From the NCBI RefSeq assembly GCF_014697025.1, contig NZ_JACJRC010000002.1:62001-126000 (forward strand): 64,000 nt of DNA, written 5' to 3'. This document shows positions 1 to 64,000 of the stretch, one piece after another. The notes under the pieces are model-generated. The model was not told where the DNA came from. It did no database searches and saw only the letters and a list, made by a program, of their open reading frames with translations. Position numbers and translations under genes: made by a program. Position 1 is the stretch's first letter. The number at the start of each line of letters is the position of its first letter. Origin of the DNA: Alkalinema sp. FACHB-956. GTDB lineage: Bacteria; Cyanobacteriota; Cyanobacteriia; Leptolyngbyales; Leptolyngbyaceae.

Positions 1-2697
1 ATTATCCTGTACCCCCTTCAGTGTCTCTGCTTGGGTGATGGATTTCATGCTGTCAGACACGGTCAGCATTGCCTGTAACCCTTCACTGTTACCGGATACA
101 TCCACTCCAGTGGTGGAAATATAGGTGGTTGTATCCTGAATCGATCGGGCCAATAGCACTTCCGCATCCTTCGCCTGCTGTTCAAATAATTTACGTTGAT
201 CGGCGGGAAGATCGGGCTGCTGGGCCTTTTGTCTGAGAATATCGACCTTTTGGCGATTCAGTTCTGTCTCACTCACCTTGACTCCCAGTAATGGATCAGC
301 AAAATTCACACCCACTTTGTCCGTGGTTCGCTTCGTAATCACATTACTGGTTAACGTGACGGAATCTTGGAAAATCTTGAGATAATCCTTCTGAACTACA
401 TCACTCATCAACGTGACGGATTGCTTAAACACATCAAAGTAATTCTTCTGGAGATTTAATTTTTCTTCCCAAATTGGTTCAAATTCCCGTTTGAATCCAG
501 TAATCTTGTCTGTAAATACAGTGCTGAGTGAAGGGATGACTTTCACACCATTCTCAATAATCCAATCCGGTCGAATTGTGGGTTTTGTCCAAGTTAAATC
601 CTCGGCTTCTTCTTCCACCACATCCTCCCAGTAATAGGGCAACATGAAGTCTGCGACTACCGTTTGGCTACTGTCATGCACCAGGATAAAGGTTCCTCCC
701 CGCACGACTCCGCCAAAATGCTCGATCGCGGTATGATCAACGACAAAATTTTTAAATAGTAGCTTGTCATCGGCTTTTTCATCCTTGCGTTTAATCAAAT
801 CATCCAGCCAATCCAACCATTGCAGATGAGTTTGACTCAGAATTGAATCGAAGGGTGTAGTAAATTCCGTTTTCACCACATCACTTAAATTAAATTTGTA
901 TTCCCCTGCTGTCCGTAATGTATCGCTCAGATCCGTTTTCCATGAGGCATCTGCCACATAACTGGAATAGCTCCGATTCAGTTTGGTGCGACTTGTCGTT
1001 ACTTTCCCTAAAAGTACATTGTTGCTCTGTTCCGCCGCTTGCCTTAAAGTTGAAGCATTGCTCTCCTGGCCTACATTGGCATCTACCATTTTCTTAAGCC
1101 GATCGCTAAACTTACCCACCTCGTCCAATTGGTGAAAGGCATCCCGCCGCAGGACGTAGTGGAAGCGATGCAGATCGGTGTAGCGAATTCCCGGCTTCTT
1201 GACCACCCGCGATCGCTCACTCCCCAGCAGTACTGTACGCACCGTAAACGGCAAATTCCGGGCTGCAATTTCCTGTTCGATCGCTGCGATCGCTGCCGTT
1301 ACAGGTTGCCCCAAGTGCCCCTCAATCCGGAAGAAGGAAAACCGCCCCAGTTGTGTCGTTAGCGGACTGGCTGCGCCCCCTTTGGCGCGGTAACTGCTGG
1401 CATGGTAGGAATAGTTATACTCATCGCGGCGACGCTGGTGTAGCTGATAATTCCAAGCACTGTGGATGGGAAAGCGCCCGTTCGGTGCGTAGTAATAGGG
1501 AATGGCCCGATCGGCGAGGGGCTGATCCTCAAACAGGCTCGGTGTAATGCGAATGGCTGTTCCTGCCGCAGGGACTTGGAAATTCTCAATCAGCGCATTC
1601 AATGTTTGTAACAGGAACTTAGCCTGATTGAGGTGATCGATCGTGGAACTGGTAATGGGCGAGGGATAAAATCCAAACCGATTTACTTCCGGATCTTCTC
1701 CAGGAATTAAATTACCCAATAATAAATGTTTTGGGAAACTATCGGGATTCGGACAACACCAAGTTTGATCGTCCCAGAGCCGATCGCGAAATTGGGTATA
1801 GGTTTCCGAAACATCCTTCAGAAAGTCATAGTAATACTGAATTCCAAACGAGTTATTACCGCCAAAAGTGCGATTTCTCAGGTTGTTGAGCTTTGTAACC
1901 CAGGTGGGGGCCGGATCACTGGGAAAGATTTCAGAGATAAACGCTGAACAATTGGGATAAATTTTGCCCAATGCTGCAACTAGTCGATCGTGAATGGTAT
2001 TACAAGTCGTGCGATAACGTTGAGCCAGCTCACTTAAGGTACTGAGATTGGTCGGAATGGTGACTCGATCGACGGTAACGTCATCCAGTTGTGAAAATGC
2101 TTGGTGGGGTGTGGGAATATCTGGCTGTAGGGTTTTGAGAGCGGATTGATCAACTAACAGTAATCGGGGTGTATTGAGGCGATCTTTACCTAAATTATCG
2201 CAATCGGTGCCAGAACAGAGATCATCATCTTTTTCGTAGCTTTCCATTAACAGCAATGCTACGAGTGTATTTAAACTCGTCCCTGTAGGAAAACTAAAAT
2301 CCTTGAGAGAAGTTCCGTCAGGGGTTTCAGGGCTGTGGGGCAGCAATTCATAGACCGTAATCATCGTATTTTCGATGTAGAACGGTGCATATTTTGGTTT
2401 GGAGGCATCGTAGGGCTGGATGCGATCGAACACTGTGTCCTGGGCTAAATACAGCAAATCCCCGTCGGTCGTCAGTCCTACCCCTTTCGTGACAATGACC
2501 TGATTCTCCTGGACTGTAACCCGTAAACCCGCAGCAATGCCGACACCCAAGCCAAATAGCCGCGTCAGCCGCGTTTGATCATCAAAGTAATCGGAAAGAC
2601 TGTTGAGCTGTTTTTCCGTCAGAACTTGGTCAGGCTCAAAAACGCTATAGCCTGTGGTAATTTGTTTCAGCAACTGAAGGGTGTCGGTCATGGCCAT
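1..2697 (-). CDS. Large unknown eCIS-linked protein, C-terminus outside window
   Basis: An open frame of 899 codons reads from an ATG at 2697 (a second in-frame ATG is at 2691) to the window edge with no stop, so the C-terminus lies outside. The protein begins MAMTDTLQLLKQ, is soluble-looking and has no clear signal peptide or membrane segment in the part seen. It is the last visible gene of the contractile injection system on this strand, about 120 bp after the second large baseplate gene, and is probably co-transcribed with it. I do not recognise the family. Its place after the two gp6/J-type baseplate genes suggests a baseplate-periphery, anchor or fibre-like part, but that is inference from context only. 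The frame was checked in detail for the first 1 kb and for the N-terminus. Confidence 0.8.
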   Translation of the reverse strand, partial: MAMTDTLQLLKQITTGYSVFEPDQVLTEKQLNSLSDYFDDQTRLTRLFGLGVGIAAGLRVTVQENQVIVTKGVGLTTDGDLLYLAQDTVFDRIQPYDASKPKYAPFYIENTMITVYELLPHSPETPDGTSLKDFSFPTGTSLNTLVALLLMESYEKDDDLCSGTDCDNLGKDRLNTPRLLLVDQSALKTLQPDIPTPHQAFSQLDDVTVDRVTIPTNLSTLSELAQRYRTTCNTIHDRLVAALGKIYPNCSAFISEIFPSDPAPTWVTKLNNLRNRTFGGNNSFGIQYYYDFLKDVSETYTQFRDRLWDDQTWCCPNPDSFPKHLLLGNLIPGEDPEVNRFGFYPSPITSSTIDHLNQAKFLLQTLNALIENFQVPAAGTAIRITPSLFEDQPLADRAIPYYYAPNGRFPIHSAWNYQLHQRRRDEYNYSYHASSYRAKGGAASPLTTQLGRFSFFRIEGHLGQPVTAAIAAIEQEIAARNLPFTVRTVLLGSERSRVVKKPGIRYTDLHRFHYVLRRDAFHQLDEVGKFSDRLKKMVDANVGQESNASTLRQAAEQSNNVLLGKVTTSRTKLNRSYSSYVADASWKTDLSDTLRTAGEYKFNLSDVVKTEFTTPFDSILSQTHLQWLDWLDDLIKRKDEKADDKLLFKNFVVDHTAIEHFGGVVRGGTFILVHDSSQTVVADFMLPYYWEDVVEEEAEDLTWTKPTIRPDWIIENGVKVIPSLSTVFTDKITGFKREFEPIWEEKLNLQKNYFDVFKQSVTLMSDVVQKDYLKIFQDSVTLTSNVITKRTTDKVGVNFADPLLGVKVSETELNRQKVDILRQKAQQPDLPADQRKLFEQQAKDAEVLLARSIQDTTTYISTTGVDVSGNSEGLQAMLTVSDSMKSITQAETLKGVQDN

Positions 2698-2719
2698 CGC
2701 TCCTGTGGATCTGGGGTCT

Positions 2720-2758
2720 GGATCTGTCGTGTGAATCTGTCGTGTGAATCTGTCGTGT
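2720..2758. repeat. Short tandem repeat, 13 bp x 3
   Basis: Three nearly perfect copies of a 13-bp unit (core GAATCTGTCGTGT, the first copy with one base less) lie in the gap between the large unknown gene and the upstream baseplate gene. It looks like a replication-slippage repeat of the kind seen in many other gaps of this window. Confidence 0.75.
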
Positions 2759-2817
2759 TCGTTTTCCGCTGGGTCAGGTTCGAATCTTCTCTCAGCAAAT
2801 GGCAATCTATGGGACGT

Positions 2818-5424
2818 TTATGTATCCGGTTTTAAATTTTCTCCTGTTCCTAAATTACTCCGTCCTAAAATGAATTTGGGTTGATTCTCTTCACCATCAC
2901 AGTCCCGTAACCGTCGTGGGGGATAAACATTCTTCACAGCGAATAAATGCTCAATCCAGTTCTTCAGTTTTTCCGATCGCTGCGTGTTATTCACACCCGC
3001 TTTGAGATGAATCCAGTCATAGTATAGCTTTTCAAAAATCGCCATGTTTTCCGCACTAATCCAGCAGATTTTGGGCAGAATATGGGCCGGAGTTTCTTCC
3101 CGAATCACCTGCTCTGCAAAGCGCCGAAAGGCCATATCACTAAAGCGACTCCCGTAATCAGGCAAAATAATATGAATGCGATAGGAATAGGGATCGGCTT
3201 CGGCACAGTCGGTACAATTGCTATCTACACAAATCGGTAAAAACGGATCAGTTTCTTCCTCGGGTCGGAGCAGAATATTCTCAATCAAATACATCCCTTC
3301 ATCGCTGTAATTGACCTGGAGATAGTGCAGCACTTCATCGATCGCCTGATTCATCTGATCTTCTGTGTCAAAATACTCAATACGCCGTGCCACGACTTCG
3401 CCTGCATCATCAATCACATTGAAATAATGCTTGGCGTTGCTGCTGATTTTTCGATCGTAATTTGCCGGGGACAATGCAAACTTAATCGCCCGTTCCATGG
3501 CTTGTCGGGCAAGCACCTGCGTTTCATAGTTGCGACTACTGCTGAGGATAATGGCTAAGGTATCCCGGTTGCGAATGCGAAAACGGAATTCATTTTCAGG
3601 AGTACTGTCAATTTCAGCGTAAATGTCGTAGGCAATGTCTCCTAAATTCCGGCGTTTGTAATTTTGAATTCCTAAAAGCTTGGCTAGACGCTTCTCTAGG
3701 CCAGATACATTTTCGCTATTCCATAAATCACCTTCCCCTTGTAGCGTATAGTTGTAGGCCAGCGATCTCTCACGACTGATTTCCGGGTAATGCTTTAAAA
3801 AGTCACACTTATAACGAATCAAACTCTCTGGACTGGTACCAAAGGCTGAATACAGCGTGTAGGCCAGATCATGGAACTGTTCTGCAAAACGGGCAATTAA
3901 GTGATCTAAAAATCGATTGCGACGATCGAACCCTGAACGCTGCTCCTGGTCGTCCTGCTGGGTTTGCAGCGTGCGAATGACTTCAACGGGATCACGATCT
4001 TCTGTCGTATGATAAATGGTTTGGTAATTTGAAAAAGAATCGACCACTTGATAGAAATAGGTACGGCGTAATTCCGGATCGATCGAAAATAAATCCTTCA
4101 CATGGTGCAACTGGGCGAAATAGTTGGCCATGATTTGATCGAAAAAGAGTAAATAGGCTTTTAACTGGTAGGCCAACGCTTTGCGGGTTGAATCTGCATT
4201 GCTGGGTAAACCCTCCTGACTCAAACCATAAATCGCTGGGAAATGGTTCTGAAAGGAGTAATAGCGATCGAGGCTGCGGGGATTGCCTGGAGGAATCGGT
4301 AAATCGTCGAGGGTAATGGCTTCGGCCTTCACCGTCACTGCTTGCGTCAGCTCGGTATAGAGACGATTCACGCGATCACGGTTGGTCACTACGGGCATCT
4401 GCCGTTTGTAAAAGACCAGCCGAGACTGATCGCGATCGAGTAGAGCTTTGTGCTGGGCTGCAACGGGAACCACCCATTTCGTTGCCAGCGGCACCTCCGT
4501 TCCAGCAGGATTGATTACAATGTCCCGCACCGCCTGTACTCCTGGAATATCCATCACGATGCTAATCACATCCGAGAGACGAATTTCTGTGCGTAGTTCC
4601 GCTTGGGCTAATTCCCCATCATCAATAAAACCGCAATTTAATGCAGGGCCATCGAAGATTTCATCGATCGTATAGGGTGTACCGTCGGTCTTTTTGCGGG
4701 ATAGCATTTCACTCAGGCGATAGTTTCTCACGCCGGGGGCAAGATACTGCTGGACTTGGAACCAAATTTCCGCATTCACTTTGGCGACATCCGCATCCGG
4801 TGTGAGTTCGAGTTCGGCACATAGTAGAAAATTCTGTGTTGTAATTTCTTCTAATGCAATGAAATCCTCACAAAGATTTCGATTGGCCTGTAAGCATTGC
4901 CAAACTGCTTCCTGAATAGCCTCTTTTTCAGCATTGGTATTAATCCCATCCATGTACTCGATCGTGACTTGATATAAGCCTGCTAAGTTTACAGGAAGGG
5001 TTCGATCGATCTCTGAAGGGCCATACTGAAGCTGCTTTTGAACGAGGTTGGCGTAATAGGTAATGGTTGTAGGGTTGATCCAAGCATTTTTGACGCCGGG
5101 TAAATCAATCAGCAACTTCCGGTAGTCTAAAACGGTTAGGGCGCGGTTAGGCAGAATTTGTCGTGCAGTGAAAAAAGTGTCATGATTGAGCGCAGGATCA
5201 CTGGCTAGGATATCCGCGATCGGGAAAGATGCGCGATAACTCAAATCCGTGAGGGCATAACACAATAATTCTAAGGTCGTGATTCCAGGATCGTGAACGT
5301 TGTAGTCCGTCCAAATCCGCTGTGCTAGTTGCTGCACCTGCTGTAAGCCTGCTGCATAGAGATGTTGATGATCTAGGGCCGCAGGGCGATTATGTTTTTG
5401 CGGAATGGTCAGTTGAGACAACAT
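2818..5424 (-). CDS. cis12: eCIS large baseplate protein (Cis12-like)
   Basis: This 868-residue protein starts at an ATG at 5424. Near the N-terminus it carries the stretch YNVHDPGITTLELLCYALTD (about residues 40-60), which I associate with the large gp6/J-related baseplate subunits of extracellular contractile injection systems. The family builds the baseplate wedge that surrounds the spike and triggers sheath contraction. It follows the other large baseplate gene by only about 50 bp, as expected for one operon. No signal peptide or obvious membrane helix is visible. The assignment rests on motif, size and gene order. The exact Cis number could be wrong, but a baseplate role is likely. Confidence 0.75.
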   Translation of the reverse strand: MLSQLTIPQKHNRPAALDHQHLYAAGLQQVQQLAQRIWTDYNVHDPGITTLELLCYALTDLSYRASFPIADILASDPALNHDTFFTARQILPNRALTVLDYRKLLIDLPGVKNAWINPTTITYYANLVQKQLQYGPSEIDRTLPVNLAGLYQVTIEYMDGINTNAEKEAIQEAVWQCLQANRNLCEDFIALEEITTQNFLLCAELELTPDADVAKVNAEIWFQVQQYLAPGVRNYRLSEMLSRKKTDGTPYTIDEIFDGPALNCGFIDDGELAQAELRTEIRLSDVISIVMDIPGVQAVRDIVINPAGTEVPLATKWVVPVAAQHKALLDRDQSRLVFYKRQMPVVTNRDRVNRLYTELTQAVTVKAEAITLDDLPIPPGNPRSLDRYYSFQNHFPAIYGLSQEGLPSNADSTRKALAYQLKAYLLFFDQIMANYFAQLHHVKDLFSIDPELRRTYFYQVVDSFSNYQTIYHTTEDRDPVEVIRTLQTQQDDQEQRSGFDRRNRFLDHLIARFAEQFHDLAYTLYSAFGTSPESLIRYKCDFLKHYPEISRERSLAYNYTLQGEGDLWNSENVSGLEKRLAKLLGIQNYKRRNLGDIAYDIYAEIDSTPENEFRFRIRNRDTLAIILSSSRNYETQVLARQAMERAIKFALSPANYDRKISSNAKHYFNVIDDAGEVVARRIEYFDTEDQMNQAIDEVLHYLQVNYSDEGMYLIENILLRPEEETDPFLPICVDSNCTDCAEADPYSYRIHIILPDYGSRFSDMAFRRFAEQVIREETPAHILPKICWISAENMAIFEKLYYDWIHLKAGVNNTQRSEKLKNWIEHLFAVKNVYPPRRLRDCDGEENQPKFILGRSNLGTGENLKPDT

Positions 5425-5477
5425 AGTTCATGAACCTGATTCAAAATGGGATTCGACAACCAGAACAAGTCAACTAA

Positions 5478-8400
5478 TTACGCAACGGGATGAATGACAT
5501 GACTCACATCAGAAACAAGAATGGTATCTGGGCGTTCAGGAGAGACCTCACTGACATCAATCAAGTTATTGGTTTCACCGCTATAGGTATAAACCTTAAA
5601 ATCAGTTAAATAATCCACATAGGGGAGTTCCTCCACAAAATCCAACAGAACCGATTTATAAACCTTGCCCCCAAAGGAAATCGGACGATCGGCATCAAAG
5701 GCCCAGGGGGATAGGAATTCCTGTAAGGCTTGCTGTAATGCTTTTTGGTAAAAGTTAAATTCATAGCCGGGACGAAATTGCACTCGGCAATCCACTTGGA
5801 TTTTCTGATAGAGCGGATTTTTCACCTGAACTTTGACCTGCATCCCTCGTCGATCGTTGACGTAATCCGTAATTTGTTGCAGCGTTACGGCATCAACCTT
5901 GGGTTGCAGGGGATTGGCTGCATTCTGGTTGTGTAGATCGGGAACGACAACGAGTAACACATTGCCCGGTGCCAGCCACACACCATCCTTGGCATGGGGA
6001 ATACATTTCACTTGATGAATCTGGGGAAAGGCTTCCAACACAATACGCTCGTAATCCCAGGCCGTAATACAACGGTTTTTATGGCGCAGTCGTTCTGAAG
6101 CGCGGGTTTGCAAGGTTCGATCGGCTTCGATCGCCCGTCCTCCAAAGGAGGCATAGGGTTGGGTAATGGCTTTAATGCCAGCTACCGTAGTTTTGAGCTT
6201 ACTGATTTTTCCAGGTTCTAATGGTGTTAGTAAATGCTTGGGATCATTGCCCTGATCCTGAAATTGCACTTCGATCGCATTGGCTGCCACCTGAACTAAT
6301 CGACAAACCGCAGTGACATTGTTACGAATCGCCGCTTTAATCCAAATGTGATCTTTCGGTAGAATCGTATTTTGTGTTGTTGCTTTAGCTGGAAGGATGA
6401 ACTGAATGACACCACTGGTTAATAACTGCTGTGTTGTATCTAGGACGACTGAGCTACGATCGAGTAATTGCCAATAATTATCTCCCAGGACAAACCAATC
6501 TAAACTTTCCCTGGCTATATCTGGATTGGCGCTACCTTCTGCAACTTGAAATAGTAGACTTACACTCTCTCCCGGCTGGAGACCTTGTAATCCGATGAGC
6601 AATTCCCCCGCGTAGGTATAGTTGGGTAATAGAGAAATGGTAGCCGCTAAATTAAATTGGGTGCGTTGGAAGCCATGTTCCCGCATTTGCCCAAAATAGG
6701 TGATGTGGAAAAATTGGATGTCCCGGTTGGTAAAGTCTCCTAAGACGTTGGATGATAACGGTACTGCATCGGACTGGGCTTTGTAGGACAGGGAAATCGT
6801 TTGAATCGTCGGCGTGTAGGGCTCATTGAGAATAGTAAGTGTGCCATTGGATGACTTACTATAGGTCATCACATTTTCCACATACTTCGTGCGGTAGGTG
6901 GAATGCAGAAAATCCCGTTCCAACGCAAAGGTGATAAATCCCGATCGAGCCTCCGGTTCAACGTTTACCAGTGGGATAAAAACAGGATTCCACAACAGGT
7001 ACTTACTTACGAAATTAAACGCCCACAGACTGCCGATCGTATTGAAGGCGTAGACTTCCATTCCCGCGCGCAATGCAGGCGATACAGAGGGTGTCCCAGG
7101 GGTAAATTGAAACACTCGCTCAACCGTGGCATTATTGCGGTCAAACAGCCGATCGCCTGTCCCCGTGTAATGCCAAGTCCCCCCATCGTTAAATGCGACG
7201 GCTGCGGTAAAGCTGGAATTTGTCACGCTAGTTCCATAACCGCTGTAATGGGTTGCCAGATTTGGGTTAATGCCTTTCCATTTGACGGCTAATTTTAGCT
7301 CTAATAACTTTTTGCTGAGGGCCTCGGGATAGCCCACTCGGAAGCTGGAGCCGATCGTGGGTTGGGTGCCAAAGGGGAGGAAGGGGCGTTTTGGATTGAG
7401 GATGCCGTCATCACTTTCCAGTTGTAAACTAGTAATCCCGGTGACCTCAACGGCAATCTGGGCTGTCAGTAGCGAAATCCCTTGCCAATCGAGATAACTC
7501 AGCGTTGCATCAGGATTAAGAACAACCTGCAAAATGGGATCGGTGGTGTTGTAGGTATAGCCATGGATCGCGGCATCATATCCGACTACAGCAGCATCAC
7601 TCGCCGCGATCGTGAGACTAAATTCCAGAACATTATTCGTTGCGAGAGTCGGAGAAACTCTGTAAGGCCCAAGCCAGGTTTTAGCTCCGGTAAGGAACAC
7701 ATCGAAGGCACTGACTAACGTTGTGTTGTTAACGCGCGTCTGATCGAGATTATCTAAGCTCAATCGAACGGTAACAGTCCGTGTTCCCTCTTGCATTGCT
7801 AAGACTGGCGACGCGATCGCGAATCCGACTTCAGCACGGGGTAAGCTGGCACTGCCAAAGCCTGACCAACTGGGACTTTCGGGGGATAATTTTTCGCCTA
7901 GGCCATCGGCAGAATTCGCGATCGGGGCGTAGCGTACTGTTTGGCTGGTGCGATCGAGGAAGAGCGATCGTAACGAAGCGACCTTGGCGGTATTAATCAC
8001 CGTCTCGCGGGTCGGCACGTAAATCTGTTCAACGCCAGTAGCATCCTTACCCGCCGAAAACGGATGTTGCGGCGTAATCAGCACGGGAGCTGTATTTTTT
8101 TTGAGTTCCAGTAACAGATGGGCTTTATCTGGAATGGCCGATTTGGGCTGAAACTGAAGGACTGCTTTGTAGTAGAAATCGAGGTGTCTCCCCGTCAGCT
8201 GATTCAGCACTGCTTGGGGCGTTTGGTAAAGCTTCAGGAAGGTGATGAAAAGCGCGAGGTGAGGGGGAGTGTCTGCGGTGTCGTTGGTGAGAAATTGTTG
8301 CAGCATTTCCTGGGATGGGAAAAATCCACGCCAATCGCCTGCCGGAGTGGAAATGTCCCCGCGATAGTAATTCACATTCTGGGCAAGCTGTTGGGTCAAT

Positions 8401-8528
8401 TGCCACAGGTCTTCTAGCGATCGCTCATCCACCGCTGCAAAATGGCTATCCAATGCGTCCGACTGGCGATCGAGTTGACTCTGACCCAGTTGGAAGATTA
8501 AATTTTGAATAATATCTTTTTCCGCCAT
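5478..8528 (-). CDS. cis11: eCIS baseplate J-like protein (Cis11-like)
   Basis: This protein of about 1016 residues is read from the ATG at 8528 (MAEKDIIQ). A TTG 15 bp upstream could also start it but its Shine-Dalgarno spacing is worse. The C-terminal third (AWDYERIVLEAFPQIHQVKC, then VLLVVVPD and the VDCRVQFRPGYEF region) is typical of phage baseplate J/gp6-family wedge proteins. The family forms the iris-like ring that opens when the particle contacts its target. It lies between the gp25-like and the Cis12-like genes, the usual eCIS order. A gap of about 200 bp separates it from the gp25 gene, so an internal promoter is possible. Confidence 0.82.
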   Translation of the reverse strand: MAEKDIIQNLIFQLGQSQLDRQSDALDSHFAAVDERSLEDLWQLTQQLAQNVNYYRGDISTPAGDWRGFFPSQEMLQQFLTNDTADTPPHLALFITFLKLYQTPQAVLNQLTGRHLDFYYKAVLQFQPKSAIPDKAHLLLELKKNTAPVLITPQHPFSAGKDATGVEQIYVPTRETVINTAKVASLRSLFLDRTSQTVRYAPIANSADGLGEKLSPESPSWSGFGSASLPRAEVGFAIASPVLAMQEGTRTVTVRLSLDNLDQTRVNNTTLVSAFDVFLTGAKTWLGPYRVSPTLATNNVLEFSLTIAASDAAVVGYDAAIHGYTYNTTDPILQVVLNPDATLSYLDWQGISLLTAQIAVEVTGITSLQLESDDGILNPKRPFLPFGTQPTIGSSFRVGYPEALSKKLLELKLAVKWKGINPNLATHYSGYGTSVTNSSFTAAVAFNDGGTWHYTGTGDRLFDRNNATVERVFQFTPGTPSVSPALRAGMEVYAFNTIGSLWAFNFVSKYLLWNPVFIPLVNVEPEARSGFITFALERDFLHSTYRTKYVENVMTYSKSSNGTLTILNEPYTPTIQTISLSYKAQSDAVPLSSNVLGDFTNRDIQFFHITYFGQMREHGFQRTQFNLAATISLLPNYTYAGELLIGLQGLQPGESVSLLFQVAEGSANPDIARESLDWFVLGDNYWQLLDRSSVVLDTTQQLLTSGVIQFILPAKATTQNTILPKDHIWIKAAIRNNVTAVCRLVQVAANAIEVQFQDQGNDPKHLLTPLEPGKISKLKTTVAGIKAITQPYASFGGRAIEADRTLQTRASERLRHKNRCITAWDYERIVLEAFPQIHQVKCIPHAKDGVWLAPGNVLLVVVPDLHNQNAANPLQPKVDAVTLQQITDYVNDRRGMQVKVQVKNPLYQKIQVDCRVQFRPGYEFNFYQKALQQALQEFLSPWAFDADRPISFGGKVYKSVLLDFVEELPYVDYLTDFKVYTYSGETNNLIDVSEVSPERPDTILVSDVSHVIHPVA

Positions 8529-8740
8529 AGGTTCGGCTTCCAATTCCTGGAGCGATTGCTGGATACGAGACTGAAATAATAACGATCGCCTCTGACTTTA
8601 ACGGTATTTCTAAGTTAAATGGTGGTGTGCATTAAAGAGTATTTGGGTTAAGTCGATTTTGCGTAGAAAACTCTCTTAAAATTCGACCTATTTCTATTAT
8701 GAAATTTGATTTTTTGAATATTCATATTGTTAGCATTAAC

Positions 8741-9196
8741 TTACAAATTGAAATCCACGGTTTGGCGAATTTCATTGGCATCACTGGTGTAGAAGGGATA
8801 GACCAGATTGAAGCGGGAGTTGGTTGCCCGGATTTCGTACTGCAATAGGATGCGGACATTGCCTTCATACTGCGCTGAAGTATCCAGTTCGATCGACAAT
8901 AAATTAATCCGAGGTTCGTAGATCAAAATAGTCGTTTTAATCCGATCTTGTAGGAACGTTTTCAACGTTGTACTCATTGGCTCAAAGAGTATTTCGTGCA
9001 TATCCAAGCCATACTTCGGATTGAGAAATCGTTCCCCTGCCGCTGTTCCCAGCAGAATCTTCAGACTATTTTCAATATCCGCTTCATCGGAGGTCATTAC
9101 CATTTCCCCCGTTTCCAGCACAAACTCCGGCGGAAAACTCCATCCTGTTCCTAAAAACGAGGTATACGTTGGATTCGATCGGTTTTCACTCATCAT
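8741..9196 (-). CDS. cis9: eCIS baseplate gp25-like protein (Cis9)
   Basis: This 151-residue protein starts with two consecutive ATG codons (9196 or 9193). It shows the gp25/lysozyme-like baseplate pattern: an early F/W-rich stretch, a central ENSLKILLGTAAGERFLNP with the typical GER-F-P motif (about residues 43-60), and a strand-rich end. In phages, type VI systems and eCIS this subunit links baseplate wedge to sheath. It follows the PAAR gene by 8 bp, so translational coupling is likely. The family call is firm. Confidence 0.9.
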   Translation of the reverse strand: MMSENRSNPTYTSFLGTGWSFPPEFVLETGEMVMTSDEADIENSLKILLGTAAGERFLNPKYGLDMHEILFEPMSTTLKTFLQDRIKTTILIYEPRINLLSIELDTSAQYEGNVRILLQYEIRATNSRFNLVYPFYTSDANEIRQTVDFNL

Positions 9197-9204
9197 CCTG
9201 TCCC

Positions 9205-9483
9205 CTAATTAATCAAAACCGTCAGATCCCCAATCAAAGCCATGGCCCCACAAATACAGGCATCCGTTGTCCGTAAAGCGGGCCTACCGTTAATTAAGAC
9301 CGTGGTACTACCGGATGGAAAGGCACTGGTTGTGGGTTGGTGGCCATTGGGTGGCAGCGAACAAACGTGCAGATCTCCGGCTACGGCAGCGGGCTTGCCA
9401 CCAATTAAGACCGTACTGACTCCCGGCCCTGTGAGGGTTCCTCCGTGGTTGCTAGTATCTCCGACCCTGGCTGCGGCGGGCAT
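9205..9483 (-). CDS. cis10: eCIS PAAR-repeat spike tip (Cis10)
   Basis: This 92-residue protein is read from the ATG at 9483 (MPAAARVGDTSNHGG), which has a strong AGGAGG about 8 bases upstream. A longer upstream reading frame lacks such a site. Repeated short strands with VLIGGKPAAVAGD, VLINGRPALRTTD and VLIN, together with His and Cys residues (HVC, CIC), match PAAR-domain proteins, which fold into a zinc-bound cone that sharpens the VgrG spike. It lies between vgrG and the gp25 gene. Confidence 0.92.
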   Translation of the reverse strand: MPAAARVGDTSNHGGTLTGPGVSTVLIGGKPAAVAGDLHVCSLPPNGHQPTTSAFPSGSTTVLINGRPALRTTDACICGAMALIGDLTVLIN

Positions 9484-9538
9484 GTTTCTATTCCTCCTAA
9501 CGATGACGACTCCCGTTCTTCGATACAATCCTGAATAT

Positions 9539-11284
9539 TTAATTGATTTGTACCAAGCCTCCTTTCACCTTGGTTGTTGCCGTGCTGGAAATTTCTGCCC
9601 CTGCGGTTCCTTCCAGCTTTAATTCCGTTCCTCCTTTTAAATTCAGTGCTGTACCCGATTCAACTTTTAATTCTGTTCCCGCTTTGAGTTCGATCGCTTG
9701 ACGACTTTCGATTTTGATACCGTCTGATGTCATCGCAATTTTGTTGCCGTTTTGATCTTCGATCGTGATGCCTTTATCAGCTTCACTGAGTGTGATTTGA
9801 TTCCCCGCTGGGGTTGCGAATTGCATAATTTTTTGGTCGTCATCGAAGTAGAGTTTCATCTTCGATCGACTTTGGTAAACCTTCTCATGGTTATCATCAG
9901 ATCCCGGTATCGGCGCGGGTTTTGCGCTACTGTGTACCATGCCCAAAATTATGGCTTGGCGCGGATCATCATTGATAAACCCCAGAATCACTTCATCGTT
10001 CACCTCCGGTCGAAAACAAAACCCTCGTTCCTGTCCCGCATCTAAGGTGGCTAGCCTTGCCCAAGTTCCCTCATCCTCCGCATTGACCAAGGGCATCTTG
10101 ACCCGAATGCGATCTTCACCCTCAGGATCCTCATTGCTGACGACAAGACCAATTTGTAAGCCATTAATTCCCGGCAGCAGGGCAGCGGCCTTGGGTGCGG
10201 TAACGGAGTTGTGCTCTGCGGCCAGCCATTGCTCCGTATTGCCAAATTGCAGATGGGTTTTCCAGCCTTGCACTAGGTCGAAATCCTGCCGCACCCCCGT
10301 GATAAAGACATTGCCGTTATAGCGATCGCCGACGCCACTCAACCGCACCAGATCCCCCGGATTCACTGTTGCAATGCCTTCACACTTCAGCCGCCCACTA
10401 ACCCGGCTCATTTTGGACTTGAGCCACTGAGCATCGGCCCAGGCTTGGGCTTCCGCTTCTAGCAAAGCCCCATGGCGCAGGGCAAGCTGTTCCAACCCCA
10501 TCACCGCCGCGAGATCAGCACTGGCTAAATTTCCAGGGCTACTGAGACTGGGTTCATTGGCCTCCTTTTCTACAACGGTTTGCTGGGCTGCATCCCAGGT
10601 CATACTTTTAACCGCACTAAATTGCGATCGCGCATCGATCGCCGCATCCATTTCCAAGATCGTTGACCCAAATTGCAAGGTGCAAACGGGAGAACGACTG
10701 AAGTCTGGAGCCTTAATCGTGACCGTATTCGTATTCGTTAACACTAACAGCCCGTTGGCCTCCGCCCGCGTTAACAAAAAATCCCAATCCGTACAGTCGT
10801 ATTGCACCTGCTGGGGATGGGGTATAGATAGGGCCTGGACATCGGCCTCAATCCCCGCCTGATCCAGCAATTGGCTGATCATATCGCTGTCCGTTTGGTC
10901 AAAAAAGTAGGCACTTTTCCGTCCCACAGTGAGCTTGGCCGATCGGTGGCGACAATCCACAATCAGTTGCGGAGCCGTATGATCGCGAATTTTGATCTGC
11001 TGCTGAATGATGATGCCCTGAAATAGGGACACCAAATCACTGCCCGTTCCCGCCAGAATTTCAATCTCCTGTCCCGGAATGAGTTGGTTAGTATTGCTCA
11101 GGGGAAAATCGCTGGAATCCGCTGTCCCATCCAGATAGACCAAGCGAGCCGAGGCAATTTTATTGACGGTTTTAACCACATTCACCGCCAACAGTTGATG
11201 GGCCCGATCGATCTCGGTTCCACCGACTTTGATGGTGAATTCGCGATGTTCTGCGGCGATCGGGAGGGTTTTAGTGTCTGGCAT
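9539..11284 (-). CDS. cis8: eCIS VgrG-like spike protein (Cis8)
   Basis: This protein of 581 residues is read from the ATG at 11284 (MPDTKTLPI) with GGAAGGAG upstream; a longer upstream frame is less likely. The N-terminal half has the gp27/late-control-D type fold pattern. A gp5-like OB fold follows at roughly residues 375-450 (GEDRIRVKMP, VNDEVILGF, PRQAIILGMVHSS). The C-terminal part is a repetitive beta-helix with GTELKVESGTALNLKGGTEL. The protein forms the trimeric spike under the tube and carries the PAAR tip encoded next to it. The gap to the LysM gene upstream holds a MITE-like element. Confidence 0.92.
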   Translation of the reverse strand: MPDTKTLPIAAEHREFTIKVGGTEIDRAHQLLAVNVVKTVNKIASARLVYLDGTADSSDFPLSNTNQLIPGQEIEILAGTGSDLVSLFQGIIIQQQIKIRDHTAPQLIVDCRHRSAKLTVGRKSAYFFDQTDSDMISQLLDQAGIEADVQALSIPHPQQVQYDCTDWDFLLTRAEANGLLVLTNTNTVTIKAPDFSRSPVCTLQFGSTILEMDAAIDARSQFSAVKSMTWDAAQQTVVEKEANEPSLSSPGNLASADLAAVMGLEQLALRHGALLEAEAQAWADAQWLKSKMSRVSGRLKCEGIATVNPGDLVRLSGVGDRYNGNVFITGVRQDFDLVQGWKTHLQFGNTEQWLAAEHNSVTAPKAAALLPGINGLQIGLVVSNEDPEGEDRIRVKMPLVNAEDEGTWARLATLDAGQERGFCFRPEVNDEVILGFINDDPRQAIILGMVHSSAKPAPIPGSDDNHEKVYQSRSKMKLYFDDDQKIMQFATPAGNQITLSEADKGITIEDQNGNKIAMTSDGIKIESRQAIELKAGTELKVESGTALNLKGGTELKLEGTAGAEISSTATTKVKGGLVQIN

Positions 11285-11308
11285 TCTTCTGACTAACTCC
11301 TTCCTTCT

Positions 11309-11480
11309 TAATACCAAATCAACTTGTGACTGCAACCCATAATGATCCCCCTAAATCCCCCTTAATAAGGGGGACTTTGAAAGAATTTGACTAAATTCTT
11401 CCCTTTTTCTAGTTGAGCGGTGCGTAGCGCGGAGGTAGGGGGGATCAAATCTGTAGTACTGATAAATCAATTGGGTATTA
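11309..11480. mobile_element. MITE-like element inside the eCIS operon
   Basis: A segment of 172 bp begins TAATACCAAATCAACTT and ends with an imperfect inverted copy (AAATCAATTGGGTATTA, 13 of 17 positions matching). Inside are the cyanobacterial motifs GATCCCCCTAAATCCCCC and AAGGGGGA, and a GGTAGGGGGGATC near the right end. It encodes no protein. Its right end overlaps the stop codon of the LysM gene, and its left end stops just short of the vgrG Shine-Dalgarno. A related, more decayed copy in opposite orientation seems to lie at about 30504-30636. Confidence 0.65.
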
Positions 11481-12149
11481 CTCCTTTTTCAACGGTGGAA
11501 AGAACAGTTTGCTACCCGGTGTGAGTTGGCGGAAATTCTCCAATTCATTAGCCTGGGCGACTTCCAGGTAATAGCTGGGATCCCCGTAAATCTGGTAACA
11601 CAAATCCGGTAAATTATCCCCCGCTTTAATTAAGCGAACGTGGGTCAAATCTGGCGATTGATCCTGGGCGAGGGCGACCCGCGTTTGATCGTCGGCGTTG
11701 TCGGTAAAGTTGGCGGTAATGACAGCCCGCAGGGGAATTCCATCGGGTTTGAACAGCTTGTAGGCAATGGACGCACTTTTTAAAATACAGCGCTTGACTT
11801 GGAGCGTGCCCCAAACGACTTTGAGATAGTTGGGGCGGTGAATATTACCGTTGTAGCCCGTAACCGTTTGAAACGACTCCACCTTCTGCTGCACATCAAT
11901 CTTGCTACCATTGGCCCCCGTCCCATCAATAAAAAAGGTTAGGGACAAATCACCGGGTTTGACTTTTTTAAAGGTCATGCGGCTATTGGTTGTTCCGGCA
12001 CCTTGGGCACTGTCGTATTCCATTTCATAGGACAACGTGATCTCATTGGGATTGATATAGGCCGCAAACTCCCCGATCGGTTGTCCAGAATAGTCTGGGC
12101 GTTCGTAGGCTTTAATTAAAAGCTTTTCTAAGGTGCCGCGATCGCTCAT
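11478..12149 (-). CDS. cis7: eCIS LysM-type spike adaptor (Cis7)
   Basis: This 223-residue protein starts at the ATG at 12149. The last 50 residues (VRLIKAGDNLPDLCYQIYGD to PGSKLFFPP) are a LysM-like domain of the kind found in gp53/Afp7-type tail proteins, where it fits the tube to the spike and baseplate. It lies directly before vgrG, as in other eCIS operons, and starts 3 bp after the small DUF5908 gene ends. Its stop codon coincides with the terminal inverted repeat of the MITE-like element, which suggests the insertion was tolerated because it preserved the stop. Confidence 0.87.
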   Translation of the reverse strand: MSDRGTLEKLLIKAYERPDYSGQPIGEFAAYINPNEITLSYEMEYDSAQGAGTTNSRMTFKKVKPGDLSLTFFIDGTGANGSKIDVQQKVESFQTVTGYNGNIHRPNYLKVVWGTLQVKRCILKSASIAYKLFKPDGIPLRAVITANFTDNADDQTRVALAQDQSPDLTHVRLIKAGDNLPDLCYQIYGDPSYYLEVAQANELENFRQLTPGSKLFFPPLKKE

Positions 12150-12152
12150 AGT

Positions 12153-12314
12153 TTAGCGTTCCTCCTTCTGTTTAAGGATTTCCAGAACCCGTTCCACACA
12201 TTCGTTAATCAAGGTTTGTTTATCCTGGGTGGGACTGGCAGGAGTGGTTGATCCGCCGGAAGCCTGGTTACTGACTTCAACGGAAATTACAACTTCATCC
12301 ACAACGATCGGCAT
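12153..12314 (-). CDS. Small DUF5908-like eCIS protein
   Basis: A 53-residue protein is encoded between the second tube gene and the LysM gene. It starts MPIVVDEVVISVEV, has a Gly/Ser/Thr/Pro-rich centre and ends with a charged amphipathic helix (CVERVLEILKQKEER). A perfect AGGAGG lies about 8 bases before the ATG. Small proteins starting with this MPI-x-I-x-E pattern (DUF5908 family) are regularly found at this place in contractile injection operons. Their function is unknown. The gene leaves a 3-bp gap to the next start, which supports translation within the operon. Confidence 0.8.
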   Translation of the reverse strand: MPIVVDEVVISVEVSNQASGGSTTPASPTQDKQTLINECVERVLEILKQKEER

Positions 12315-12326
12315 TCTGGTTTCCTC

Positions 12327-12773
12327 CTAGGCTTGATCTAAGGTGAAATATTGATAGAAAAATTGCAAACTCTCAATGACGACAGCGTTGTTAGAGGCAT
12401 TGAAATCACTGACAGCCCATTTGGTGGGATAGGCATTGACAAGATGCCAAGTTAAGAGTGGTTCATGGGCTTCGTTCAGCAACTTAATATCAATGTTTTT
12501 CGGCTGAATGTCATAATCCTCAATGCATTGCCGCACCCAAGTCAGCACTTCCGATTTGAGGAGCAGGCCCCGCTTGAGAACGAGTTCAGGATATTTCGAT
12601 CGGGTGGGATACTTTTGGATAAACCGATTTTCTCCCCCTTCCGCAACTTCCTCTGTCCCCAGTTCTACGGACAGTCCACTCACCTCCGTAAACCGGACAT
12701 CATCGGCTTTCGGCGTAATCCCCAACACTTCAACCTTAAAGTGAAATCCCACGGGCGGATAGTAATTTGCCAT
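12327..12773 (-). CDS. eCIS inner tube protein, second paralogue
   Basis: This 148-residue protein (MANYYPPVGFHFKVEV) belongs to the gp19/Hcp-like phage tail tube family. It has the FTEVSGL motif near residue 28, the LVLKRGLLLKSEVLTW helix-strand, and a C-terminal ESLQFFYQYF strand typical of these proteins. It lies immediately after the first tube gene and before DUF5908. In eCIS operons two such paralogues are usual: one forms the long inner tube, the other an adaptor ring at the baseplate. Which is which cannot be told from sequence alone. Its place next to the LysM adaptor gene favours the adaptor role for this copy. Confidence 0.88.
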   Translation of the reverse strand: MANYYPPVGFHFKVEVLGITPKADDVRFTEVSGLSVELGTEEVAEGGENRFIQKYPTRSKYPELVLKRGLLLKSEVLTWVRQCIEDYDIQPKNIDIKLLNEAHEPLLTWHLVNAYPTKWAVSDFNASNNAVVIESLQFFYQYFTLDQA

Positions 12774-12794
12774 GGTTGTTGCGGGGTTGTGGTA

Positions 12795-13229
12795 CTAATC
12801 GTTTTGCAGTTCCAGTCCTTCGTGGGCAATTTCGATCGATTCGATCGCCACTTCATTGCCCGATGCCTTGAGTTGTGGCCCTTCCACTTTGACGGGAAAA
12901 GCATTGTGAACTTTCCAGACCATGACAGGTTGGTGTTGCTCATTCAATAAACTAATCACCAAATCCCGCCGTTCCACCGTATTCAACTTGACGGTGTTGA
13001 GCCAGTTGAAAAAGTCGTTGTCACTTTTGATAATGCCCCGTTTCAGCGTGATGTTGTTGAACTTGCGCAGTCCCGGCATTTTAATCGATGAATATTCCGG
13101 AAAGGAGCCATCCCGGTACTCGATCGCTTGGTTTTCTTGGGTCAGGCCGGAGACTTCCGAAAACCCGACACGCTTGCCCCCCCACTCAACGGTGAAATGA
13201 AAAACGGGAATAGGATAGTTGTTTGCCAT
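12795..13229 (-). CDS. eCIS inner tube protein, first paralogue
   Basis: The likely start is the ATG at 13229, giving 144 residues (MANNYPIPVFHFTVEWGG); a longer frame upstream lacks family similarity. It shows the gp19-type tube pattern: FSEVSGL near residue 25, ITLKRGIIKSDNDFFNW in the middle, and EVAIESIEIAHEGLEL at the end. It is the first tube gene after the sheath gene and is separated from it by about 170 bp that contains a hairpin. It is probably the main inner-tube subunit, pushed out when the sheath contracts. Confidence 0.9.
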   Translation of the reverse strand: MANNYPIPVFHFTVEWGGKRVGFSEVSGLTQENQAIEYRDGSFPEYSSIKMPGLRKFNNITLKRGIIKSDNDFFNWLNTVKLNTVERRDLVISLLNEQHQPVMVWKVHNAFPVKVEGPQLKASGNEVAIESIEIAHEGLELQND

Positions 13230-13271
13230 AGTGTGCCATGCCTTGTAGAGAAAATCGTAGGACGGATTCAA

Positions 13272-13292
13272 CTGTGATCGGCAAGATCACAG
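13272..13292 (-). promoter_or_regulatory. Hairpin between sheath and tube genes
   Basis: A perfect 8-bp stem (CTGTGATC / GATCACAG) with a 5-base loop lies in the 170-bp gap between the sheath gene and the first tube gene. There is no T-run after it on the minus strand, so it may be an mRNA-processing or stabilising element that adjusts sheath-to-tube ratio rather than a terminator. Confidence 0.4.
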
Positions 13293-13375
13293 AATTACCA
13301 ACAGGATTACCAATGGAAAGGGTTGCAAAGGGAGCAAGGGTTAAATTGAAGCTCGATCGAACCTGCTCCCCAAAA

Positions 13376-13405
13376 GATTCACAACGGTTTGATTCACAAC
13401 GGTTT
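13376..13405. repeat. 15-bp tandem duplication at the sheath stop codon
   Basis: Two perfect copies of GATTCACAACGGTTT lie head to tail. The second copy overlaps the stop codon of the sheath gene (13404-13406). Confidence 0.8.
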
Positions 13406-14834
13406 AAGAGGTTTGCAACTTGTGGGAGAACTTGAGGATAATAAACTCCGCCGGACGCACCACAGCCATGCCAATTTCCACGTTCATCCGACCTTCCAGA
13501 ATATCTTGGGCGGACATCGTAGTTCCCAGGCCACATTTGACGAAAAAGGCATCCTTGGGCGTTGCCCCCGCCAAGGCCCCTTCCCGCCACTTTTGCAGCA
13601 GATAGTTTTCAATCATGCCGCGCACCTTGACCCAGGTATTGGCATCATTGGGCTCAAAGACAGCCCAGTAGGTGGATTTCTTCACCGATTCCTCCACCAT
13701 GTTGTAGAAGCGACGGACGGAGACATAGCGCCATTCGTTATCATTTCCGGCTAGCGTGCGTGCGCCCCAAACTAAGGTGCCCTTTCCCGCAAAAGCTCGA
13801 ATCGCATTAATCGACTTACCTGCGCCGGGATTGACATTGAGTTCATCCTGATTGGCATTGTCTAACCGAACGACTGGCCCGACGACGGTGTTGATGCTCA
13901 CGTTGGCAGGCGCTTTCCAAACTCCTCGCGCTGCATCGACGGTTGCATAAATGCCAGCGACTGCACTGCTGGGGGGTAAGGTGGTAAACAGATCTGCTAA
14001 TTTCTTCTTGATGTTGTTATAGTTGGCTGTGTTGTAATTTGCGTTAGCTGGATCGTTGAGATTTGCCAGGGTTAAACTATTCAGAGGCCCCGCAGCGTTA
14101 TCCGCATCTGCCGCTTCATCGGGTTGGTTAATCGCGATCGTGGCATCACTGTAAGCGTAATTTAGCCCAGACTTAATAAAGGGATAGTAGGCCGCACCGT
14201 ACTTCAGGTTGTTGTTACCCAATAAGTCACGATAGGCATCAATTTCGCTGGTTACGTAGGTCGATTTGCCCCGCGTCACATCCATAACGGCAAAGCGATC
14301 CTTGAGGCGAGCGCATTGGGCCAAGACTGCCTGCATGAGTGTGCCGTAGTTGGTTCCAGCCCCCGAATCCAGGAGCACCGCATCGGGGATGACAATCAAG
14401 GTCGGCTCATCTTCCTTAGAAATCGCCTGCAAGCCCCCCAGCAGTCCCGTTGTATTATCTCCCAAGGCCACGGCTCCACTGGTGTCTCCCACGGAAACCA
14501 CATAGCATTTGCCACCGCCATTGTCGAAAAACATCCGCATACAGTAATACAGATAATGGCTGAGGGTCGGTTCCGCGATCGAGAGAATGGGGTAAATTCC
14601 GTTGCTGTCCCGCGTTTCTGATAGCGTTACGGTTAGCGTTTCGTTTTTTGCGGTGCCGAACAAACTCTCGTATTCTAATAACGAGCTAATCTTGGTGGGT
14701 TGATTGCGCAAATTGGCTGGACTGAGTTGGGTATAGCCAATAAACGCAGGAATGGCAGTTTCCACCTCAGCCACCGAGGGCGGAAAAACAGACAGTTCTT
14801 CGATGTAAACGTCGGGGGTTTTGTAGGTAGGCAT
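13404..14834 (-). CDS. cis2: eCIS contractile sheath protein (Cis2)
   Basis: This 476-residue protein starts at the ATG at 14834 (MPTYKTPDVYIEELSVFPPS). This start is the tail-sheath signature of contractile systems: a short beta-strand that hooks onto the neighbour, then P-x-V-x-E. Further sheath marks are IPAFIGYT near residue 30, VWGARTLAG and WRYVSVRRFYNMVEESV in the C-terminal third. The family forms the helical outer cylinder whose contraction drives the tube. Only one sheath gene is seen here, whereas many eCIS have two or three sheath paralogues. It precedes the tube genes in the same operon. Confidence 0.95.
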   Translation of the reverse strand: MPTYKTPDVYIEELSVFPPSVAEVETAIPAFIGYTQLSPANLRNQPTKISSLLEYESLFGTAKNETLTVTLSETRDSNGIYPILSIAEPTLSHYLYYCMRMFFDNGGGKCYVVSVGDTSGAVALGDNTTGLLGGLQAISKEDEPTLIVIPDAVLLDSGAGTNYGTLMQAVLAQCARLKDRFAVMDVTRGKSTYVTSEIDAYRDLLGNNNLKYGAAYYPFIKSGLNYAYSDATIAINQPDEAADADNAAGPLNSLTLANLNDPANANYNTANYNNIKKKLADLFTTLPPSSAVAGIYATVDAARGVWKAPANVSINTVVGPVVRLDNANQDELNVNPGAGKSINAIRAFAGKGTLVWGARTLAGNDNEWRYVSVRRFYNMVEESVKKSTYWAVFEPNDANTWVKVRGMIENYLLQKWREGALAGATPKDAFFVKCGLGTTMSAQDILEGRMNVEIGMAVVRPAEFIILKFSHKLQTS

Positions 14835-14849
14835 AGTTGAGTTGAGCGC

Positions 14850-15857
14850 TTAAGGTTTGGATAGTTGAATAATCAAATCGGCGGTCGATCGATCGATGTC
14901 CGGGGCCGGAAGGTGAGGAATTAAAATATCGCCATTCCGACTGAGCTGAATTTTGCGGCGGGCCATTTGCTGTCGAGAGACGACTTGTTGCGACTGAAAT
15001 AGCAGCACTTGCGATTGGGCATTGCCTAATAAGTTGGGGGCCAGGTCATTGGCCGTAAAATTAGGCGCTAATACCTTCGTAAAGGTAATTTGAGGTCGCT
15101 GATCCTCCGTAAAGCCCGTATCGGTTACGGTAAGTTGTCCCAATTCAAGATCGGTATATTTTTGCGTCACCACATAGTATTTCAAGGTCTCTTGCTTAGC
15201 CGTAAACGGAATTGAAAAGGCAGGAGGACTACTATAAAATGTGGGGTCGATCGTAACTTCTAAAAAGCCAAAAATATCCTGACTAATCAGTTCTTCATCC
15301 AGGTAGTAATCAGTGCGTTGACTGCGACTAGGATAGAGTTCCTCAACTTGATACAATCCGGCTGACAATCCAGTTAAATCATAGGCGATGTCTCCTTGGG
15401 TTTGAGTGCTGCCCAATACTTGATTGCGTAAAATTTGCCCCTGACTATTTTTGAGATTGACCGTGACAGGCCGATCGGGAAATTGTAGAAAATGCTGCCA
15501 CTGTGAACCAACTAAAATCGTCGATCGATGCAGATCTAAAGTAGATACAATTGTCTGATTACGATACAGCGGTTTGAATCGTCCTAAATCAAAACTAAAG
15601 GCCGTAAAGTTAGTGAAGTAGGGATTGAGTAACTTTAAAGCAAACCTCAACCGACTCCCCTCGAAAGTCACGATCGGTTGTTCCGTATCGTCTACTTCAA
15701 ATAACACATACAAGCGATCGTGATAGGATTTCGCAATGAGCCTTCCTCTTTGAAGTGCTTGAATGGTATCTCTTGGAAAAATAAAGCTAAAATCCGGACA
15801 CAATTCCCGATAGTAACTATGGGGAATTTCAACGGTAAACAGTGTTTTAAACTGCAT
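14850..15857 (-). CDS. Unknown eCIS-linked protein between cap and sheath
   Basis: The ATG at 15857 (MQFKTLFTVEIPHSYYRELC) with AGGAG 10 bases upstream gives 335 residues; a GTG 45 bp further upstream is a weaker start. The protein is rich in beta-strand-like segments with no signal peptide or membrane helix. I do not recognise the family. It sits between the DUF4255 cap gene and the sheath gene, 15 bp from the latter, so it is very likely an eCIS part. A cap or distal-end role would fit its place, but this is inference from order only. Confidence 0.75.
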   Translation of the reverse strand: MQFKTLFTVEIPHSYYRELCPDFSFIFPRDTIQALQRGRLIAKSYHDRLYVLFEVDDTEQPIVTFEGSRLRFALKLLNPYFTNFTAFSFDLGRFKPLYRNQTIVSTLDLHRSTILVGSQWQHFLQFPDRPVTVNLKNSQGQILRNQVLGSTQTQGDIAYDLTGLSAGLYQVEELYPSRSQRTDYYLDEELISQDIFGFLEVTIDPTFYSSPPAFSIPFTAKQETLKYYVVTQKYTDLELGQLTVTDTGFTEDQRPQITFTKVLAPNFTANDLAPNLLGNAQSQVLLFQSQQVVSRQQMARRKIQLSRNGDILIPHLPAPDIDRSTADLIIQLSKP

Positions 15858-15936
15858 GACTAAGGCTCTCCTATTGCCTTTCGAGGAGCCAGCAGGTAAC
15901 ACACCCTACTTGAATATTAACGAACCTGATCCCCCA

Positions 15937-16503
15937 TTAGTGATGAAGATTTATATTGATTGTGGTGAGGGGGCGTTGGACTTTTTGAGGTTCTATATCT
16001 TGCAGGATGACCATGCGGACTTTGTAGATGACAGAAGGTAAATGCTTGCCGCCAATAAAGGCCCAAACCTGATTTAATTGTTCGTAATTCAAGGACTGAA
16101 GTTCGATCGCTAACTTGCCGATTTTTGGATCAAGTCCTGGATATTCTTCCGATGTAAAAACAGAGTGAGCCTGAAAAAACAAAAGAATATAGGACAGATA
16201 CTTCAACGCCTGATCATAGAGCTTAAAATTTGCAGCAAATAACACATGCAAATTTAGCTTCAAATCTGGCTCTTGCACAACATGTTGACCATTCAGATAG
16301 CTATGGTCTGGAAGGTGGGATTTAAAAATACGATCTTCTTCCAAATTAATAATAGTGGCTCCGATCGTTTCCCCTTCCAAAGCATATTTCCCAGCTTCAT
16401 CCACCAGCCTACTCATTTCCACTTTGACGGTATCTGATCCAGTTCTCGTAAATAAGTAGGCATTCAACTCGTCTTGGAGAAATTTAAGGGCGATATCTAG
16501 CAT
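15937..16503 (-). CDS. cis16: eCIS tail terminator/cap protein, DUF4255 (Cis16)
   Basis: This 188-residue protein starts at the ATG at 16503 (MLDIALKFLQDELNAYL). It follows the DUF4255/Pvc16 N-terminal pattern: an initial helix, GETIGATIINLEEDRI, LNLHVLFAANFKLYDQALKYL and a helix with ILLFFQAHSVF. The family caps the distal end of the tube and sheath and sets where polymerisation stops. It is the first gene of the visible operon, so the promoter should lie in the AT-rich stretch 16600-16740. Confidence 0.88.
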   Translation of the reverse strand: MLDIALKFLQDELNAYLFTRTGSDTVKVEMSRLVDEAGKYALEGETIGATIINLEEDRIFKSHLPDHSYLNGQHVVQEPDLKLNLHVLFAANFKLYDQALKYLSYILLFFQAHSVFTSEEYPGLDPKIGKLAIELQSLNYEQLNQVWAFIGGKHLPSVIYKVRMVILQDIEPQKVQRPLTTININLHH

Positions 16504-16540
16504 GATAATTCATGATGTTAAGTCGGGTATTTGATAGATG

Positions 16541-16598
16541 GACTGTGATAGCTAGACTGTAATTCTAGACTGTGATAGCTAGACTGTGATACTAGACA
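16541..16598. repeat. Repeated GACTGTGATAGCTAGACTGT units upstream of the eCIS operon
   Basis: The 20-bp sequence GACTGTGATAGCTAGACTGT occurs at 16541-16560 and 16568-16587, followed by a further degraded copy. Each unit is itself made of two GACTGT half-units. The block lies 40 bp before the first eCIS gene, in its probable leader, and could be a slippage repeat or a binding-site array. Confidence 0.65.
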
Positions 16599-16749
16599 CT
16601 GTATCTTGGGCACTCTATATTTTCTAAGCTTAAATTTTTAAACTTGAAGCGTCACTGTAGTATGAAGTAACTTTAGCGAAGTCAGCATAAATTTATATTT
16701 GCATGTAAAAATACATCCTATTTGAGAAGAAATTTCGGATTCTTGATAA

Positions 16750-17970
16750 TTAAATTTCTTCCAACACCGCAAGAATGGCCTTCGGGAGTAACTGATCCTT
16801 AAACCAGACAAGCTTCGCGGGCACATCCGTTAGCTTAATGCCCGCTTTTTCCAGATTCAGGCGTTCCGAGACGGCCAAAATTAAATCCGATCGCTCGGCT
16901 TTGCGCACTTGGGCAAATTTTTTCTGCAAATATTCCGGTCGCCAGTAACCCACGATTTCCAGCAAGACCGATCGACCGTCGGGATGCACCAGGCGAAAGT
17001 CGGGAATCATGACGCTGCCGGGAATCGCGACCAAATCCACTTCCCGTTCCAATTTCCACTCCGTTTTGGTTTTGTTCCAGCGATCGACAAAGCCTTGCTC
17101 CAACATGCTGTCGTAGGTTTTGCCGGGGGGATAGTGGGTGACCAATCCACAGTCGGCCTCAAGGGTGAAGCGTCCCTTGCGCACCTGGCCGGAATAATAA
17201 TCCTTCAGTTGCAAGTCTGCGGTTAAACTCCACTTCGTGACATGCAGCAGGGCTGGTAGAAGTTTGGCCAAGGAGAGTCCGTAGCGGGTGGAGGGCTGAA
17301 ACAGGCTGGTTGGCCCATCGAGGGTGAGGGTAAAGCCATGGTCGGCGTCCCCTTCGATGTAACTCATCAATTGGAATAATTTGATATAGCGAAACAGGAG
17401 CTTGTACTGGCCCGGATCGTTGCGGTGGGCGTCAATTTGCACATGACTCGATCGATAAAAGACGCCCTGCACTTGGGATAAATTGTAGCGATGAATTAAC
17501 GCTTCCGGCGTCGGCGCATCAAAGGTCGTGAGAATTTGGTTATCGGGCAGATCGGCATAGAGTCCGGCTTGGACTTGTTCGACTAATACTTCTTGACCGA
17601 GTTCCTGGGTCAGTTGGTTTGCCACGGTTTCCAGGGTGGCGGTGGTATTTTGGCGGCTGGGAATTGTGGTGGCAGAGAGGGCAAACACCTTTTCCCGCAA
17701 CATCGGCGGCTCCAAAGGACTCACCGTTTCAAACTCACTAAAAGCACTGGTCAGCAAATGGGCTAATCCCCGCTTGACCCGATAGTCCGTTTCTTCCCCT
17801 TCCAACTCCTGCAACAGTCGATTCAGTTCCCCCCGCTTGTCCCCCTTGGCGGACTGGAAAATGGCAATCAAATCCGCAGCCATTTCTAGGACATCATCGG
17901 TTAGGGCTAGGCGTTTCGGCTGCACCTCTTCACCGTTGAAACGATGCATGAGTAAATCGGTGGGTAACAT
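16750..17970 (-). CDS. DUF790 (Bax1-type) nuclease family protein
   Basis: This 406-residue protein starts at the ATG at 17970 (MLPTDLLMHRFNGEEVQPKR). The N-terminal half matches DUF790, including LPTDLL and the RGLAHLL block. The C-terminal part holds a PD-(D/E)xK-like nuclease core: MIPDFRLVHPDGRSVLLEIVG (PDF acid, then E-x-VGYW) near residues 325-350. In archaea the family member Bax1 is a nuclease partner of the XPB helicase. No such helicase gene is next to it here. It reads in the same direction as the eCIS operon but about 250 bp upstream, so it is probably a separate unit. Confidence 0.82.
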   Translation of the reverse strand: MLPTDLLMHRFNGEEVQPKRLALTDDVLEMAADLIAIFQSAKGDKRGELNRLLQELEGEETDYRVKRGLAHLLTSAFSEFETVSPLEPPMLREKVFALSATTIPSRQNTTATLETVANQLTQELGQEVLVEQVQAGLYADLPDNQILTTFDAPTPEALIHRYNLSQVQGVFYRSSHVQIDAHRNDPGQYKLLFRYIKLFQLMSYIEGDADHGFTLTLDGPTSLFQPSTRYGLSLAKLLPALLHVTKWSLTADLQLKDYYSGQVRKGRFTLEADCGLVTHYPPGKTYDSMLEQGFVDRWNKTKTEWKLEREVDLVAIPGSVMIPDFRLVHPDGRSVLLEIVGYWRPEYLQKKFAQVRKAERSDLILAVSERLNLEKAGIKLTDVPAKLVWFKDQLLPKAILAVLEEI

Positions 17971-18131
17971 GGAAGCTTACAGGACACGACCTATTCAACC
18001 ATACTGGAAACAGGACTGATAACACAACCGTTGTCGATCTCTGGAGAGATAACTCGGTGCAACATCTTCACGGAAATAACTCTATGAGAATAATGAGAGA
18101 TTACTACAAGCCAACATTGACAAGCCAATAT

Positions 18132-19091
18132 TTACCAAGAATCCAGCAGCGATAAATTCATCACCTCCTGCACCACTTTGAGGAACTGACGGAGTACAGC
18201 CGATCGATCCTCCCTGCGCCACACGATCGCAATCCGTCGGTTCAGGGTGGCATTCTGGAGCGATCGGTACACGACCCCCTCCCGTTGCAGCGTTTGGACA
18301 TGATTCGGCAAAATCGACACACCGACGCCCGCCGCTACCATGCTGAGTAAGGTCACGACTCCCGTCACCGTTACCGTTGGGTTGATTTTAGGTTCAAAGC
18401 CAGCTTCACGGCAAAGGGTAATAATCTTTTCATAGAAGGGTAAAACATCGAGGGACGGCAAGAGAATGGCCTCATGGGCGATCGCGGTTAGGGGAATCGT
18501 TGAGCGGCTGGCCAGTGCATGGTGGCTGGGTAATGCAACTACAAAATATTCTTCAAGAATGGGTTGAATGCTCAACGCTGCATCTGTTTCTGGGAACGTG
18601 GAAGCCCGTTGAAAAATCACATCTAATTGATGTTTCTTGAGCATCTGAACCTCCTGCTGAATCGTCACTTCATGGAGTTCTAGATCCACTTTGGGAAACC
18701 GTTGGGAAAACGTTTGCACAATCTCCGGTAGCATTGTATTCGCGATCGAATTATTCATGCCAATTGCTAATCGTCCGATCGTTCCCTGACTGGCTTGACG
18801 CGCATTATTAATGGCTCGTTCTAAATACATCAACGCTTGCTGTGCATCGGCTTGAAAGGCTTGTCCAGCTTCGGTGAGCGCCATAGGCCGTTTGTGGCGA
18901 TCGAAGAGCTTGACTTCCTGCGGTTGATTATGGCTGAGAAAGGCTTCTAGTGCTTGAATGCGTTGACTCAGGGGCGGTTGTTTAATCCCGATTCGTTTGG
19001 CGGCTTCGGTAACATTGTTATGACTTTGCACAATTTCCAGAAAGTAGTAAATCTGTCGCAGCTCAATTTCGCTGAGTTCTTGCCACTGCAT
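18132..19091 (-). CDS. LysR-family transcriptional regulator
   Basis: This 319-residue protein starts at the ATG at 19091. Residues about 10-70 are the winged helix-turn-helix (LRQIYYFLEIVQSHNNVTEA, then RIGIKQPPLSQRIQALE), and the rest is the periplasmic-binding-like effector domain (GRLAIGMNNSIANTMLPEIV). It is transcribed divergently from the TenA-like gene across a gap of 83 bp containing two palindromes, the usual LysR arrangement in which the regulator controls its neighbour. The effector is unknown. Confidence 0.93.
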   Translation of the reverse strand: MQWQELSEIELRQIYYFLEIVQSHNNVTEAAKRIGIKQPPLSQRIQALEAFLSHNQPQEVKLFDRHKRPMALTEAGQAFQADAQQALMYLERAINNARQASQGTIGRLAIGMNNSIANTMLPEIVQTFSQRFPKVDLELHEVTIQQEVQMLKKHQLDVIFQRASTFPETDAALSIQPILEEYFVVALPSHHALASRSTIPLTAIAHEAILLPSLDVLPFYEKIITLCREAGFEPKINPTVTVTGVVTLLSMVAAGVGVSILPNHVQTLQREGVVYRSLQNATLNRRIAIVWRREDRSAVLRQFLKVVQEVMNLSLLDSW

Positions 19092-19099
19092 AATTAACT

Positions 19100-19144
19100 A
19101 TATCCTACAAGATATTTTGTCATTCAATTTTCATCCTATAGGAT
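19100..19144. promoter_or_regulatory. LysR operator candidates in divergent promoter
   Basis: The gap between the LysR gene and the TenA-like gene holds ATATC-N6-GATAT at 19100-19115 and the perfect palindrome ATCCTATAGGAT at 19133-19144. The two are 33 bp apart centre to centre, about three helical turns. They share the ATCCTA half-site, as expected for a LysR tetramer site. Confidence 0.6.
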
Positions 19145-19174
19145 ATGGAGGCTTCCAAGCTGTAGGAGAATCCT

Positions 19175-19930
19175 ATGCAAACTGCTACAACCTCTAGCCG
19201 CCTCAACCGAGATATTGCACTCTCCCCTCACGTCCAAGTCAAACAGCAGGAAATTAGTGAACGCGCGATCGCCCATTGCCAAATCGCCCTCGATCGCAGT
19301 CGTTTTTTTAGCTTGCTTCGAGCTGGGGAAATGCCGCAATCCCTGATGCAGTATGTCTTTTTGCAGTATGGGCTCTGGCGCGATCGCTTGCATCAATGGT
19401 TTGGCCTCTGCATTGTTAAAGCGCCCAGTTGCACCCACCCCGACCAAAAGTTAGCGATCATGTCCCTGGCCGATCATACGTTTACTGATCTACAAGATGG
19501 CCATAGCGAAATGTTTATGGAATTGCTACGATCGCTAAATCTTGATGAATCCGTTCTCCAATCAACCCCGCGCAGTCCTGCCACCCTAGCCTACGAGCGC
19601 TCATTTTTTGACAGGTTTGGCCACGGTACTGATAATTTCTATGAGGCATTAGCGGGCTTGAGTGGCCGTGAACTCTGCGTGTCGCTTCGCAATCAACGGA
19701 TTCTACAACAGTACTTTGATGTCCATCAGTTAGCCCATCCCGAATGGTTAGCCCTGCACGCAGAATTGGAAGTCGATCACTTCCTAGATGCGATTCGTCC
19801 GGTGTTAATTCACTATGCAGAAGATTCGCTGAAATTGTTGGAACTATGGCAGGCCGTTGAGCAGAGCATCGATCGGCATGTGCAATATTTTGATGATCTT
19901 CTGAGCGAATTTGAAGCTCAAGTGACATGA
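19175..19930 (+). CDS. TenA/heme-oxygenase-fold protein (iron-containing redox enzyme-like)
   Basis: This 251-residue all-helical protein starts at the ATG at 19175 with AGGAG at 19164-19168. The pattern of helices, the early RSRFFSLLRAGEMPQSLMQY segment and the late LHAELEVDHFLDAIRP helix with Glu/Asp/His residues resembles the TenA, PqqC and heme-oxygenase-like diiron oxidase superfamily. Acidic and His residues in DHTFTDLQDGH and EVDH could be metal ligands. Substrate cannot be deduced. The divergent LysR gene suggests inducible expression. Confidence 0.7.
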   Translation: MQTATTSSRLNRDIALSPHVQVKQQEISERAIAHCQIALDRSRFFSLLRAGEMPQSLMQYVFLQYGLWRDRLHQWFGLCIVKAPSCTHPDQKLAIMSLADHTFTDLQDGHSEMFMELLRSLNLDESVLQSTPRSPATLAYERSFFDRFGHGTDNFYEALAGLSGRELCVSLRNQRILQQYFDVHQLAHPEWLALHAELEVDHFLDAIRPVLIHYAEDSLKLLELWQAVEQSIDRHVQYFDDLLSEFEAQVT

Positions 19931-19974
19931 CTGTTGGAGCGCGCGATTCATGGTTGATACGCCCTCGGTCAGTC

Positions 19975-20034
19975 TATGACACAAGGTCTGATTGTATGAC
20001 ACAAGGTCTGATTGTATGACACAAGGTCTGATTG
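19975..20034. repeat. Tandem repeat, 20 bp x 3
   Basis: Three perfect copies of TATGACACAAGGTCTGATTG lie head to tail between the 3' ends of the TenA-like gene and the secreted-protein gene. It contains no hairpin and looks like a slippage repeat. Confidence 0.9.
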
Positions 20035-20061
20035 GGCGATAACCACCGTCGAAATCGTCTT

Positions 20062-20460
20062 TCATTTTTTGATTGCCAACGTTGCTCTATAATCTTCCGG
20101 TGCAATGGTTTTTCCACTCTGTCGATCGGGGCTGAGTTTGGTTAACCGAATCGCGTAACCCCGATATTGCACAACGTGATCCCGTTCTGCCGTCTTGAAG
20201 ATGGCAGTTGTTCTCTTTCGTTTGCGCTGAAGGGTTAGCTTGACTTCCGCATTGCCTGCCCAGTAGCAATCCACCTCGATCGGGCAGCGACTATCGGTTA
20301 AGACCGAGTCGAATTGGACGGTTATTTGGCTTTTGGGCATGGCAACTTCTTGCCCCGGTTTCAGCGTGAATTCATATTCGATCGGGCTTGCATTCACACT
20401 ACAAACGACTAGCATCCAACTGAGGCAAAAAATCGCAACTCGTGCGATCGTCTTGTTCAT
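20062..20460 (-). CDS. Secreted protein of unknown function
   Basis: This 132-residue protein starts at the ATG at 20460 with a signal peptide (MNKTIARVAIFCLSWMLVVC, cleavage probably after VNASP at about residue 26). The mature part is strand-rich and has the pair SRCPIEVDCYWAGNAEVKL, in which two Cys are likely to form a disulfide in the periplasm. I recognise this Cys/WAG pattern from small bacterial secreted proteins but cannot name a function. It is a single gene with its own promoter. Confidence 0.72.
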   Translation of the reverse strand: MNKTIARVAIFCLSWMLVVCSVNASPIEYEFTLKPGQEVAMPKSQITVQFDSVLTDSRCPIEVDCYWAGNAEVKLTLQRKRKRTTAIFKTAERDHVVQYRGYAIRLTKLSPDRQSGKTIAPEDYRATLAIKK

Positions 20461-20752
20461 GTAGACTCCCTTGATTGCCCTGGATGGGGCTGACGGTTTT
20501 TCGGAGGTCTAACGTTCATCGCCCTCCAACTTATGCATGCTTCTCACCAAGCTCGCCCAGAATATGCCAAGCCCTCCAAGTAGGATCCATTCGTCCGTTT
20601 TCACCGCTGAAGAGCTGTATTATAAGCAAAATTAATCTTTTTGCTGTAAGCCAGAAGAAAATAAAATGCTTAATTGTATCGTTCTGTACTTTTCGATACA
20701 GTTTTTCAACTGTTATAGTAAGCTTAGGATACAGAAGCAAGGAGAAAAGTAA

Positions 20753-20944
20753 ATGTCTACTCAAGAACGTGCTCGCGCTTTGATGGTCAACCAACGGCAA
20801 AATCTGCGCAACCGGAAACAATGCATGACTAGCCGTTATGCCTCTGGCCTGGGCCTGTCTACGGATACCGTCGGTTCCTTAAACCAGATCGAAGGGGATG
20901 TTTACCGCGCGGTGTATAACCGGGGCCAAGTTGGGTTGAACTAG
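20753..20944 (+). CDS. Small basic protein of unknown function
   Basis: This 63-residue protein starts at the ATG at 20753, with AAGGAG 8 bases upstream and a TATAGT-like -10 box at about 20716-20721. It is rich in Arg and Asn (LMVNQRQNLRNRKQ) with no membrane segment. I do not recognise the family. Good translation signals and an isolated promoter suggest a real, possibly well-expressed gene. Its last codons and TAG stop are repeated downstream as an 18-bp tandem repeat. Confidence 0.62.
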   Translation: MSTQERARALMVNQRQNLRNRKQCMTSRYASGLGLSTDTVGSLNQIEGDVYRAVYNRGQVGLN

Positions 20945-20979
20945 TCAGTTGGGTTGAACTAGTCAGTTGGGTTGAACGA
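20930..20979. repeat. 18-bp tandem repeat covering a gene's stop codon
   Basis: GTTGGGTTGAACTAGTCA occurs twice perfectly (20930-20947, 20948-20965), followed by a partial third copy. The first copy encodes the last residues VGLN and the TAG stop of the 63-residue protein, so the end of the gene has been copied behind itself. Confidence 0.85.
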
Positions 20980-21370
20980 GCTAGTTAAGCTAACCAGGTA
21001 AACAAGCCCACTGCGACGATCGACAAGGGACTCGGTTAAACTTGGGATTCATCTCCCAAATTTGCTGGATACAAGTTGGGCAATGGCCTGAATTCAGCAT
21101 TGCAGGTTAGATGCAATCCTGCATAATCTTTAGAACGCGACAGGATGACTGCTGAATGCAGAGGTCGAGGGCTGGCGGATCGAGCATTGTAGGCTGATCT
21201 AACGGCTGAGAGGACTTTGCAGGGGCGATCGCGTTAACTCATTTCACCTTGTTCCAAATTCGTCGCTCAAATGACTTTACGATCGTGGTTTTCTTGTAAA
21301 AGAAGACACGATCGTATTTTTTTTGACATCAGTTTTGTGAATCACTTCAGCAATCAATTGGAAACGACAT
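20980..21370. other. Intergenic stretch without recognised gene
   Basis: About 400 bp between the small basic protein and the repeat block before the VOC gene. I see only weak inverted repeats around TGCAGG/CCTGCA (21100-21120) and no convincing coding frame; a short frame at 21271 has no supporting features. A small RNA cannot be excluded. Confidence 0.4.
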
Positions 21371-21490
21371 CTACAATCGTTTACCGACAAGCATTCACCA
21401 ATTGTTTGCCGACAAGCATTCACCGACAATCGTTTACCGAAAAGCCTCTATCTACAATCATCTACTGACAAGCGTTTACCGAAAAGCGCG
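21371..21490. repeat. Degenerate repeat block (TTTACCGACAAGC-type)
   Basis: Five to six irregular copies of a 22-28 bp unit built from CTACAATCGTTTACCGACAAGC-like words, ending next to the stop codon of the VOC gene. Spacing and sequence vary, there are no unique spacers of constant length, and the block is therefore not a CRISPR array. Confidence 0.6.
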
Positions 21491-21493
21491 GTC

Positions 21494-21871
21494 TTATTTA
21501 GCAGCAGAAAAAATAGTAATACCATTGCGATCGGGATCCACAAAGCTAGCAACAACTCCACCCCAATCTTTCGCTTCGGGTTTGCTGACAAACTCTACCC
21601 CTTTGCGCACGAGGCTTTCATACAGCGCCCGAACATCCTCCACCTCAAAGGACACGCCTGTGAAACGACCGGCTAGTTTCCAGGCTTGTTGCGCCTCCAC
21701 ATCCACGGTTTCCACTACCAGTTGCACGGCTCCCACATCAAACAGGAGAAATCCGTTAGCTCGCCCATCCTCCTTCGGCACCCACCCCAGCATGTCGCAG
21801 TAAAAAATCTTGGCATTCTCGATATCCGATACGAAGACCCGCACAGCATTTAGCGACCAATTTTGTGCCAT
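21494..21871 (-). CDS. VOC (glyoxalase/bleomycin-resistance fold) protein
   Basis: This 125-residue protein starts at the ATG at 21871. It has the one-module vicinal-oxygen-chelate pattern: LNAVRVFVSDIENAKIFYCD, ML-GW, then GVSFEVEDVRALYESLVRKG and VASFVDPDRNGITIF. The family binds a metal and catalyses or binds small thiol- or oxygen-containing compounds. The substrate cannot be predicted. It is a single gene upstream of miaA's end. Confidence 0.9.
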   Translation of the reverse strand: MAQNWSLNAVRVFVSDIENAKIFYCDMLGWVPKEDGRANGFLLFDVGAVQLVVETVDVEAQQAWKLAGRFTGVSFEVEDVRALYESLVRKGVEFVSKPEAKDWGGVVASFVDPDRNGITIFSAAK

Positions 21872-21985
21872 GATTCTTCCACCCCAGCACTAGCAATGTG
21901 TTTTCACTCTAGCTTGGCTTTTCAGAAAATTTGTGACGCGCTTAACTAATTGTCAATTTAGTTTAATTTTGTGTTGTTAATGGTG

Positions 21986-23077
21986 CTAGATCGCTGGGTT
22001 AGTCGAAGCATTAGTCGGCGTATTAGTCTGCGTGTTCGCCTGGGTCATAAAGCCTTGTACCCGCTGCCACACCTGTTCGACGAGATCCGGGGCATCGGCA
22101 TCAAACCATTCCACCTCAGGATAGGCCCGAAACCAGGTGCGTTGGCGTTTGGCAAACTGGCGGGTGTGCAACACCGTCAAATCCTCTGCTTCAGTGAGGG
22201 AAATCTTACCTTGCAAGTATTGCCGCACTTCTTGGTAACCCAGGGTATTCAACAACGGCAGCGCGTCCCCGTATTTCTCCACTAATTGCTTCACCTCTTC
22301 CCCAAAGCCCTGGGCAAACATCTGCTGGGTTCGGCACCGGATCCGATCGTCAATCTGTGCGGATTCCAAGCCAATCTGCAAAATGGGATAGGCGGGGGGA
22401 TGCTCGCCCTGTTGCTCTGTAATGGGGTGGCCCGTGACGTAATACACCTCTAAGGCCCGCAGGGTGCGTACGGTATCATTGGCGTGGATTTTGGTCGCCG
22501 CGATCGGATCCACCTGTTGCAGTAAGGCATAGCACCAAGGCTGACCGAGGTTGACCAATTGCGATCGCAGTTGCGGCTGGGGAGCAACTCGGGGAATCTG
22601 CATCCCGCGTGTGATGGACTTAATGTATAGTCCGGTGCCGCCGACCAACAGTGGCCAGGGGGTTGGGTGCGATCGGCCCCAGTCAGTCAATACTTGATTC
22701 ACCCGCGCCTGAAAATCCGCCACCGTCAGGGTTTCCGTGGGGTCGCAAACGTCGATCAATGCATGGGGCACTTGTTTTTGATCTTCGATGCTCGGTTTTG
22801 CGGTTCCAATGCTAAACTCTCGATACACTTGCCGCGAATCTGCGCTAATAATCAGGGAATTCAGCCGTTGGGCGATCGCGATCGCCAGTCCTGACTTACC
22901 GGAAGCCGTTGCACCGCAGATCACGAGTAGGCCGGGGACTATCCAGTTTGGCACTTCTAAATCTGGTACAATTGCATTACTAAAAAGACGGTGCGATCGG
23001 TCGTGCGATCGGGGTTGCCCAAGTTGGTTTTCCGGGGCATCTATAGATGGTAATTGAGCTGAATCGATCCCTGTCAT
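21986..23077 (-). CDS. miaA: tRNA dimethylallyltransferase MiaA
   Basis: MiaA transfers an isopentenyl group to A37 of tRNAs that read UNN codons. The P-loop GATASGKSGLAIAIAQ, the SADSRQVYREFSIGTAKP motif, the LLVGGTGLYIKS motif and the C-terminal TRQFAKRQRTWFR are all present. The ATG at 23077 (MTGIDSAQLPS) gives 363 residues with an extra N-terminal tail of about 47 residues before the usual start. A GTG start 135 bp upstream would lengthen it further. The C-terminus ends in a low-complexity Thr/Asn/Gln tail. It is divergent from gyrB. Confidence 0.95.
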   Translation of the reverse strand: MTGIDSAQLPSIDAPENQLGQPRSHDRSHRLFSNAIVPDLEVPNWIVPGLLVICGATASGKSGLAIAIAQRLNSLIISADSRQVYREFSIGTAKPSIEDQKQVPHALIDVCDPTETLTVADFQARVNQVLTDWGRSHPTPWPLLVGGTGLYIKSITRGMQIPRVAPQPQLRSQLVNLGQPWCYALLQQVDPIAATKIHANDTVRTLRALEVYYVTGHPITEQQGEHPPAYPILQIGLESAQIDDRIRCRTQQMFAQGFGEEVKQLVEKYGDALPLLNTLGYQEVRQYLQGKISLTEAEDLTVLHTRQFAKRQRTWFRAYPEVEWFDADAPDLVEQVWQRVQGFMTQANTQTNTPTNASTNPAI

Positions 23078-23281
23078 AAACCTGTCGTGAGATGGCTCTA
23101 AAATCGCCTGCAAGCCTTTTGTGTTAAAATTTAGGTGATATTTGTTATATTGAATCGGCTGCAACTGAATTGTTCTGGACAATATGGTTCTGGATTGTGG
23201 ATAGCACTTCACTGGAGTCCCAGGAAACCTGCCATCCCTTCAGGAAAACTGAGTCATTGGCATCCAGTGCAACCCAGTTAA

Positions 23282-25255
<1,974 letters not shown>

Positions 25256-25288
25256 GTTGTTGATTTAGACTGCTGGGTTTAAGTGTTA

Positions 25289-25314
25289 ATCGCCGATCGG
25301 GATCGATCGGCGAT
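25289..25314 (+). terminator. Hairpin after gyrB
   Basis: A perfect 10-bp stem ATCGCCGATC / GATCGGCGAT with a 6-base loop lies 33 bp after the gyrB stop. It has only a weak T-run after it, so it may be a weak terminator or an RNA-stabilising hairpin. The GATCG content also resembles HIP1-related sequence. Confidence 0.5.
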
Positions 25315-25345
25315 TCTAGTAAATAAATTAAGGACTGTAGTTCCA

Positions 25346-25531
25346 ATGAACAATACTATTAATAGTCATGTCGCTACATATCTAGACTAGTACTGTGGTT
25401 TATCCCATGATCCAGGTTTTGCTGTTCTTCTACAGGGTAAGTGGGGATCTGGAAAGACTTGGTTTATCAAAAGACATTGTGAAAGACTGAAGGAAAACCA
25501 TGCTAAATATCTCTATAGCAATCCGACGTGA
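25346..25531 (+). pseudogene. Broken KAP-type P-loop NTPase, N-terminal remnant
   Basis: From an ATG at 25346 the frame reads MNNTINSHVATYLD, then a TAG stop (25388-25390), then YCGLSHDPGFAVL, LQGKWGSGKTWFIKRH and CERLKENHAKYLYS. The Walker A motif GKWGSGKT and its surroundings match KAP-family/P-loop NTPases, often hundreds of residues long. Here the gene is lost after about 60 codons, where a MITE begins at 25514. Both the amber codon and the truncation show it is dead. The intact relatives are often membrane-linked or defence-related ATPases. Confidence 0.7.
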
Positions 25532-25605
25532 ATCGTGAGAGAGCTATCCAGAGGCTGTAAGGCTTGAGGCCGAATTCTGCTCATAAATCAGATCGGATTG
25601 CTATA
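25514..25605. mobile_element. 92-bp MITE with 13-bp terminal inverted repeats
   Basis: Perfect terminal inverted repeats TATAGCAATCCGA (25514-25526) and TCGGATTGCTATA (25593-25605) bracket a non-coding core. The TA at each end fits a TA target-site duplication. The element joins directly to the broken KAP NTPase reading frame and ends just before the DprA-like gene. Confidence 0.8.
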
Positions 25606-25639
25606 TAAAGCAGATAAACTCATAATACTGCTGACGTTT

Positions 25640-26317
25640 ATGTCTGCACCCACTCCAAATTTACAAACCCTTTTTCCCAAGGATGCCACCTATCCGATTG
25701 CCCTAAAAACCAGTGCTGCTTTTAAAACTGCGCCACCGCTGGCTGCGATCGGCAATCTTGACTTGCTTGCCCAGAATGCTACGCCGCCCAGTTGTTCCAA
25801 AACCCTTGCCCTCTTCTGTTCTAAGCAATGTCCTGGTGACCTCATCCTTAAAACCTACGACCTTGCTCAAGCGTTGCGAGATGCCAATATTTCCGTTATC
25901 AGCGGCTTCCATACCCCGATCGAACAAGACTGCCTCAAAATTTTGCTTCGGGGTATCCAACCGATCATTCATTGTCCTGCCCGCAGTATTCATCAAATGC
26001 GTCTCTCCCCAGCGCAAAAACAGGCGATCGGTGCAAATCGCTTATTGCTAATTTCGCCCTTTAGCGCCAGCTATCCTCGTATAACAGCTGAACTGGCTGC
26101 GAAACGAAATGCAATGATTGGAGCGATCGCACACATCATCTTGATTGCCTACGCCGCCCCGAACAGCAAAACCCTAGCGTTGGCCCAAAGCCTGATTGCA
26201 GCAGGAAAATTCGTAGCGACTTTAGCTAGCCCTAGCAACCCCTTGTTACAGGAGCAAGGCATTGTTGTGCTGGATATCAATAACGAAGAACTGGATTTCA
26301 TCACAACACTGCAATAG
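25640..26317 (+). CDS. DprA/SMF-like Rossmann protein
   Basis: The ATG at 25640 (MSAPTPNLQTLFPKDATYP) gives 225 residues; an upstream frame that starts in the MITE is not credible. The protein has the nucleotide-binding Rossmann pattern of the DprA/SMF and LOG superfamily: AAIGNLDLL near the N-terminus, VISGFHTPIEQDCLKILLRG in the middle (the SGFHSPxE motif), and LLISPFSASYPR. It lacks the extra C-terminal DprA winged helix. DprA loads RecA on incoming single-stranded DNA, but short relatives are of unknown role. It may once have formed a unit with the broken KAP NTPase upstream. Confidence 0.75.
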   Translation: MSAPTPNLQTLFPKDATYPIALKTSAAFKTAPPLAAIGNLDLLAQNATPPSCSKTLALFCSKQCPGDLILKTYDLAQALRDANISVISGFHTPIEQDCLKILLRGIQPIIHCPARSIHQMRLSPAQKQAIGANRLLLISPFSASYPRITAELAAKRNAMIGAIAHIILIAYAAPNSKTLALAQSLIAAGKFVATLASPSNPLLQEQGIVVLDINNEELDFITTLQ

Positions 26318-26341
26318 CAACTTGCCTTGATCCTTTGGCCC

Positions 26342-27115
26342 CTACAACCCTCTAATCCTTTGATGATCAACGTAGTATAAGTGATCCAGTGCCTCCTGTG
26401 CTGCTTTACGAACCGCTGGATCGGGATCATGCCTGACCACTTCCTCAAGTAATAAAGTGCTGCCTGGGACTTCTACCCCGATCGCGCCCAACGCTGACAC
26501 CATACTGATACGAACACTGGGAACGGTATCCTTCAGCAGAGGGGTGAGTTCAGGTACCGTAGATTTTGCTGCGTCGCCCATCGTGCCTAGTACATCAGCG
26601 GCCTGACTGCGAACCTCGGGATTAGTATCTTTTAACTGGGTGATCAGTTCGGGGATGAGTTCTGAGGTTAGCTCGGCTTTGCCCATGTAACCCAGTGCGA
26701 TCGCTGCACCATAACGAGTATTCCGATCGGAATCTTGCAGAAGTGGCTGGATCGTTTGCAGCACCTTCGCCACAACTTGGGAATCCGGCTGCCAGGACTC
26801 CCGCATCGTCAGACGATATATCGCCTCAGCCGCACTCTTTCGAATGCCAAGATTAGGGTCTTTCAGCAGGTCGGTAAGGCCGGGAATGATGGCAATTTTA
26901 GCGGGGTCATCGAGACGATCGATCTGGTAGACAGCAGGTTTACGGGTTTCGAGGTTAGTGTCACGTAGCTGCGAGAGAATTTGCGGAATGGCCTCTGTAT
27001 TCAGCCAGTTGGACTGTTCGGAAACCGCCGCTGGAGCATTGGAGGGAGCGGCATTCACCGGATTGACGAAGAGAATTAAGAGGCTGCAAAAGCAGAGAAT
27101 GAAGGTTGATTTCAT
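26342..27115 (-). CDS. Exported HEAT-repeat protein
   Basis: This 257-residue protein starts at the ATG at 27115 with a signal peptide (MKSTFILCFCSLLILFVNPV, cleavage around NAA). At least four HEAT/PBS-lyase-type helical repeats follow, for example IIPGLTDLLKDPNLGIRKSA, then LITQLKDTNPEVRSQAADVL and LTPLLKDTVPSVRISMVSAL. Such repeats bind other proteins in the periplasm or at membranes. It is not a bilin lyase of known type, since those lack a signal peptide. It ends only 25 bp from the DprA-like gene's end (convergent). Confidence 0.85.
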   Translation of the reverse strand: MKSTFILCFCSLLILFVNPVNAAPSNAPAAVSEQSNWLNTEAIPQILSQLRDTNLETRKPAVYQIDRLDDPAKIAIIPGLTDLLKDPNLGIRKSAAEAIYRLTMRESWQPDSQVVAKVLQTIQPLLQDSDRNTRYGAAIALGYMGKAELTSELIPELITQLKDTNPEVRSQAADVLGTMGDAAKSTVPELTPLLKDTVPSVRISMVSALGAIGVEVPGSTLLLEEVVRHDPDPAVRKAAQEALDHLYYVDHQRIRGL

Positions 27116-27246
27116 GGTAACTATGGCTGGCGATCGCGCAATTAGAAACCACCTACATCCAGCAACTCAGAGCTGATGCAGTCGATCGTCAACCAGTCTC
27201 CCTCGAAAGCTTGTTCAGAATAGAGCGATCGGGGATTCGATCAAAC

Positions 27247-27588
27247 CTAAATCCGCTTCCAGAACTGCACCTGCTCCCAAAGCAATTCCCAGGAGAATTC
27301 TTGCTTCCGGCGAGCCCGCCGCGACAACGTCCGGAAGCGACGGCGGTTTTCCCGCACGATCGCCACATCCTCCAGACTCGCGTCCTCTACAGGCTCCGCC
27401 TTCTTTGGCTCCTCTTTAATCTCCCACCAAGCAATGATCACCCCCGAGGCCACCCCTCCGATCGCCCCTAGCAAAATGCTGAGCGGCACCGGATACCCCA
27501 ACACCCAAAACGCTAGCAGAAAAATTAGCCAAACTTGGATGCCAGCGGCGAAACCTTTAGAGAGAACATCATTGGGTGGGAGAGCCAT
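27247..27588 (-). CDS. Small membrane protein of unknown function
   Basis: This 113-residue protein starts at the ATG at 27588. Two membrane segments lie in the first half (VWLIFLLAFWVLGYP and LSILLGAIGGVASGVIIAW), then a charged cytoplasmic tail rich in Arg (VRENRRRFRTLSRRARRKQ). It follows the phosphotransferase/kinase gene by about 20 bp on the same strand, so the two may form an operon. I do not recognise the family. Confidence 0.78.
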   Translation of the reverse strand: MALPPNDVLSKGFAAGIQVWLIFLLAFWVLGYPVPLSILLGAIGGVASGVIIAWWEIKEEPKKAEPVEDASLEDVAIVRENRRRFRTLSRRARRKQEFSWELLWEQVQFWKRI

Positions 27589-27608
27589 AGTTAAATACGA
27601 GCCACAGA

Positions 27609-29156
27609 CTAGAGATTTGCTAGCTCTAATTGTGCCTTCAGATCCTCAGTTGTGTTCACCGATTTTACGAACTCTTGCTCAGAATCTGTGAATGCCTCAA
27701 AAGACTGGCCTTCCAGCACGGCCACCGTCGCATCAGCAATATCCCCCGATCGGGCGGCGACTCGATCCCGCAGCACGTCCATCGGCGCTTCACAGGCCAC
27801 GATCGTCAACGAAATCCCCGCCGCCTGGGTTTGCTCAATCACCGCCTGCCGCAAGGCCACCCGATCGTACTTCGCATCCAGAATCACCGTTTGCCCCTGG
27901 GCGGCCAACAGCAACGCCAGATCCAATAGCCGATCGTAGGTCTTCTGGGTCATCTCCGGGGTGTAAATCTCATCGCCGCCCCGTTGCTCCACGGGAATCC
28001 CCGCCAACTGCTTGCGCACCGCATCCGATCGTAGGTGGATCGCCCCCTGCTGCCGAGCGATCGCCTTGGCCGTCGTGCTCTTGCCCGATCCCGACAGTCC
28101 CGCCATCACAATCACCCGACCCTGGGTGGCCTGGGTGTAGTCATAGGCCAGCCGATAGTAATCCGCTGCGGTCTTGGCTGATGCCTGCTTCACATCGTCG
28201 GGAATCGCCGGATCGTCTAGCAGAAACGAAGTGACCTTGGCCCGCACGTAGGCTTGGCGGCTTAGGTACAGCGGCAACACCTGCACGCCTTCGTAGTCCC
28301 CCGTCTGCTCCAAGTAGGTATTCAGCAATAGGTTGGCCCAGTCCGATCGACCCCGCGCATCCAAGTCCATGCAGACAAAGCCGACATCATACATCGTGTC
28401 CACAAAGCGGAAGGGCTCGTTAAATTCAATGCAATCGAACAGCAGCATCTCGCCATCCCAGCAGGCAATGTTGCGCAGGTGGATATCCCCATGGCATTCG
28501 CGAATTTTGTCCGCTGTCCTGCGATCGGCAAAGACTGTGGCCCGATCGACAAAAAAGCGATCGGTATAGGCTTTCGTGGCATCCCATTGGGCCTGGGTTT
28601 GTGCCCGATCGATGTAACCTTCACTTTGGGCGTAGTTCTCATCAAAGGCTTGGCGAATTTTGTCTACAGTGCCAAAGCTGCGGATATAGTCATTGGTGGT
28701 GGATTGGGCGTGAAAGGCGGCCAACCGCTTGGCTAGGGCTTCAATGTCGGCTTCCGTCAGTTCCCCGCGATCGAACCTCTCGCTCAGCAGCGTCTCCTGG
28801 GGAAACTGCACCATCTTCACGGCATATTCCACGACCTCACCCGTCTCGCTAGCCTCAGCACCCAGGTGAAACGCCTCCCCCGACTGCGCCACAGGCACCA
28901 CATCTAGATACAACTTCGCTGCACCCCGCTGATTCAGCCGCACTTCCTCCTGGGCAAAATGCTGCCGTTTTTCCAGGGTTGAAAAGTCCAGAAACCCAAA
29001 GTTCACGGGCTTTTTCAGCTTATAAACAAAGTCACCCGTCAGCAGCACATAGGAAATGTGGGTCTGCACCAGTTGGATCGGCTCCTTCACCGGATGGGGA
29101 TAGAACTCCGGCTTCAGCATCGCTTGAATCACCGCAGGCAGCGCAGCTTCACTCAT
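27609..29156 (-). CDS. Aminoglycoside-phosphotransferase-like/P-loop kinase fusion
   Basis: The ATG at 29156 (MSEAALPAVIQAMLK) gives 515 residues; a TTG 6 bp upstream is less likely. The N-terminal part (to about residue 330) is an APH-like kinase fold with the catalytic loop CHGDIHLRNI and the metal site DCIEFNEPFRFVD. The C-terminal part is a P-loop kinase with GLSGSGKSTTAKAIA, DAKYD and R residues typical of gluconate/zeta-like kinases. This two-domain protein is widespread in bacteria and usually annotated as a bifunctional aminoglycoside phosphotransferase/ATP-binding protein; its substrates are unknown. Confidence 0.88.
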   Translation of the reverse strand: MSEAALPAVIQAMLKPEFYPHPVKEPIQLVQTHISYVLLTGDFVYKLKKPVNFGFLDFSTLEKRQHFAQEEVRLNQRGAAKLYLDVVPVAQSGEAFHLGAEASETGEVVEYAVKMVQFPQETLLSERFDRGELTEADIEALAKRLAAFHAQSTTNDYIRSFGTVDKIRQAFDENYAQSEGYIDRAQTQAQWDATKAYTDRFFVDRATVFADRRTADKIRECHGDIHLRNIACWDGEMLLFDCIEFNEPFRFVDTMYDVGFVCMDLDARGRSDWANLLLNTYLEQTGDYEGVQVLPLYLSRQAYVRAKVTSFLLDDPAIPDDVKQASAKTAADYYRLAYDYTQATQGRVIVMAGLSGSGKSTTAKAIARQQGAIHLRSDAVRKQLAGIPVEQRGGDEIYTPEMTQKTYDRLLDLALLLAAQGQTVILDAKYDRVALRQAVIEQTQAAGISLTIVACEAPMDVLRDRVAARSGDIADATVAVLEGQSFEAFTDSEQEFVKSVNTTEDLKAQLELANL

Positions 29157-29470
29157 AATCAATTCTCTCGTGGGTTCCGCAAAACAGCACCAAGGGTCGC
29201 CTTGGCTCTACCTAAAATACCGGAATTTCTGTCCCGATGTGGGTTCTCCACAGAAGATTCATCAGGGCAGTGCGGCGATCGATCGCTCAGTGCCCAGCTT
29301 CTGGGATGCCTTGAACCGATGAAAAAAGGCGCTCCTGAGAACGCCCTCCAGTCATCAATTTATGTCGATGAAATTTGTAAATGAAGGTTTTTCATTGCAA
29401 TTGCAGGCTTTGGTAAGACTGACTGAAACCGTCAGTTACCCGTCAACTACCTTAGATGACAAGCCTCCAC

Positions 29471-29959
29471 TTAGATAGAAAGCCCCAGCTTGAGCCCCAA
29501 TGCTGCATGAATCACGAGCAACACCATGATCCCACTACCCAGGTAAGCGTGAACATTCCGGGCCCCTTCCACACCTTTTTTGATGCCGAAGAAAGAAATA
29601 GCCCCATTGGCCATCAGTAACGCCACCACCAGCGTACCCGTAATAAAGTGGGGGCTTTCCAAAATGGATTTACCCTGCATTACTAAGGATAAAATTCCAC
29701 CGGTGTAGCCCATGGCGATGAACATCGTCATAAAGGGGGCGGTTTTGCGGTGCAGTTGGCGATTTTTGTCCACCACTTCTTCATCGGTGGAGGTGCGGAC
29801 TTTCCAGCCTGCCAGGGCTACGGCTCCGCCCATGACAAATGCCACAATCCCCATCATCACAGGATGGCCCCAGTGAACGATCGGTTCCGGCGTATTAAAT
29901 GAAGCAAACCAGTCCGCGATCGGCTGGAGCTTTTGGGCTAACTCGTCTCCAAAGGCCAT
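29471..29959 (-). CDS. DUF4079 membrane protein
   Basis: This 162-residue protein starts at the ATG at 29959 with GGAG upstream. It has four membrane helices (VHWGHPVMMGIVAFVMGGAV, FMTMFIAMGYTGGILSLVM, ITGTLVVALLMANGAISFF, GIMVLLVIHAALGL), with His residues on several of them (HWGH, HRK, HAYLG, IHAA) as in cytochrome-b-like folds. The pattern matches DUF4079, common in cyanobacteria and plants. It is a single gene. Confidence 0.87.
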   Translation of the reverse strand: MAFGDELAQKLQPIADWFASFNTPEPIVHWGHPVMMGIVAFVMGGAVALAGWKVRTSTDEEVVDKNRQLHRKTAPFMTMFIAMGYTGGILSLVMQGKSILESPHFITGTLVVALLMANGAISFFGIKKGVEGARNVHAYLGSGIMVLLVIHAALGLKLGLSI

Positions 29960-31076
29960 TGTGTTCTCCTCTTATCTTCTGCGTCGCTCTTGTCTTCTGC
30001 GTAACACCAAGAATCCACAACTCTCAGGGATAATTCTGAAATTTGTGATTCACCTCTTGTATTGTATCCATTTCTTAAAAAAATATTGAATCTCTATCAA
30101 GTCTGTTGAGTCTAGGCAAAATCTGATGGCTGTATCTATGGTCTTTTATCCCCCAATCTTACATTCATGTATGGATTGTCAATGATTGACTGTGATGTCT
30201 CCTAGAACTTTTGGGGAAAGGATTTCACTTGCTTTCTAGGCTGACTTAGACTCCGATCTATTTCCTCCAAAGGATGCCGTTGGCCTAGGATGGTAACTTG
30301 ACGAAGCTGGTAAAACGAGTTAGCCTGTAGGTATCAAACAGAGTCCAAACCTAGGATGTTAAGAGCATTTTGGGCTTTTGGGGAGGACAAAGTTTATGAA
30401 GTACTTCTTGATGAGAATTCCCGACATACCGGATACGTAGCTGAATATCGAGCTGAATGGATTGCAGTTTGTAGCTTGCTTCGATCGTTTGCAACTCTAC
30501 CGATCCGATCCCCCTGAATATTGAGGGGATTTCGTTAAATTTTTCCAAAGTCTCTCTATTTCTGGCGTAGCCTCTCCGTAGGAGCTAGGGGAATTTAGGG
30601 AGATCGTTATGGGTTGCAATCGCAAGTTGCTTGGGGATAGAAGCAGCGATCGTGGTTGAGTCCTGATAGCAAGTTCTACGGGCCGTCAGTCCGGGCAAAG
30701 ATGATTAGCTAGGGCTTGGCTTGACTGTATCGATTAATTTTCGATCGTGCACCAAAGTTCGGCTACTGATTGCTGGTAGATTCAAAAGCCACGACGATCG
30801 AATTGAGTTTCGGCTGCAATCTTATTGTTGACTTTGAATTTTATATGATTCAGTTCTGTTGAATGGAGCTGATTTGTAGTATTGCCTCAATTGTTGAGAA
30901 ATCTATGGGATTCACGTAATTTTTTGAATTCATTACTGATTTTCAGATTCTTGCGAACTAAATTCAGTCTTGAACATGTTTTCAACCTTTGTGTGAATGA
31001 ATTGAGCTTTTAGTTCATTGCACTAGCTTTGTTTTGCAATTTTTAGTGTTTCTTTTTTGTTTAATTTCGATTTTTT
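29960..31076. other. 1.1-kb intergenic stretch with a decayed dispersed repeat
   Basis: No convincing gene is seen. At about 30504-30636 there is a degenerate copy of the element found inside the eCIS operon: GATCCCCCT, GAGGGGAT and, at its right end, an inverted match to the first element's left end (GTTATGGGTTGCAATCGCAA). A 65-codon frame on the minus strand (30351-30548) overlaps this repeat and looks spurious. The last 200 bp are AT-rich and probably hold the promoter of the acetyltransferase gene. Confidence 0.5.
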
Positions 31077-31682
31077 ATGTTGATTCAACCGCTTAGCCAT
31101 GTGACGCTCCATGGCGCAATTTCTGTACTCGATCGAACGTTTCCCAGCAAAACTATTTTTGAACAAATGAGCCTACGAGCTTGTTTAAACCGCAATAAAC
31201 TTATCTATCGCTTAGGTTTCTTGATCGCAGGAGTGCAGCAGTTAAACTACTGGGTTGCTGTGGACGATCGAGAGCCTCAATCCCCTCAAGTAGTCGGTTT
31301 GATTGGTCTGTATAACCATCGGGAAGACGCCGACGAAGCCCTGTGGATTGCCATGTTCTGTGTTGATCCGGCCTGTCGGGGCCAGGGAATCGGGAAAGAT
31401 CTCCTCAATTTTGCAATTAACAAAGCAAAACTCGCTGGAAAACGCTACCTGCGCCTCTATACCTCTACGGATCCCAACGAAGCTAAAGCCCAGACGATTT
31501 ACGATAAAGTCGGTTTCCGCATCATCGATCGCCGACCTATTCCCGGAGAACCCTGCGATCGGATTTATCGAGAGTTGGATTTGCAACCGAGTGCCCTGCG
31601 ATCGCTGCGATCTACGGGGCCGCAACTGCAATCCTATCTCATCAATCCGCTCTGGGTGCGTGCAGTCCTGCAATTGCCCTAA
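31077..31682 (+). CDS. GNAT-family N-acetyltransferase
   Basis: This 201-residue protein starts at the ATG at 31077, without a clear Shine-Dalgarno. The acetyl-CoA-binding core is visible as ALWIAMFCVDPACRGQGIGK (the R-x-x-G-x-G/A motif, about residues 90-107), followed by LLNFAINKAKLAGKRYLRLY and the A-x-x-x-Y-x-x-x-GF end pattern (AQTIYDKVGF). The substrate is unknown. Its last 40 bp recur at about 35391-35431, on the far side of the toxin locus. Confidence 0.9.
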   Translation: MLIQPLSHVTLHGAISVLDRTFPSKTIFEQMSLRACLNRNKLIYRLGFLIAGVQQLNYWVAVDDREPQSPQVVGLIGLYNHREDADEALWIAMFCVDPACRGQGIGKDLLNFAINKAKLAGKRYLRLYTSTDPNEAKAQTIYDKVGFRIIDRRPIPGEPCDRIYRELDLQPSALRSLRSTGPQLQSYLINPLWVRAVLQLP

Positions 31683-31737
31683 TGTCAAATCCGGGATTGT
31701 AGCTATAGCAACGGGGCTGGGTAAGGCCTATTTATAG

Positions 31738-33342
31738 GAGCCAGGGGTCGATCAGGTCTGGTCGCAGTAGGGGGGCGATCGGACAGATTGGTTCTTGGCG
31801 GATCATTTGGGTTCGACGAGGGCGTTGATTAATGATAGTGGTGTGATTCAGAGAAGCTTTACCTATGATGCCTTTGGTAAGCTGGTGGGTGAGTCGGGCA
31901 ATGCTGGGGTGGATACGCGCTATCGCTTTACTGGACGGGAGTGGGATGGGGAATCGCAACAGTATTACTATCGTGCTCGGTATTATGATGCCAATACGGG
32001 ACGGTTCATTGGACAAGACCCGTTAGGCTTTGCAGCAGGTGATAGCAATCTGTATCGCTATGTAGGGAATAGTCCTGCCATGGCGACTGACCCCTCGGGT
32101 GAAATAGCTGTAGCAGCAGTTGTTTTGCCTGTTGTTGCTGGTTTGGCTGCTAATATGCTTCAGCCGGAGCCTGCTCAAGCACCGATGAATGCAAGAGACA
32201 ATCATCCTGACCCCAATCAAGTCTTGAGAGAAGCTGCAACTGAAGTAGCCTTAACTGGTGGAGTAGGTCTGGTTAAGAAGGGGGCTGAACATGGCCTTAA
32301 ACGGGGTGCTTCAACGGCTCTTGGGAAAGCTTTAATCAAAGGGAAAGATAAACTCTTTAAGCTTGGCGGAAATGCAGCAGATACGCTGAGTATTTTGGGT
32401 AAAGATTGTATTGATGATTTGTTGCGCAGTACTGCAAAGCCCCTAAGCACATGCTTTGTTGCGGGAACCTTGGTTCTGACTGAAACAGGGATGACTCCTA
32501 TTGAATCAATTCAAAAAGGCGATCGGGTGTGGTCATATCATCACGATGCTTCAACTTGGGAACTCAGAACTGTTCTTCAGCCGTTAGTGCATGAATATGC
32601 GGGAGATATTATTACTCTAGTTGTTGCGGGTGAAATCATTCAAGCAACAGCAACCCATCCATTTTGGGTCATCGGGAATGAAACCTTAAACCTCCGTCCA
32701 AGCGCAACAGAAATTCCTCTGGAAGAACAAGCTTATTTTGCAGGTGGTCGCTGGATTGAAGCACAACACTTATAGATCGGCGATCGATTGTTCCTTAAAG
32801 ACGGGTCAATCTCAGTTGTGCAGAGGTACGATCGCCAATCTCAAGCGTCGATCGTCTACAACCTCATGGTAGAAGGATTGCACAACTATGCAGTCTCTTG
32901 CCTGGGGGTACTCGTTCATAACCGAGCACAAATGGCTCGACGATTACCTCAGACTGGTGGTTACTGGGACGATATCCCTGGCGAATCAATCTGGTACTCT
33001 AATAAGCCTGATGTCAACAAACTTACCCAAGGCTCTGGGGTTCCTTTTAAGAAAGGATTTCCAGATTTTTCAGCCTGGGAGAAAGGGAAGATTTCGTTAC
33101 CTAACATGACAGGGAAAAAGGCGGACTTTAGAGAGGCAGATAAATTATTTGCAGAACAACAAGGTTGGTTATTTAAAAATGGAACCCCAAATGGAGCAGC
33201 ATCTGCGAGATTTCGTCAACAGAACCAATTAACATGGCACCATGTCGAAGATGGTCAAACGATGCAACTTGTGCCTACAGCATTACATGGAAATACCCCT
33301 CATTTAGGAGGTGCTTCCCTTAAAAAGGCAGGTAAGATATAG
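31738..33342 (+). pseudogene. RHS core-Hint-WHH toxin gene, interrupted by amber codons
   Basis: One frame reads EPGVDQVWSQ, a TAG stop (31768-31770), then about 335 codons of RHS core (RYRFTGREWDGESQQYYYRA, RYYDANTGRFIGQDPLGF) and a Hint-type self-cleaving domain (TCFVAGTLVLTETG, ATATHPFWV). A second TAG (32773-32775) breaks the Hint domain, where Gln is expected. The same frame continues with GDRLFLKDGS, the Hint end VLVHN and a C-terminal nuclease with LTWHHVEDGQTMQLVP, a WHH-type HNH motif. The large N-terminal part of a normal RHS protein is missing. Pieces 31795-32775 and 32788-33342 could still be translated separately. Confidence 0.85.
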
Positions 33343-33432
33343 TAGAGCAGCTTGAATTTTTATCTATTGTTGAAATGCTGAAAGACGATTAGGAATTCAG
33401 ACAAAGTTCCTTTGATAATAAAGAGGTAGATC

Positions 33433-33957
33433 ATGAATCAGTATTCACAGAAACTCGGTGAGCTAGCCATATATTGGTTGTATGAAGATGCTAAGACAGT
33501 TAAGATCGAGGATATTTTCGCGCTGGAAAAAATAATACAACATCAGTTACCTCAAGACTACACCGAATTTCTGATGAATTATAATGTAATTGCATTCGAT
33601 AACTATGTTGAATTTCCTTTAATAGAAGAGTGCTTTGGAGAAGATTGGAAGTCGATCGACCTTTTTTGGGGGATTGTATACGATGAAGCTAGAGATATTG
33701 GTCATCAGTATATAAATAACTATAAAGATAGACTTCCTAATGGGTTGCTTCCGATCGCTAGTGATGCCGGAGATAACATCATTTGCATTGGGATAGCTGA
33801 GGATATTAAAGGTGAAATTTATTTTTGGGATTTCGAAGAAGAACTTCACGATCCTGATGATGAAGATCTAGAGGACCCCTTCTACAATACTTGCCTAGTT
33901 GCTCATTCATTTAGTGAGTTTATTAACTCAATGCGCATTGAAGAAGAACTAGATTAG
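33433..33957 (+). CDS. SMI1/KNR4 (SUKH) immunity protein
   Basis: This 174-residue protein starts at the ATG at 33433 with AGAGG upstream, 90 bp after the WHH toxin. It is acidic and has the SUKH-1 pattern: IFALEKIIQHQLPQDYTEFL near the N-terminus, a central LLPIASDAGDNIICIGI and a YFWDFEEEL strand. SUKH proteins are the most common immunity partners of WHH and other nuclease toxins of RHS type. The gene is intact although the toxin gene is broken, as expected if some toxin can still be made. Confidence 0.88.
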   Translation: MNQYSQKLGELAIYWLYEDAKTVKIEDIFALEKIIQHQLPQDYTEFLMNYNVIAFDNYVEFPLIEECFGEDWKSIDLFWGIVYDEARDIGHQYINNYKDRLPNGLLPIASDAGDNIICIGIAEDIKGEIYFWDFEEELHDPDDEDLEDPFYNTCLVAHSFSEFINSMRIEEELD

Positions 33958-34072
33958 GTCGCGACATCCCCTAAACTTGCTTTGGGAGCTATATTAAACC
34001 GGCACTATTTGATCGTGCATCTTTAAATTTATCTCATCTTTAGATTGAGGCTCTGAGAACCAGTTCTAGAGA

Positions 34073-34200
34073 ATATAGAACCCATTTGGGATCTTTGCTG
34101 TAGTCCTTTCTGGGAGCGCATTTCAAGGCAGATTCTCGAATTCGCCTACAAGCCTTGCGGAATCAAGATTCTAGCCGTAAATCTCAAATGGATTCTATAT
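34073..34200. mobile_element. 128-bp MITE with ATATAGAA ends
   Basis: Imperfect 20-bp terminal inverted repeats, ATATAGAACCCATTTGGGAT (34073-34092) and its inverse at 34181-34200 (18 of 20 positions matching), bracket a non-coding core. The ends are typical of small cyanobacterial transposon-derived elements. Confidence 0.75.
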
Positions 34201-34253
34201 AAGTTTTAGATGATGAAAACATCTGATGCCGGGTTAATAGGAGGTTATCTGTA

Positions 34254-34410
34254 TGGGCCAGGGGTCGATCAGGTCTTGGCGCAGCAGATGGGCGATCGGA
34301 CAGATTGGTTCTTGTTGGACAAAAGCCATTAGGTTTTACAGCAGGCGATCTCTTGTTCCTGTGGGACATCTAAATTGCAGAGGTACGATCGTCCTAATAA
34401 GACTTAGATC
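34254..34410 (+). pseudogene. Scrambled second RHS/Hint relic
   Basis: Three blocks similar to separate parts of the RHS gene at 31738-33342 are fused. The first is a reading frame for YGPGVDQVLAQQMGDRTDWF; the second encodes PLGFTAGD; the third resembles the Hint segment GATTGTTCCT through GCAGAGGTACGATCG. Long stretches between them are missing. It is a relic of a second RHS gene with internal deletions. The first block keeps CAG where the other copy has TAG. Confidence 0.65.
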
Positions 34411-34473
34411 GTACTTCTCCCCCCTTCCCAAAAACTGGCTTACCCGAGAACGGATGGGGTTTACAATCAAAAG

Positions 34474-35282
34474 ATGAGTTTCGATAGCACCTGTCGGCGA
34501 CTAGCCGAACAATTTCCCGAAGACATTGCCCAATGGCTCCTCGGCAGACCCATTCAATCCACCCTTCTCAAACCCACCGAACTGTCCCTCGAACCCATCC
34601 GCGCCGATAACCTGATTTTACTCGAAGGCGATGCCGACATCCTGCACGTAGAATGGCAAACCGACCCCACCCAAGTCATGCCCATGCGCCTTGCCGACTA
34701 TCGCCTGCGCATCCACCGCAAAGCCCCCGATAAAACCATCCATCAAGTCGTCATCTACCTACGCAAAATCGATTCCCCCCTCGTCCAGCAAAACTACTTC
34801 GAAATCGCAGGCATGTACGCCGAGTACAACGTCATTCGGATCTGGGAAGTTCCCGTCACAGAACTCATGCAGGCTCCCGGTCTATTGCCCTTTGCCGCCC
34901 TCGGCCAGACCGATAACCCCGAACGCACCTTGCGCGATGCGGTACAAGCCATGAAACAGGTTAACAACCCAGAGCAGCAGCATGAGTTACTGGGTGCAGC
35001 CTACTTACTCGGTGGGTTAGTATTAGAACGAGAGTTGATTGGTCGAATCATTCGGAGGGATGTTTGCGCGAGTCCGTTACCTATCAAGCCGTCTTGGAAG
35101 AAGGCCGCGAGGAAGGGCGTCAGGAAGGTCGCGAGGAAGGCAGGCAAGAAGGTCTTCAGGAAGGTCGCCGATCGCTGGTCATCAGCCTATTACGGGAAGG
35201 CGCAGAGATTGATCTGATTGTCCGGGCAACGGGTTGGTCGATCGAGCAAATTCAGCAATTACAGCAGGACAGTTCTCGCTAG
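34474..35282 (+). pseudogene. Rpn-family nuclease/transposase, frameshifted
   Basis: The first 196 codons, from the ATG at 34474, match the Rpn family of PD-(D/E)xK recombination-promoting nucleases common in cyanobacteria (LEGDADILHVEWQTDP, with E-x-Q/W catalytic region, and MRLADYRLRIHRK). After RRDV at 35064 one base is missing. The expected continuation MRESVTYQAVLEEGREEGRQ lies in the next frame (to 35282). It includes the usual Glu/Gly-rich repeat and a DLIVRATGWSIEQIQQL helix-turn-helix. The zero frame instead gives a Lys/Arg-rich tail. The gene is probably dead or shortened. Confidence 0.8.
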
Positions 35283-35657
35283 CAAGACTGCAACCCCTGG
35301 GGCTATTCCTCTACATCGATTGCTTGTCAAGGCTCCTATAATACTCATCATAGGAGCCAACCGCCTCGCTTGCCTCTCTCCCTGCTAGTCCATCCATCCG
35401 CTGGTGCGTGCAGTCCTACAACTGCCCTCAGGTCAGCCTAATATCACTTGCTGGGATGCCCATCACTCGTGAAAACTGCACAGCTAAAGGCATTTCGATC
35501 GCCTTCAGTGTAGCCGAAAGGCAACTTTCTTTAATCCTTGCATAGCTGTATAGTTATGATGTAATATGTAGACCCATTAATTTGTGTAAACATATCATCT
35601 TCAACTTTAAGATAGTTATCAAAAGCTGAATACATCAACAACCGAGTATAACGACTC
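35283..35657. other. Intergenic stretch with a copied GNAT gene end
   Basis: At about 35391-35431 the sequence ATCCGCTGGTGCGTGCAGTC and following bases repeat the last 40 bp of the GNAT gene (31640-31680), with a few changes and a 3-base gap. Otherwise I see no gene; the AT-rich end is the likely promoter of the desaturase/SDR gene. Confidence 0.55.
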
Positions 35658-36872
35658 ATGCAGTTACTGTGGGGATTGATTGGGTGGGGCGTTGTTTCAG
35701 TCATCCTGGCTGAAGTGACGCGGGACATTTACCATATTGCGGGGCACTACTGGCAACCGTTAAAGCGGCACCATATGGCCCATCACAAAGCCTATCGTCG
35801 AGATCTGACGATGACGACTCTAGAGAACTATAAACAGGCGCAACTCTATAATGATGTGCCGGAATCTCTGGCGATGATGGGAGTGACGGCCCTGGCCGCT
35901 GTATTGACGGCGCAACTGGGGATGTGGTTTGGGTGCCTGTATTCCCTGGCCTTTTTGATTCCTGCGGCGGCTCGCTCCCAAGGCTGGTTGCTGCAAACGG
36001 ACTTCAGCCATAAGCCCGGTGCATTGGTCACGATTCCCAGTCAGTGGAAGGTGAATCGCTCTTACCATTGGCGACACCACTTCGACGAGATGAATGCTTA
36101 CTATTGTGGGCATTTCACCTTTGTCGATCGCCTGTTGGGAACCAGTTTGGCCCTGAAAGGCAAGGTCGTTGCGGTGACGGGGGCCTCCGGCGGGATGGGT
36201 CGGGCACTGATTGATGAGCTATGCCAGCAGGGAGCCCAAGTGGTCGCCCTCACGACCCGTCCCGGCGCAGAATTCCCCCCAGAAGTTCGGGTGCAGCGTT
36301 GGCAGCTTGGGGCCGAGGCTGATTTAGTCGCTCAGCTTCAGGATGTGGATATTTTGGTCATCAACCATGGCATGAACGTCTATGGCGATCGATCGGCCCA
36401 GGCCATCCAGGAAATCTATGAAGTCAATGCCTTTTCGGTGTTGCGACTGGCCAATGCCTTTTTCAGCACAGTGACAGGCCCAACGGACAGAGCTACGAAG
36501 GAACTGTGGGTGAACACCTCGGAAGCGGAAGTCAATCCGGCCTTTAGTCCGCTCTATGAACTCTCCAAACGTACCGTAGGAGATTTGCTCACGTTACAGC
36601 GGTTGGATGCGCCCTGCATTATTCGCAAGTTAATCCTGGGGCCGTTTAAGAGTCCGTTGAATCCCTACGGCATTATGTCAGCCCGCTGGGTAGCTTGGGC
36701 GATCGTGGCCTTGGCCAAGCGGGATGTTCGCAACATCATTGTGACGATCAATCCGATCACCTATCTGGTGTTTCCCATACATGAGTTTTTCCAGTCATTG
36801 TATTTCCGGTTGTTTACCCGTCGTTCCCGTGCAGTGGCTCCTGATGCTAGCGAATTGGTCAATGCTAAATAA
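35658..36872 (+). CDS. Sterol desaturase-like/short-chain dehydrogenase fusion
   Basis: This 404-residue protein starts at the ATG at 35658. Residues 1-165 are a membrane-bound fatty-acid/sterol hydroxylase-like domain with His clusters (HIAGHYW, KRHHMAHHKAY, YHWRHHFDEMNAYYCGH) that would bind a diiron centre. From about residue 168 a Rossmann SDR domain follows (VVAVTGASGGMGRALIDELC, then VINHGMN); the catalytic Tyr is in SPLYELSKRTV (Y-x-x-x-K). This fusion is typical of cyanobacteria. A role in lipid or carotenoid-like oxidation is possible, but the substrate is unknown. Confidence 0.88.
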   Translation: MQLLWGLIGWGVVSVILAEVTRDIYHIAGHYWQPLKRHHMAHHKAYRRDLTMTTLENYKQAQLYNDVPESLAMMGVTALAAVLTAQLGMWFGCLYSLAFLIPAAARSQGWLLQTDFSHKPGALVTIPSQWKVNRSYHWRHHFDEMNAYYCGHFTFVDRLLGTSLALKGKVVAVTGASGGMGRALIDELCQQGAQVVALTTRPGAEFPPEVRVQRWQLGAEADLVAQLQDVDILVINHGMNVYGDRSAQAIQEIYEVNAFSVLRLANAFFSTVTGPTDRATKELWVNTSEAEVNPAFSPLYELSKRTVGDLLTLQRLDAPCIIRKLILGPFKSPLNPYGIMSARWVAWAIVALAKRDVRNIIVTINPITYLVFPIHEFFQSLYFRLFTRRSRAVAPDASELVNAK

Positions 36873-36999
36873 TTCCAGCGTTGTTTACGCTTAAACAAGA
36901 CGTTGTCAATACGATTGTTGCAAGCCGTTGATTAGAATTAACTCATATAACGCGATCGTGATTCTGCATTGGATTCATATCGCGTTTTTTGTTGAATTT

Positions 37000-38457
37000 T
37001 TATATTGTGGTTTTAGCACCCTCTGTACTGGCCTTTTGTGCAGCGTAGCGCTCTTTGAAAATCCGCTGTTGGACTGCATGATCGACGATCGGTTGGGGAT
37101 ATCCCGACCGATCGCGGCTGCCTTTGTCGATCTTGCCGGAGATTAACTCTTCAGTCTCGACACTGCGCAGTTCGGGAAGCCAGCGCCGGATATATTCCCC
37201 ATCGGCATCAAATTTTTGCGCCTGACTGGCGGGATTAAAAATTCGCAGGGGCTTGGGATCCATCCCACTGGATGCACTCCATTGCCACCCCCCATTATTC
37301 GCCGCCAGATCCCCATCCACTAGCCGCTGCATGAAATACTTTTCCCCCCAGCGAAAATCTAAAATCAAATCCTTGGTGAGAAAACTGGCCACAATCATGC
37401 GACAACGGTTATGCATCCAGCCCGTTTCGTTCAACTGTCGCATAGCTGCATCGACGATCGGATATCCCGTTCGGCCTTCACACCAAGCCTGAAAGCGGTC
37501 TTCCTGGTTATCCCAGGGAAAATTCTTAAACGGAGCGCGATAGGCTCCCTGCTCTAGTTCGGGAAAATGAAAGAGTACATGCTGGTAAAATTCCCGCCAT
37601 GCTAATTCCTGCTGCCAGGTGGTAATGCCCCCTTGGGTTTCTTCGCTGCGGGCCTGTTCCATGGCGGTTTGTGTCGCGGCCCAAACGGTCCGAATCCCGA
37701 TCGTGCCAAATTTGAGGGCTGGGCTGAGGGTGGAGGTACCGGAGTTAGCGGGAAAGTTCCGTTCGGTGTCGTAATCACCAATGTGTTGCTCGGTGAATTC
37801 GTTTAACCGTTGTTGCGCTGCTAGTTCACCCGGTTCCAAAATCTGCCCATTATCCCAACTGAATCCTAATTCCTTTAACGTTGGTAATTCAATTACACCC
37901 GTTCGTTGGACTGTTTCCTGTTCCGTTTCTGATAGCCCGATCGCACCTGTTAATTCTGCATAGGGCTCTGCTTTGGGCTGACTGCGCCAATTTTTCCAGA
38001 AGGGTGTGTAAACGGTGTAGGGGGCTTGGGTGGCTTTGGCGAAGATTTCCTGGGGGGTATGCAGCAGTTGATCCCAGGCGGTTACGACTTCAACGCCCAC
38101 GTCGTGCAGGGCATGAATCAGGGCATTATCCCGTTCCTGGGCATAGGGCTCCACATCCCAGTTCCAATACACAGCAGTTGCGGCTAGATTTTTCGCCAGC
38201 TTAGGAATCGCTTCCGTGGGCCGATCGTGCAGGAACAACAACTGACTGCCCGCCTCACGATACCGTTGCGCCAGCGATCGTAAGCTGCCTAGCAGGTAAT
38301 CCACTCGCACGTCAGCCACGTCATCCCGTTGCAAAATGCTAGGATCTAAGCAGAATATCCCCACGACTTTGCGTGTTTTTTGGCGAGCCATGGCCAACCC
38401 CACATTGTCGGCGATGCGCAAATCTCGACGGTGCCAAAATAGGATGAGGTCAGACAT
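37000..38457 (-). CDS. phr: DNA photolyase (class I type)
   Basis: The ATG at 38457 ([20 protein letters not shown]) gives 485 residues; an upstream frame running through an 18-bp tandem repeat is not credible. The N-terminal alpha/beta antenna domain is followed by the FAD-binding domain with [53 protein letters not shown], and [20 protein letters not shown]. The protein repairs cyclobutane pyrimidine dimers using light. Length and motifs suit the 8-HDF-type cyanobacterial photolyase, though the antenna cofactor cannot be proved from sequence. Confidence 0.95.
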
Positions 38458-38458
38458 G

Positions 38459-38494
38459 ATAAACCCAAGAAGCAATATAAACCCAAGAAGCAAT
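38459..38494. repeat. 18-bp tandem duplication at the photolyase start
   Basis: Two perfect copies of ATAAACCCAAGAAGCAAT lie head to tail. The first overlaps the start region of the photolyase gene, so the 5' leader was duplicated. Confidence 0.85.
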
Positions 38495-38639
38495 CCCAGC
38501 AAAACCGATCATTCAGATCAAATTTACTAACTAGTTTACCTGATTCTCCTGAATTTCGCTGTTTCTCTCCCGAGTGCTGATCAACGAGATCAAGTTAGTG
38601 AACAATAGGGAAAAGATGTCTGGAAAATAGCTTGGATCT

Positions 38640-39374
38640 ATGGCTTGGTCTCGATCGCGCAGGGTGTCCCTCCCCTTACATCAACAGATTTCCGAACAAC
38701 TGCGATCGGAGATCGAAGCTGGAACCTATCAACCCGGCGATCGACTGCCCAGCGAAGCCCAACTGATGGCGCAATTTACCGTGAGTCGCATTACCATTCG
38801 ACGGGCGATCGCGAATCTGGTTCAGCAGGGGTTAGTGCAATCCCACCATGGCAAAGGGGTCTTTGTGACGACCCACGATCGGGCAATTTATTCTCTCTCC
38901 AGTCCCTTCGTTTGGTTTAACGAAGACATGGTACGCCAGGGATTAACCCCGCGCATTCAAACCCTCCTATTCCAAGCCGTCCCGCCCCCGGAATCCGTGC
39001 GCCAAACCCTAGCCCTGCCGCCGGAAGTGACCCAAGTCTACCTTCAGAAAAAGTTCCTGATGGTGAACCAAGTAGCCGCTGCTTTGGATATTACCTATCT
39101 CGTGCCGGATTTAGGTGCAACCTATGCGGCAGAACTGAAGGACAAGATGACCTTTCCCCTACTGGAACAGCAGGGCATTAGCGTCGATCGCATCGATGCG
39201 CTACTGTCCTGCCGCCAAGCCGATTCAGAAACCGCTGCGGATCTAGGTTTACCCCTCGGCAGTCCCATTTTGGTCTATCACCATACGGCCTATACGGGCG
39301 ATCGGCCTATTCTCTACGGCGAAACGCTCTCCAGTGGCGATCGCCTAGCCTACGCTGTTACCTTGAAAAAATAG
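38640..39374 (+). CDS. GntR-family regulator with UTRA domain
   Basis: This 244-residue protein starts at the ATG at 38640. Residues about 10-75 form the GntR winged helix (EAGTYQPGDRLPSEAQLMAQ, then VSRITIRRAIANLVQQGLVQ, HHGKGVFV). The rest is a UTRA ligand-binding domain of the HutC subfamily (VYLQKKFLMVNQVAAALDIT, LLEQQGI, ILVYHHTAY). Such regulators bind small metabolites. It is divergent from the photolyase gene; no other target is obvious. Confidence 0.93.
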   Translation: MAWSRSRRVSLPLHQQISEQLRSEIEAGTYQPGDRLPSEAQLMAQFTVSRITIRRAIANLVQQGLVQSHHGKGVFVTTHDRAIYSLSSPFVWFNEDMVRQGLTPRIQTLLFQAVPPPESVRQTLALPPEVTQVYLQKKFLMVNQVAAALDITYLVPDLGATYAAELKDKMTFPLLEQQGISVDRIDALLSCRQADSETAADLGLPLGSPILVYHHTAYTGDRPILYGETLSSGDRLAYAVTLKK

Positions 39375-39501
39375 AACCCTATAGGATGCTCAAATTCCTT
39401 TGAGCAGAGTCTCGATCGCTGTGCAATATTTTGAGACGGTTCTGGATGAGTTTAAAACTAGAATTCCATCGTCTCCGCACGCTCCGCTAGGAATGTCATG
39501 A

Positions 39502-40299
39502 TTAATTTTTCGACAACTCCGACATACTTGAACCTATTGTTAGTTGGTCATCAGATACTTGTAAAAACCTGGTAAATTGGTCATAGAATTGATATTTAAG
39601 TTGGTAGGCATAATGCTCAGCCTGAATACAGTATTCTAACGCTGCTTCAGATGTAATGAATTGTTGTAAGTGAATAGCCAACTCTTGAGAATGGGTTCGC
39701 CCACCCAAAATACGTTCCTGGCCGATGTCAGACTGCCTGCTGTCATGAATCATGTGAAAGTAATAGAACTCTGATCTAGGCTTTTGGAGAGATTGTCCAT
39801 GGGATAAGCGTTCAGAAATCCTTGGCCAGAAACAGGTGTACTCTACCGAAACAAGTACCTCCGCCCAAAAACGAAGAAATGTGACAAGCCCAATTTGGCA
39901 ATGGTGCTGCCCTAGGCAGTTCACTAGAAACTGATAGCTTTCTGCCCGGATTGTCTGAGTTATTTCGGTTTCTGGTGTGGTTAAAATTCTTTCAGGAGTG
40001 GCCCCAAGATTCAGTAAATCTTGGAACAATAATTCACGATGGGAAGGCAGGGGAATGCCCTTGGTATTGCGAGGAAATTCTTCATTCAAGATACCTCGAA
40101 CTGTCTGTTTAATCTGAGGAGCGGTCAGTGCATCAATGACAAACTCATAAATATTGACAATTGAGAGGGATAGAAATCTGCGCTGGATTAAAATTTCCAG
40201 AAAATCCTCCCAAGCGATCGTGTCAATCTGAGTCAAGATGGGACAGGATTTAAACTGATCAATTAATTTGATTTCAAAATCATTAAGTGCCTTTAACAT
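39502..40299 (-). CDS. All-helical protein, possibly TenA/CADD-like (DUF3865-like)
   Basis: This 265-residue protein starts at the ATG at 40299. It is all-helical, without signal or membrane segments. Segments such as FYYFHMIHDSRQSDIG and EYCIQAEHYAYQLKYQFYDQ, with spaced His/Glu/Asp, resemble the heme-oxygenase-like fold of DUF3865/CADD proteins; this is a pattern resemblance only. It follows the next gene upstream by 5 bp, so the two form an operon. It might be an iron-dependent oxygenase; certainty is low. Confidence 0.55.
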   Translation of the reverse strand: MLKALNDFEIKLIDQFKSCPILTQIDTIAWEDFLEILIQRRFLSLSIVNIYEFVIDALTAPQIKQTVRGILNEEFPRNTKGIPLPSHRELLFQDLLNLGATPERILTTPETEITQTIRAESYQFLVNCLGQHHCQIGLVTFLRFWAEVLVSVEYTCFWPRISERLSHGQSLQKPRSEFYYFHMIHDSRQSDIGQERILGGRTHSQELAIHLQQFITSEAALEYCIQAEHYAYQLKYQFYDQFTRFLQVSDDQLTIGSSMSELSKN

Positions 40300-40304
40300 G
40301 CTGA

Positions 40305-41207
40305 CTAATTCACAAATAGGATTTTCAGATCATTTCTCCAATTCTGCTTGGGATCTGGGGAAAAGTGGCGTGCAACTTGCCACATGAGTTCGAAATCGTT
40401 TTGTAAGGTCTTTACGATTAGTTGATTGGCTGCGTTTAAGTTTAATTCTATCTGAAAGGTATTGATAGCTAGTGATCCGTGCAGGAAAGGCGCAGCGAGC
40501 ATATAATTACCCGCTCGGTAGATTGCCAGAGAAGGCAGTGTATCGTATAGCTTAATTGAAAGGAAGTGCGGTTTTTTTGAGTGTTGGATAATTTTTTCTA
40601 GCGTTTCCAAGTTAGCAATCACATAATCGCGGATATTGGCCTCACTCCCAAAGCTATCATTAGCATATCGTCGCAAAACCTCTTCTCTCAGTTTGGCAGC
40701 TTCAGAATAGGGCCACGCTAATAGAATTCTGATCTGAATATCGTTTTGAACGCACTGGATTAGAGATTCATAATAGTCATCTAAGTTGGGTGCAAAGGTT
40801 TGCAGAATATCAACTTGACGATTCTCTAGATTGGGAGCGTTGATTAAGCAATCGAGTGCAGCGCTAAATGTATCTTTAGGAAAACTTGGATAAATATAGT
40901 TTAAGCCAATCTCAGAGAAAAAGACGTCACCATTTTGGCGCTGTAGGTATTTTGCACTTAAATACTTATGCAATTGCGGTAGTTTATGCCCTTTTCCTGT
41001 AATCTGAAATTTTTTGTAGATATTCTTCAGGCGTTGGGTAAAGGCTTCTTCCTCAATTGTAGAATATGACTGAATGTAAGCCTCCAGTAGATCGTTTTTA
41101 CTTTGGCCTTGAGCTTCTTGTAAACACATCATCACCTCTATTTCAAGAGGGGTAAGTTCATACTCTGGGCACTGACATAGCGCCTCTAAAAAAGAAATCC
41201 AACTCAT
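40305..41207 (-). CDS. Unknown protein with HTH-like N-terminus and PLD-like C-terminal domain
   Basis: The ATG at 41207 (MSWISFLEALCQCPEYELTP) gives 300 residues. Residues 15-80 look like a helix-turn-helix or vMAP-type domain (LEIEVMMCLQEAQGQSKNDL). The C-terminal half has alternating strands and helices (IQIRILLAWPYSEAAKLREE, then SIKLYDTLPSLAIYRAGNYM and PFLHGSLAINTFQIEL) reminiscent of the phospholipase-D-like sensor domains attached to bacterial regulators. No catalytic HKD is seen. It is the first gene of a two-gene unit with the all-helical protein; function unknown. Confidence 0.6.
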   Translation of the reverse strand: MSWISFLEALCQCPEYELTPLEIEVMMCLQEAQGQSKNDLLEAYIQSYSTIEEEAFTQRLKNIYKKFQITGKGHKLPQLHKYLSAKYLQRQNGDVFFSEIGLNYIYPSFPKDTFSAALDCLINAPNLENRQVDILQTFAPNLDDYYESLIQCVQNDIQIRILLAWPYSEAAKLREEVLRRYANDSFGSEANIRDYVIANLETLEKIIQHSKKPHFLSIKLYDTLPSLAIYRAGNYMLAAPFLHGSLAINTFQIELNLNAANQLIVKTLQNDFELMWQVARHFSPDPKQNWRNDLKILFVN

Positions 41208-41355
41208 ACTCAATCTTAGAATTAGAAGTAACTGTGGTAGCAGCAACCTAGACTGAAGATTTCTACTTGATTACACTTCATTACACTATTCCTCCATTTA
41301 CTTACTTTCTAGAGACAAGTAAAAATAACTGTACCTTTTATAAGGCTGATTGTCT

Positions 41356-42681
41356 ATGTTTGATACATTCCAATCCACCCTTTATCAACGGCTACAGACA
41401 TTTGAGTTGGATGATCCAAGCCATGAATTTGGGTTTACCCGCCATCTGATGAAAAATCATGGCTGGACGCTAGCCTATGCTCAACGGGCGATCGCGGAGT
41501 ATAAAAAGTTTGCCTTTCTTACCGTCGTTGCCAACCATCAGGTGGTGCCTTCTGATCAGGTAGATCAGGTATGGCATGCCCACATACTCCTGACACAGTC
41601 CTACTGGGAAGAGTTTTGCCCAAAGGTGTTAGGGAAAAAACTGCACCATCATCCAGCCCGAGGGGGACGTGCAGAACGCGTAGAATTCCATCATCTTTAT
41701 ACACAAACGATCGCGAGTTATCGACAATTCTTTGGTGCTCCACCTATTGATCTTTGGTCACCGCCAGATGTGCGGTTTGGTGCTGAACTAAAGATGCAGC
41801 GGATTAGCTTAAACGATCACTGGGTGATTCCTAAACGTATTCTTCCTCTGAAAATTGCTCAGTCCTGGAGTATTCTAGCGATCGGGGTCGGTCTGATGCT
41901 GATTTACAGTGGTGCAGCCCATGGAGCAATGCCAGAGCAAGCAACAGGTAACACTGCTGCTAATCTATATTGGACAATCCTCTTTGGTGCGGTCATCCTG
42001 GGACTCAGCTTACGTTACGTGATCCAAAGTCCCAGCCAACAGCCCCATAAACCTCAGCTAGACCATTACCAAACCGCTTATTTAGCGGGAGGAGATTCAC
42101 GCTCTGTGGAGTTGGCTATTACTAATCTAGTCCATCAGGGCTATTTGCGTCCCAATGTTCGCAATCGGACGTTTGCGATCGAAAAACAGTTAGCGCCTGA
42201 AGCACCATCCCTCGAACAGCAAGTAATGAAGCAAGTTCATCGAACACCATCTTTCAAAGATCTACGGCAAGCTAGCCAATATCAAACGAATTTTCTAAGA
42301 AGATCACTAGAGCAGGAGAAGCTATTGATGACAGGATGGGCTGCTTTTATGGGATCAAGCTTTGTTTGGTTTATTCCTATGACATTGCTCAGCAGTGGTC
42401 TAGGTATTCAATCCTTATATGTAGATGGGGCTATCTGTACAGCGGCATGGTTATCAATTGGTATTGTGACTTTATGCTGTTGTTCTTCTAGTGGGCGCAC
42501 TCGTTGGGGGGATCGAGTCCTGGGACAGATCCAGGAACAGCACAATGCTTACGACCTGACTCAGCGCTTTGCCTTGTATGGCTATACAGCTCTATCCGGT
42601 GGGGCACTGGATGATTTAAAGCAAATGTTTGCAGCAGAAGCGCAAGAAAATACTGCGGGAGGTTGTGGCTGTGGCTGCTAG
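41356..42681 (+). CDS. TIGR04222-like membrane protein with glycine-rich-type N-domain
   Basis: The ATG at 41356 (MFDTFQSTLYQRLQTFELDD) gives 441 residues. The N-terminal 130 residues include the pattern LTYAQRAIAEYKKF/VWHAHILLTQSYWEEFC (as WHAHILLTQSYWEEFCPKVL), typical of the glycine-rich domain-containing protein family. Membrane segments follow at about residues 180-200 (SWSILAIGVGLMLIYSGAAH), 210-225 and 330-380. The middle cytosolic part resembles TIGR04222 proteins, and the end is CGCGC. Function is unknown. It is convergent with the methyltransferase and overlaps it by 4 bp. Confidence 0.72.
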   Translation: MFDTFQSTLYQRLQTFELDDPSHEFGFTRHLMKNHGWTLAYAQRAIAEYKKFAFLTVVANHQVVPSDQVDQVWHAHILLTQSYWEEFCPKVLGKKLHHHPARGGRAERVEFHHLYTQTIASYRQFFGAPPIDLWSPPDVRFGAELKMQRISLNDHWVIPKRILPLKIAQSWSILAIGVGLMLIYSGAAHGAMPEQATGNTAANLYWTILFGAVILGLSLRYVIQSPSQQPHKPQLDHYQTAYLAGGDSRSVELAITNLVHQGYLRPNVRNRTFAIEKQLAPEAPSLEQQVMKQVHRTPSFKDLRQASQYQTNFLRRSLEQEKLLMTGWAAFMGSSFVWFIPMTLLSSGLGIQSLYVDGAICTAAWLSIGIVTLCCCSSSGRTRWGDRVLGQIQEQHNAYDLTQRFALYGYTALSGGALDDLKQMFAAEAQENTAGGCGCGC

Positions 42682-43280
42682 GTCGCTCGCACCTGGAAAA
42701 TTCCTAAATGTTCTTTGCCTCGACGACTGACAATGGAATCTTTTGCTGCTTTGAACAGAATGACATCAAAGTCAGGGGCGAACAGTTCCAGAATGGCTTG
42801 GGGTTGAATGCTAAAGGGCGGCACGTCAGAGCGATGGCGAGTCAAGAATAGAGCAATCAGTTGCCCTTCTGGACGGAGCAGGTTCTTTACAACCTCAACG
42901 TAGCGCGATCGCAGCGTTGGATCGATCGTACAAAAACAATTGTGCTCCAGAACATAATCAAACTCCTGGAAAAACGCTGTTTCGAGTTCAAAGATATTAC
43001 GTTGTAAAAACTGAGTGGTTAGGGCTCGTGCTTGGGCCGTTGCCTGAGCATACTCGATCGCAGTGCGGGCAAAATCAAACCCGATAACGTCAAACCCTGC
43101 GGTTGAAAACAACATCGCATCCTGTCCCTTCCCACATCCCAAAACGGCCATTTTCCCAGCTTTAAGCGCTTGGGATGAAGCCAGTAGATTGATTAAGGGG
43201 GGAGCTGGACACCCTAGATCCCACCGATCTTGATTATTTCGATACCTGTCATTCCAGGATTCAGCAGCGAAGTCACTCAT
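42678..43280 (-). CDS. TPMT-family SAM-dependent methyltransferase
   Basis: This 200-residue protein starts at the ATG at 43280. It has the thiopurine-methyltransferase-like pattern: W-x-x-RY near residue 10, WDLGCPAPPLINLL, the SAM-binding motif AVLGCGKGQDAMLFSTAGFD, and the VLEHNCFCTIDP motif. Such enzymes methylate thiols, halides, selenium or tellurium compounds; the substrate is not predictable. Its 3' end overlaps that of the convergent membrane-protein gene by 4 bp. Confidence 0.9.
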   Translation of the reverse strand: MSDFAAESWNDRYRNNQDRWDLGCPAPPLINLLASSQALKAGKMAVLGCGKGQDAMLFSTAGFDVIGFDFARTAIEYAQATAQARALTTQFLQRNIFELETAFFQEFDYVLEHNCFCTIDPTLRSRYVEVVKNLLRPEGQLIALFLTRHRSDVPPFSIQPQAILELFAPDFDVILFKAAKDSIVSRRGKEHLGIFQVRAT

Positions 43281-43605
43281 ACTTAGAGATCAATCCTGTA
43301 ATATCCTTCTATACTCTGAATTTAGGACAGAATGACGACTTTCAGACACCTAATTGTCTCAAATTTCCAAAAAGATTGAAAATTAGGGAATAAATGACTA
43401 TATTACCTGTGATCGATACCTGCGCGGCCTAGTAGAAAGCTGATCAGATCCCAGTGGAAACTATCTCCGACTCAGCAAGTAACATTCCCAGAATATTTGA
43501 GTAGTTTGCTTGGTTAGTCTATAGAAAAATCAGTATAAAAAGCATCGTGCCCAAAGGACTGATGATCTCGAATCAGATTTTCGATAAGCATTCAGACAAG
43601 ATACT
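43281..43605. other. Intergenic stretch without recognised feature
   Basis: The 325 bp between the methyltransferase start and the next gene is AT-rich. It presumably holds the two divergent promoters. I see no further gene, repeat or strong palindrome. Confidence 0.4.
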
Positions 43606-44643
43606 ATGCAGACGATCTACCAGACAGTTTGGACTCCGCCAGCACAGATCAAGGATCATAGAGGCTTGTTGCTTGATCCTGATACATTTTTCTTCGCATC
43701 ACCTCCTCCAGAGATTGGAGCGGTAATTAGCGCAGCATCAGGAGCAGGTACTACGGAGGCACTCAATCGATTAAGTAGAACACCCATTTTGCAAACTTTA
43801 CTGGAAAATACCCGAAGCGTCTTCTCTTCTTGGCAACAAGTCCTGATCACCCTTTTCTACCTCTTCCTCTTTGCTCTCCTCAGCCTATTTTCTATTGGGG
43901 CTGGATTCTTAGTTGGAATAATACTGAATGCTTCCGGTGCAGGTTCAATTTGGGCTTGGTTTGGAGGAGGGTTAGTAGCAGTGCTATTTGGATGGTTTTA
44001 TATCACTACATTTCGCGGTTCCAAAGCTAAATGCTCTTTTGTGGGTGAACTGGGAGTTGCTTATTACTGGCAAACCCGTAAAGGAATCAAAGGTGAGGTT
44101 TTGCGTTTCTCAGAAACAACGGGATTACGCAAGAATATTACGAATCGCTACAGATATGGAGACTATGACAGCACTTCATTTCACTATATTTGGAACAATC
44201 AACCGTTCTTGTCGGATCAGCCAACCAGGAGACGACCTTTCTCCATTGCGGGAGCAGCTTGGGATATTTCAATTAGTGATGACTACATTTTTGCTCAAGC
44301 GGCGGAACGAGCTTGGAGCACCATCCGGCTCCAACGGGCACAAGCTGAACTCGCTCAGTCGGGTGTTGTTCGGTTTTCAACAGCTCAGAGTATCAAGTTG
44401 GAAATAGGTTCAGGTTTTATTACGGTTATCTTTTCCCATCGAGTGCCAGGACGGATTGAGGCCCATGAACTAGAATTAACGACGGGAAATGGCACGATTG
44501 CAATTCGACGCAAGACTGATGGATGGTCATCTGGACGCTTTAACCCCCTTGATCTTGTGAATGTTGTCTTGCAAACCCGTGACATTGACGACCTGAATGT
44601 ATTTCTTTACTTAGTCGAAGCGATCGTTTTGAAAAGATCCTAG
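43606..44643 (+). CDS. Membrane protein of unknown function
   Basis: This 345-residue protein starts at the ATG at 43606. Two or three membrane segments lie between residues 75 and 140 (LITLFYLFLFALLSLFSIGA, FLVGIILNASGAGSIWAWFG, LVAVLFGWFYITTF). The C-terminal part is soluble and strand-rich (SIKLEIGSGFITVIFSHRVP). I do not recognise it. The short string IFAQAAERAWSTIRLQRA near residue 230 resembles YFARAAESAWNQYRQ in a fragment just downstream (to 45103), which suggests a broken paralogue there. Confidence 0.7.
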   Translation: MQTIYQTVWTPPAQIKDHRGLLLDPDTFFFASPPPEIGAVISAASGAGTTEALNRLSRTPILQTLLENTRSVFSSWQQVLITLFYLFLFALLSLFSIGAGFLVGIILNASGAGSIWAWFGGGLVAVLFGWFYITTFRGSKAKCSFVGELGVAYYWQTRKGIKGEVLRFSETTGLRKNITNRYRYGDYDSTSFHYIWNNQPFLSDQPTRRRPFSIAGAAWDISISDDYIFAQAAERAWSTIRLQRAQAELAQSGVVRFSTAQSIKLEIGSGFITVIFSHRVPGRIEAHELELTTGNGTIAIRRKTDGWSSGRFNPLDLVNVVLQTRDIDDLNVFLYLVEAIVLKRS

Positions 44644-44727
44644 TCTAGCGTTTACAAGCTAGCTTGTGTCCACTCTCCATCCATTAAATATATCAATCCA
44701 GCAAATTAGCCCTGTCAGGATGATGGA

Positions 44728-44838
44728 ATGATACAAGGCATTGTTCAAGAAGGACTGACGATCTAGAGTCGAATTCTTGGTAAATCCATTCGCTATACCG
44801 TTTATCTGCCTGCTGACTATGCCACTTCCGTGCTTTAG
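44728..44838 (+). pseudogene. Esterase gene, 5' part
   Basis: From an ATG at 44728 the frame reads MIQGIVQEGLTI, a TAG (44764-44766), SRILGKSIRYTVYLPADYAT and a stop. SRILGKSIRYTVYLPADY is typical of the start of enterochelin-esterase/S-formylglutathione-hydrolase-like alpha/beta hydrolases, where Gln or Leu usually stands at the TAG position. The matching C-terminal part lies 8 kb downstream at 52804-53088. Confidence 0.72.
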
Positions 44839-45239
44839 CTTTAGGTGTAAAAAAGGACGATTAGCACACTCTAAAAAGGCGATGTTTCTTTTTCAGGATA
44901 ATGTACAACTTCATGTGAAGACAACTGATTATTACACAAATGGATTCTACCAAAGCACCGGATGTTATTTTGCTTGGATGCGAGGGCAAGAGCGGCTGTA
45001 TGAAATAACTACAAATTATCACAGGTGCAGAAGAGAAAAATCAGATTGTGTCTTATATTTTGCTAGAGCGGCTGAGTCAGCTTGGAATCAATATCGTCAA
45101 TAGGAAAATCATGATATTTTACAAACAGGATGAAAAGCAAATGGTCTTTTTCTTGGATGAGTCTGCCGTAGAGGCGATCGCCGTTTATAGAGGGGCTGTT
45201 GAGAAGTTACGCTGTACTAGAATAGAGAGCAGTAGTTGA
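44777..45239 (+). pseudogene. Overlapping small frames, probable gene fragments
   Basis: Two partly overlapping frames are seen. One (44777-45103) ends with CVLYFARAAESAWNQYRQ, similar to a piece of the membrane protein at 43606. The other (about 45000-45239) reads TGAEEKNQIVSYILLERLSQ, then a strand-helix pattern and VEKLRCTRIESSS. Neither has a convincing start. The last 70 bp of the second belong to the 255-bp repeat. They are best read as decayed ends of genes broken when the island was assembled. Confidence 0.4.
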
Positions 45240-45426
45240 TAATCCGGCTCCATGCAAATCTACTGCACACATCCCTCATCGACAAAAGAAAACCCTCATT
45301 TGACCGAATTGTCGCTGTCTTCGGGTGATCGGCTACCACTATCGCTTCATTGTGAAACCTGTGGAATGCCATTGATTTTGAGTGATGGTCGCTACGTTCC
45401 GATCGAATCCTTAGGGGATGGAGGAT
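45172..45426. repeat. Direct repeat of about 255 bp, left copy
   Basis: The sequence from AGGCGATCGCCGTTTATAGA to the glycine-loop codons of the kinase gene recurs at 52560-52814 with about five mismatches. This copy covers the end of a small frame, the kinase gene's leader and its first 58 codons. See also the right copy and the findings. Confidence 0.92.
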
Positions 45427-47204
45427 TTGGTCGAGTATTTTTGGCCTATGACCTCAAATTCCCCCAAAATGATGGCACCTATGCCCGTCGAGCCATCAAA
45501 CAATTCCGTAGTGATCGCGGACTCTTTCCTGGGCAGATTCAACAAGCACTGAAAGCATTTGAGTCCGAAGCCGACGTCTTAGATAAACTACGTCATACTC
45601 AGATTCCACGGGTATATGAACCTTTTCAAGTGCAATCGGGTGATCACAGCTATGCATATTTCGTTCAAGAGTATGTGCCGGGTGATAACTTACAAAAAAT
45701 TCTGGACAATTCATCTGGCACGGTTTGGCCTGAAACTGCGGTGAAAGAAATGCTCCGTCAGATGCTAGAGATTTTAGATTATTTGCAGACTCGATCGTCA
45801 CCTGTAATTCATCGCGATATCAAACCCTCTAATATCATTCAGACAACCGATGGTAAATACCATCTGATTGATTTTGGCGCGGTGCATCAGGTAATGGCAG
45901 ATACAATATCCACAATTTCAGGACAGACAACTCAACCTTTTTGCACACCAGAATACGCCGCTCCAGAACAATTACAGGGACAAATTGGGTTGACGACTGA
46001 TTTATATGCACTTGCTAAAACTGCTATTTGCTTGTTAACTGGTAATCCCAATGGAGCATTGCCACATCACACATCTTGGCAGTTTAAACGCTTGCTTTTG
46101 CAGATGCGCGATCCTGACCCGGTGAAACGGCCAGCGTCGGCCAGCGTAGCTTTAACGCAACTGAATCAGCAGCGTCCGCCGGGACGTCTACTAGGGTATG
46201 GGTTACTTGGAGGTTGTACGATCGCGGGGCTAATCACCTATGGCCTGCCTCAGTTCAATCGTCCCAAAATCCCGCAACGCGATTGGACAGTGAGCTTATC
46301 AACAATTAGTGATATTAGCTTTCCTCCACCAGTTGAAACCACTTATTTTTATGGTGGCAGTACTACTGCAGAACCCCTTGCCGCAGAAATCAACGATCGA
46401 ATTCAACGTAACAACCTGAAATTGATTTTGAAACGAAAGCCGCCCAGTCAGGGATATGAGTATTCGGCAGACGGCATAGATCGATTGATTCAGGGAGAAC
46501 TAGACTTTGCGCTTTCCTCGAAAGGGATTCAAGCTAAGCAAGCCAACAACGCCCGTGCTCGCCAAGTCAAACTGGCTAAAATTGCCGTTGCAACAACAAG
46601 TAGTGCCGTTGTCGTGCATCCAGAATTACCAATTGGCGGAATTACTTCAAAACAATTAGAGTTGATTGAGGCAAGAAAGATTCTTAATTGGCAAGAAGTG
46701 GGCGGGCCTGATTTGCCGATTCGGATGTATGCCACTGATGCTCAATATATCAAAAATCCGAGCGGTGGAGAACCACAAGCGGGAGTCGATTTTACTAAAG
46801 TAAAAAATTTTGAGGAGGCATTTCAAAGAATTCAAGATGATCGTGGGGGTATGATGATTGCGCCTACTTCAGTCGTTGTGCGGTCGATCGTCGGCTGCTC
46901 GTTGAAAGCCTTAAAACTGGGGTTCGATGCTGGTTCTCTCCTCCATCCTTACCAACAAGAGCGGATTCTTTCCAGCGCAGATTGCCGTGCGAATAAACGA
47001 AATCAGGTGAATCTGAAGATAATTGAAGCATCTTCCTATAAACTTCTATCGACAATTTCAGTAATTGTCTTGCAAGATGCTGGCATTAAACAGTGGATAG
47101 GTGAATACTATGCCGCTGTGCTGACCACAAAAGAAGCCAAAAGAATTATGGCAGAACTGGGCTATGTCCCCATTCCGTCAGTTAATCCAGAAGTCCAAAA
47201 TTGA
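45252..47204 (+). CDS. Ser/Thr kinase fused to a PstS-like binding domain
   Basis: This 650-residue protein starts at the ATG at 45252. Cys5, Cys34 and Cys37 form the short zinc-ribbon start common in cyanobacterial kinases. The kinase domain spans about residues 45-300, with the Gly loop GDGGFG (55-60), Lys83, HRDIKPSN (187-194) and DFG (207-209). A membrane helix lies near 314-331 (LGYGLLGGCTIAGLITYGLP). From about 355 the outer part is a phosphate-binding-protein-like domain (TTYFYGGSTTAEPLAAEIND, FALSSKGI). It is probably a receptor kinase that senses a ligand, perhaps phosphate, outside the membrane. Confidence 0.85.
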   Translation: MQIYCTHPSSTKENPHLTELSLSSGDRLPLSLHCETCGMPLILSDGRYVPIESLGDGGFGRVFLAYDLKFPQNDGTYARRAIKQFRSDRGLFPGQIQQALKAFESEADVLDKLRHTQIPRVYEPFQVQSGDHSYAYFVQEYVPGDNLQKILDNSSGTVWPETAVKEMLRQMLEILDYLQTRSSPVIHRDIKPSNIIQTTDGKYHLIDFGAVHQVMADTISTISGQTTQPFCTPEYAAPEQLQGQIGLTTDLYALAKTAICLLTGNPNGALPHHTSWQFKRLLLQMRDPDPVKRPASASVALTQLNQQRPPGRLLGYGLLGGCTIAGLITYGLPQFNRPKIPQRDWTVSLSTISDISFPPPVETTYFYGGSTTAEPLAAEINDRIQRNNLKLILKRKPPSQGYEYSADGIDRLIQGELDFALSSKGIQAKQANNARARQVKLAKIAVATTSSAVVVHPELPIGGITSKQLELIEARKILNWQEVGGPDLPIRMYATDAQYIKNPSGGEPQAGVDFTKVKNFEEAFQRIQDDRGGMMIAPTSVVVRSIVGCSLKALKLGFDAGSLLHPYQQERILSSADCRANKRNQVNLKIIEASSYKLLSTISVIVLQDAGIKQWIGEYYAAVLTTKEAKRIMAELGYVPIPSVNPEVQN

Positions 47205-47227
47205 GTCAAGACTATTTCGAGTATGGC

Positions 47228-48715
47228 CTATAGGAATGCTTGTTCAAGCAAGGCTAAGTTTTGTCCGGCGTAGCCTGTGGTGATTTGTGTTTTAAGCTGT
47301 TGAATGCCTTGCCGAAGTTTCAAGGGTGGAATTTCTTGTTTTAGAAGACAGACGATCTTGCTTACAATTCGCTGCATCTGTTCAGCACGAACCACTTCAT
47401 CTTCTACCACCAAACTATGACTAATCAGCAATTTGGCCATTGCATTAGGCCGTCCTTTAATTAAATAGCGAATCTCGCGGGCAATTTCCTCGATTAGTAA
47501 ATTCGTGATTTCTTTCAGGGTGACAGGCTCTACTTCGTACTCTGCCTTGGCGGATTTGCCAATTAGTGAGTGCTGACTCATGAGGGAATAGAGCGCGTCA
47601 TCTAGCTGTGCTAGTGGCACCTCAGGCAGACTCTGGCGCAACTCAAGATAGTCGAGCGGTTGTCGCCAAATTGCCAGCCAGTATAAGATTGCTTTTTCGA
47701 GTGCCGACAAATGGCGAAACTCCGATCGAAGAATTTGTGTGATATCTTTATTTCCATAGATACTAACCCCTGATTCAACTAAAGTGGCGATGCTGCCAGC
47801 ATGAATAGTCCGAATCCGTTCCGCCATCAATTTAATAATTTGAGGATTATTGTAGATTGCGATAAACCTTTGTAGCTCCAGTTCACTGCCTTGCAGTCCC
47901 TCTGCTATCAAAAATTCGCGATCGTCTGCATCAGTCATTCCAGTTAGCTCATAGCACTTGGGTGTCAGGTGCTGGGTGAGTAATGGCGATAGCCGTTGCC
48001 GACTGACGAGCAGTAGCGTACTTTGATGATCATGTCCGATCGCGCGCAGGAGCTTTTGATAGTCGTCGTCAATATCGGTTGTCAGTATTGTTTCCCATTG
48101 ATCAAGCACAATTAGGCAGCGATGCCGTTTCAGACAACGTTGCAAATCCGCCAAGGTTCCCTGTTCGACTACGCCTTGGGACAAACTGAACAAAAGTTGG
48201 TTGATTAATTCCGGGGGAGTGATGGCGGTTTCCAGCGAATACCAAGCATGGTGTGAAAACTGTGATTTAGTCTGGTGCCAGACACTTCGTGCCACAGTCG
48301 TTTTGCCCATTCCCGCACGACCATAGAGCCAAACCATACGGCATTGTCGATCGTTCAACCAATTTTGCAATTGTGCGATCGCCGGACGACGACCATAACA
48401 GACTGGCGCTGGGGCATCGGGTGTCGTACTCAAATCAGCAGCATCTTCCAATTCGACATCAAGCGCTTTGCACAGAGCCTGAAAGTTTTCGATTTGGACT
48501 TTTCGCCCTTGTAGAAACCGCCTGAGCGTCGCTACCGAAGGTGAAAAGCCTGCCACGTTCGATCTCCAGTAATTGTCCCAACCGATTGTCGGCGCTGGTT
48601 GAGTAGCTTCCATTGCCGCTTGCAGCCAGCGCTCATCATCGGCTGTCCAACCGCGTTTGAGGCGTGCTTGCTCAATAATAGTTTTACCGTGTTCAGAGAG
48701 ACAGAGAGAGACCAT
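47228..48715 (-). CDS. NB-ARC/STAND-type ATPase with HTH-like N-terminus
   Basis: This 495-residue protein starts at the ATG at 48715. Residues 1-95 contain a helix-turn-helix-like part (VATLRRFLQGRKVQIENFQA, then LCKALDVELED). An NB-ARC-like ATPase follows, with Walker A GRAGMGKT (132-139) and a Walker B-like CLIVLDQWE. A winged-helix-like arm follows (LEKAILYWLAIWRQPLDYLE). WD40 or TPR sensor repeats common in STAND proteins are absent. It is convergent with the kinase gene (gap 23 bp). A regulatory or immunity role is possible; no partner is proved. Confidence 0.8.
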   Translation of the reverse strand: MVSLCLSEHGKTIIEQARLKRGWTADDERWLQAAMEATQPAPTIGWDNYWRSNVAGFSPSVATLRRFLQGRKVQIENFQALCKALDVELEDAADLSTTPDAPAPVCYGRRPAIAQLQNWLNDRQCRMVWLYGRAGMGKTTVARSVWHQTKSQFSHHAWYSLETAITPPELINQLLFSLSQGVVEQGTLADLQRCLKRHRCLIVLDQWETILTTDIDDDYQKLLRAIGHDHQSTLLLVSRQRLSPLLTQHLTPKCYELTGMTDADDREFLIAEGLQGSELELQRFIAIYNNPQIIKLMAERIRTIHAGSIATLVESGVSIYGNKDITQILRSEFRHLSALEKAILYWLAIWRQPLDYLELRQSLPEVPLAQLDDALYSLMSQHSLIGKSAKAEYEVEPVTLKEITNLLIEEIAREIRYLIKGRPNAMAKLLISHSLVVEDEVVRAEQMQRIVSKIVCLLKQEIPPLKLRQGIQQLKTQITTGYAGQNLALLEQAFL

Positions 48716-48879
48716 ACATTAGATTGGAATTTACCATCATCCGTACCTGCTTTCTGGTCGTTTGTCAAGGATCACTTTTAGCTCAGTTGGTTCAGCCTGT
48801 GACTGAGCTGAAGCTGAGACTAGCCAAACTCAAGCAAATTTTTCTAAACTGCATATGTCTCAATTGCTGAGGATGATTT

Positions 48880-49101
48880 ATGACACAGGTTAAGATGAAT
48901 CGAATCCAAATCTCATCGATCATGTATATCTTAGTCGGACTCGTAATTCTCGGCGTTGCTTACCTATTCAAACCTTCAATTATTGAAGATTTGAAAAAAA
49001 GTTCAAAACGTCGTCCAGGCTATCCAGATGAACGAGCTATTAGTCGAGAGTTCCATCAATTATGGCAAGAAGAAGTGGCTAAGTCCGCGGGCCAATCATA
49101 A
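48880..49101 (+). CDS. Small single-span membrane protein
   Basis: This 73-residue protein starts at the ATG at 48880 with GAGGA upstream. One membrane helix (SIMYILVGLVILGVAYLF, about residues 13-30) is followed by a basic then acidic soluble tail (LKKSSKRRPGYPDERAISRE). No family is recognised. It is the first of a run of plus-strand genes of unknown function in the island. Confidence 0.6.
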   Translation: MTQVKMNRIQISSIMYILVGLVILGVAYLFKPSIIEDLKKSSKRRPGYPDERAISREFHQLWQEEVAKSAGQS

Positions 49102-49313
49102 ATAGGAGACTGCATAATGACCTATTCAATTTCTGTTCAATTCATGCGCTCAATTATTCCAAGATTCATTACCGTTCAAAGTACGATCGCCCTTACGATC
49201 GCAACTTTGATATTGGGCTTAGAGCCATTAACGATCCTTTAACTTATAGACGTAGGATCAGTTCAGATAAGATTGGAAAGTACCCCCCAACATTGTCATC
49301 TAGGAGATAACCA

Positions 49314-49790
49314 ATGAGCTTGCCAGCACGATCAATTACAGTAGTTTTTGCGACTGTAGCACTGAGTCTTGAAATGTTTGCCACAAGCGCAACTGCATCA
49401 AATCTTAATCTTCAACAACAGTCCTCAAGCAGTAATTCACCTTCTACAGTACTTCTCAGCCAAGAAAGACCAGTGCTATTGGCTCGAAATACAAAACGGA
49501 AACCGAAGAAATCTAAAACGAAGAAATCCAAATCCCGTCCAAATAATGTTGTCGTCTCACCCGAAGAAGCATCTCAGTACCGACAATTGGAAATCGATGG
49601 ATGGGCAGCAGCTGAACAATGTATTCTTTATGGAGATGGTGCTGCATGTAATCGCCTATCGAATATCTATTCAACGCTACAGAATTTGTGTTCTCAAAAA
49701 CCATCTCAAATTTGCTCCAATCATTACACAAATTTAAGTGGTCATGAAGCATATCTGAGAACGATAAAACCGATGCTAGAAGTGCATTGA
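49314..49790 (+). CDS. Secreted protein of unknown function
   Basis: This 158-residue protein starts at the ATG at 49314 with AGGAGA upstream. A signal peptide (MSLPARSITVVFATVALSLE, cleavage after about residue 28) precedes a Ser/Gln-rich linker, a strongly basic Lys-rich stretch (RNTKRKPKKSKTKKSKSRPN) and a small Cys-containing helical end (four Cys, AEQCILYGDGAACNRLS). Probably periplasmic. I do not recognise the family. Confidence 0.62.
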   Translation: MSLPARSITVVFATVALSLEMFATSATASNLNLQQQSSSSNSPSTVLLSQERPVLLARNTKRKPKKSKTKKSKSRPNNVVVSPEEASQYRQLEIDGWAAAEQCILYGDGAACNRLSNIYSTLQNLCSQKPSQICSNHYTNLSGHEAYLRTIKPMLEVH

Positions 49791-49969
49791 AGAGAGTTAT
49801 TTTCCTCCTACCTTATTACTTCTGATTTTCGCATGACCACTTGCGATGACCGCCTAGCTATAAAGTAGCACTTGGTTGGACATATAAACATGACTCATCT
49901 GATCTATGCGCAGTAGGTGAGCTATCGTTTCCTATATCATCCTTGCCACTCTGTACATGAAGAGGTCTT

Positions 49970-50527
49970 ATGAATCAGTCTTTAAAGGATTGTTTGAAAA
50001 AGAACGATATACCAGGAAAGGTTATAGCGTTCATCATATATATCATGATGCTTTCACTTGTGTATCGCTTCGCTTTCGGTGAGGCTTGGCTATACCCTTT
50101 TATGGTTTATATAACGCTTGCAGCGATTTTCAGTATTAAACCACTCATCACATTAATACAACGCTTTTACTGTCCGATCTGCCATCAGAATTTTGCATTG
50201 GTCATACGTGATCCTGTAATCACATGGGATGGTTATATACGGAAGGTGCAGACGACCTACTGTTGCTCACATTGTTCTTACGAAAAAGTATATGAATTTT
50301 CTCAAATCGATGAGTATCGAAAGTTTCAGCTTGAAGAAGCCAAGCGAGATTTTGCCAAAGAGTTTGAGCATGAATTAAAAGATTTATCACTCATCGATCG
50401 CGCAAAAGCCCTTAGAGAAATCCGAAGACAGGCAAAAGATACTGAAGAAGCAAGATTCCGGGAAAAACAAAATGCCGAATATTTAGAATGGCGAGAAAAA
50501 CAAGGATATTACTCAAACTATGATTAG
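49970..50527 (+). CDS. Membrane protein with zinc-ribbon
   Basis: This 185-residue protein starts at the ATG at 49970 with AGAGG upstream. Two membrane segments (VIAFIIYIMMLSLVYRFAF, MVYITLAAIFSIKPLI) are followed by a zinc-ribbon (CPICHQNF then CCSHC, about residues 66-105). A charged, coiled-coil-like tail ends with EWREKQGYYSNYD. Function unknown. The next gene also pairs membrane helices with zinc ribbons. Confidence 0.65.
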   Translation: MNQSLKDCLKKNDIPGKVIAFIIYIMMLSLVYRFAFGEAWLYPFMVYITLAAIFSIKPLITLIQRFYCPICHQNFALVIRDPVITWDGYIRKVQTTYCCSHCSYEKVYEFSQIDEYRKFQLEEAKRDFAKEFEHELKDLSLIDRAKALREIRRQAKDTEEARFREKQNAEYLEWREKQGYYSNYD

Positions 50528-50658
50528 TCCATGATAAAACTGCTTCAGCAGTAGCATAGATGGGACGCTCTGGTTAGTACTTCTCCTGAGTAATCCTAAA
50601 CCCTTTATGTTTTGACGCAAAATCTGTTGAAAGTTTCAATTAGTTGGTAACAGCTGCT

Positions 50659-51717
50659 ATGATTGTCAGTCTTTTTGTAGGAATTTCAATCGTTCTACTC
50701 ATCACCTCCCGCTATTTCTTTAAGCGGCATCGAGATTGTGCAAAAGTCGCGATCGCAACACCAATATATTTGCATCCTTTTACCAAGGTTATATTAGAAG
50801 ACACGGCAAGCAAGGAAACTCTCTCTGCCCAGAGTTCTTTATTTATATACCAGATATTCGCTTTTTTAGGAGTATGGGTATCTTTATCCTCGATAGCCAT
50901 CATCTTAGCTGAAATTATATCCGCAAGGGTAGAATCTTTCTTGTTGATTGTCACTTTGCTTTTGCTGGCATTTATTCTCTATTCGGTTATCTATATATTT
51001 TCCAATGCTTCCAAACTAGAGCCACAGGTCAGAATCAAACGGAAAAGGCACTGCGCTTTTTGCAAAACACCTTTTATTAAGCAGGATATCCAAGCGATCG
51101 ATTTTCTCCATGATACTGAGCTGGCAGAATATCATGCAGGTCTAATTCAATGCCGTGTGAATACTGAATTTTGTTTAGATTGCTCTTTCCCAATTAGTCG
51201 AGAAACATTAGATCTTAGTATCTCATCTTTCATCAAAGATGAGTCTACCATCTGTCCGAAATGCAAAAACCGTACTTTCATCGTCAGAAACATCAGCGAA
51301 ATACTTACGACTGAACGTATTGGCGATGCGGGCTATAGAAATTTTATGCAGCAATGCAATTATTGCGGGTGCCAAGTAGAAAAGCAGCCTCGTATTACCC
51401 TGTTATCACTAGAGCCAACAATTAAATCTGCAATTTATGATCAATATACGACCCAGTATCAATCCTATTCTTCTAGCCTCATAGCAGCGATTCAAAGGAT
51501 GATTCGGCTTGATCGAGCCGGGAAAAATCGTTTGTCAGAACCCTATCACATAATTGACAATGCTCGACTCCGAAAAAATCGCACTCCGAGCCTGAGAGAA
51601 ATCAAATACTTGAGCACAGACGACTTAGAACGCGCGATCGAATTCATTCACAAATGTGTGGAAAGAAGAGAGGTAGAGGAACAGGCGATAGCAGATTCCG
51701 CACCTGATCCCTATTAA
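50659..51717 (+). CDS. Membrane protein with several Cys-x2-Cys motifs
   Basis: The ATG at 50659 (MIVSLFVGISIVLLITSRYF) gives 352 residues. Three membrane segments lie in the first 115 residues. The soluble part has paired zinc-ribbon-like motifs (CAFCKTPF, FCLDCSF, CPKCKNR, CNYCGC), suggesting two zinc sites. It resembles the preceding gene in layout. No known family is recognised. Given the neighbourhood it may be part of a membrane complex specific to this island. Confidence 0.65.
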   Translation: MIVSLFVGISIVLLITSRYFFKRHRDCAKVAIATPIYLHPFTKVILEDTASKETLSAQSSLFIYQIFAFLGVWVSLSSIAIILAEIISARVESFLLIVTLLLLAFILYSVIYIFSNASKLEPQVRIKRKRHCAFCKTPFIKQDIQAIDFLHDTELAEYHAGLIQCRVNTEFCLDCSFPISRETLDLSISSFIKDESTICPKCKNRTFIVRNISEILTTERIGDAGYRNFMQQCNYCGCQVEKQPRITLLSLEPTIKSAIYDQYTTQYQSYSSSLIAAIQRMIRLDRAGKNRLSEPYHIIDNARLRKNRTPSLREIKYLSTDDLERAIEFIHKCVERREVEEQAIADSAPDPY

Positions 51718-51755
51718 ATGACAAAATAATCGAGACTTTTTGAGGTTGGTCAGCT

Positions 51756-52406
51756 ATGGCTTTAAGTAATGAATCGGACGAGTATATTCTCAGACAACCT
51801 ATTCAGTCAAAAGAAGATGCAATGGCCGCATGGCAGCAATGGTTGAGATGGGGAGAGAACGATAATATTGGAGCTGGATTGATTGGCGTGATCGCCAGTT
51901 TTGGCCTTGGCGATCCAGAGATTATCGACTTTCTGGAATCTTGTACTAGTAGTGGTATTGCGGCAATTCGATCGGCGGCTTCCATTGCCCTCACCAATTT
52001 AGCAAATCAAGGCGATGTGCTTGCTCTATTTGCCAGCAGACGTTATCAGCAATATGGACATGAGCGATTCAGCATTCAAGCTAAGCAGGAGCGTGAATTT
52101 TATCAAAAACAGGCAGATGCCGCAGGGCTTTCGCTCACAGAGTTTTGCACGATCAAAGAGCAAAAACGAGTTGCTCAATTTGCTACTTCAGCAGAACGTC
52201 GCCAAGAGCTAGCAATGCCCTCGCAATTTCAGCCAGGACAACGGGTGCAATGTCTCATCACAGGCTGGCCGCATACAGGCGCATTCGGAACGGTTGAACG
52301 CGCTGTCACTAAATACTTTGTGGTGGTTCGGTTTGATAATGGTTACCGCACCATCCAGTCTGATTCTGCCTTTAAGTTGTTAGATCAAGCTCATCCTGAG
52401 TCATGA
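51756..52406 (+). CDS. Unknown protein with HEAT-like N-part and KOW/SH3-like end
   Basis: This 216-residue protein starts at the ATG at 51756. The first 100 residues look like helical repeats (LGDPEIIDFLESCTSSGIAA, IRSAASIALTNLANQGDVLA). The last 55 (FQPGQRVQCLITGWPHTGAF through VVVRFDNGYRTIQ) look like a small KOW/SH3-type barrel. No family is recognised. It is the last intact gene of the island. Confidence 0.6.
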   Translation: MALSNESDEYILRQPIQSKEDAMAAWQQWLRWGENDNIGAGLIGVIASFGLGDPEIIDFLESCTSSGIAAIRSAASIALTNLANQGDVLALFASRRYQQYGHERFSIQAKQEREFYQKQADAAGLSLTEFCTIKEQKRVAQFATSAERRQELAMPSQFQPGQRVQCLITGWPHTGAFGTVERAVTKYFVVVRFDNGYRTIQSDSAFKLLDQAHPES

Positions 52407-52423
52407 ACAGCAACCTCCTACTT

Positions 52424-52463
52424 ATTTAAAAAGCCAATTATTAATTTAAAAAGCCAATTATTA
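52424..52463. repeat. Tandem repeat, 20 bp x 2
   Basis: ATTTAAAAAGCCAATTATTA occurs twice in tandem 17 bp after the stop codon of the preceding gene. Confidence 0.8.
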
Positions 52464-52559
52464 AAAATGCCGATTTAGCTTACCAAAAGAATCCCCTCAG
52501 CCATGTCTGCCGTAGGGCAATTGACAAATCCCCCTGGTTTTGGGCGTTATCTTAGACAT

Positions 52560-52814
52560 AGGCGATCGCCGTTTATAGAGGGGCTGTTGAGAAGTTACGC
52601 TGTACTAGAATAGAGAGCAGTAGTTGATAATCCGGCTCCATGCAAATCTACTGCACATATCCCTCATCGACAAAAGAAAACCCTCATTTGACCGAATTGT
52701 CGCTGTCTTCGGGTGATCGGCTACCACTATCGCTTCATTGTGAAACCTGTGGAATGCCATTGATTTTGAGTGATGGTCGCTACGTTCCGATCGAATCCTT
52801 GGGCAATGGGGGAT
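52560..52814. repeat. Direct repeat of about 255 bp, right copy
   Basis: Near-identical copy of 45172-45426 (offset 7388 bp). Mismatches are one C/T change in the kinase coding part and four in the last 15 bp. Its right end touches the 3' part of the broken esterase gene. Confidence 0.92.
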
Positions 52815-52816
52815 AG
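52640..52816 (+). pseudogene. Truncated copy of the kinase gene, 58 codons
   Basis: The frame starts at an ATG at 52640 and matches the first 58 codons of the kinase at 45252 (MQIYCTYPSSTKENPHLTEL onward) with a His-to-Tyr change. It reads SLGNGG and then a TAG. The rest of the kinase is absent. Confidence 0.88.
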
Positions 52817-53088
52817 GGGGCGCTGGTCTATGGATTGAGGCATCCTACGAGCCCTTCTGCTTGGCGGAGGTAGCAAATCCTGAGTCCTTGCAAAACCTCC
52901 AGATCTATTTAGATTGTGGCGACCAAGATTTTCGAAATGAAGGCGTTGCTCTGTTCCATATTCGATTACGACAATTAAAGATAACCCATCAATATCGAGT
53001 CCGCTCCGGGAGCCATACCTTGACTTACTGGTGCAGTGGATTAGCCCCCGCCTTAGAATTTATGGGTGCAACGTTCCGTCGATCGTGA
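52804..53088 (+). pseudogene. Esterase gene, 3' part
   Basis: A frame of about 94 codons reads QWGIGGAGLWIEASYEPFCL, IYLDCGDQDFRNEGVALFHI, KITHQYRVRSGSHTLTYWCS, and ends FMGATFRRS. Asp in DCGDQD and His in SGSHT fit the last two catalytic residues of an alpha/beta-hydrolase esterase. The nucleophile serine region is missing. The N-terminal part of such a gene lies at 44728-44838. Confidence 0.75.
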
Positions 53089-53656
53089 ATTAGAAACGTC
53101 AATGGATTAGCATTAATTCCTATCGATTAATCCGTGGAAAGATAGAGTGCATCAAATCCATTCCTTCATATTCGATAAATTGAAACGCGATTACTTTGGC
53201 TTCAATCGTCTTTTTCATAGAGTACCTAGAACATTCATAATTTATTTTGGTTGATTCTGACCCGATCCTCAAAGATCTACTTATCAGTAACATCGAAAAT
53301 TAGTGGAGATTCGCTACTAGACTTTTCAGATTGACTACTGAATAATTTAATCATTGAAGAGTTCAGGAATGAATCTTTCTAGGTATTGAATCAACTCAAT
53401 TCGCTGTGGAGTTATATCGGTCTACACTGCCTGATTTAGTTAACTAAATTAGATGGATTTCGAAACCTGAAAAGACGACAAAACACTTGTCTAGTCTGCT
53501 TTTCAAAGAGTTTCACTCCACACAAATAAATAGATATCCACCCAGTTTGCAACTGATCAACCATGGTTTCTAATTGTTTAGAAAGCAAGGGTTGAGATGG
53601 GTATCTATCTATTTGGTAATTGAACTCATAGATTTGTTGGATGTAAGGAGGGAGAA
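53089..53656. other. Upstream region of the first bicarbonate transporter cluster
   Basis: No clear gene is present. A 32-codon minus-strand frame (53120-53218, MKKTIEAKVIAFQFIEYEGM) has a start codon but no good ribosome site, and I do not claim it. The region contains the palindrome described separately and should hold the cmp promoter. Confidence 0.45.
53434..53449. promoter_or_regulatory. 16-bp perfect palindrome, candidate CmpR-type operator
   Basis: ATTTAGTTAACTAAAT is a perfect palindrome 208 bp before cmpA1. It contains TTA-N6-TAA, close to the TTA-N7/8-TAA pattern bound by CmpR/NdhR-type LysR regulators of cyanobacterial carbon-uptake operons. The spacing differs by one base, so this is a candidate only. 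Confidence 0.45.
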
Positions 53657-55006
53657 ATGTCTCGGAAGAACCTAGCGCTTTCACGGCGCAAATTTGTGCT
53701 GACTGCAAGCGCTACTGCTATGAGTTCGATTCTTCTGAAGGGCTGTATGGGCAATCCGCCTGAAGATCAACCAGCGGTTTCTGGCTCACCCACCGTGGCT
53801 GCGGGTTCCGGTGTGAAAGCAGGCGAAGAACCTGAGGTCAAAACTGCGAAGCTGGGCTACCTCCCGATCGTGGAATCTGCGCCCTTAATCATTGCGTCAG
53901 CCAAAGGCTTTTTCGCTAAATATGGCATGACCGATGTCAAAGTGGAAAAGCAAGCCAACTGGGGTGCGGCACGGGATAATGTCAAAATTGGCTCCGGTGG
54001 TGGCGGAATTGATGGGGGACAGTGGCAAATGCCGATGCCCTACCTGATTACTGAAGGGATTATTACTGATGGGGCAAAAATCCCAATGTATATCCTCTGT
54101 CAGCTCAACACTCAGGGCAATGGAATCGCGATCGCGAATAAACACAAAGGGAAAAACGTTGGACTGAAGGCAGATCCAAAGTACTTTGCAGACCTCAAAG
54201 CGAGTGGCAATCGGTTCAAGGCCGCCTACACCTTCCCGAAAGCGAACCAAGATTTTTGGATTCGCTATTGGTTAGCGGGGAATGGCATTGATCCCGATTC
54301 GGAAGTGGATTTGCTAACGGTTCCTGCATCCCAAACCGTAGCGGATATGAAACGGGGGGCAATGGATGCCTTTAGTACGGGAGATCCCTGGCCCTACCGG
54401 ATTGTGGCCGATGACATTGGCTTTATCTCAGCCCTCACGTCAGAATTGTGGCAGGCCCATCCAGAAGAATATTTCGCAGTGCGTCAGGATTGGGCTGATA
54501 AGCATCCCAAGGCCACAAAAGCACTACTGAAAGCCATCATGGAGGCCCAGCAATGGTGTGATGACTTCAAAAACCGGAAGGAAATGACAGCCATCCTCGC
54601 CCAGCGTGAATACTTTGGTGTTCCAGAAAAGGTGCTCGAAGAACCCCTCATGGGTAAATACAATCTGGGTGAACGCACTATCGATGATCCGCAGCAATCG
54701 GTTCTTTATTGGAAGGACAAACGAGGCAGCGTGTCCTATCCCTACCAGAGCCATGACCTGTGGTTCCTGACCGAAAGCCATCGTTGGAACTTCCTGGATA
54801 AAGGCCAGTATGAGTCTGCGAAAGCCCTGATCAGCAAGGTCAACCGCGAGGATCTCTGGAAGCAATGCGCCCAGGAAATTGGTGTCCCAGCCAGCGACAT
54901 TCCCAGCGACAAATCTCGGGGTATTGAGGAATTCTTTGATGGCGTGAAGTTTGACCCCGCCAACCCAGAGGCATACCTCAGCAGCCTCAAGATTAAGCGG
55001 GTTTAG
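53657..55006 (+). CDS. cmpA: Bicarbonate-binding lipoprotein CmpA, first cluster
   Basis: This 449-residue protein starts at the ATG at 53657 with GGAGGGAG upstream. SRRKF and the lipobox LLKGC (Cys30) mark a twin-arginine lipoprotein signal. The binding domain has [28 protein letters not shown] and [12 protein letters not shown]. In CmpA, Gln of NQDFW and the second Glu of HPEE hold bicarbonate; in NrtA these are His and Lys. CmpA-type residues are therefore present at both places. It delivers bicarbonate from the periplasm to the CmpB/C/D transporter encoded next. Confidence 0.88.
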
Positions 55007-55062
55007 TGAGTCCGATCTCCCTTCCCACTGCAAGAGCAAGTTTATTAAGGAGAACTTGAATT

Positions 55063-55890
55063 ATGACCATTGCCCAAAAGTGCCCCACCAGTTCGGGCTT
55101 CGCCTTGGATGCCAAGCTGCGTCAGCGGATTGATGACTTTTTAACCCCCTTCGTTACATTGTTGATTCTGTTGGCAATCTGGCAGTTTTTCTCATTGTTC
55201 AATCAAAATCTTCCTGGCCCAATTCGGGTTGTTCAAGAAACCTGGAAGTTAATTCTCTATCCGTTCTATGACAAAGGTGGTACGGATAAGGGCTTATTCT
55301 GGCAGGTGTTTGCCAGCTTGCAACGGGTCGCGATCGGGTATACCTTTGCTGCTATCGTTGGGATTTCCGTTGGCATTATCATTGGCTTAAACAAACGGAT
55401 CTACAAAGGACTCGATCCGATTTTCCAAATTCTGCGAACCGTCCCGCCCTTGGCTTGGGTGCCGATCGCCCTGGCAGCCCTGCAACAGAACCAACCAGCA
55501 GCTTTGTTCGTCATTTTCATTACCGCTGTTTGGCCGATTCTGATTAACACGTCCGTTGGTGTTAAACAAATTCCCCAGGATTACACCAACGTGGCCCAAG
55601 TGCTGCAACTGCCCAAGTCAGAGTTTTACTTTAAGATTCTCTTCCCCTCCGCCTTACCCTACATCTTCACCGGCCTCCGCATTGCCATTGGCTTGGCTTG
55701 GTTGGCAATCATCGCAGCAGAAATCGTCATGTCCGGGATTGTAGGGATTGGTTTCTTCATCTGGAACGCTTACCAAAATGGCCAAGTGAGCGAAATTATT
55801 TTGGCGCTAGTCTACATCGGCTTGGTGGGCTGGGGGTTGGATAAGTTAATGGAATGGTTACAATCTCGTATCCTCCCCGGCCAGCGCTAA
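55063..55890 (+). CDS. cmpB: Bicarbonate transporter permease CmpB, first cluster
   Basis: This 275-residue protein starts at the ATG at 55063 with AAGGAG upstream, 57 bp after cmpA1. It has about six membrane helices and the BPD_transp_1 fold of SsuC/NrtB permeases, including LRTVPPLAWVPIALAALQQN and the EAA-loop region LPKSEFYFKILFPSALPYIF that contacts the ATPases. It forms the transmembrane channel of the ABC transporter. The membrane part is nearly the same length as that of the second cluster. Confidence 0.92.
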   Translation: MTIAQKCPTSSGFALDAKLRQRIDDFLTPFVTLLILLAIWQFFSLFNQNLPGPIRVVQETWKLILYPFYDKGGTDKGLFWQVFASLQRVAIGYTFAAIVGISVGIIIGLNKRIYKGLDPIFQILRTVPPLAWVPIALAALQQNQPAALFVIFITAVWPILINTSVGVKQIPQDYTNVAQVLQLPKSEFYFKILFPSALPYIFTGLRIAIGLAWLAIIAAEIVMSGIVGIGFFIWNAYQNGQVSEIILALVYIGLVGWGLDKLMEWLQSRILPGQR

Positions 55891-55899
55891 TCTCGGCTT

Positions 55900-55977
55900 G
55901 CTCTTGCACTGCAAGAGCGGTGGGAGAGACAAAACAGGATTTTCATTCTGTTCTCCTCTGTTTTCGTTTCTCTCACC
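55900..55977 (+). promoter_or_regulatory. Two hairpins between cmpB and cmpC
   Basis: The gap holds GCTCTTGCACTGCAAGAGC (55900-55918), a near-perfect palindrome, and then a longer imperfect stem made of GGTGGGAGAGACAAAACAG (55919-55937) and its inverse at 55958-55977. They are placed to act as an attenuator or mRNA-processing site between permease and ATPase genes. Confidence 0.5.
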
Positions 55978-56039
55978 TTTTCTAATCTTGGATTGGTAGA
56001 AAGCATTCCCATCATTTCAGAATTGCGGGAGCCAGTATC

Positions 56040-58043
56040 ATGACTTTTGTTACGGTTGAGAACTTAGAGAAAACCTTCGACCTCAGTGGAGGTGGGCAAT
56101 ACGTTGCACTGAAGGGCATTGAGTTAAACATCGAGAAAGGGGAATTTATTTCCCTGATTGGTCACTCCGGTTGTGGTAAATCAACGCTGTTGAATATGGT
56201 GGCGGGATTGGATTTGCCAACGGAAGGGGTGGTCATGTTGCAGGGCGAACAAATTCTGCGTCCCGGCCCCGATCGCATGGTCGTGTTCCAGAACTATTCC
56301 CTCTTGCCTTGGATGACCGTGCGGGAAAACATCCGGTTGGCGGTGAAAAATGTGCTATCCCATCTCTCCAAGGCAGAGCAGGAAGAAGTCATCGAACGCC
56401 ACATTGACATGGTGGGTCTGCGCCACGCCGCCGACAAGCCCCCTGAGCAATTGTCCGGCGGGATGAAGCAACGGGTTGCGATCGCGCGGGCCTTGGCCAT
56501 CCGTCCCAAATTGCTGTTGTTAGATGAACCCTTTGGGGCGCTGGATGCCTTGACGCGCGGTAACCTGCAAGAGCAGTTAATGAAGATTTGCGAGGAAAAT
56601 AAGGTCACCGCAATTATGGTGACCCACGACGTGGATGAGGCGATTTTGCTCAGCGATCGGGTCGTGATGCTGACCAACGGGCCGGAATCCAACATTGGCC
56701 AAATCCTGGAGGTGGATATTCCCCGGCCCCGCAAGCGCATGGAAGTGGTGGAGCATCCCAACTACTACAAGTACCGCAGCGAAATCATCTACTTCCTGAA
56801 CCAACAGAAGTTGATTAAAAAGCTCCGTGCTCGCAAGCAAACGGTGGTGTCTCGCCATGGTCTCGAAAAGGTCAACTTAGAAATCGGCTTTTTGCCCCTG
56901 GTGGCCTGTGCCCCGATCGTCATTGCCAAGGAAAAAGGCTTCTTTGCCCACCATGGCTTGGATGAAGTGAACCTAGTGCGGGAATCCAGCTGGCGGGGGA
57001 TTCAGGATGGCATTGCTGGAGGCTACATGGATGCAGCCTTGATGCCGTCGGGAATGCCCGTCTGGATGACCGTGGGCGGCATGAATGACAAGCCCGTTCC
57101 CGTTGCCACTTCCCTGACCCTGACCCGCAACGGCAACGCGATCGCTTTGAATAAGCGCTTTGCCGATCAGGGCATTCGCAGCCTCAATGATCTAAAACGC
57201 TTTCTGCGAGCGACTCCGGATACAAAGCATATCTTTGGGGTTGCCCACCCGGCCTCTTCCCACAACCTGCTCCTGCGCTATTGGTTAGCAGCGGGGGGCA
57301 TTGATCCTGACAAGGATGTGGAGGTGCTGCCCTTACCGCCCGCGCAGATGGTCGCCAACTTGCAAGCGGGAACGATCGACGGCTATTCGATCGGAGAACC
57401 CTGGGTGACGCGGGCCGTTGTGGAAGAAACGGGTTACGAAATTGCCACGGACTTGGAAATCTGGAACGGCCACCCCGGTAAGGTGCTCGGCGTGCGGGAG
57501 GACTGGGCCTTAGCCTATCCCAATACCCACGTAGCCTTGGTCAAAGCCTTGCTGGAAGCCTGCCAATACTGCGCCGATCCGGCTCACCATGGCGAAGTGC
57601 GCGAGATTCTCTCCCAAGCGGAGTACTTATCCATGGATCACGAGTACATTTACCTGAGCGATCAACAACAGGCCACCTGTAGCGTCACCCAAGACACGCG
57701 CCAACTGTCCCACCACATTTTCTTTGGGGGCACGGCCAACCGTCCCAGCCGCACGGAAAATCTGTGGTTGCTGACCCAACTGGCCCGCTGGGGGGATGTG
57801 GCGTTTCCCCGCAACTGGGTGGAGGTGCTGGAACGGGTGTGTAAGGTCAGTGTGTTTAGTGTGGCCGCGCGGGAATTGGGTCTGTCCGACATGACGACCT
57901 ACAGCCGAGGCGCGATCGAGCTCTTTGATGGCAAGACGTTTACCGCCGATGACCCGATCAGTTACCTCAATAGCCTAGAGATTAAGCATGACATTTACAT
58001 GGCGGATGTCCTGTTGGGGGTACCCACGGCACGGGCTGCTTAA
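56040..58043 (+). CDS. cmpC: CmpC: ABC ATPase fused to a binding-protein domain, first cluster
   Basis: This 667-residue protein starts at the ATG at 56040. The first 260 residues are the ATPase (Walker A GHSGCGKSTLLNM, signature LSGGMKQRVAIARAL, Walker B LLLLDEPFGALDAL). From about residue 280 a CmpA/NrtA-like domain follows (LEIGFLPLVACAPIVIAKEK, SGMPVWMTVGG, GHPGKVLGVREDW). In NrtC/CmpC this domain acts as a regulatory sensor of the substrate or a related ion. It energises transport together with CmpD. Confidence 0.9.
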   Translation: MTFVTVENLEKTFDLSGGGQYVALKGIELNIEKGEFISLIGHSGCGKSTLLNMVAGLDLPTEGVVMLQGEQILRPGPDRMVVFQNYSLLPWMTVRENIRLAVKNVLSHLSKAEQEEVIERHIDMVGLRHAADKPPEQLSGGMKQRVAIARALAIRPKLLLLDEPFGALDALTRGNLQEQLMKICEENKVTAIMVTHDVDEAILLSDRVVMLTNGPESNIGQILEVDIPRPRKRMEVVEHPNYYKYRSEIIYFLNQQKLIKKLRARKQTVVSRHGLEKVNLEIGFLPLVACAPIVIAKEKGFFAHHGLDEVNLVRESSWRGIQDGIAGGYMDAALMPSGMPVWMTVGGMNDKPVPVATSLTLTRNGNAIALNKRFADQGIRSLNDLKRFLRATPDTKHIFGVAHPASSHNLLLRYWLAAGGIDPDKDVEVLPLPPAQMVANLQAGTIDGYSIGEPWVTRAVVEETGYEIATDLEIWNGHPGKVLGVREDWALAYPNTHVALVKALLEACQYCADPAHHGEVREILSQAEYLSMDHEYIYLSDQQQATCSVTQDTRQLSHHIFFGGTANRPSRTENLWLLTQLARWGDVAFPRNWVEVLERVCKVSVFSVAARELGLSDMTTYSRGAIELFDGKTFTADDPISYLNSLEIKHDIYMADVLLGVPTARAA

Positions 58044-58056
58044 TCCAGCCATCGCT

Positions 58057-58107
58057 TAGCATCTGAAATGGCCTAGCGTCTGAAATGGCCTAGCGTCTGA
58101 AACTGGC
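58057..58107. repeat. 17-bp tandem repeat x 3
   Basis: Three copies of TAGCGTCTGAAATGGCC, with small changes in the first and third, lie between the cmpC1 stop and cmpD1. Confidence 0.85.
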
Positions 58108-58142
58108 TCGCTCTGACTCACAATTGCCCAGGAATTCAGTCT

Positions 58143-59012
58143 ATGAAAACGTTATCTGCTCCAGAGTCTATGGTTAGTACCTCCAGTAACGCTCGTTCGA
58201 TCGGTTCAACGGCAACCACCGATGAGTTCCTAGTTCTCAAGGATGTCAAAAAGAGTTTCCCCACCCCCAACGGCGAGTATGTCGTGCTAGATGGCGTCAA
58301 TTTGACGATTCAGCAGGGTGAATTTATCTGTCTGATTGGGCATTCCGGCTGTGGCAAATCGACGTTGCTCAATATGGTCAGCGGATTTTCCCAACCCACG
58401 GCGGGCACGGTGAAACTGAAAGGCCAATCGATCACCCGCCCCGGCCCCGATCGCATGGTGGTGTTCCAGGGCTATGCTCTGCTGCCTTGGCTGACGGTGT
58501 ATGAAAACGTCTACCTGGCCGTCAATGCCGTCTATCCCGATAAATCCAAGGGTGAAAAGGACGACATCGTCAAAGAACACCTGAAAATGGTGGGTCTGCT
58601 GGAGGCGATGGAAAAAACGCCGCCGCAAATTTCCGGGGGGATGCGGCAACGGGTGGCGATCGCGCGGGCGCTGTCGATCCGGCCCGAAGTGCTGGTTTTG
58701 GATGAACCCTTTGGGGCGCTGGATGCCATTACCAAGGAGGAACTCCAGGAAGAATTGCTGAAAATCTGGAATAATAGCCGCAACACCGTGTTGATGATTA
58801 CCCACGACATCGATGAAGCGCTGTTTCTCGCAGATAAGTTAGTCATGATGACCAATGGGCCAGCGGCGCAGATTGGGGAAGTGCTGGAAATTCCCTTCAA
58901 GCGTCCCCGCGATCGCAGTCGCATCATGGAAATGCCGGAGTACTACAAGATTCGCAACTACGCCCTCGATTTCTTGTACAACCGCTTTGCCCATGACGAT
59001 ACAGCAGAGTAA
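58143..59012 (+). CDS. cmpD: Bicarbonate transporter ATPase CmpD, first cluster
   Basis: This 289-residue protein starts at the ATG at 58143 and consists of a short tail and one ABC ATPase domain. It has Walker A GHSGCGKSTLLNM, signature ISGGMRQRVAIARAL, Walker B VLVLDEPFGALDAI and the H-loop ITHDIDEAL. No binding-protein domain is attached. It pairs with CmpC. It is the last gene of the complete first cluster; the second cluster begins 670 bp later. Confidence 0.92.
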   Translation: MKTLSAPESMVSTSSNARSIGSTATTDEFLVLKDVKKSFPTPNGEYVVLDGVNLTIQQGEFICLIGHSGCGKSTLLNMVSGFSQPTAGTVKLKGQSITRPGPDRMVVFQGYALLPWLTVYENVYLAVNAVYPDKSKGEKDDIVKEHLKMVGLLEAMEKTPPQISGGMRQRVAIARALSIRPEVLVLDEPFGALDAITKEELQEELLKIWNNSRNTVLMITHDIDEALFLADKLVMMTNGPAAQIGEVLEIPFKRPRDRSRIMEMPEYYKIRNYALDFLYNRFAHDDTAE

Positions 59013-59684
59013 TGGATTGAATCGAGTCTATTTTTACAATTCAAACGTTGCCTGAAATCAGCTTCAGCAACCATCGAGTAATATTTTCAGTTTTGATTAG
59101 TTGCATCAGTCCAGATCTATTGATTCTGGACGATTTTTCATGATCGACAACCTTGATAGAATCCAATCAATGCATTCAGAATCCTTGTTAGGTAAGGGTT
59201 TTAGGATTTTTTGCAATTAATGAAGAAGATATGAAGCCATCAGGAATTGCTCGAAACGCATAACACCTATAGAAAGGGGGCGGGTGATGACAACCTTTTC
59301 TTATATTAGGTATTGAGGAAAACGCATTTGTTCATCCCCCCACCCTATTTACAGATTTGCTAAACACGGTAAGCTTAGTTTTAAGAAATTTCTTGAACCC
59401 GCTAAGCAGTGGCTCATTAGATTTCATAACTACGATCGTTGCTTCAAAAATCAGCCCCTGAATTGAACTGTCTCGATTCGGCTTGATGACTTGAAAAGCA
59501 GTCGTAATGTTGAAACCCAGTGAGCTATCTGAATCCCATTTTCTATTAAGGATGGTTTTGAATCGTAACAGTTGATGAGTTCTTACTGACGAGTAAGGAT
59601 GGATTTCATTCTGATGTTCTCAACTGTGATTGAATCTGATCGCAATTTCGTTCGATCGTTCTTTTCATCTGTCAGGTCTTTTCC
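59013..59684. other. Spacer between the two cmp clusters
   Basis: No gene is recognised in 672 bp. AAGAAATTTCTT (59383-59394) is a perfect 12-bp palindrome within a longer imperfect one, about 290 bp before cmpA2, and could be an operator. Low-complexity G-rich and C-rich stretches (59275-59345) may form a hairpin. The second cluster probably has its own promoter here. Confidence 0.5.
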
Positions 59685-61058
59685 ATGAAACAGCCATTGC
59701 GTTCGTTTTCACGTCGTCATTTCTTGCTTACCGCAGGGGTTTCAGCCGGTGCAGCTTTAATGAAAGGATGCTCCCTGAATCCACCTTCACCCTCTAGTTT
59801 ATCGCCTAAGGCGCAGGCCCTGGACTTAGGGTCAGCGCAAATGCCGGAAGTTCCTGGCATTAAATTAGGATACATCGCGATCGTGGAAGCTGCTCCCCTG
59901 ATTATCGCCCAGGAAAAAGGCTTTTTTGCGCGCCATGGCATGTCCCAGGTGCAAATTTCTAAGCAAGCATCCTGGGGGGCAGCACGGGACAATATCGAAA
60001 TTGGTTCTGCTGGTGGCGGGATTGATGGGGGCCAGTGGCAGATGCCCATGCCTCACCTAATTTCTGAAGGCTTGATTACCAAAGGGAATCGCAAAATTCC
60101 CATGGTGGTTCTGGCCCAACTCTGTACCCACGGAAACGGCATCGCGATCGCGAAAAAGCACATTGGCAAAGGCATCGGACTGGATTTGACCCAAGGCGGT
60201 GGCCAGTATATTAAAGACCTCGCTGCTGCTGGCAACAAGTTCAAAGCGGCCTACACCTTCCCCAAGGTCAACCAGGATTTCTGGATTCGCTATTGGTTAG
60301 CAGCGGGTGGGGTTGATCCCAATAAGGATGTGGATCTATTGGCGGTTCCTGCCTCCCAAACCGTGGCCAACATGCGCACCGAGACGATGGATGGCTTCAG
60401 TACTGGAGATCCTTGGCCCTACCGCATCGTGCGCGACAAGATTGGTTACTTGGCCGTTCTGAATGCCCAGGTGTGGCAAGATCACCCCGAGGAATATCTG
60501 GCGCTGCGGCGGGATTGGATTGAGAAACACCCCAAAGCAACCAAGGCCCTGCTCAAAGCGGTGATGGAAGCGCAGATGTGGTGTGATGATCCCAAGAACC
60601 GGGATGAAATGGTGCAAATTCTGGCTCAGCGCAAGTATTTCAACGTACCGACCCAGTTCCTGCGGGCTCCCTATGATGGCGAGTATCCCTTAGGCGATCA
60701 ATTCACCAAGATTGTTGATCCTAAGCTCCGGACGATGTACTGGAAGGATAACAAAGCCAGTGTGTCCTATCCTTACCAAAGCCATGAACTGTGGTTCCTG
60801 ACCGAAAGCGTGCGTTGGGGTTTCCAACCGCCGGAAATTCTGGGTGAAGCCGATCGCATCATCAAGAGCGTCAACGGTGAGAAGTACTGGAAAGAAGCTG
60901 CGATGGAATTGGCTATGGTGAATAACCAAATTACAGTCAAGGATATTCCCCAGAGCCCATCCCGAGGAATTGAGAAGTTCTTTGACGGAGTTGAGTTTGA
61001 CCCCAGCAAGCCTAAGGCTTATCTAGATAGTCTGAAGATTAAGGCAATTAAGGCTTAG
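59685..61058 (+). CDS. cmpA: Bicarbonate-binding lipoprotein CmpA, second cluster
   Basis: This 457-residue protein starts at the ATG at 59685. It has a twin-arginine lipoprotein signal ([10 protein letters not shown], lipobox LMKGC, Cys29) and the CmpA-type residues in [13 protein letters not shown] and [28 protein letters not shown] is nearly the same as in the first cluster. The two proteins are clearly paralogues but diverged, with most identity in the binding core. It may differ in affinity or regulation. It is followed by its own permease and ATPase genes. Confidence 0.88.
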
Positions 61059-61096
61059 TTATTAAGGTTTAGTCTAGTCCGTTGGAATTGGATAGC

Positions 61097-61161
61097 TTTG
61101 GGTTCAGGCTTTAGGTTCAAACTTTAGGTTCAGACTTTGGGTTCAGATTTTAGATTCAGAC
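61097..61161. repeat. 13-bp tandem repeat x 5
   Basis: Five copies of a 13-bp unit like TTTAGGTTCAGAC lie between cmpA2 and cmpB2. Copies differ at a few positions. Confidence 0.9.
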
Positions 61162-61318
61162 CTTTAAGTAACCTGGGTTCACTGATTGACCACGCCACGA
61201 ATGGGTTGGCACTTGACTAACGTACATTAACTCATTAGTCAATTCGTTCGTAGATCCGTTGGCTCATGTAGATATTCAAGAATTCATTCAAGAATTCATT
61301 CATTCAGAGGAGAACAGA

Positions 61319-62146
61319 ATGGCAACTGGAACGATCGGCAAGAGCTTTGGCTCCGGCTTTAAGTTTGATAAATGGATTAAGGATGCGGCTCCCCCCGCGA
61401 TCGCGATTTTAGCCTTCTTACTGATTTGGGAAGGGTTATCTGCATCGGGGATTACCCTACTGCCGGGGCCGAGCAGCCTGTTCACCGATGAGCGGACGAG
61501 AATGCTGTTGTTCTATCCCTTCTATGATAATGGCGGCATTGACAAAGGCATGTTCTGGCAGACCCTGGCTAGTCTAGGTCGGGTGGGCATCAGCTACACG
61601 ATCGCGGCAGTGGTGGGCATTTCCATGGGGATTGCCATTGGTACCACCCCAGTGTTATCCAAAGCCTTAGATCCGCTGTTCCTATTCTTGAGAACCGTTC
61701 CGCCGCTGGCTTGGGTACCGATTTCCCTCGCCGCATTGAACAAAAACGAACCCGCTGCATTGTTCGTGATTTTCATTACCGCTGTGTGGCCGATTTTGAT
61801 TAACACAGCAGTGGGGGTGAAGGAGATTCCCCAGGATTACAACAACGTTGCGAAAGTGATCCAAATTTCCAGACAGAAGTACTTCTTCAAGATTTTGCTC
61901 CCTTCCGCACTGCCTTACATCTTCACGGGTTTGCGCGTTGCGATCAGCTTGTCCTGGTTGGCAATTATTGCAGCCGAAATCGTGATGTCTGGGATTGTCG
62001 GAATCGGTTTCTTCATCTGGGAAGCGTACCAAAATAACTACATCAGTGAAGTGGTGTTAGCACTGCTGTACATCGGGATGGTGGGTCTGCTGCTCGATAA
62101 ATTCATGGCTTGGTTGCAAACGCTGATCATGAAGGGTCAGTCCTAA
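61319..62146 (+). CDS. cmpB: Bicarbonate transporter permease CmpB, second cluster
   Basis: The ATG at 61319 (MATGTIGKSFGSGFKFDKWI) with AGAGGAG upstream gives 275 residues, the same length as CmpB of the first cluster. A TTG 60 bp upstream also opens the frame but lacks a ribosome site. The membrane helices and LRTVPPLAWVPISLAALNKN motif match the first permease closely. Confidence 0.92.
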   Translation: MATGTIGKSFGSGFKFDKWIKDAAPPAIAILAFLLIWEGLSASGITLLPGPSSLFTDERTRMLLFYPFYDNGGIDKGMFWQTLASLGRVGISYTIAAVVGISMGIAIGTTPVLSKALDPLFLFLRTVPPLAWVPISLAALNKNEPAALFVIFITAVWPILINTAVGVKEIPQDYNNVAKVIQISRQKYFFKILLPSALPYIFTGLRVAISLSWLAIIAAEIVMSGIVGIGFFIWEAYQNNYISEVVLALLYIGMVGLLLDKFMAWLQTLIMKGQS

Positions 62147-62286
62147 GACCCATTCCAACGTCAGTTGAAAGGTCAGTCCGAAGATGAGTCCTAGCGTGAT
62201 GCAATCCGGGATTAAACAGCCTGGACTGACTGCACTGGATTTACGCAAAACAGCATAACAACCACAGGGATTACAGGAGGGCATGC

Positions 62287-64000
62287 ATGACAACCCTGGA
62301 ACTGAACAATACAGAATTGGTGAACATTGAGGGCGCTGGAAAAACCTTTCCGCTCTCCGGTGGTCGGGAATATATCGCCCTGAAGGGGATTGACCTAAAA
62401 ATTCGCAAGGGGGAATTCATTGCGCTAATCGGGCACTCCGGTTGTGGCAAATCGACGCTGCTCAACATGATTGCCGGGTTGGACTTGGCGACCGATGGTG
62501 TAGTGACCCTCGATGGGTTGACGATTACCAAACCCGGCCCCGATCGCATGGTCGTGTTCCAAAACTACTCGCTGCTGCCTTGGCTAACGGTGCGGGACAA
62601 CGTCGCCCTCGCGGTGGACGAAGTGTTGACGGAAAAGACGCCCGCCGAGCGGAAGGAAATTGTTGAACATTACATCGGCGTCGTAGGGTTGGCTGGATGT
62701 ATTGACAAACTGCCGCCGGAAATTTCCGGGGGGATGCGGCAACGGGTGGCGATCGCCCGAGCCCTCGCGGTTCAGCCGAAATTGTTGCTGTTGGATGAGC
62801 CCTTTGGGGTGTTGGATGCGCTGACGCGGGGTAACTTGCAGGAGCAGTTGGTGCGGATTTGTGAAGAGAATCAAATCTCCGCGCTGATGGTGACCCACGA
62901 AGTGGACGAAGCGGTGCTGATGAGCGATCGCATCGTCATGCTCACCAACGGGCCTGCCTCAAAAATTGGCGGCATTTTGGAAGTGGACATTCCCCGTCCC
63001 CGTCGCCGTTTGGAAGCCGTCAAACATCCCAGCTACTACCAGCTCCGCAGCGAAATCATCTACTTCTTGAACCAACAGAAGCAGGTCAAGAAAATGCGGG
63101 CCAAGAAAGTCCAAGTGGTGCCCCGCCACGGGCTGGAAAAGGTCAACCTGGAACTGGGTTTTGTGCCTCTGACGGCCTGCGCCCCCATGGCGATCGCCCA
63201 GGAAAAAGGCTTTTTTGCCAAGCATGGTTTGGATGAAGTCAACCTCGTCCGCGAGTCCACTTGGCGGGGCGTTGCCGATGGGATTACCGGGGGCTACATT
63301 GATGCAGCCCAGATGCCGTCGGGAATGCCCGCCTGGATTACCCTCGGTGGCGCGGGAGCCCAGAGTGTGCCCGTGGTCAGTTCCCTCACCATGACCCGCA
63401 ACGGCAACGCCATTACCCTGGATCGCCGCTTCCAAGACATGGGCGTGAAAACCCTGGCGGATTTCAAGCGGGTGATTGAACAATCACCGGATCAGCCCCA
63501 CCGCATGGGCGTGGTGCACCCGTCTTCGATGCACAATATGCTGCTGCGCTATTGGTTAGCATCGGCTGGCATTGACCCCGATCGCGACCTGCAACTGAAG
63601 GCCATTCCCCCGGCGCAAATGGTGGTGGACTTGAAGGGTGGCACGATCGATGGATTCTGCGTGGGGGATCCTTGGAACCTGCGGGCGGAAATGGAAGGTG
63701 TAGGCTTTACGATCGCCACGGACGTGGACATCTGGGCCGGCCATCCCGGTAAAGTGCTAGGCTGCCGTGCCGATTGGGCTGCGGCCTATCCCAATACTCA
63801 CATTGCCTTAGCCAAGGCGTTGTTGGATGCCTGCCGCTACTGTGCTGATCCGGCCAACGCGGCGGAAATTTGCCAAATTCTGATGCGGCGGGAGTATCTT
63901 GGCACCAACTTGGAATACATTCACCTGGGTGGCCCTGGGGATACGGTTCCAGGGGTGAACTCTGTGGCCCACCATGTGTTCTTTGGTGAAGGGGTGAACC
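62287..64000 (+). CDS. cmpC: CmpC: ATPase-binding protein fusion, second cluster, 3' end outside window
   Basis: An open frame from the ATG at 62287 (MTTLELNNTELVNIEGAGKT) runs 571 codons to the window edge. The ATPase domain has GHSGCGKSTLLNMIAGLDL, ISGGMRQRVAIARAL and LLLLDEPFGVLDAL, with Val in place of the usual Ala. The binding domain begins with LELGFVPLTACAPMAIAQEK near residue 285 and has GHPGKVLGCRADW. The C-terminal end and a possible cmpD2 lie outside. NrtC is an alternative, but its partner CmpA2 has bicarbonate-type residues. Confidence 0.88.
   Translation, partial: MTTLELNNTELVNIEGAGKTFPLSGGREYIALKGIDLKIRKGEFIALIGHSGCGKSTLLNMIAGLDLATDGVVTLDGLTITKPGPDRMVVFQNYSLLPWLTVRDNVALAVDEVLTEKTPAERKEIVEHYIGVVGLAGCIDKLPPEISGGMRQRVAIARALAVQPKLLLLDEPFGVLDALTRGNLQEQLVRICEENQISALMVTHEVDEAVLMSDRIVMLTNGPASKIGGILEVDIPRPRRRLEAVKHPSYYQLRSEIIYFLNQQKQVKKMRAKKVQVVPRHGLEKVNLELGFVPLTACAPMAIAQEKGFFAKHGLDEVNLVRESTWRGVADGITGGYIDAAQMPSGMPAWITLGGAGAQSVPVVSSLTMTRNGNAITLDRRFQDMGVKTLADFKRVIEQSPDQPHRMGVVHPSSMHNMLLRYWLASAGIDPDRDLQLKAIPPAQMVVDLKGGTIDGFCVGDPWNLRAEMEGVGFTIATDVDIWAGHPGKVLGCRADWAAAYPNTHIALAKALLDACRYCADPANAAEICQILMRREYLGTNLEYIHLGGPGDTVPGVNSVAHHVFFGEGVN

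Follow-up and report, generated by a model that had tools for sequence, protein, structure and literature searches.

Tandem duplication and Campbell-type integration by way of short direct homology belong to established recombination genetics. In cyanobacteria, IS-associated pseudogenes have been described, for instance in 'Nostoc azollae' (PMC4369082). The locus reported here lies in a 64,000-nucleotide stretch of the Alkalinema sp. FACHB-956 genome (hereafter the window, whose coordinates we use throughout), and consists of an esterase gene broken into two remnants with about 8 kb between them. We favour, with somewhat better than even confidence, the reading that the esterase became a pseudogene by a multi-step, recombinase-free rearrangement of a mosaic 8 kb.

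When the intact 274-aa esterase of G029, a genome of the same family, was used as a tblastn query against the whole window, two pieces were recovered and no further significant match was found. The N-terminal piece covers residues 1-35 (74%, E 1e-10) and the C-terminal piece residues 194-274, and the two lie on the same strand and in order. The features of the locus are as follows.

43606-44643, + strand: intact gene for a 345-aa protein with hydrophobic segments, the conserved upstream neighbour of the esterase (DNA matches in relatives)
44728-44832, + strand: esterase N remnant, codons 1-35, with a TAG at codon 13 (tblastn to the intact G029 esterase)
44839-45103, + strand: probable degraded fragment of a paralogue of the upstream 345-aa protein (profile HMM and pairwise score)
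45172-45426, + strand: repeat copy R, spanning the first 58 kinase codons and about 80 bp ahead of them (98% identical to 52560-52814)
45252-47204, + strand: intact Ser/Thr protein kinase, 650 aa (PF00069, E 3.6e-31; PF12849, E 2.5e-9)
47228-48715, - strand: NB-ARC/STAND NTPase, 495 aa, with an HTH-like N-terminus, convergent with the kinase (PF00931, E 7e-11; weak HTH_26)
48880-49101, + strand: truncated PBP gene, approximately the first 33 codons (hydrophobic N-terminus), fused to unrelated sequence (alignment score)
49314-49790, + strand: 158-aa protein, signal-like N-terminus, Lys-rich (weak similarity to a G029 protein)
49970-50527, + strand: 185-aa protein, hydrophobic N-terminus and CxxC pairs (translation)
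50644-51717, + strand: 357-aa protein, hydrophobic segments and CxxC pairs (genome search and the domain of a relative)
51756-52406, + strand: 216-aa ORF (weak partial relatives only)
52560-52814, + strand: repeat copy R', a truncated 5' end of the kinase gene, just before the esterase C remnant (98% identical to R)
52843-53088, + strand: esterase C remnant, codons 194-274 plus the stop (tblastn, 72%, E 6e-36)

At the DNA level, the match to the G029 esterase gene runs over 44722-44831 (77% identity) and 52842-53090 (75%). About 158 codons are absent from the window, corresponding to residues 36-193 and including the GLSMG serine motif, which occupies residues 127-131 of the intact G029 protein. 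In the N remnant, homology ends past codon 35 and codon 13 is an in-frame TAG; translated, 44728-44838 reads MIQGIVQEGLTI, stop, SRILGKSIRYTVYLPADYATSVL, stop. The translation of 52804-53088 includes the esterase-like stretch SYEPF...LDCGDQDFRNEGVALFHIRLRQ...SGSHTLTYW...RRS, followed by a stop. By itself the C part matches PF00756 at just E 0.031, so the case for a split gene depends on the intact orthologue, and the intact relatives match this family at E 4.7e-37. In G029 the esterase (L095:7957-8781) directly follows the orthologue of the window's 345-aa gene (L095:6920-7941; 77% DNA identity), a protein for which profile searches gave no family above cut-off. A second intact esterase, in G091 (L109:9362-10186), returns the same two window pieces when used as the query; the gene directly upstream of it is homologous to the TIGR04222 gene that the window has at 41350, so the neighbourhood is partly conserved there too. 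The two parts therefore correspond to one gene, in order, in both relatives, as the original prediction had held; the possibility that they derive from different esterase genes was checked and does not apply in G029 or G091. The loss of the middle with the catalytic serine, also predicted, is borne out, and both the catalytic residues and the reading frame are gone.

The C-terminal part was first placed from 52804 onwards. That it carries an esterase C-terminus stands; position 52804 itself lies within the tail of a kinase-derived repeat, and homology to the esterase is demonstrable from about 52842. An esterase origin was also considered for the 28 bp that separate R' from the C remnant, and has no support at the protein level. 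A second copy of the split esterase was sought in the same genome: there are five PF00756-type hits, one of which is a full-domain S-formylglutathione hydrolase-like gene and not a copy. Over the 82 codons of the C remnant, differences from G029 fall at codon positions 1, 2 and 3 in the ratio 15/7/40. Since they lie mostly at third positions, a pattern of past selection, the inactivation is recent.

A recognisable close esterase occurs in 3 of the 340 genomes of the class: intact in G029, intact in G091, and as the remnant in the window itself. Beyond those, a wider search of genome contigs gave relatives just ~30-43% identical, mainly from Bacteroidota. The esterase is a rare secondary gene in cyanobacteria, and evidently a dispensable one. 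In G008 (L110:8163-9311), a gene of the 345-aa type, which matches the window gene at L110:10343-9336 (77% DNA identity), is followed by esterase codons 1-29 and then by a cut, and the sequence that makes the cut runs into a fragment of a Mutator/IS256-family transposase, with an IS1-type transposase nearby. The same esterase has thus been broken independently in G008, by an IS256-type element. Just downstream of the intact G091 esterase are IS3-type (rve) transposase fragments (L109:10929-12034), so that in two relatives, G008 and G091, the esterase locus lies near IS elements.

These neighbours give some weight to an alternative in which an IS in the esterase recombined with another copy, brought in distant sequence and was then lost. 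The IS256-type and IS1-type elements of G008 sit at the equivalent place, the IS3-type fragments of G091 lie downstream of the gene, and pseudogenes that arose in connection with IS elements are documented in cyanobacteria (PMC4369082). Against this, neither junction in the window shows a recognisable trace of an IS, and no further copies of the repeat's left flank or of the filler exist in the genome. We consider this alternative unlikely, and return to the recombinase-free rearrangement of the mosaic segment, which draws on the structure of the 8 kb itself.

Part of that structure is a direct repeat that the original prediction did not mention. R and R' are 255 bp long, 98% identical and spaced 7388 bp apart, so that nearly identical direct repeats bound a 7388-bp unit, as in the product of a tandem duplication or a Campbell-type integration. 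The copies differ at 5 positions, of which 4 cluster in the last 14 bp and a single one lies within the first 241 bp. R' ends 28 bp before the esterase C remnant, and the repeat is internal on the left of the 8-kb segment and terminal on its right. No third copy was found in the genome, and an origin of the last 14 bp of R' from another kinase gene was rejected, as a search of the genome found no copy. Comparison with the upstream flank of the native kinase gene of G059, a further relative, gave no convincing alignment for the sequence on either side of the repeat. HIP1 is a cyanobacterial palindrome, and the left edge of both R and R', AGGCGATCGCC, contains it. The sequence GGCGATCGCC occurs 5 times in the 64 kb, 2 of them at the repeat edges, and its core GCGATCGC once per 1.7 kb; the position of HIP1 at the left edge is suggestive of a microhomology join. 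Overall, the 255-bp repeat points to duplication or homologous recombination together with illegitimate joining, and not to a clean insertion. Two adjacent 20-bp direct repeats (TATTAATTTAAAAAGCCAAT) were also observed at 52419-52458, between the 216-aa ORF and R'.

The left half holds the kinase-PBP, NB-ARC and truncated PBP genes. Ahead of them, next to the esterase N remnant, 44839-45103 is probably a fragment of a paralogue of the 345-aa gene, on moderate evidence: in a search of 12 translated fragments from this locus, an HMM of 5 homologues gives 16.8 bits (E 1.9e-6), and the pairwise score of 64 equals the best of 2000 shuffles. The 650-aa kinase consists of a kinase domain (49-266), a hydrophobic segment and a PstS-like PBP_like_2 domain (~405-493); its match to TIGR02136 (E 2.3e-16) is under the cut-off. 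In G059 its orthologue is 69-70% identical and adjoins an orthologue of the NB-ARC protein (67% identical), which is followed by a full-length PBP gene (L094:5715-6701, 328 aa; PF12849, E 2.7e-13). Against this gene the truncated 48880-49101 scores 68, where the maximum of 1000 shuffles is 53. Kinase, NB-ARC and PBP are therefore neighbours in that order in G059, elsewhere than at the esterase locus, in a genome without a close esterase orthologue and on an ordinary contig that has no island features and whose other genes include a pdxJ-like one and one for a chloride channel. The truncation of the PBP gene is, in its own right, a second scar within the 8 kb.

The right half comprises four poorly conserved ORFs (158, 185, 357 and 216 aa). 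The 158-aa protein is weakly similar to a 150-aa protein that G029 encodes two genes upstream of its 345-aa orthologue; the score is 70, where 500 shuffles reach at most 56, a comparison to be read with caution because of low complexity. The 357-aa protein, found in 7 of 390 genomes including its own, shares ~25% identity with the zinc-ribbon portion of membrane proteins that have a TPM domain and come from another cyanobacterial family; its relative L126 has PF04536 (E 1.4e-35). For the 185-aa protein no relative was found in plasmids (PLSDB) or profile libraries, and the 216-aa ORF shows 31-46% identity over parts in 4 other genomes among the 340 searched. Both the 185- and the 357-aa translation show hydrophobic segments and CxxC motifs of a zinc-ribbon-like kind. 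The predicted cargo of receptor kinase, NB-ARC ATPase and membrane or zinc-ribbon genes was thus broadly right, with PBP_like_2 added to the kinase. We regard these genes as passengers with presumed functions of their own (a membrane kinase with a PstS-like sensor domain; a STAND NTPase), and, as part of the explanation that we prefer, think it rather probable that they do not act on the esterase.

Elsewhere in the window, 53657-63881 holds two tandem NrtABC/CmpABC-like ABC transporter gene sets (substrate-binding protein, permease, and ATPase fused to a binding domain), ~70-80% alike in places with a start-to-start offset of ~6.0-6.3 kb, together with a further ATPase at ~58143-59012. A 74-bp direct repeat (31729-31802 and 34246-34319; 85% identical, spaced 2517 bp) lies away from the esterase locus.

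Three broken pieces are thus present in the insert, namely the truncated PBP gene, the probable paralogue fragment and the truncated second kinase 5' end. Broken genes together with an internal duplication argue for a multi-step rearrangement and are not the signature of one mobile island. We envision that illegitimate recombination, accompanied by deletion, first placed a 5' fragment of the kinase gene against the esterase, perhaps with the HIP1 palindrome at the repeat's left edge as the microhomology, and that RecA-type recombination through the 255-bp homology then added the 7388-bp unit, as a Campbell-type integration of an excised unit. Alternatively, the 7388-bp unit may have been tandemly duplicated and its second copy mostly deleted along with the middle of the esterase. 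A since-lost IS could have begun the process, as in G008. An intermediate, with the kinase fragment beside the esterase and no 7.4 kb, was not found among the relatives, in a searched set that includes no congeneric genome.

A rival explanation, close to the original prediction's reading of the locus as a clear insertion scar with accessory cargo, is that a mobile genomic island or integrative element with signalling and defence genes inserted into the esterase. What stands of it is that 8 kb absent from the intact G029 locus sits inside one gene; the esterase of G008 is moreover broken by a mobile element, and the NB-ARC protein and the kinase resemble proteins sometimes found in defence systems (PADLOC, kinase domain only). 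The exchange is nevertheless a replacement, with ~8.0 kb in and ~0.47 kb out, so that instead of the target duplication to be expected of an insertion, about 470 bp of host sequence is missing. Comparison of the ORFs in the 8 kb with Pfam, NCBIfam, PADLOC and PHROGs found no recombinase, integrase or transposase, a search that very degraded remnants could escape, and no island family came to light in which a recombinase might be looked for. Neither terminal inverted repeats nor a target duplication were found at the junctions, no tRNA was found that could provide an attachment site, and no structured RNA reached the Rfam gathering thresholds in 40000-56000. The segment is single-copy in the assembly of its own genome; what was seen to recur among relatives is kinase, NB-ARC and PBP, in the G059 cluster that lacks island features. 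An anti-phage defence system (PD-T4-6, Avs-like STAND) was considered and rejected, since the PADLOC matches comprise the kinase domain or P-loop alone and none is full-length. A phage or plasmid origin was likewise rejected: the 357- and 185-aa proteins have no relatives in PLSDB and the former none in IMG/VR, and plasmid relatives of the kinase and NB-ARC proteins are distant (~25-40% identity), with no close plasmid or viral relative. Because no recombinase, defined ends or second copy were found, a self-mobile island is less likely, and we judge it quite improbable.

Extremely improbable is an assembly artefact, a misjoin or collapsed loop at a repeat longer than a short read in a 59-contig draft, against which the repeat does not include the left junction at 44832, R and R' differ at 5 positions, and esterase N, R, unit, R' and esterase C form the sole path using all joins, if the esterase flanks and the kinase unit share one chromosome. 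We give similarly slight credence to the idea that the repeat-bounded 7388-bp unit is amplifiable or excisable, moving by homologous recombination without a recombinase of its own, with the assembly representing one collapsed copy.

Taken together, the locus looks like ordinary genome decay and reshuffling and not like a new mobile element, the rearrangement of a mosaic segment remaining the reading that we prefer. It is a small, clear example of the loss of a seldom retained gene in cyanobacteria, with one esterase broken in two relatives by different routes, and illustrates that what resembles an island with cargo may consist of host-type genes and gene fragments in a mosaic. For annotation, the two esterase fragments are best called one pseudogene, of which 52560-52814 is not a part. 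Compared with the PF00756 esterases (S-formylglutathione hydrolase/feruloyl esterase-like), which the intact relatives match, the window retains two remnants without the catalytic serine. Like the IS-associated pseudogenes of cyanobacteria, a non-essential gene is interrupted and decays, and a relative has this gene disrupted by mobile elements; unlike them, no IS is visible here, and the insert combines host-type genes and fragments in a mosaic that contains a direct repeat. Finally, a 7.4-kb unit between nearly identical 255-bp direct repeats is what either tandem duplication or Campbell integration would be expected to leave, whereas the repeat here is a gene fragment joined to a pseudogene, and the event is reconstructed from sequence.
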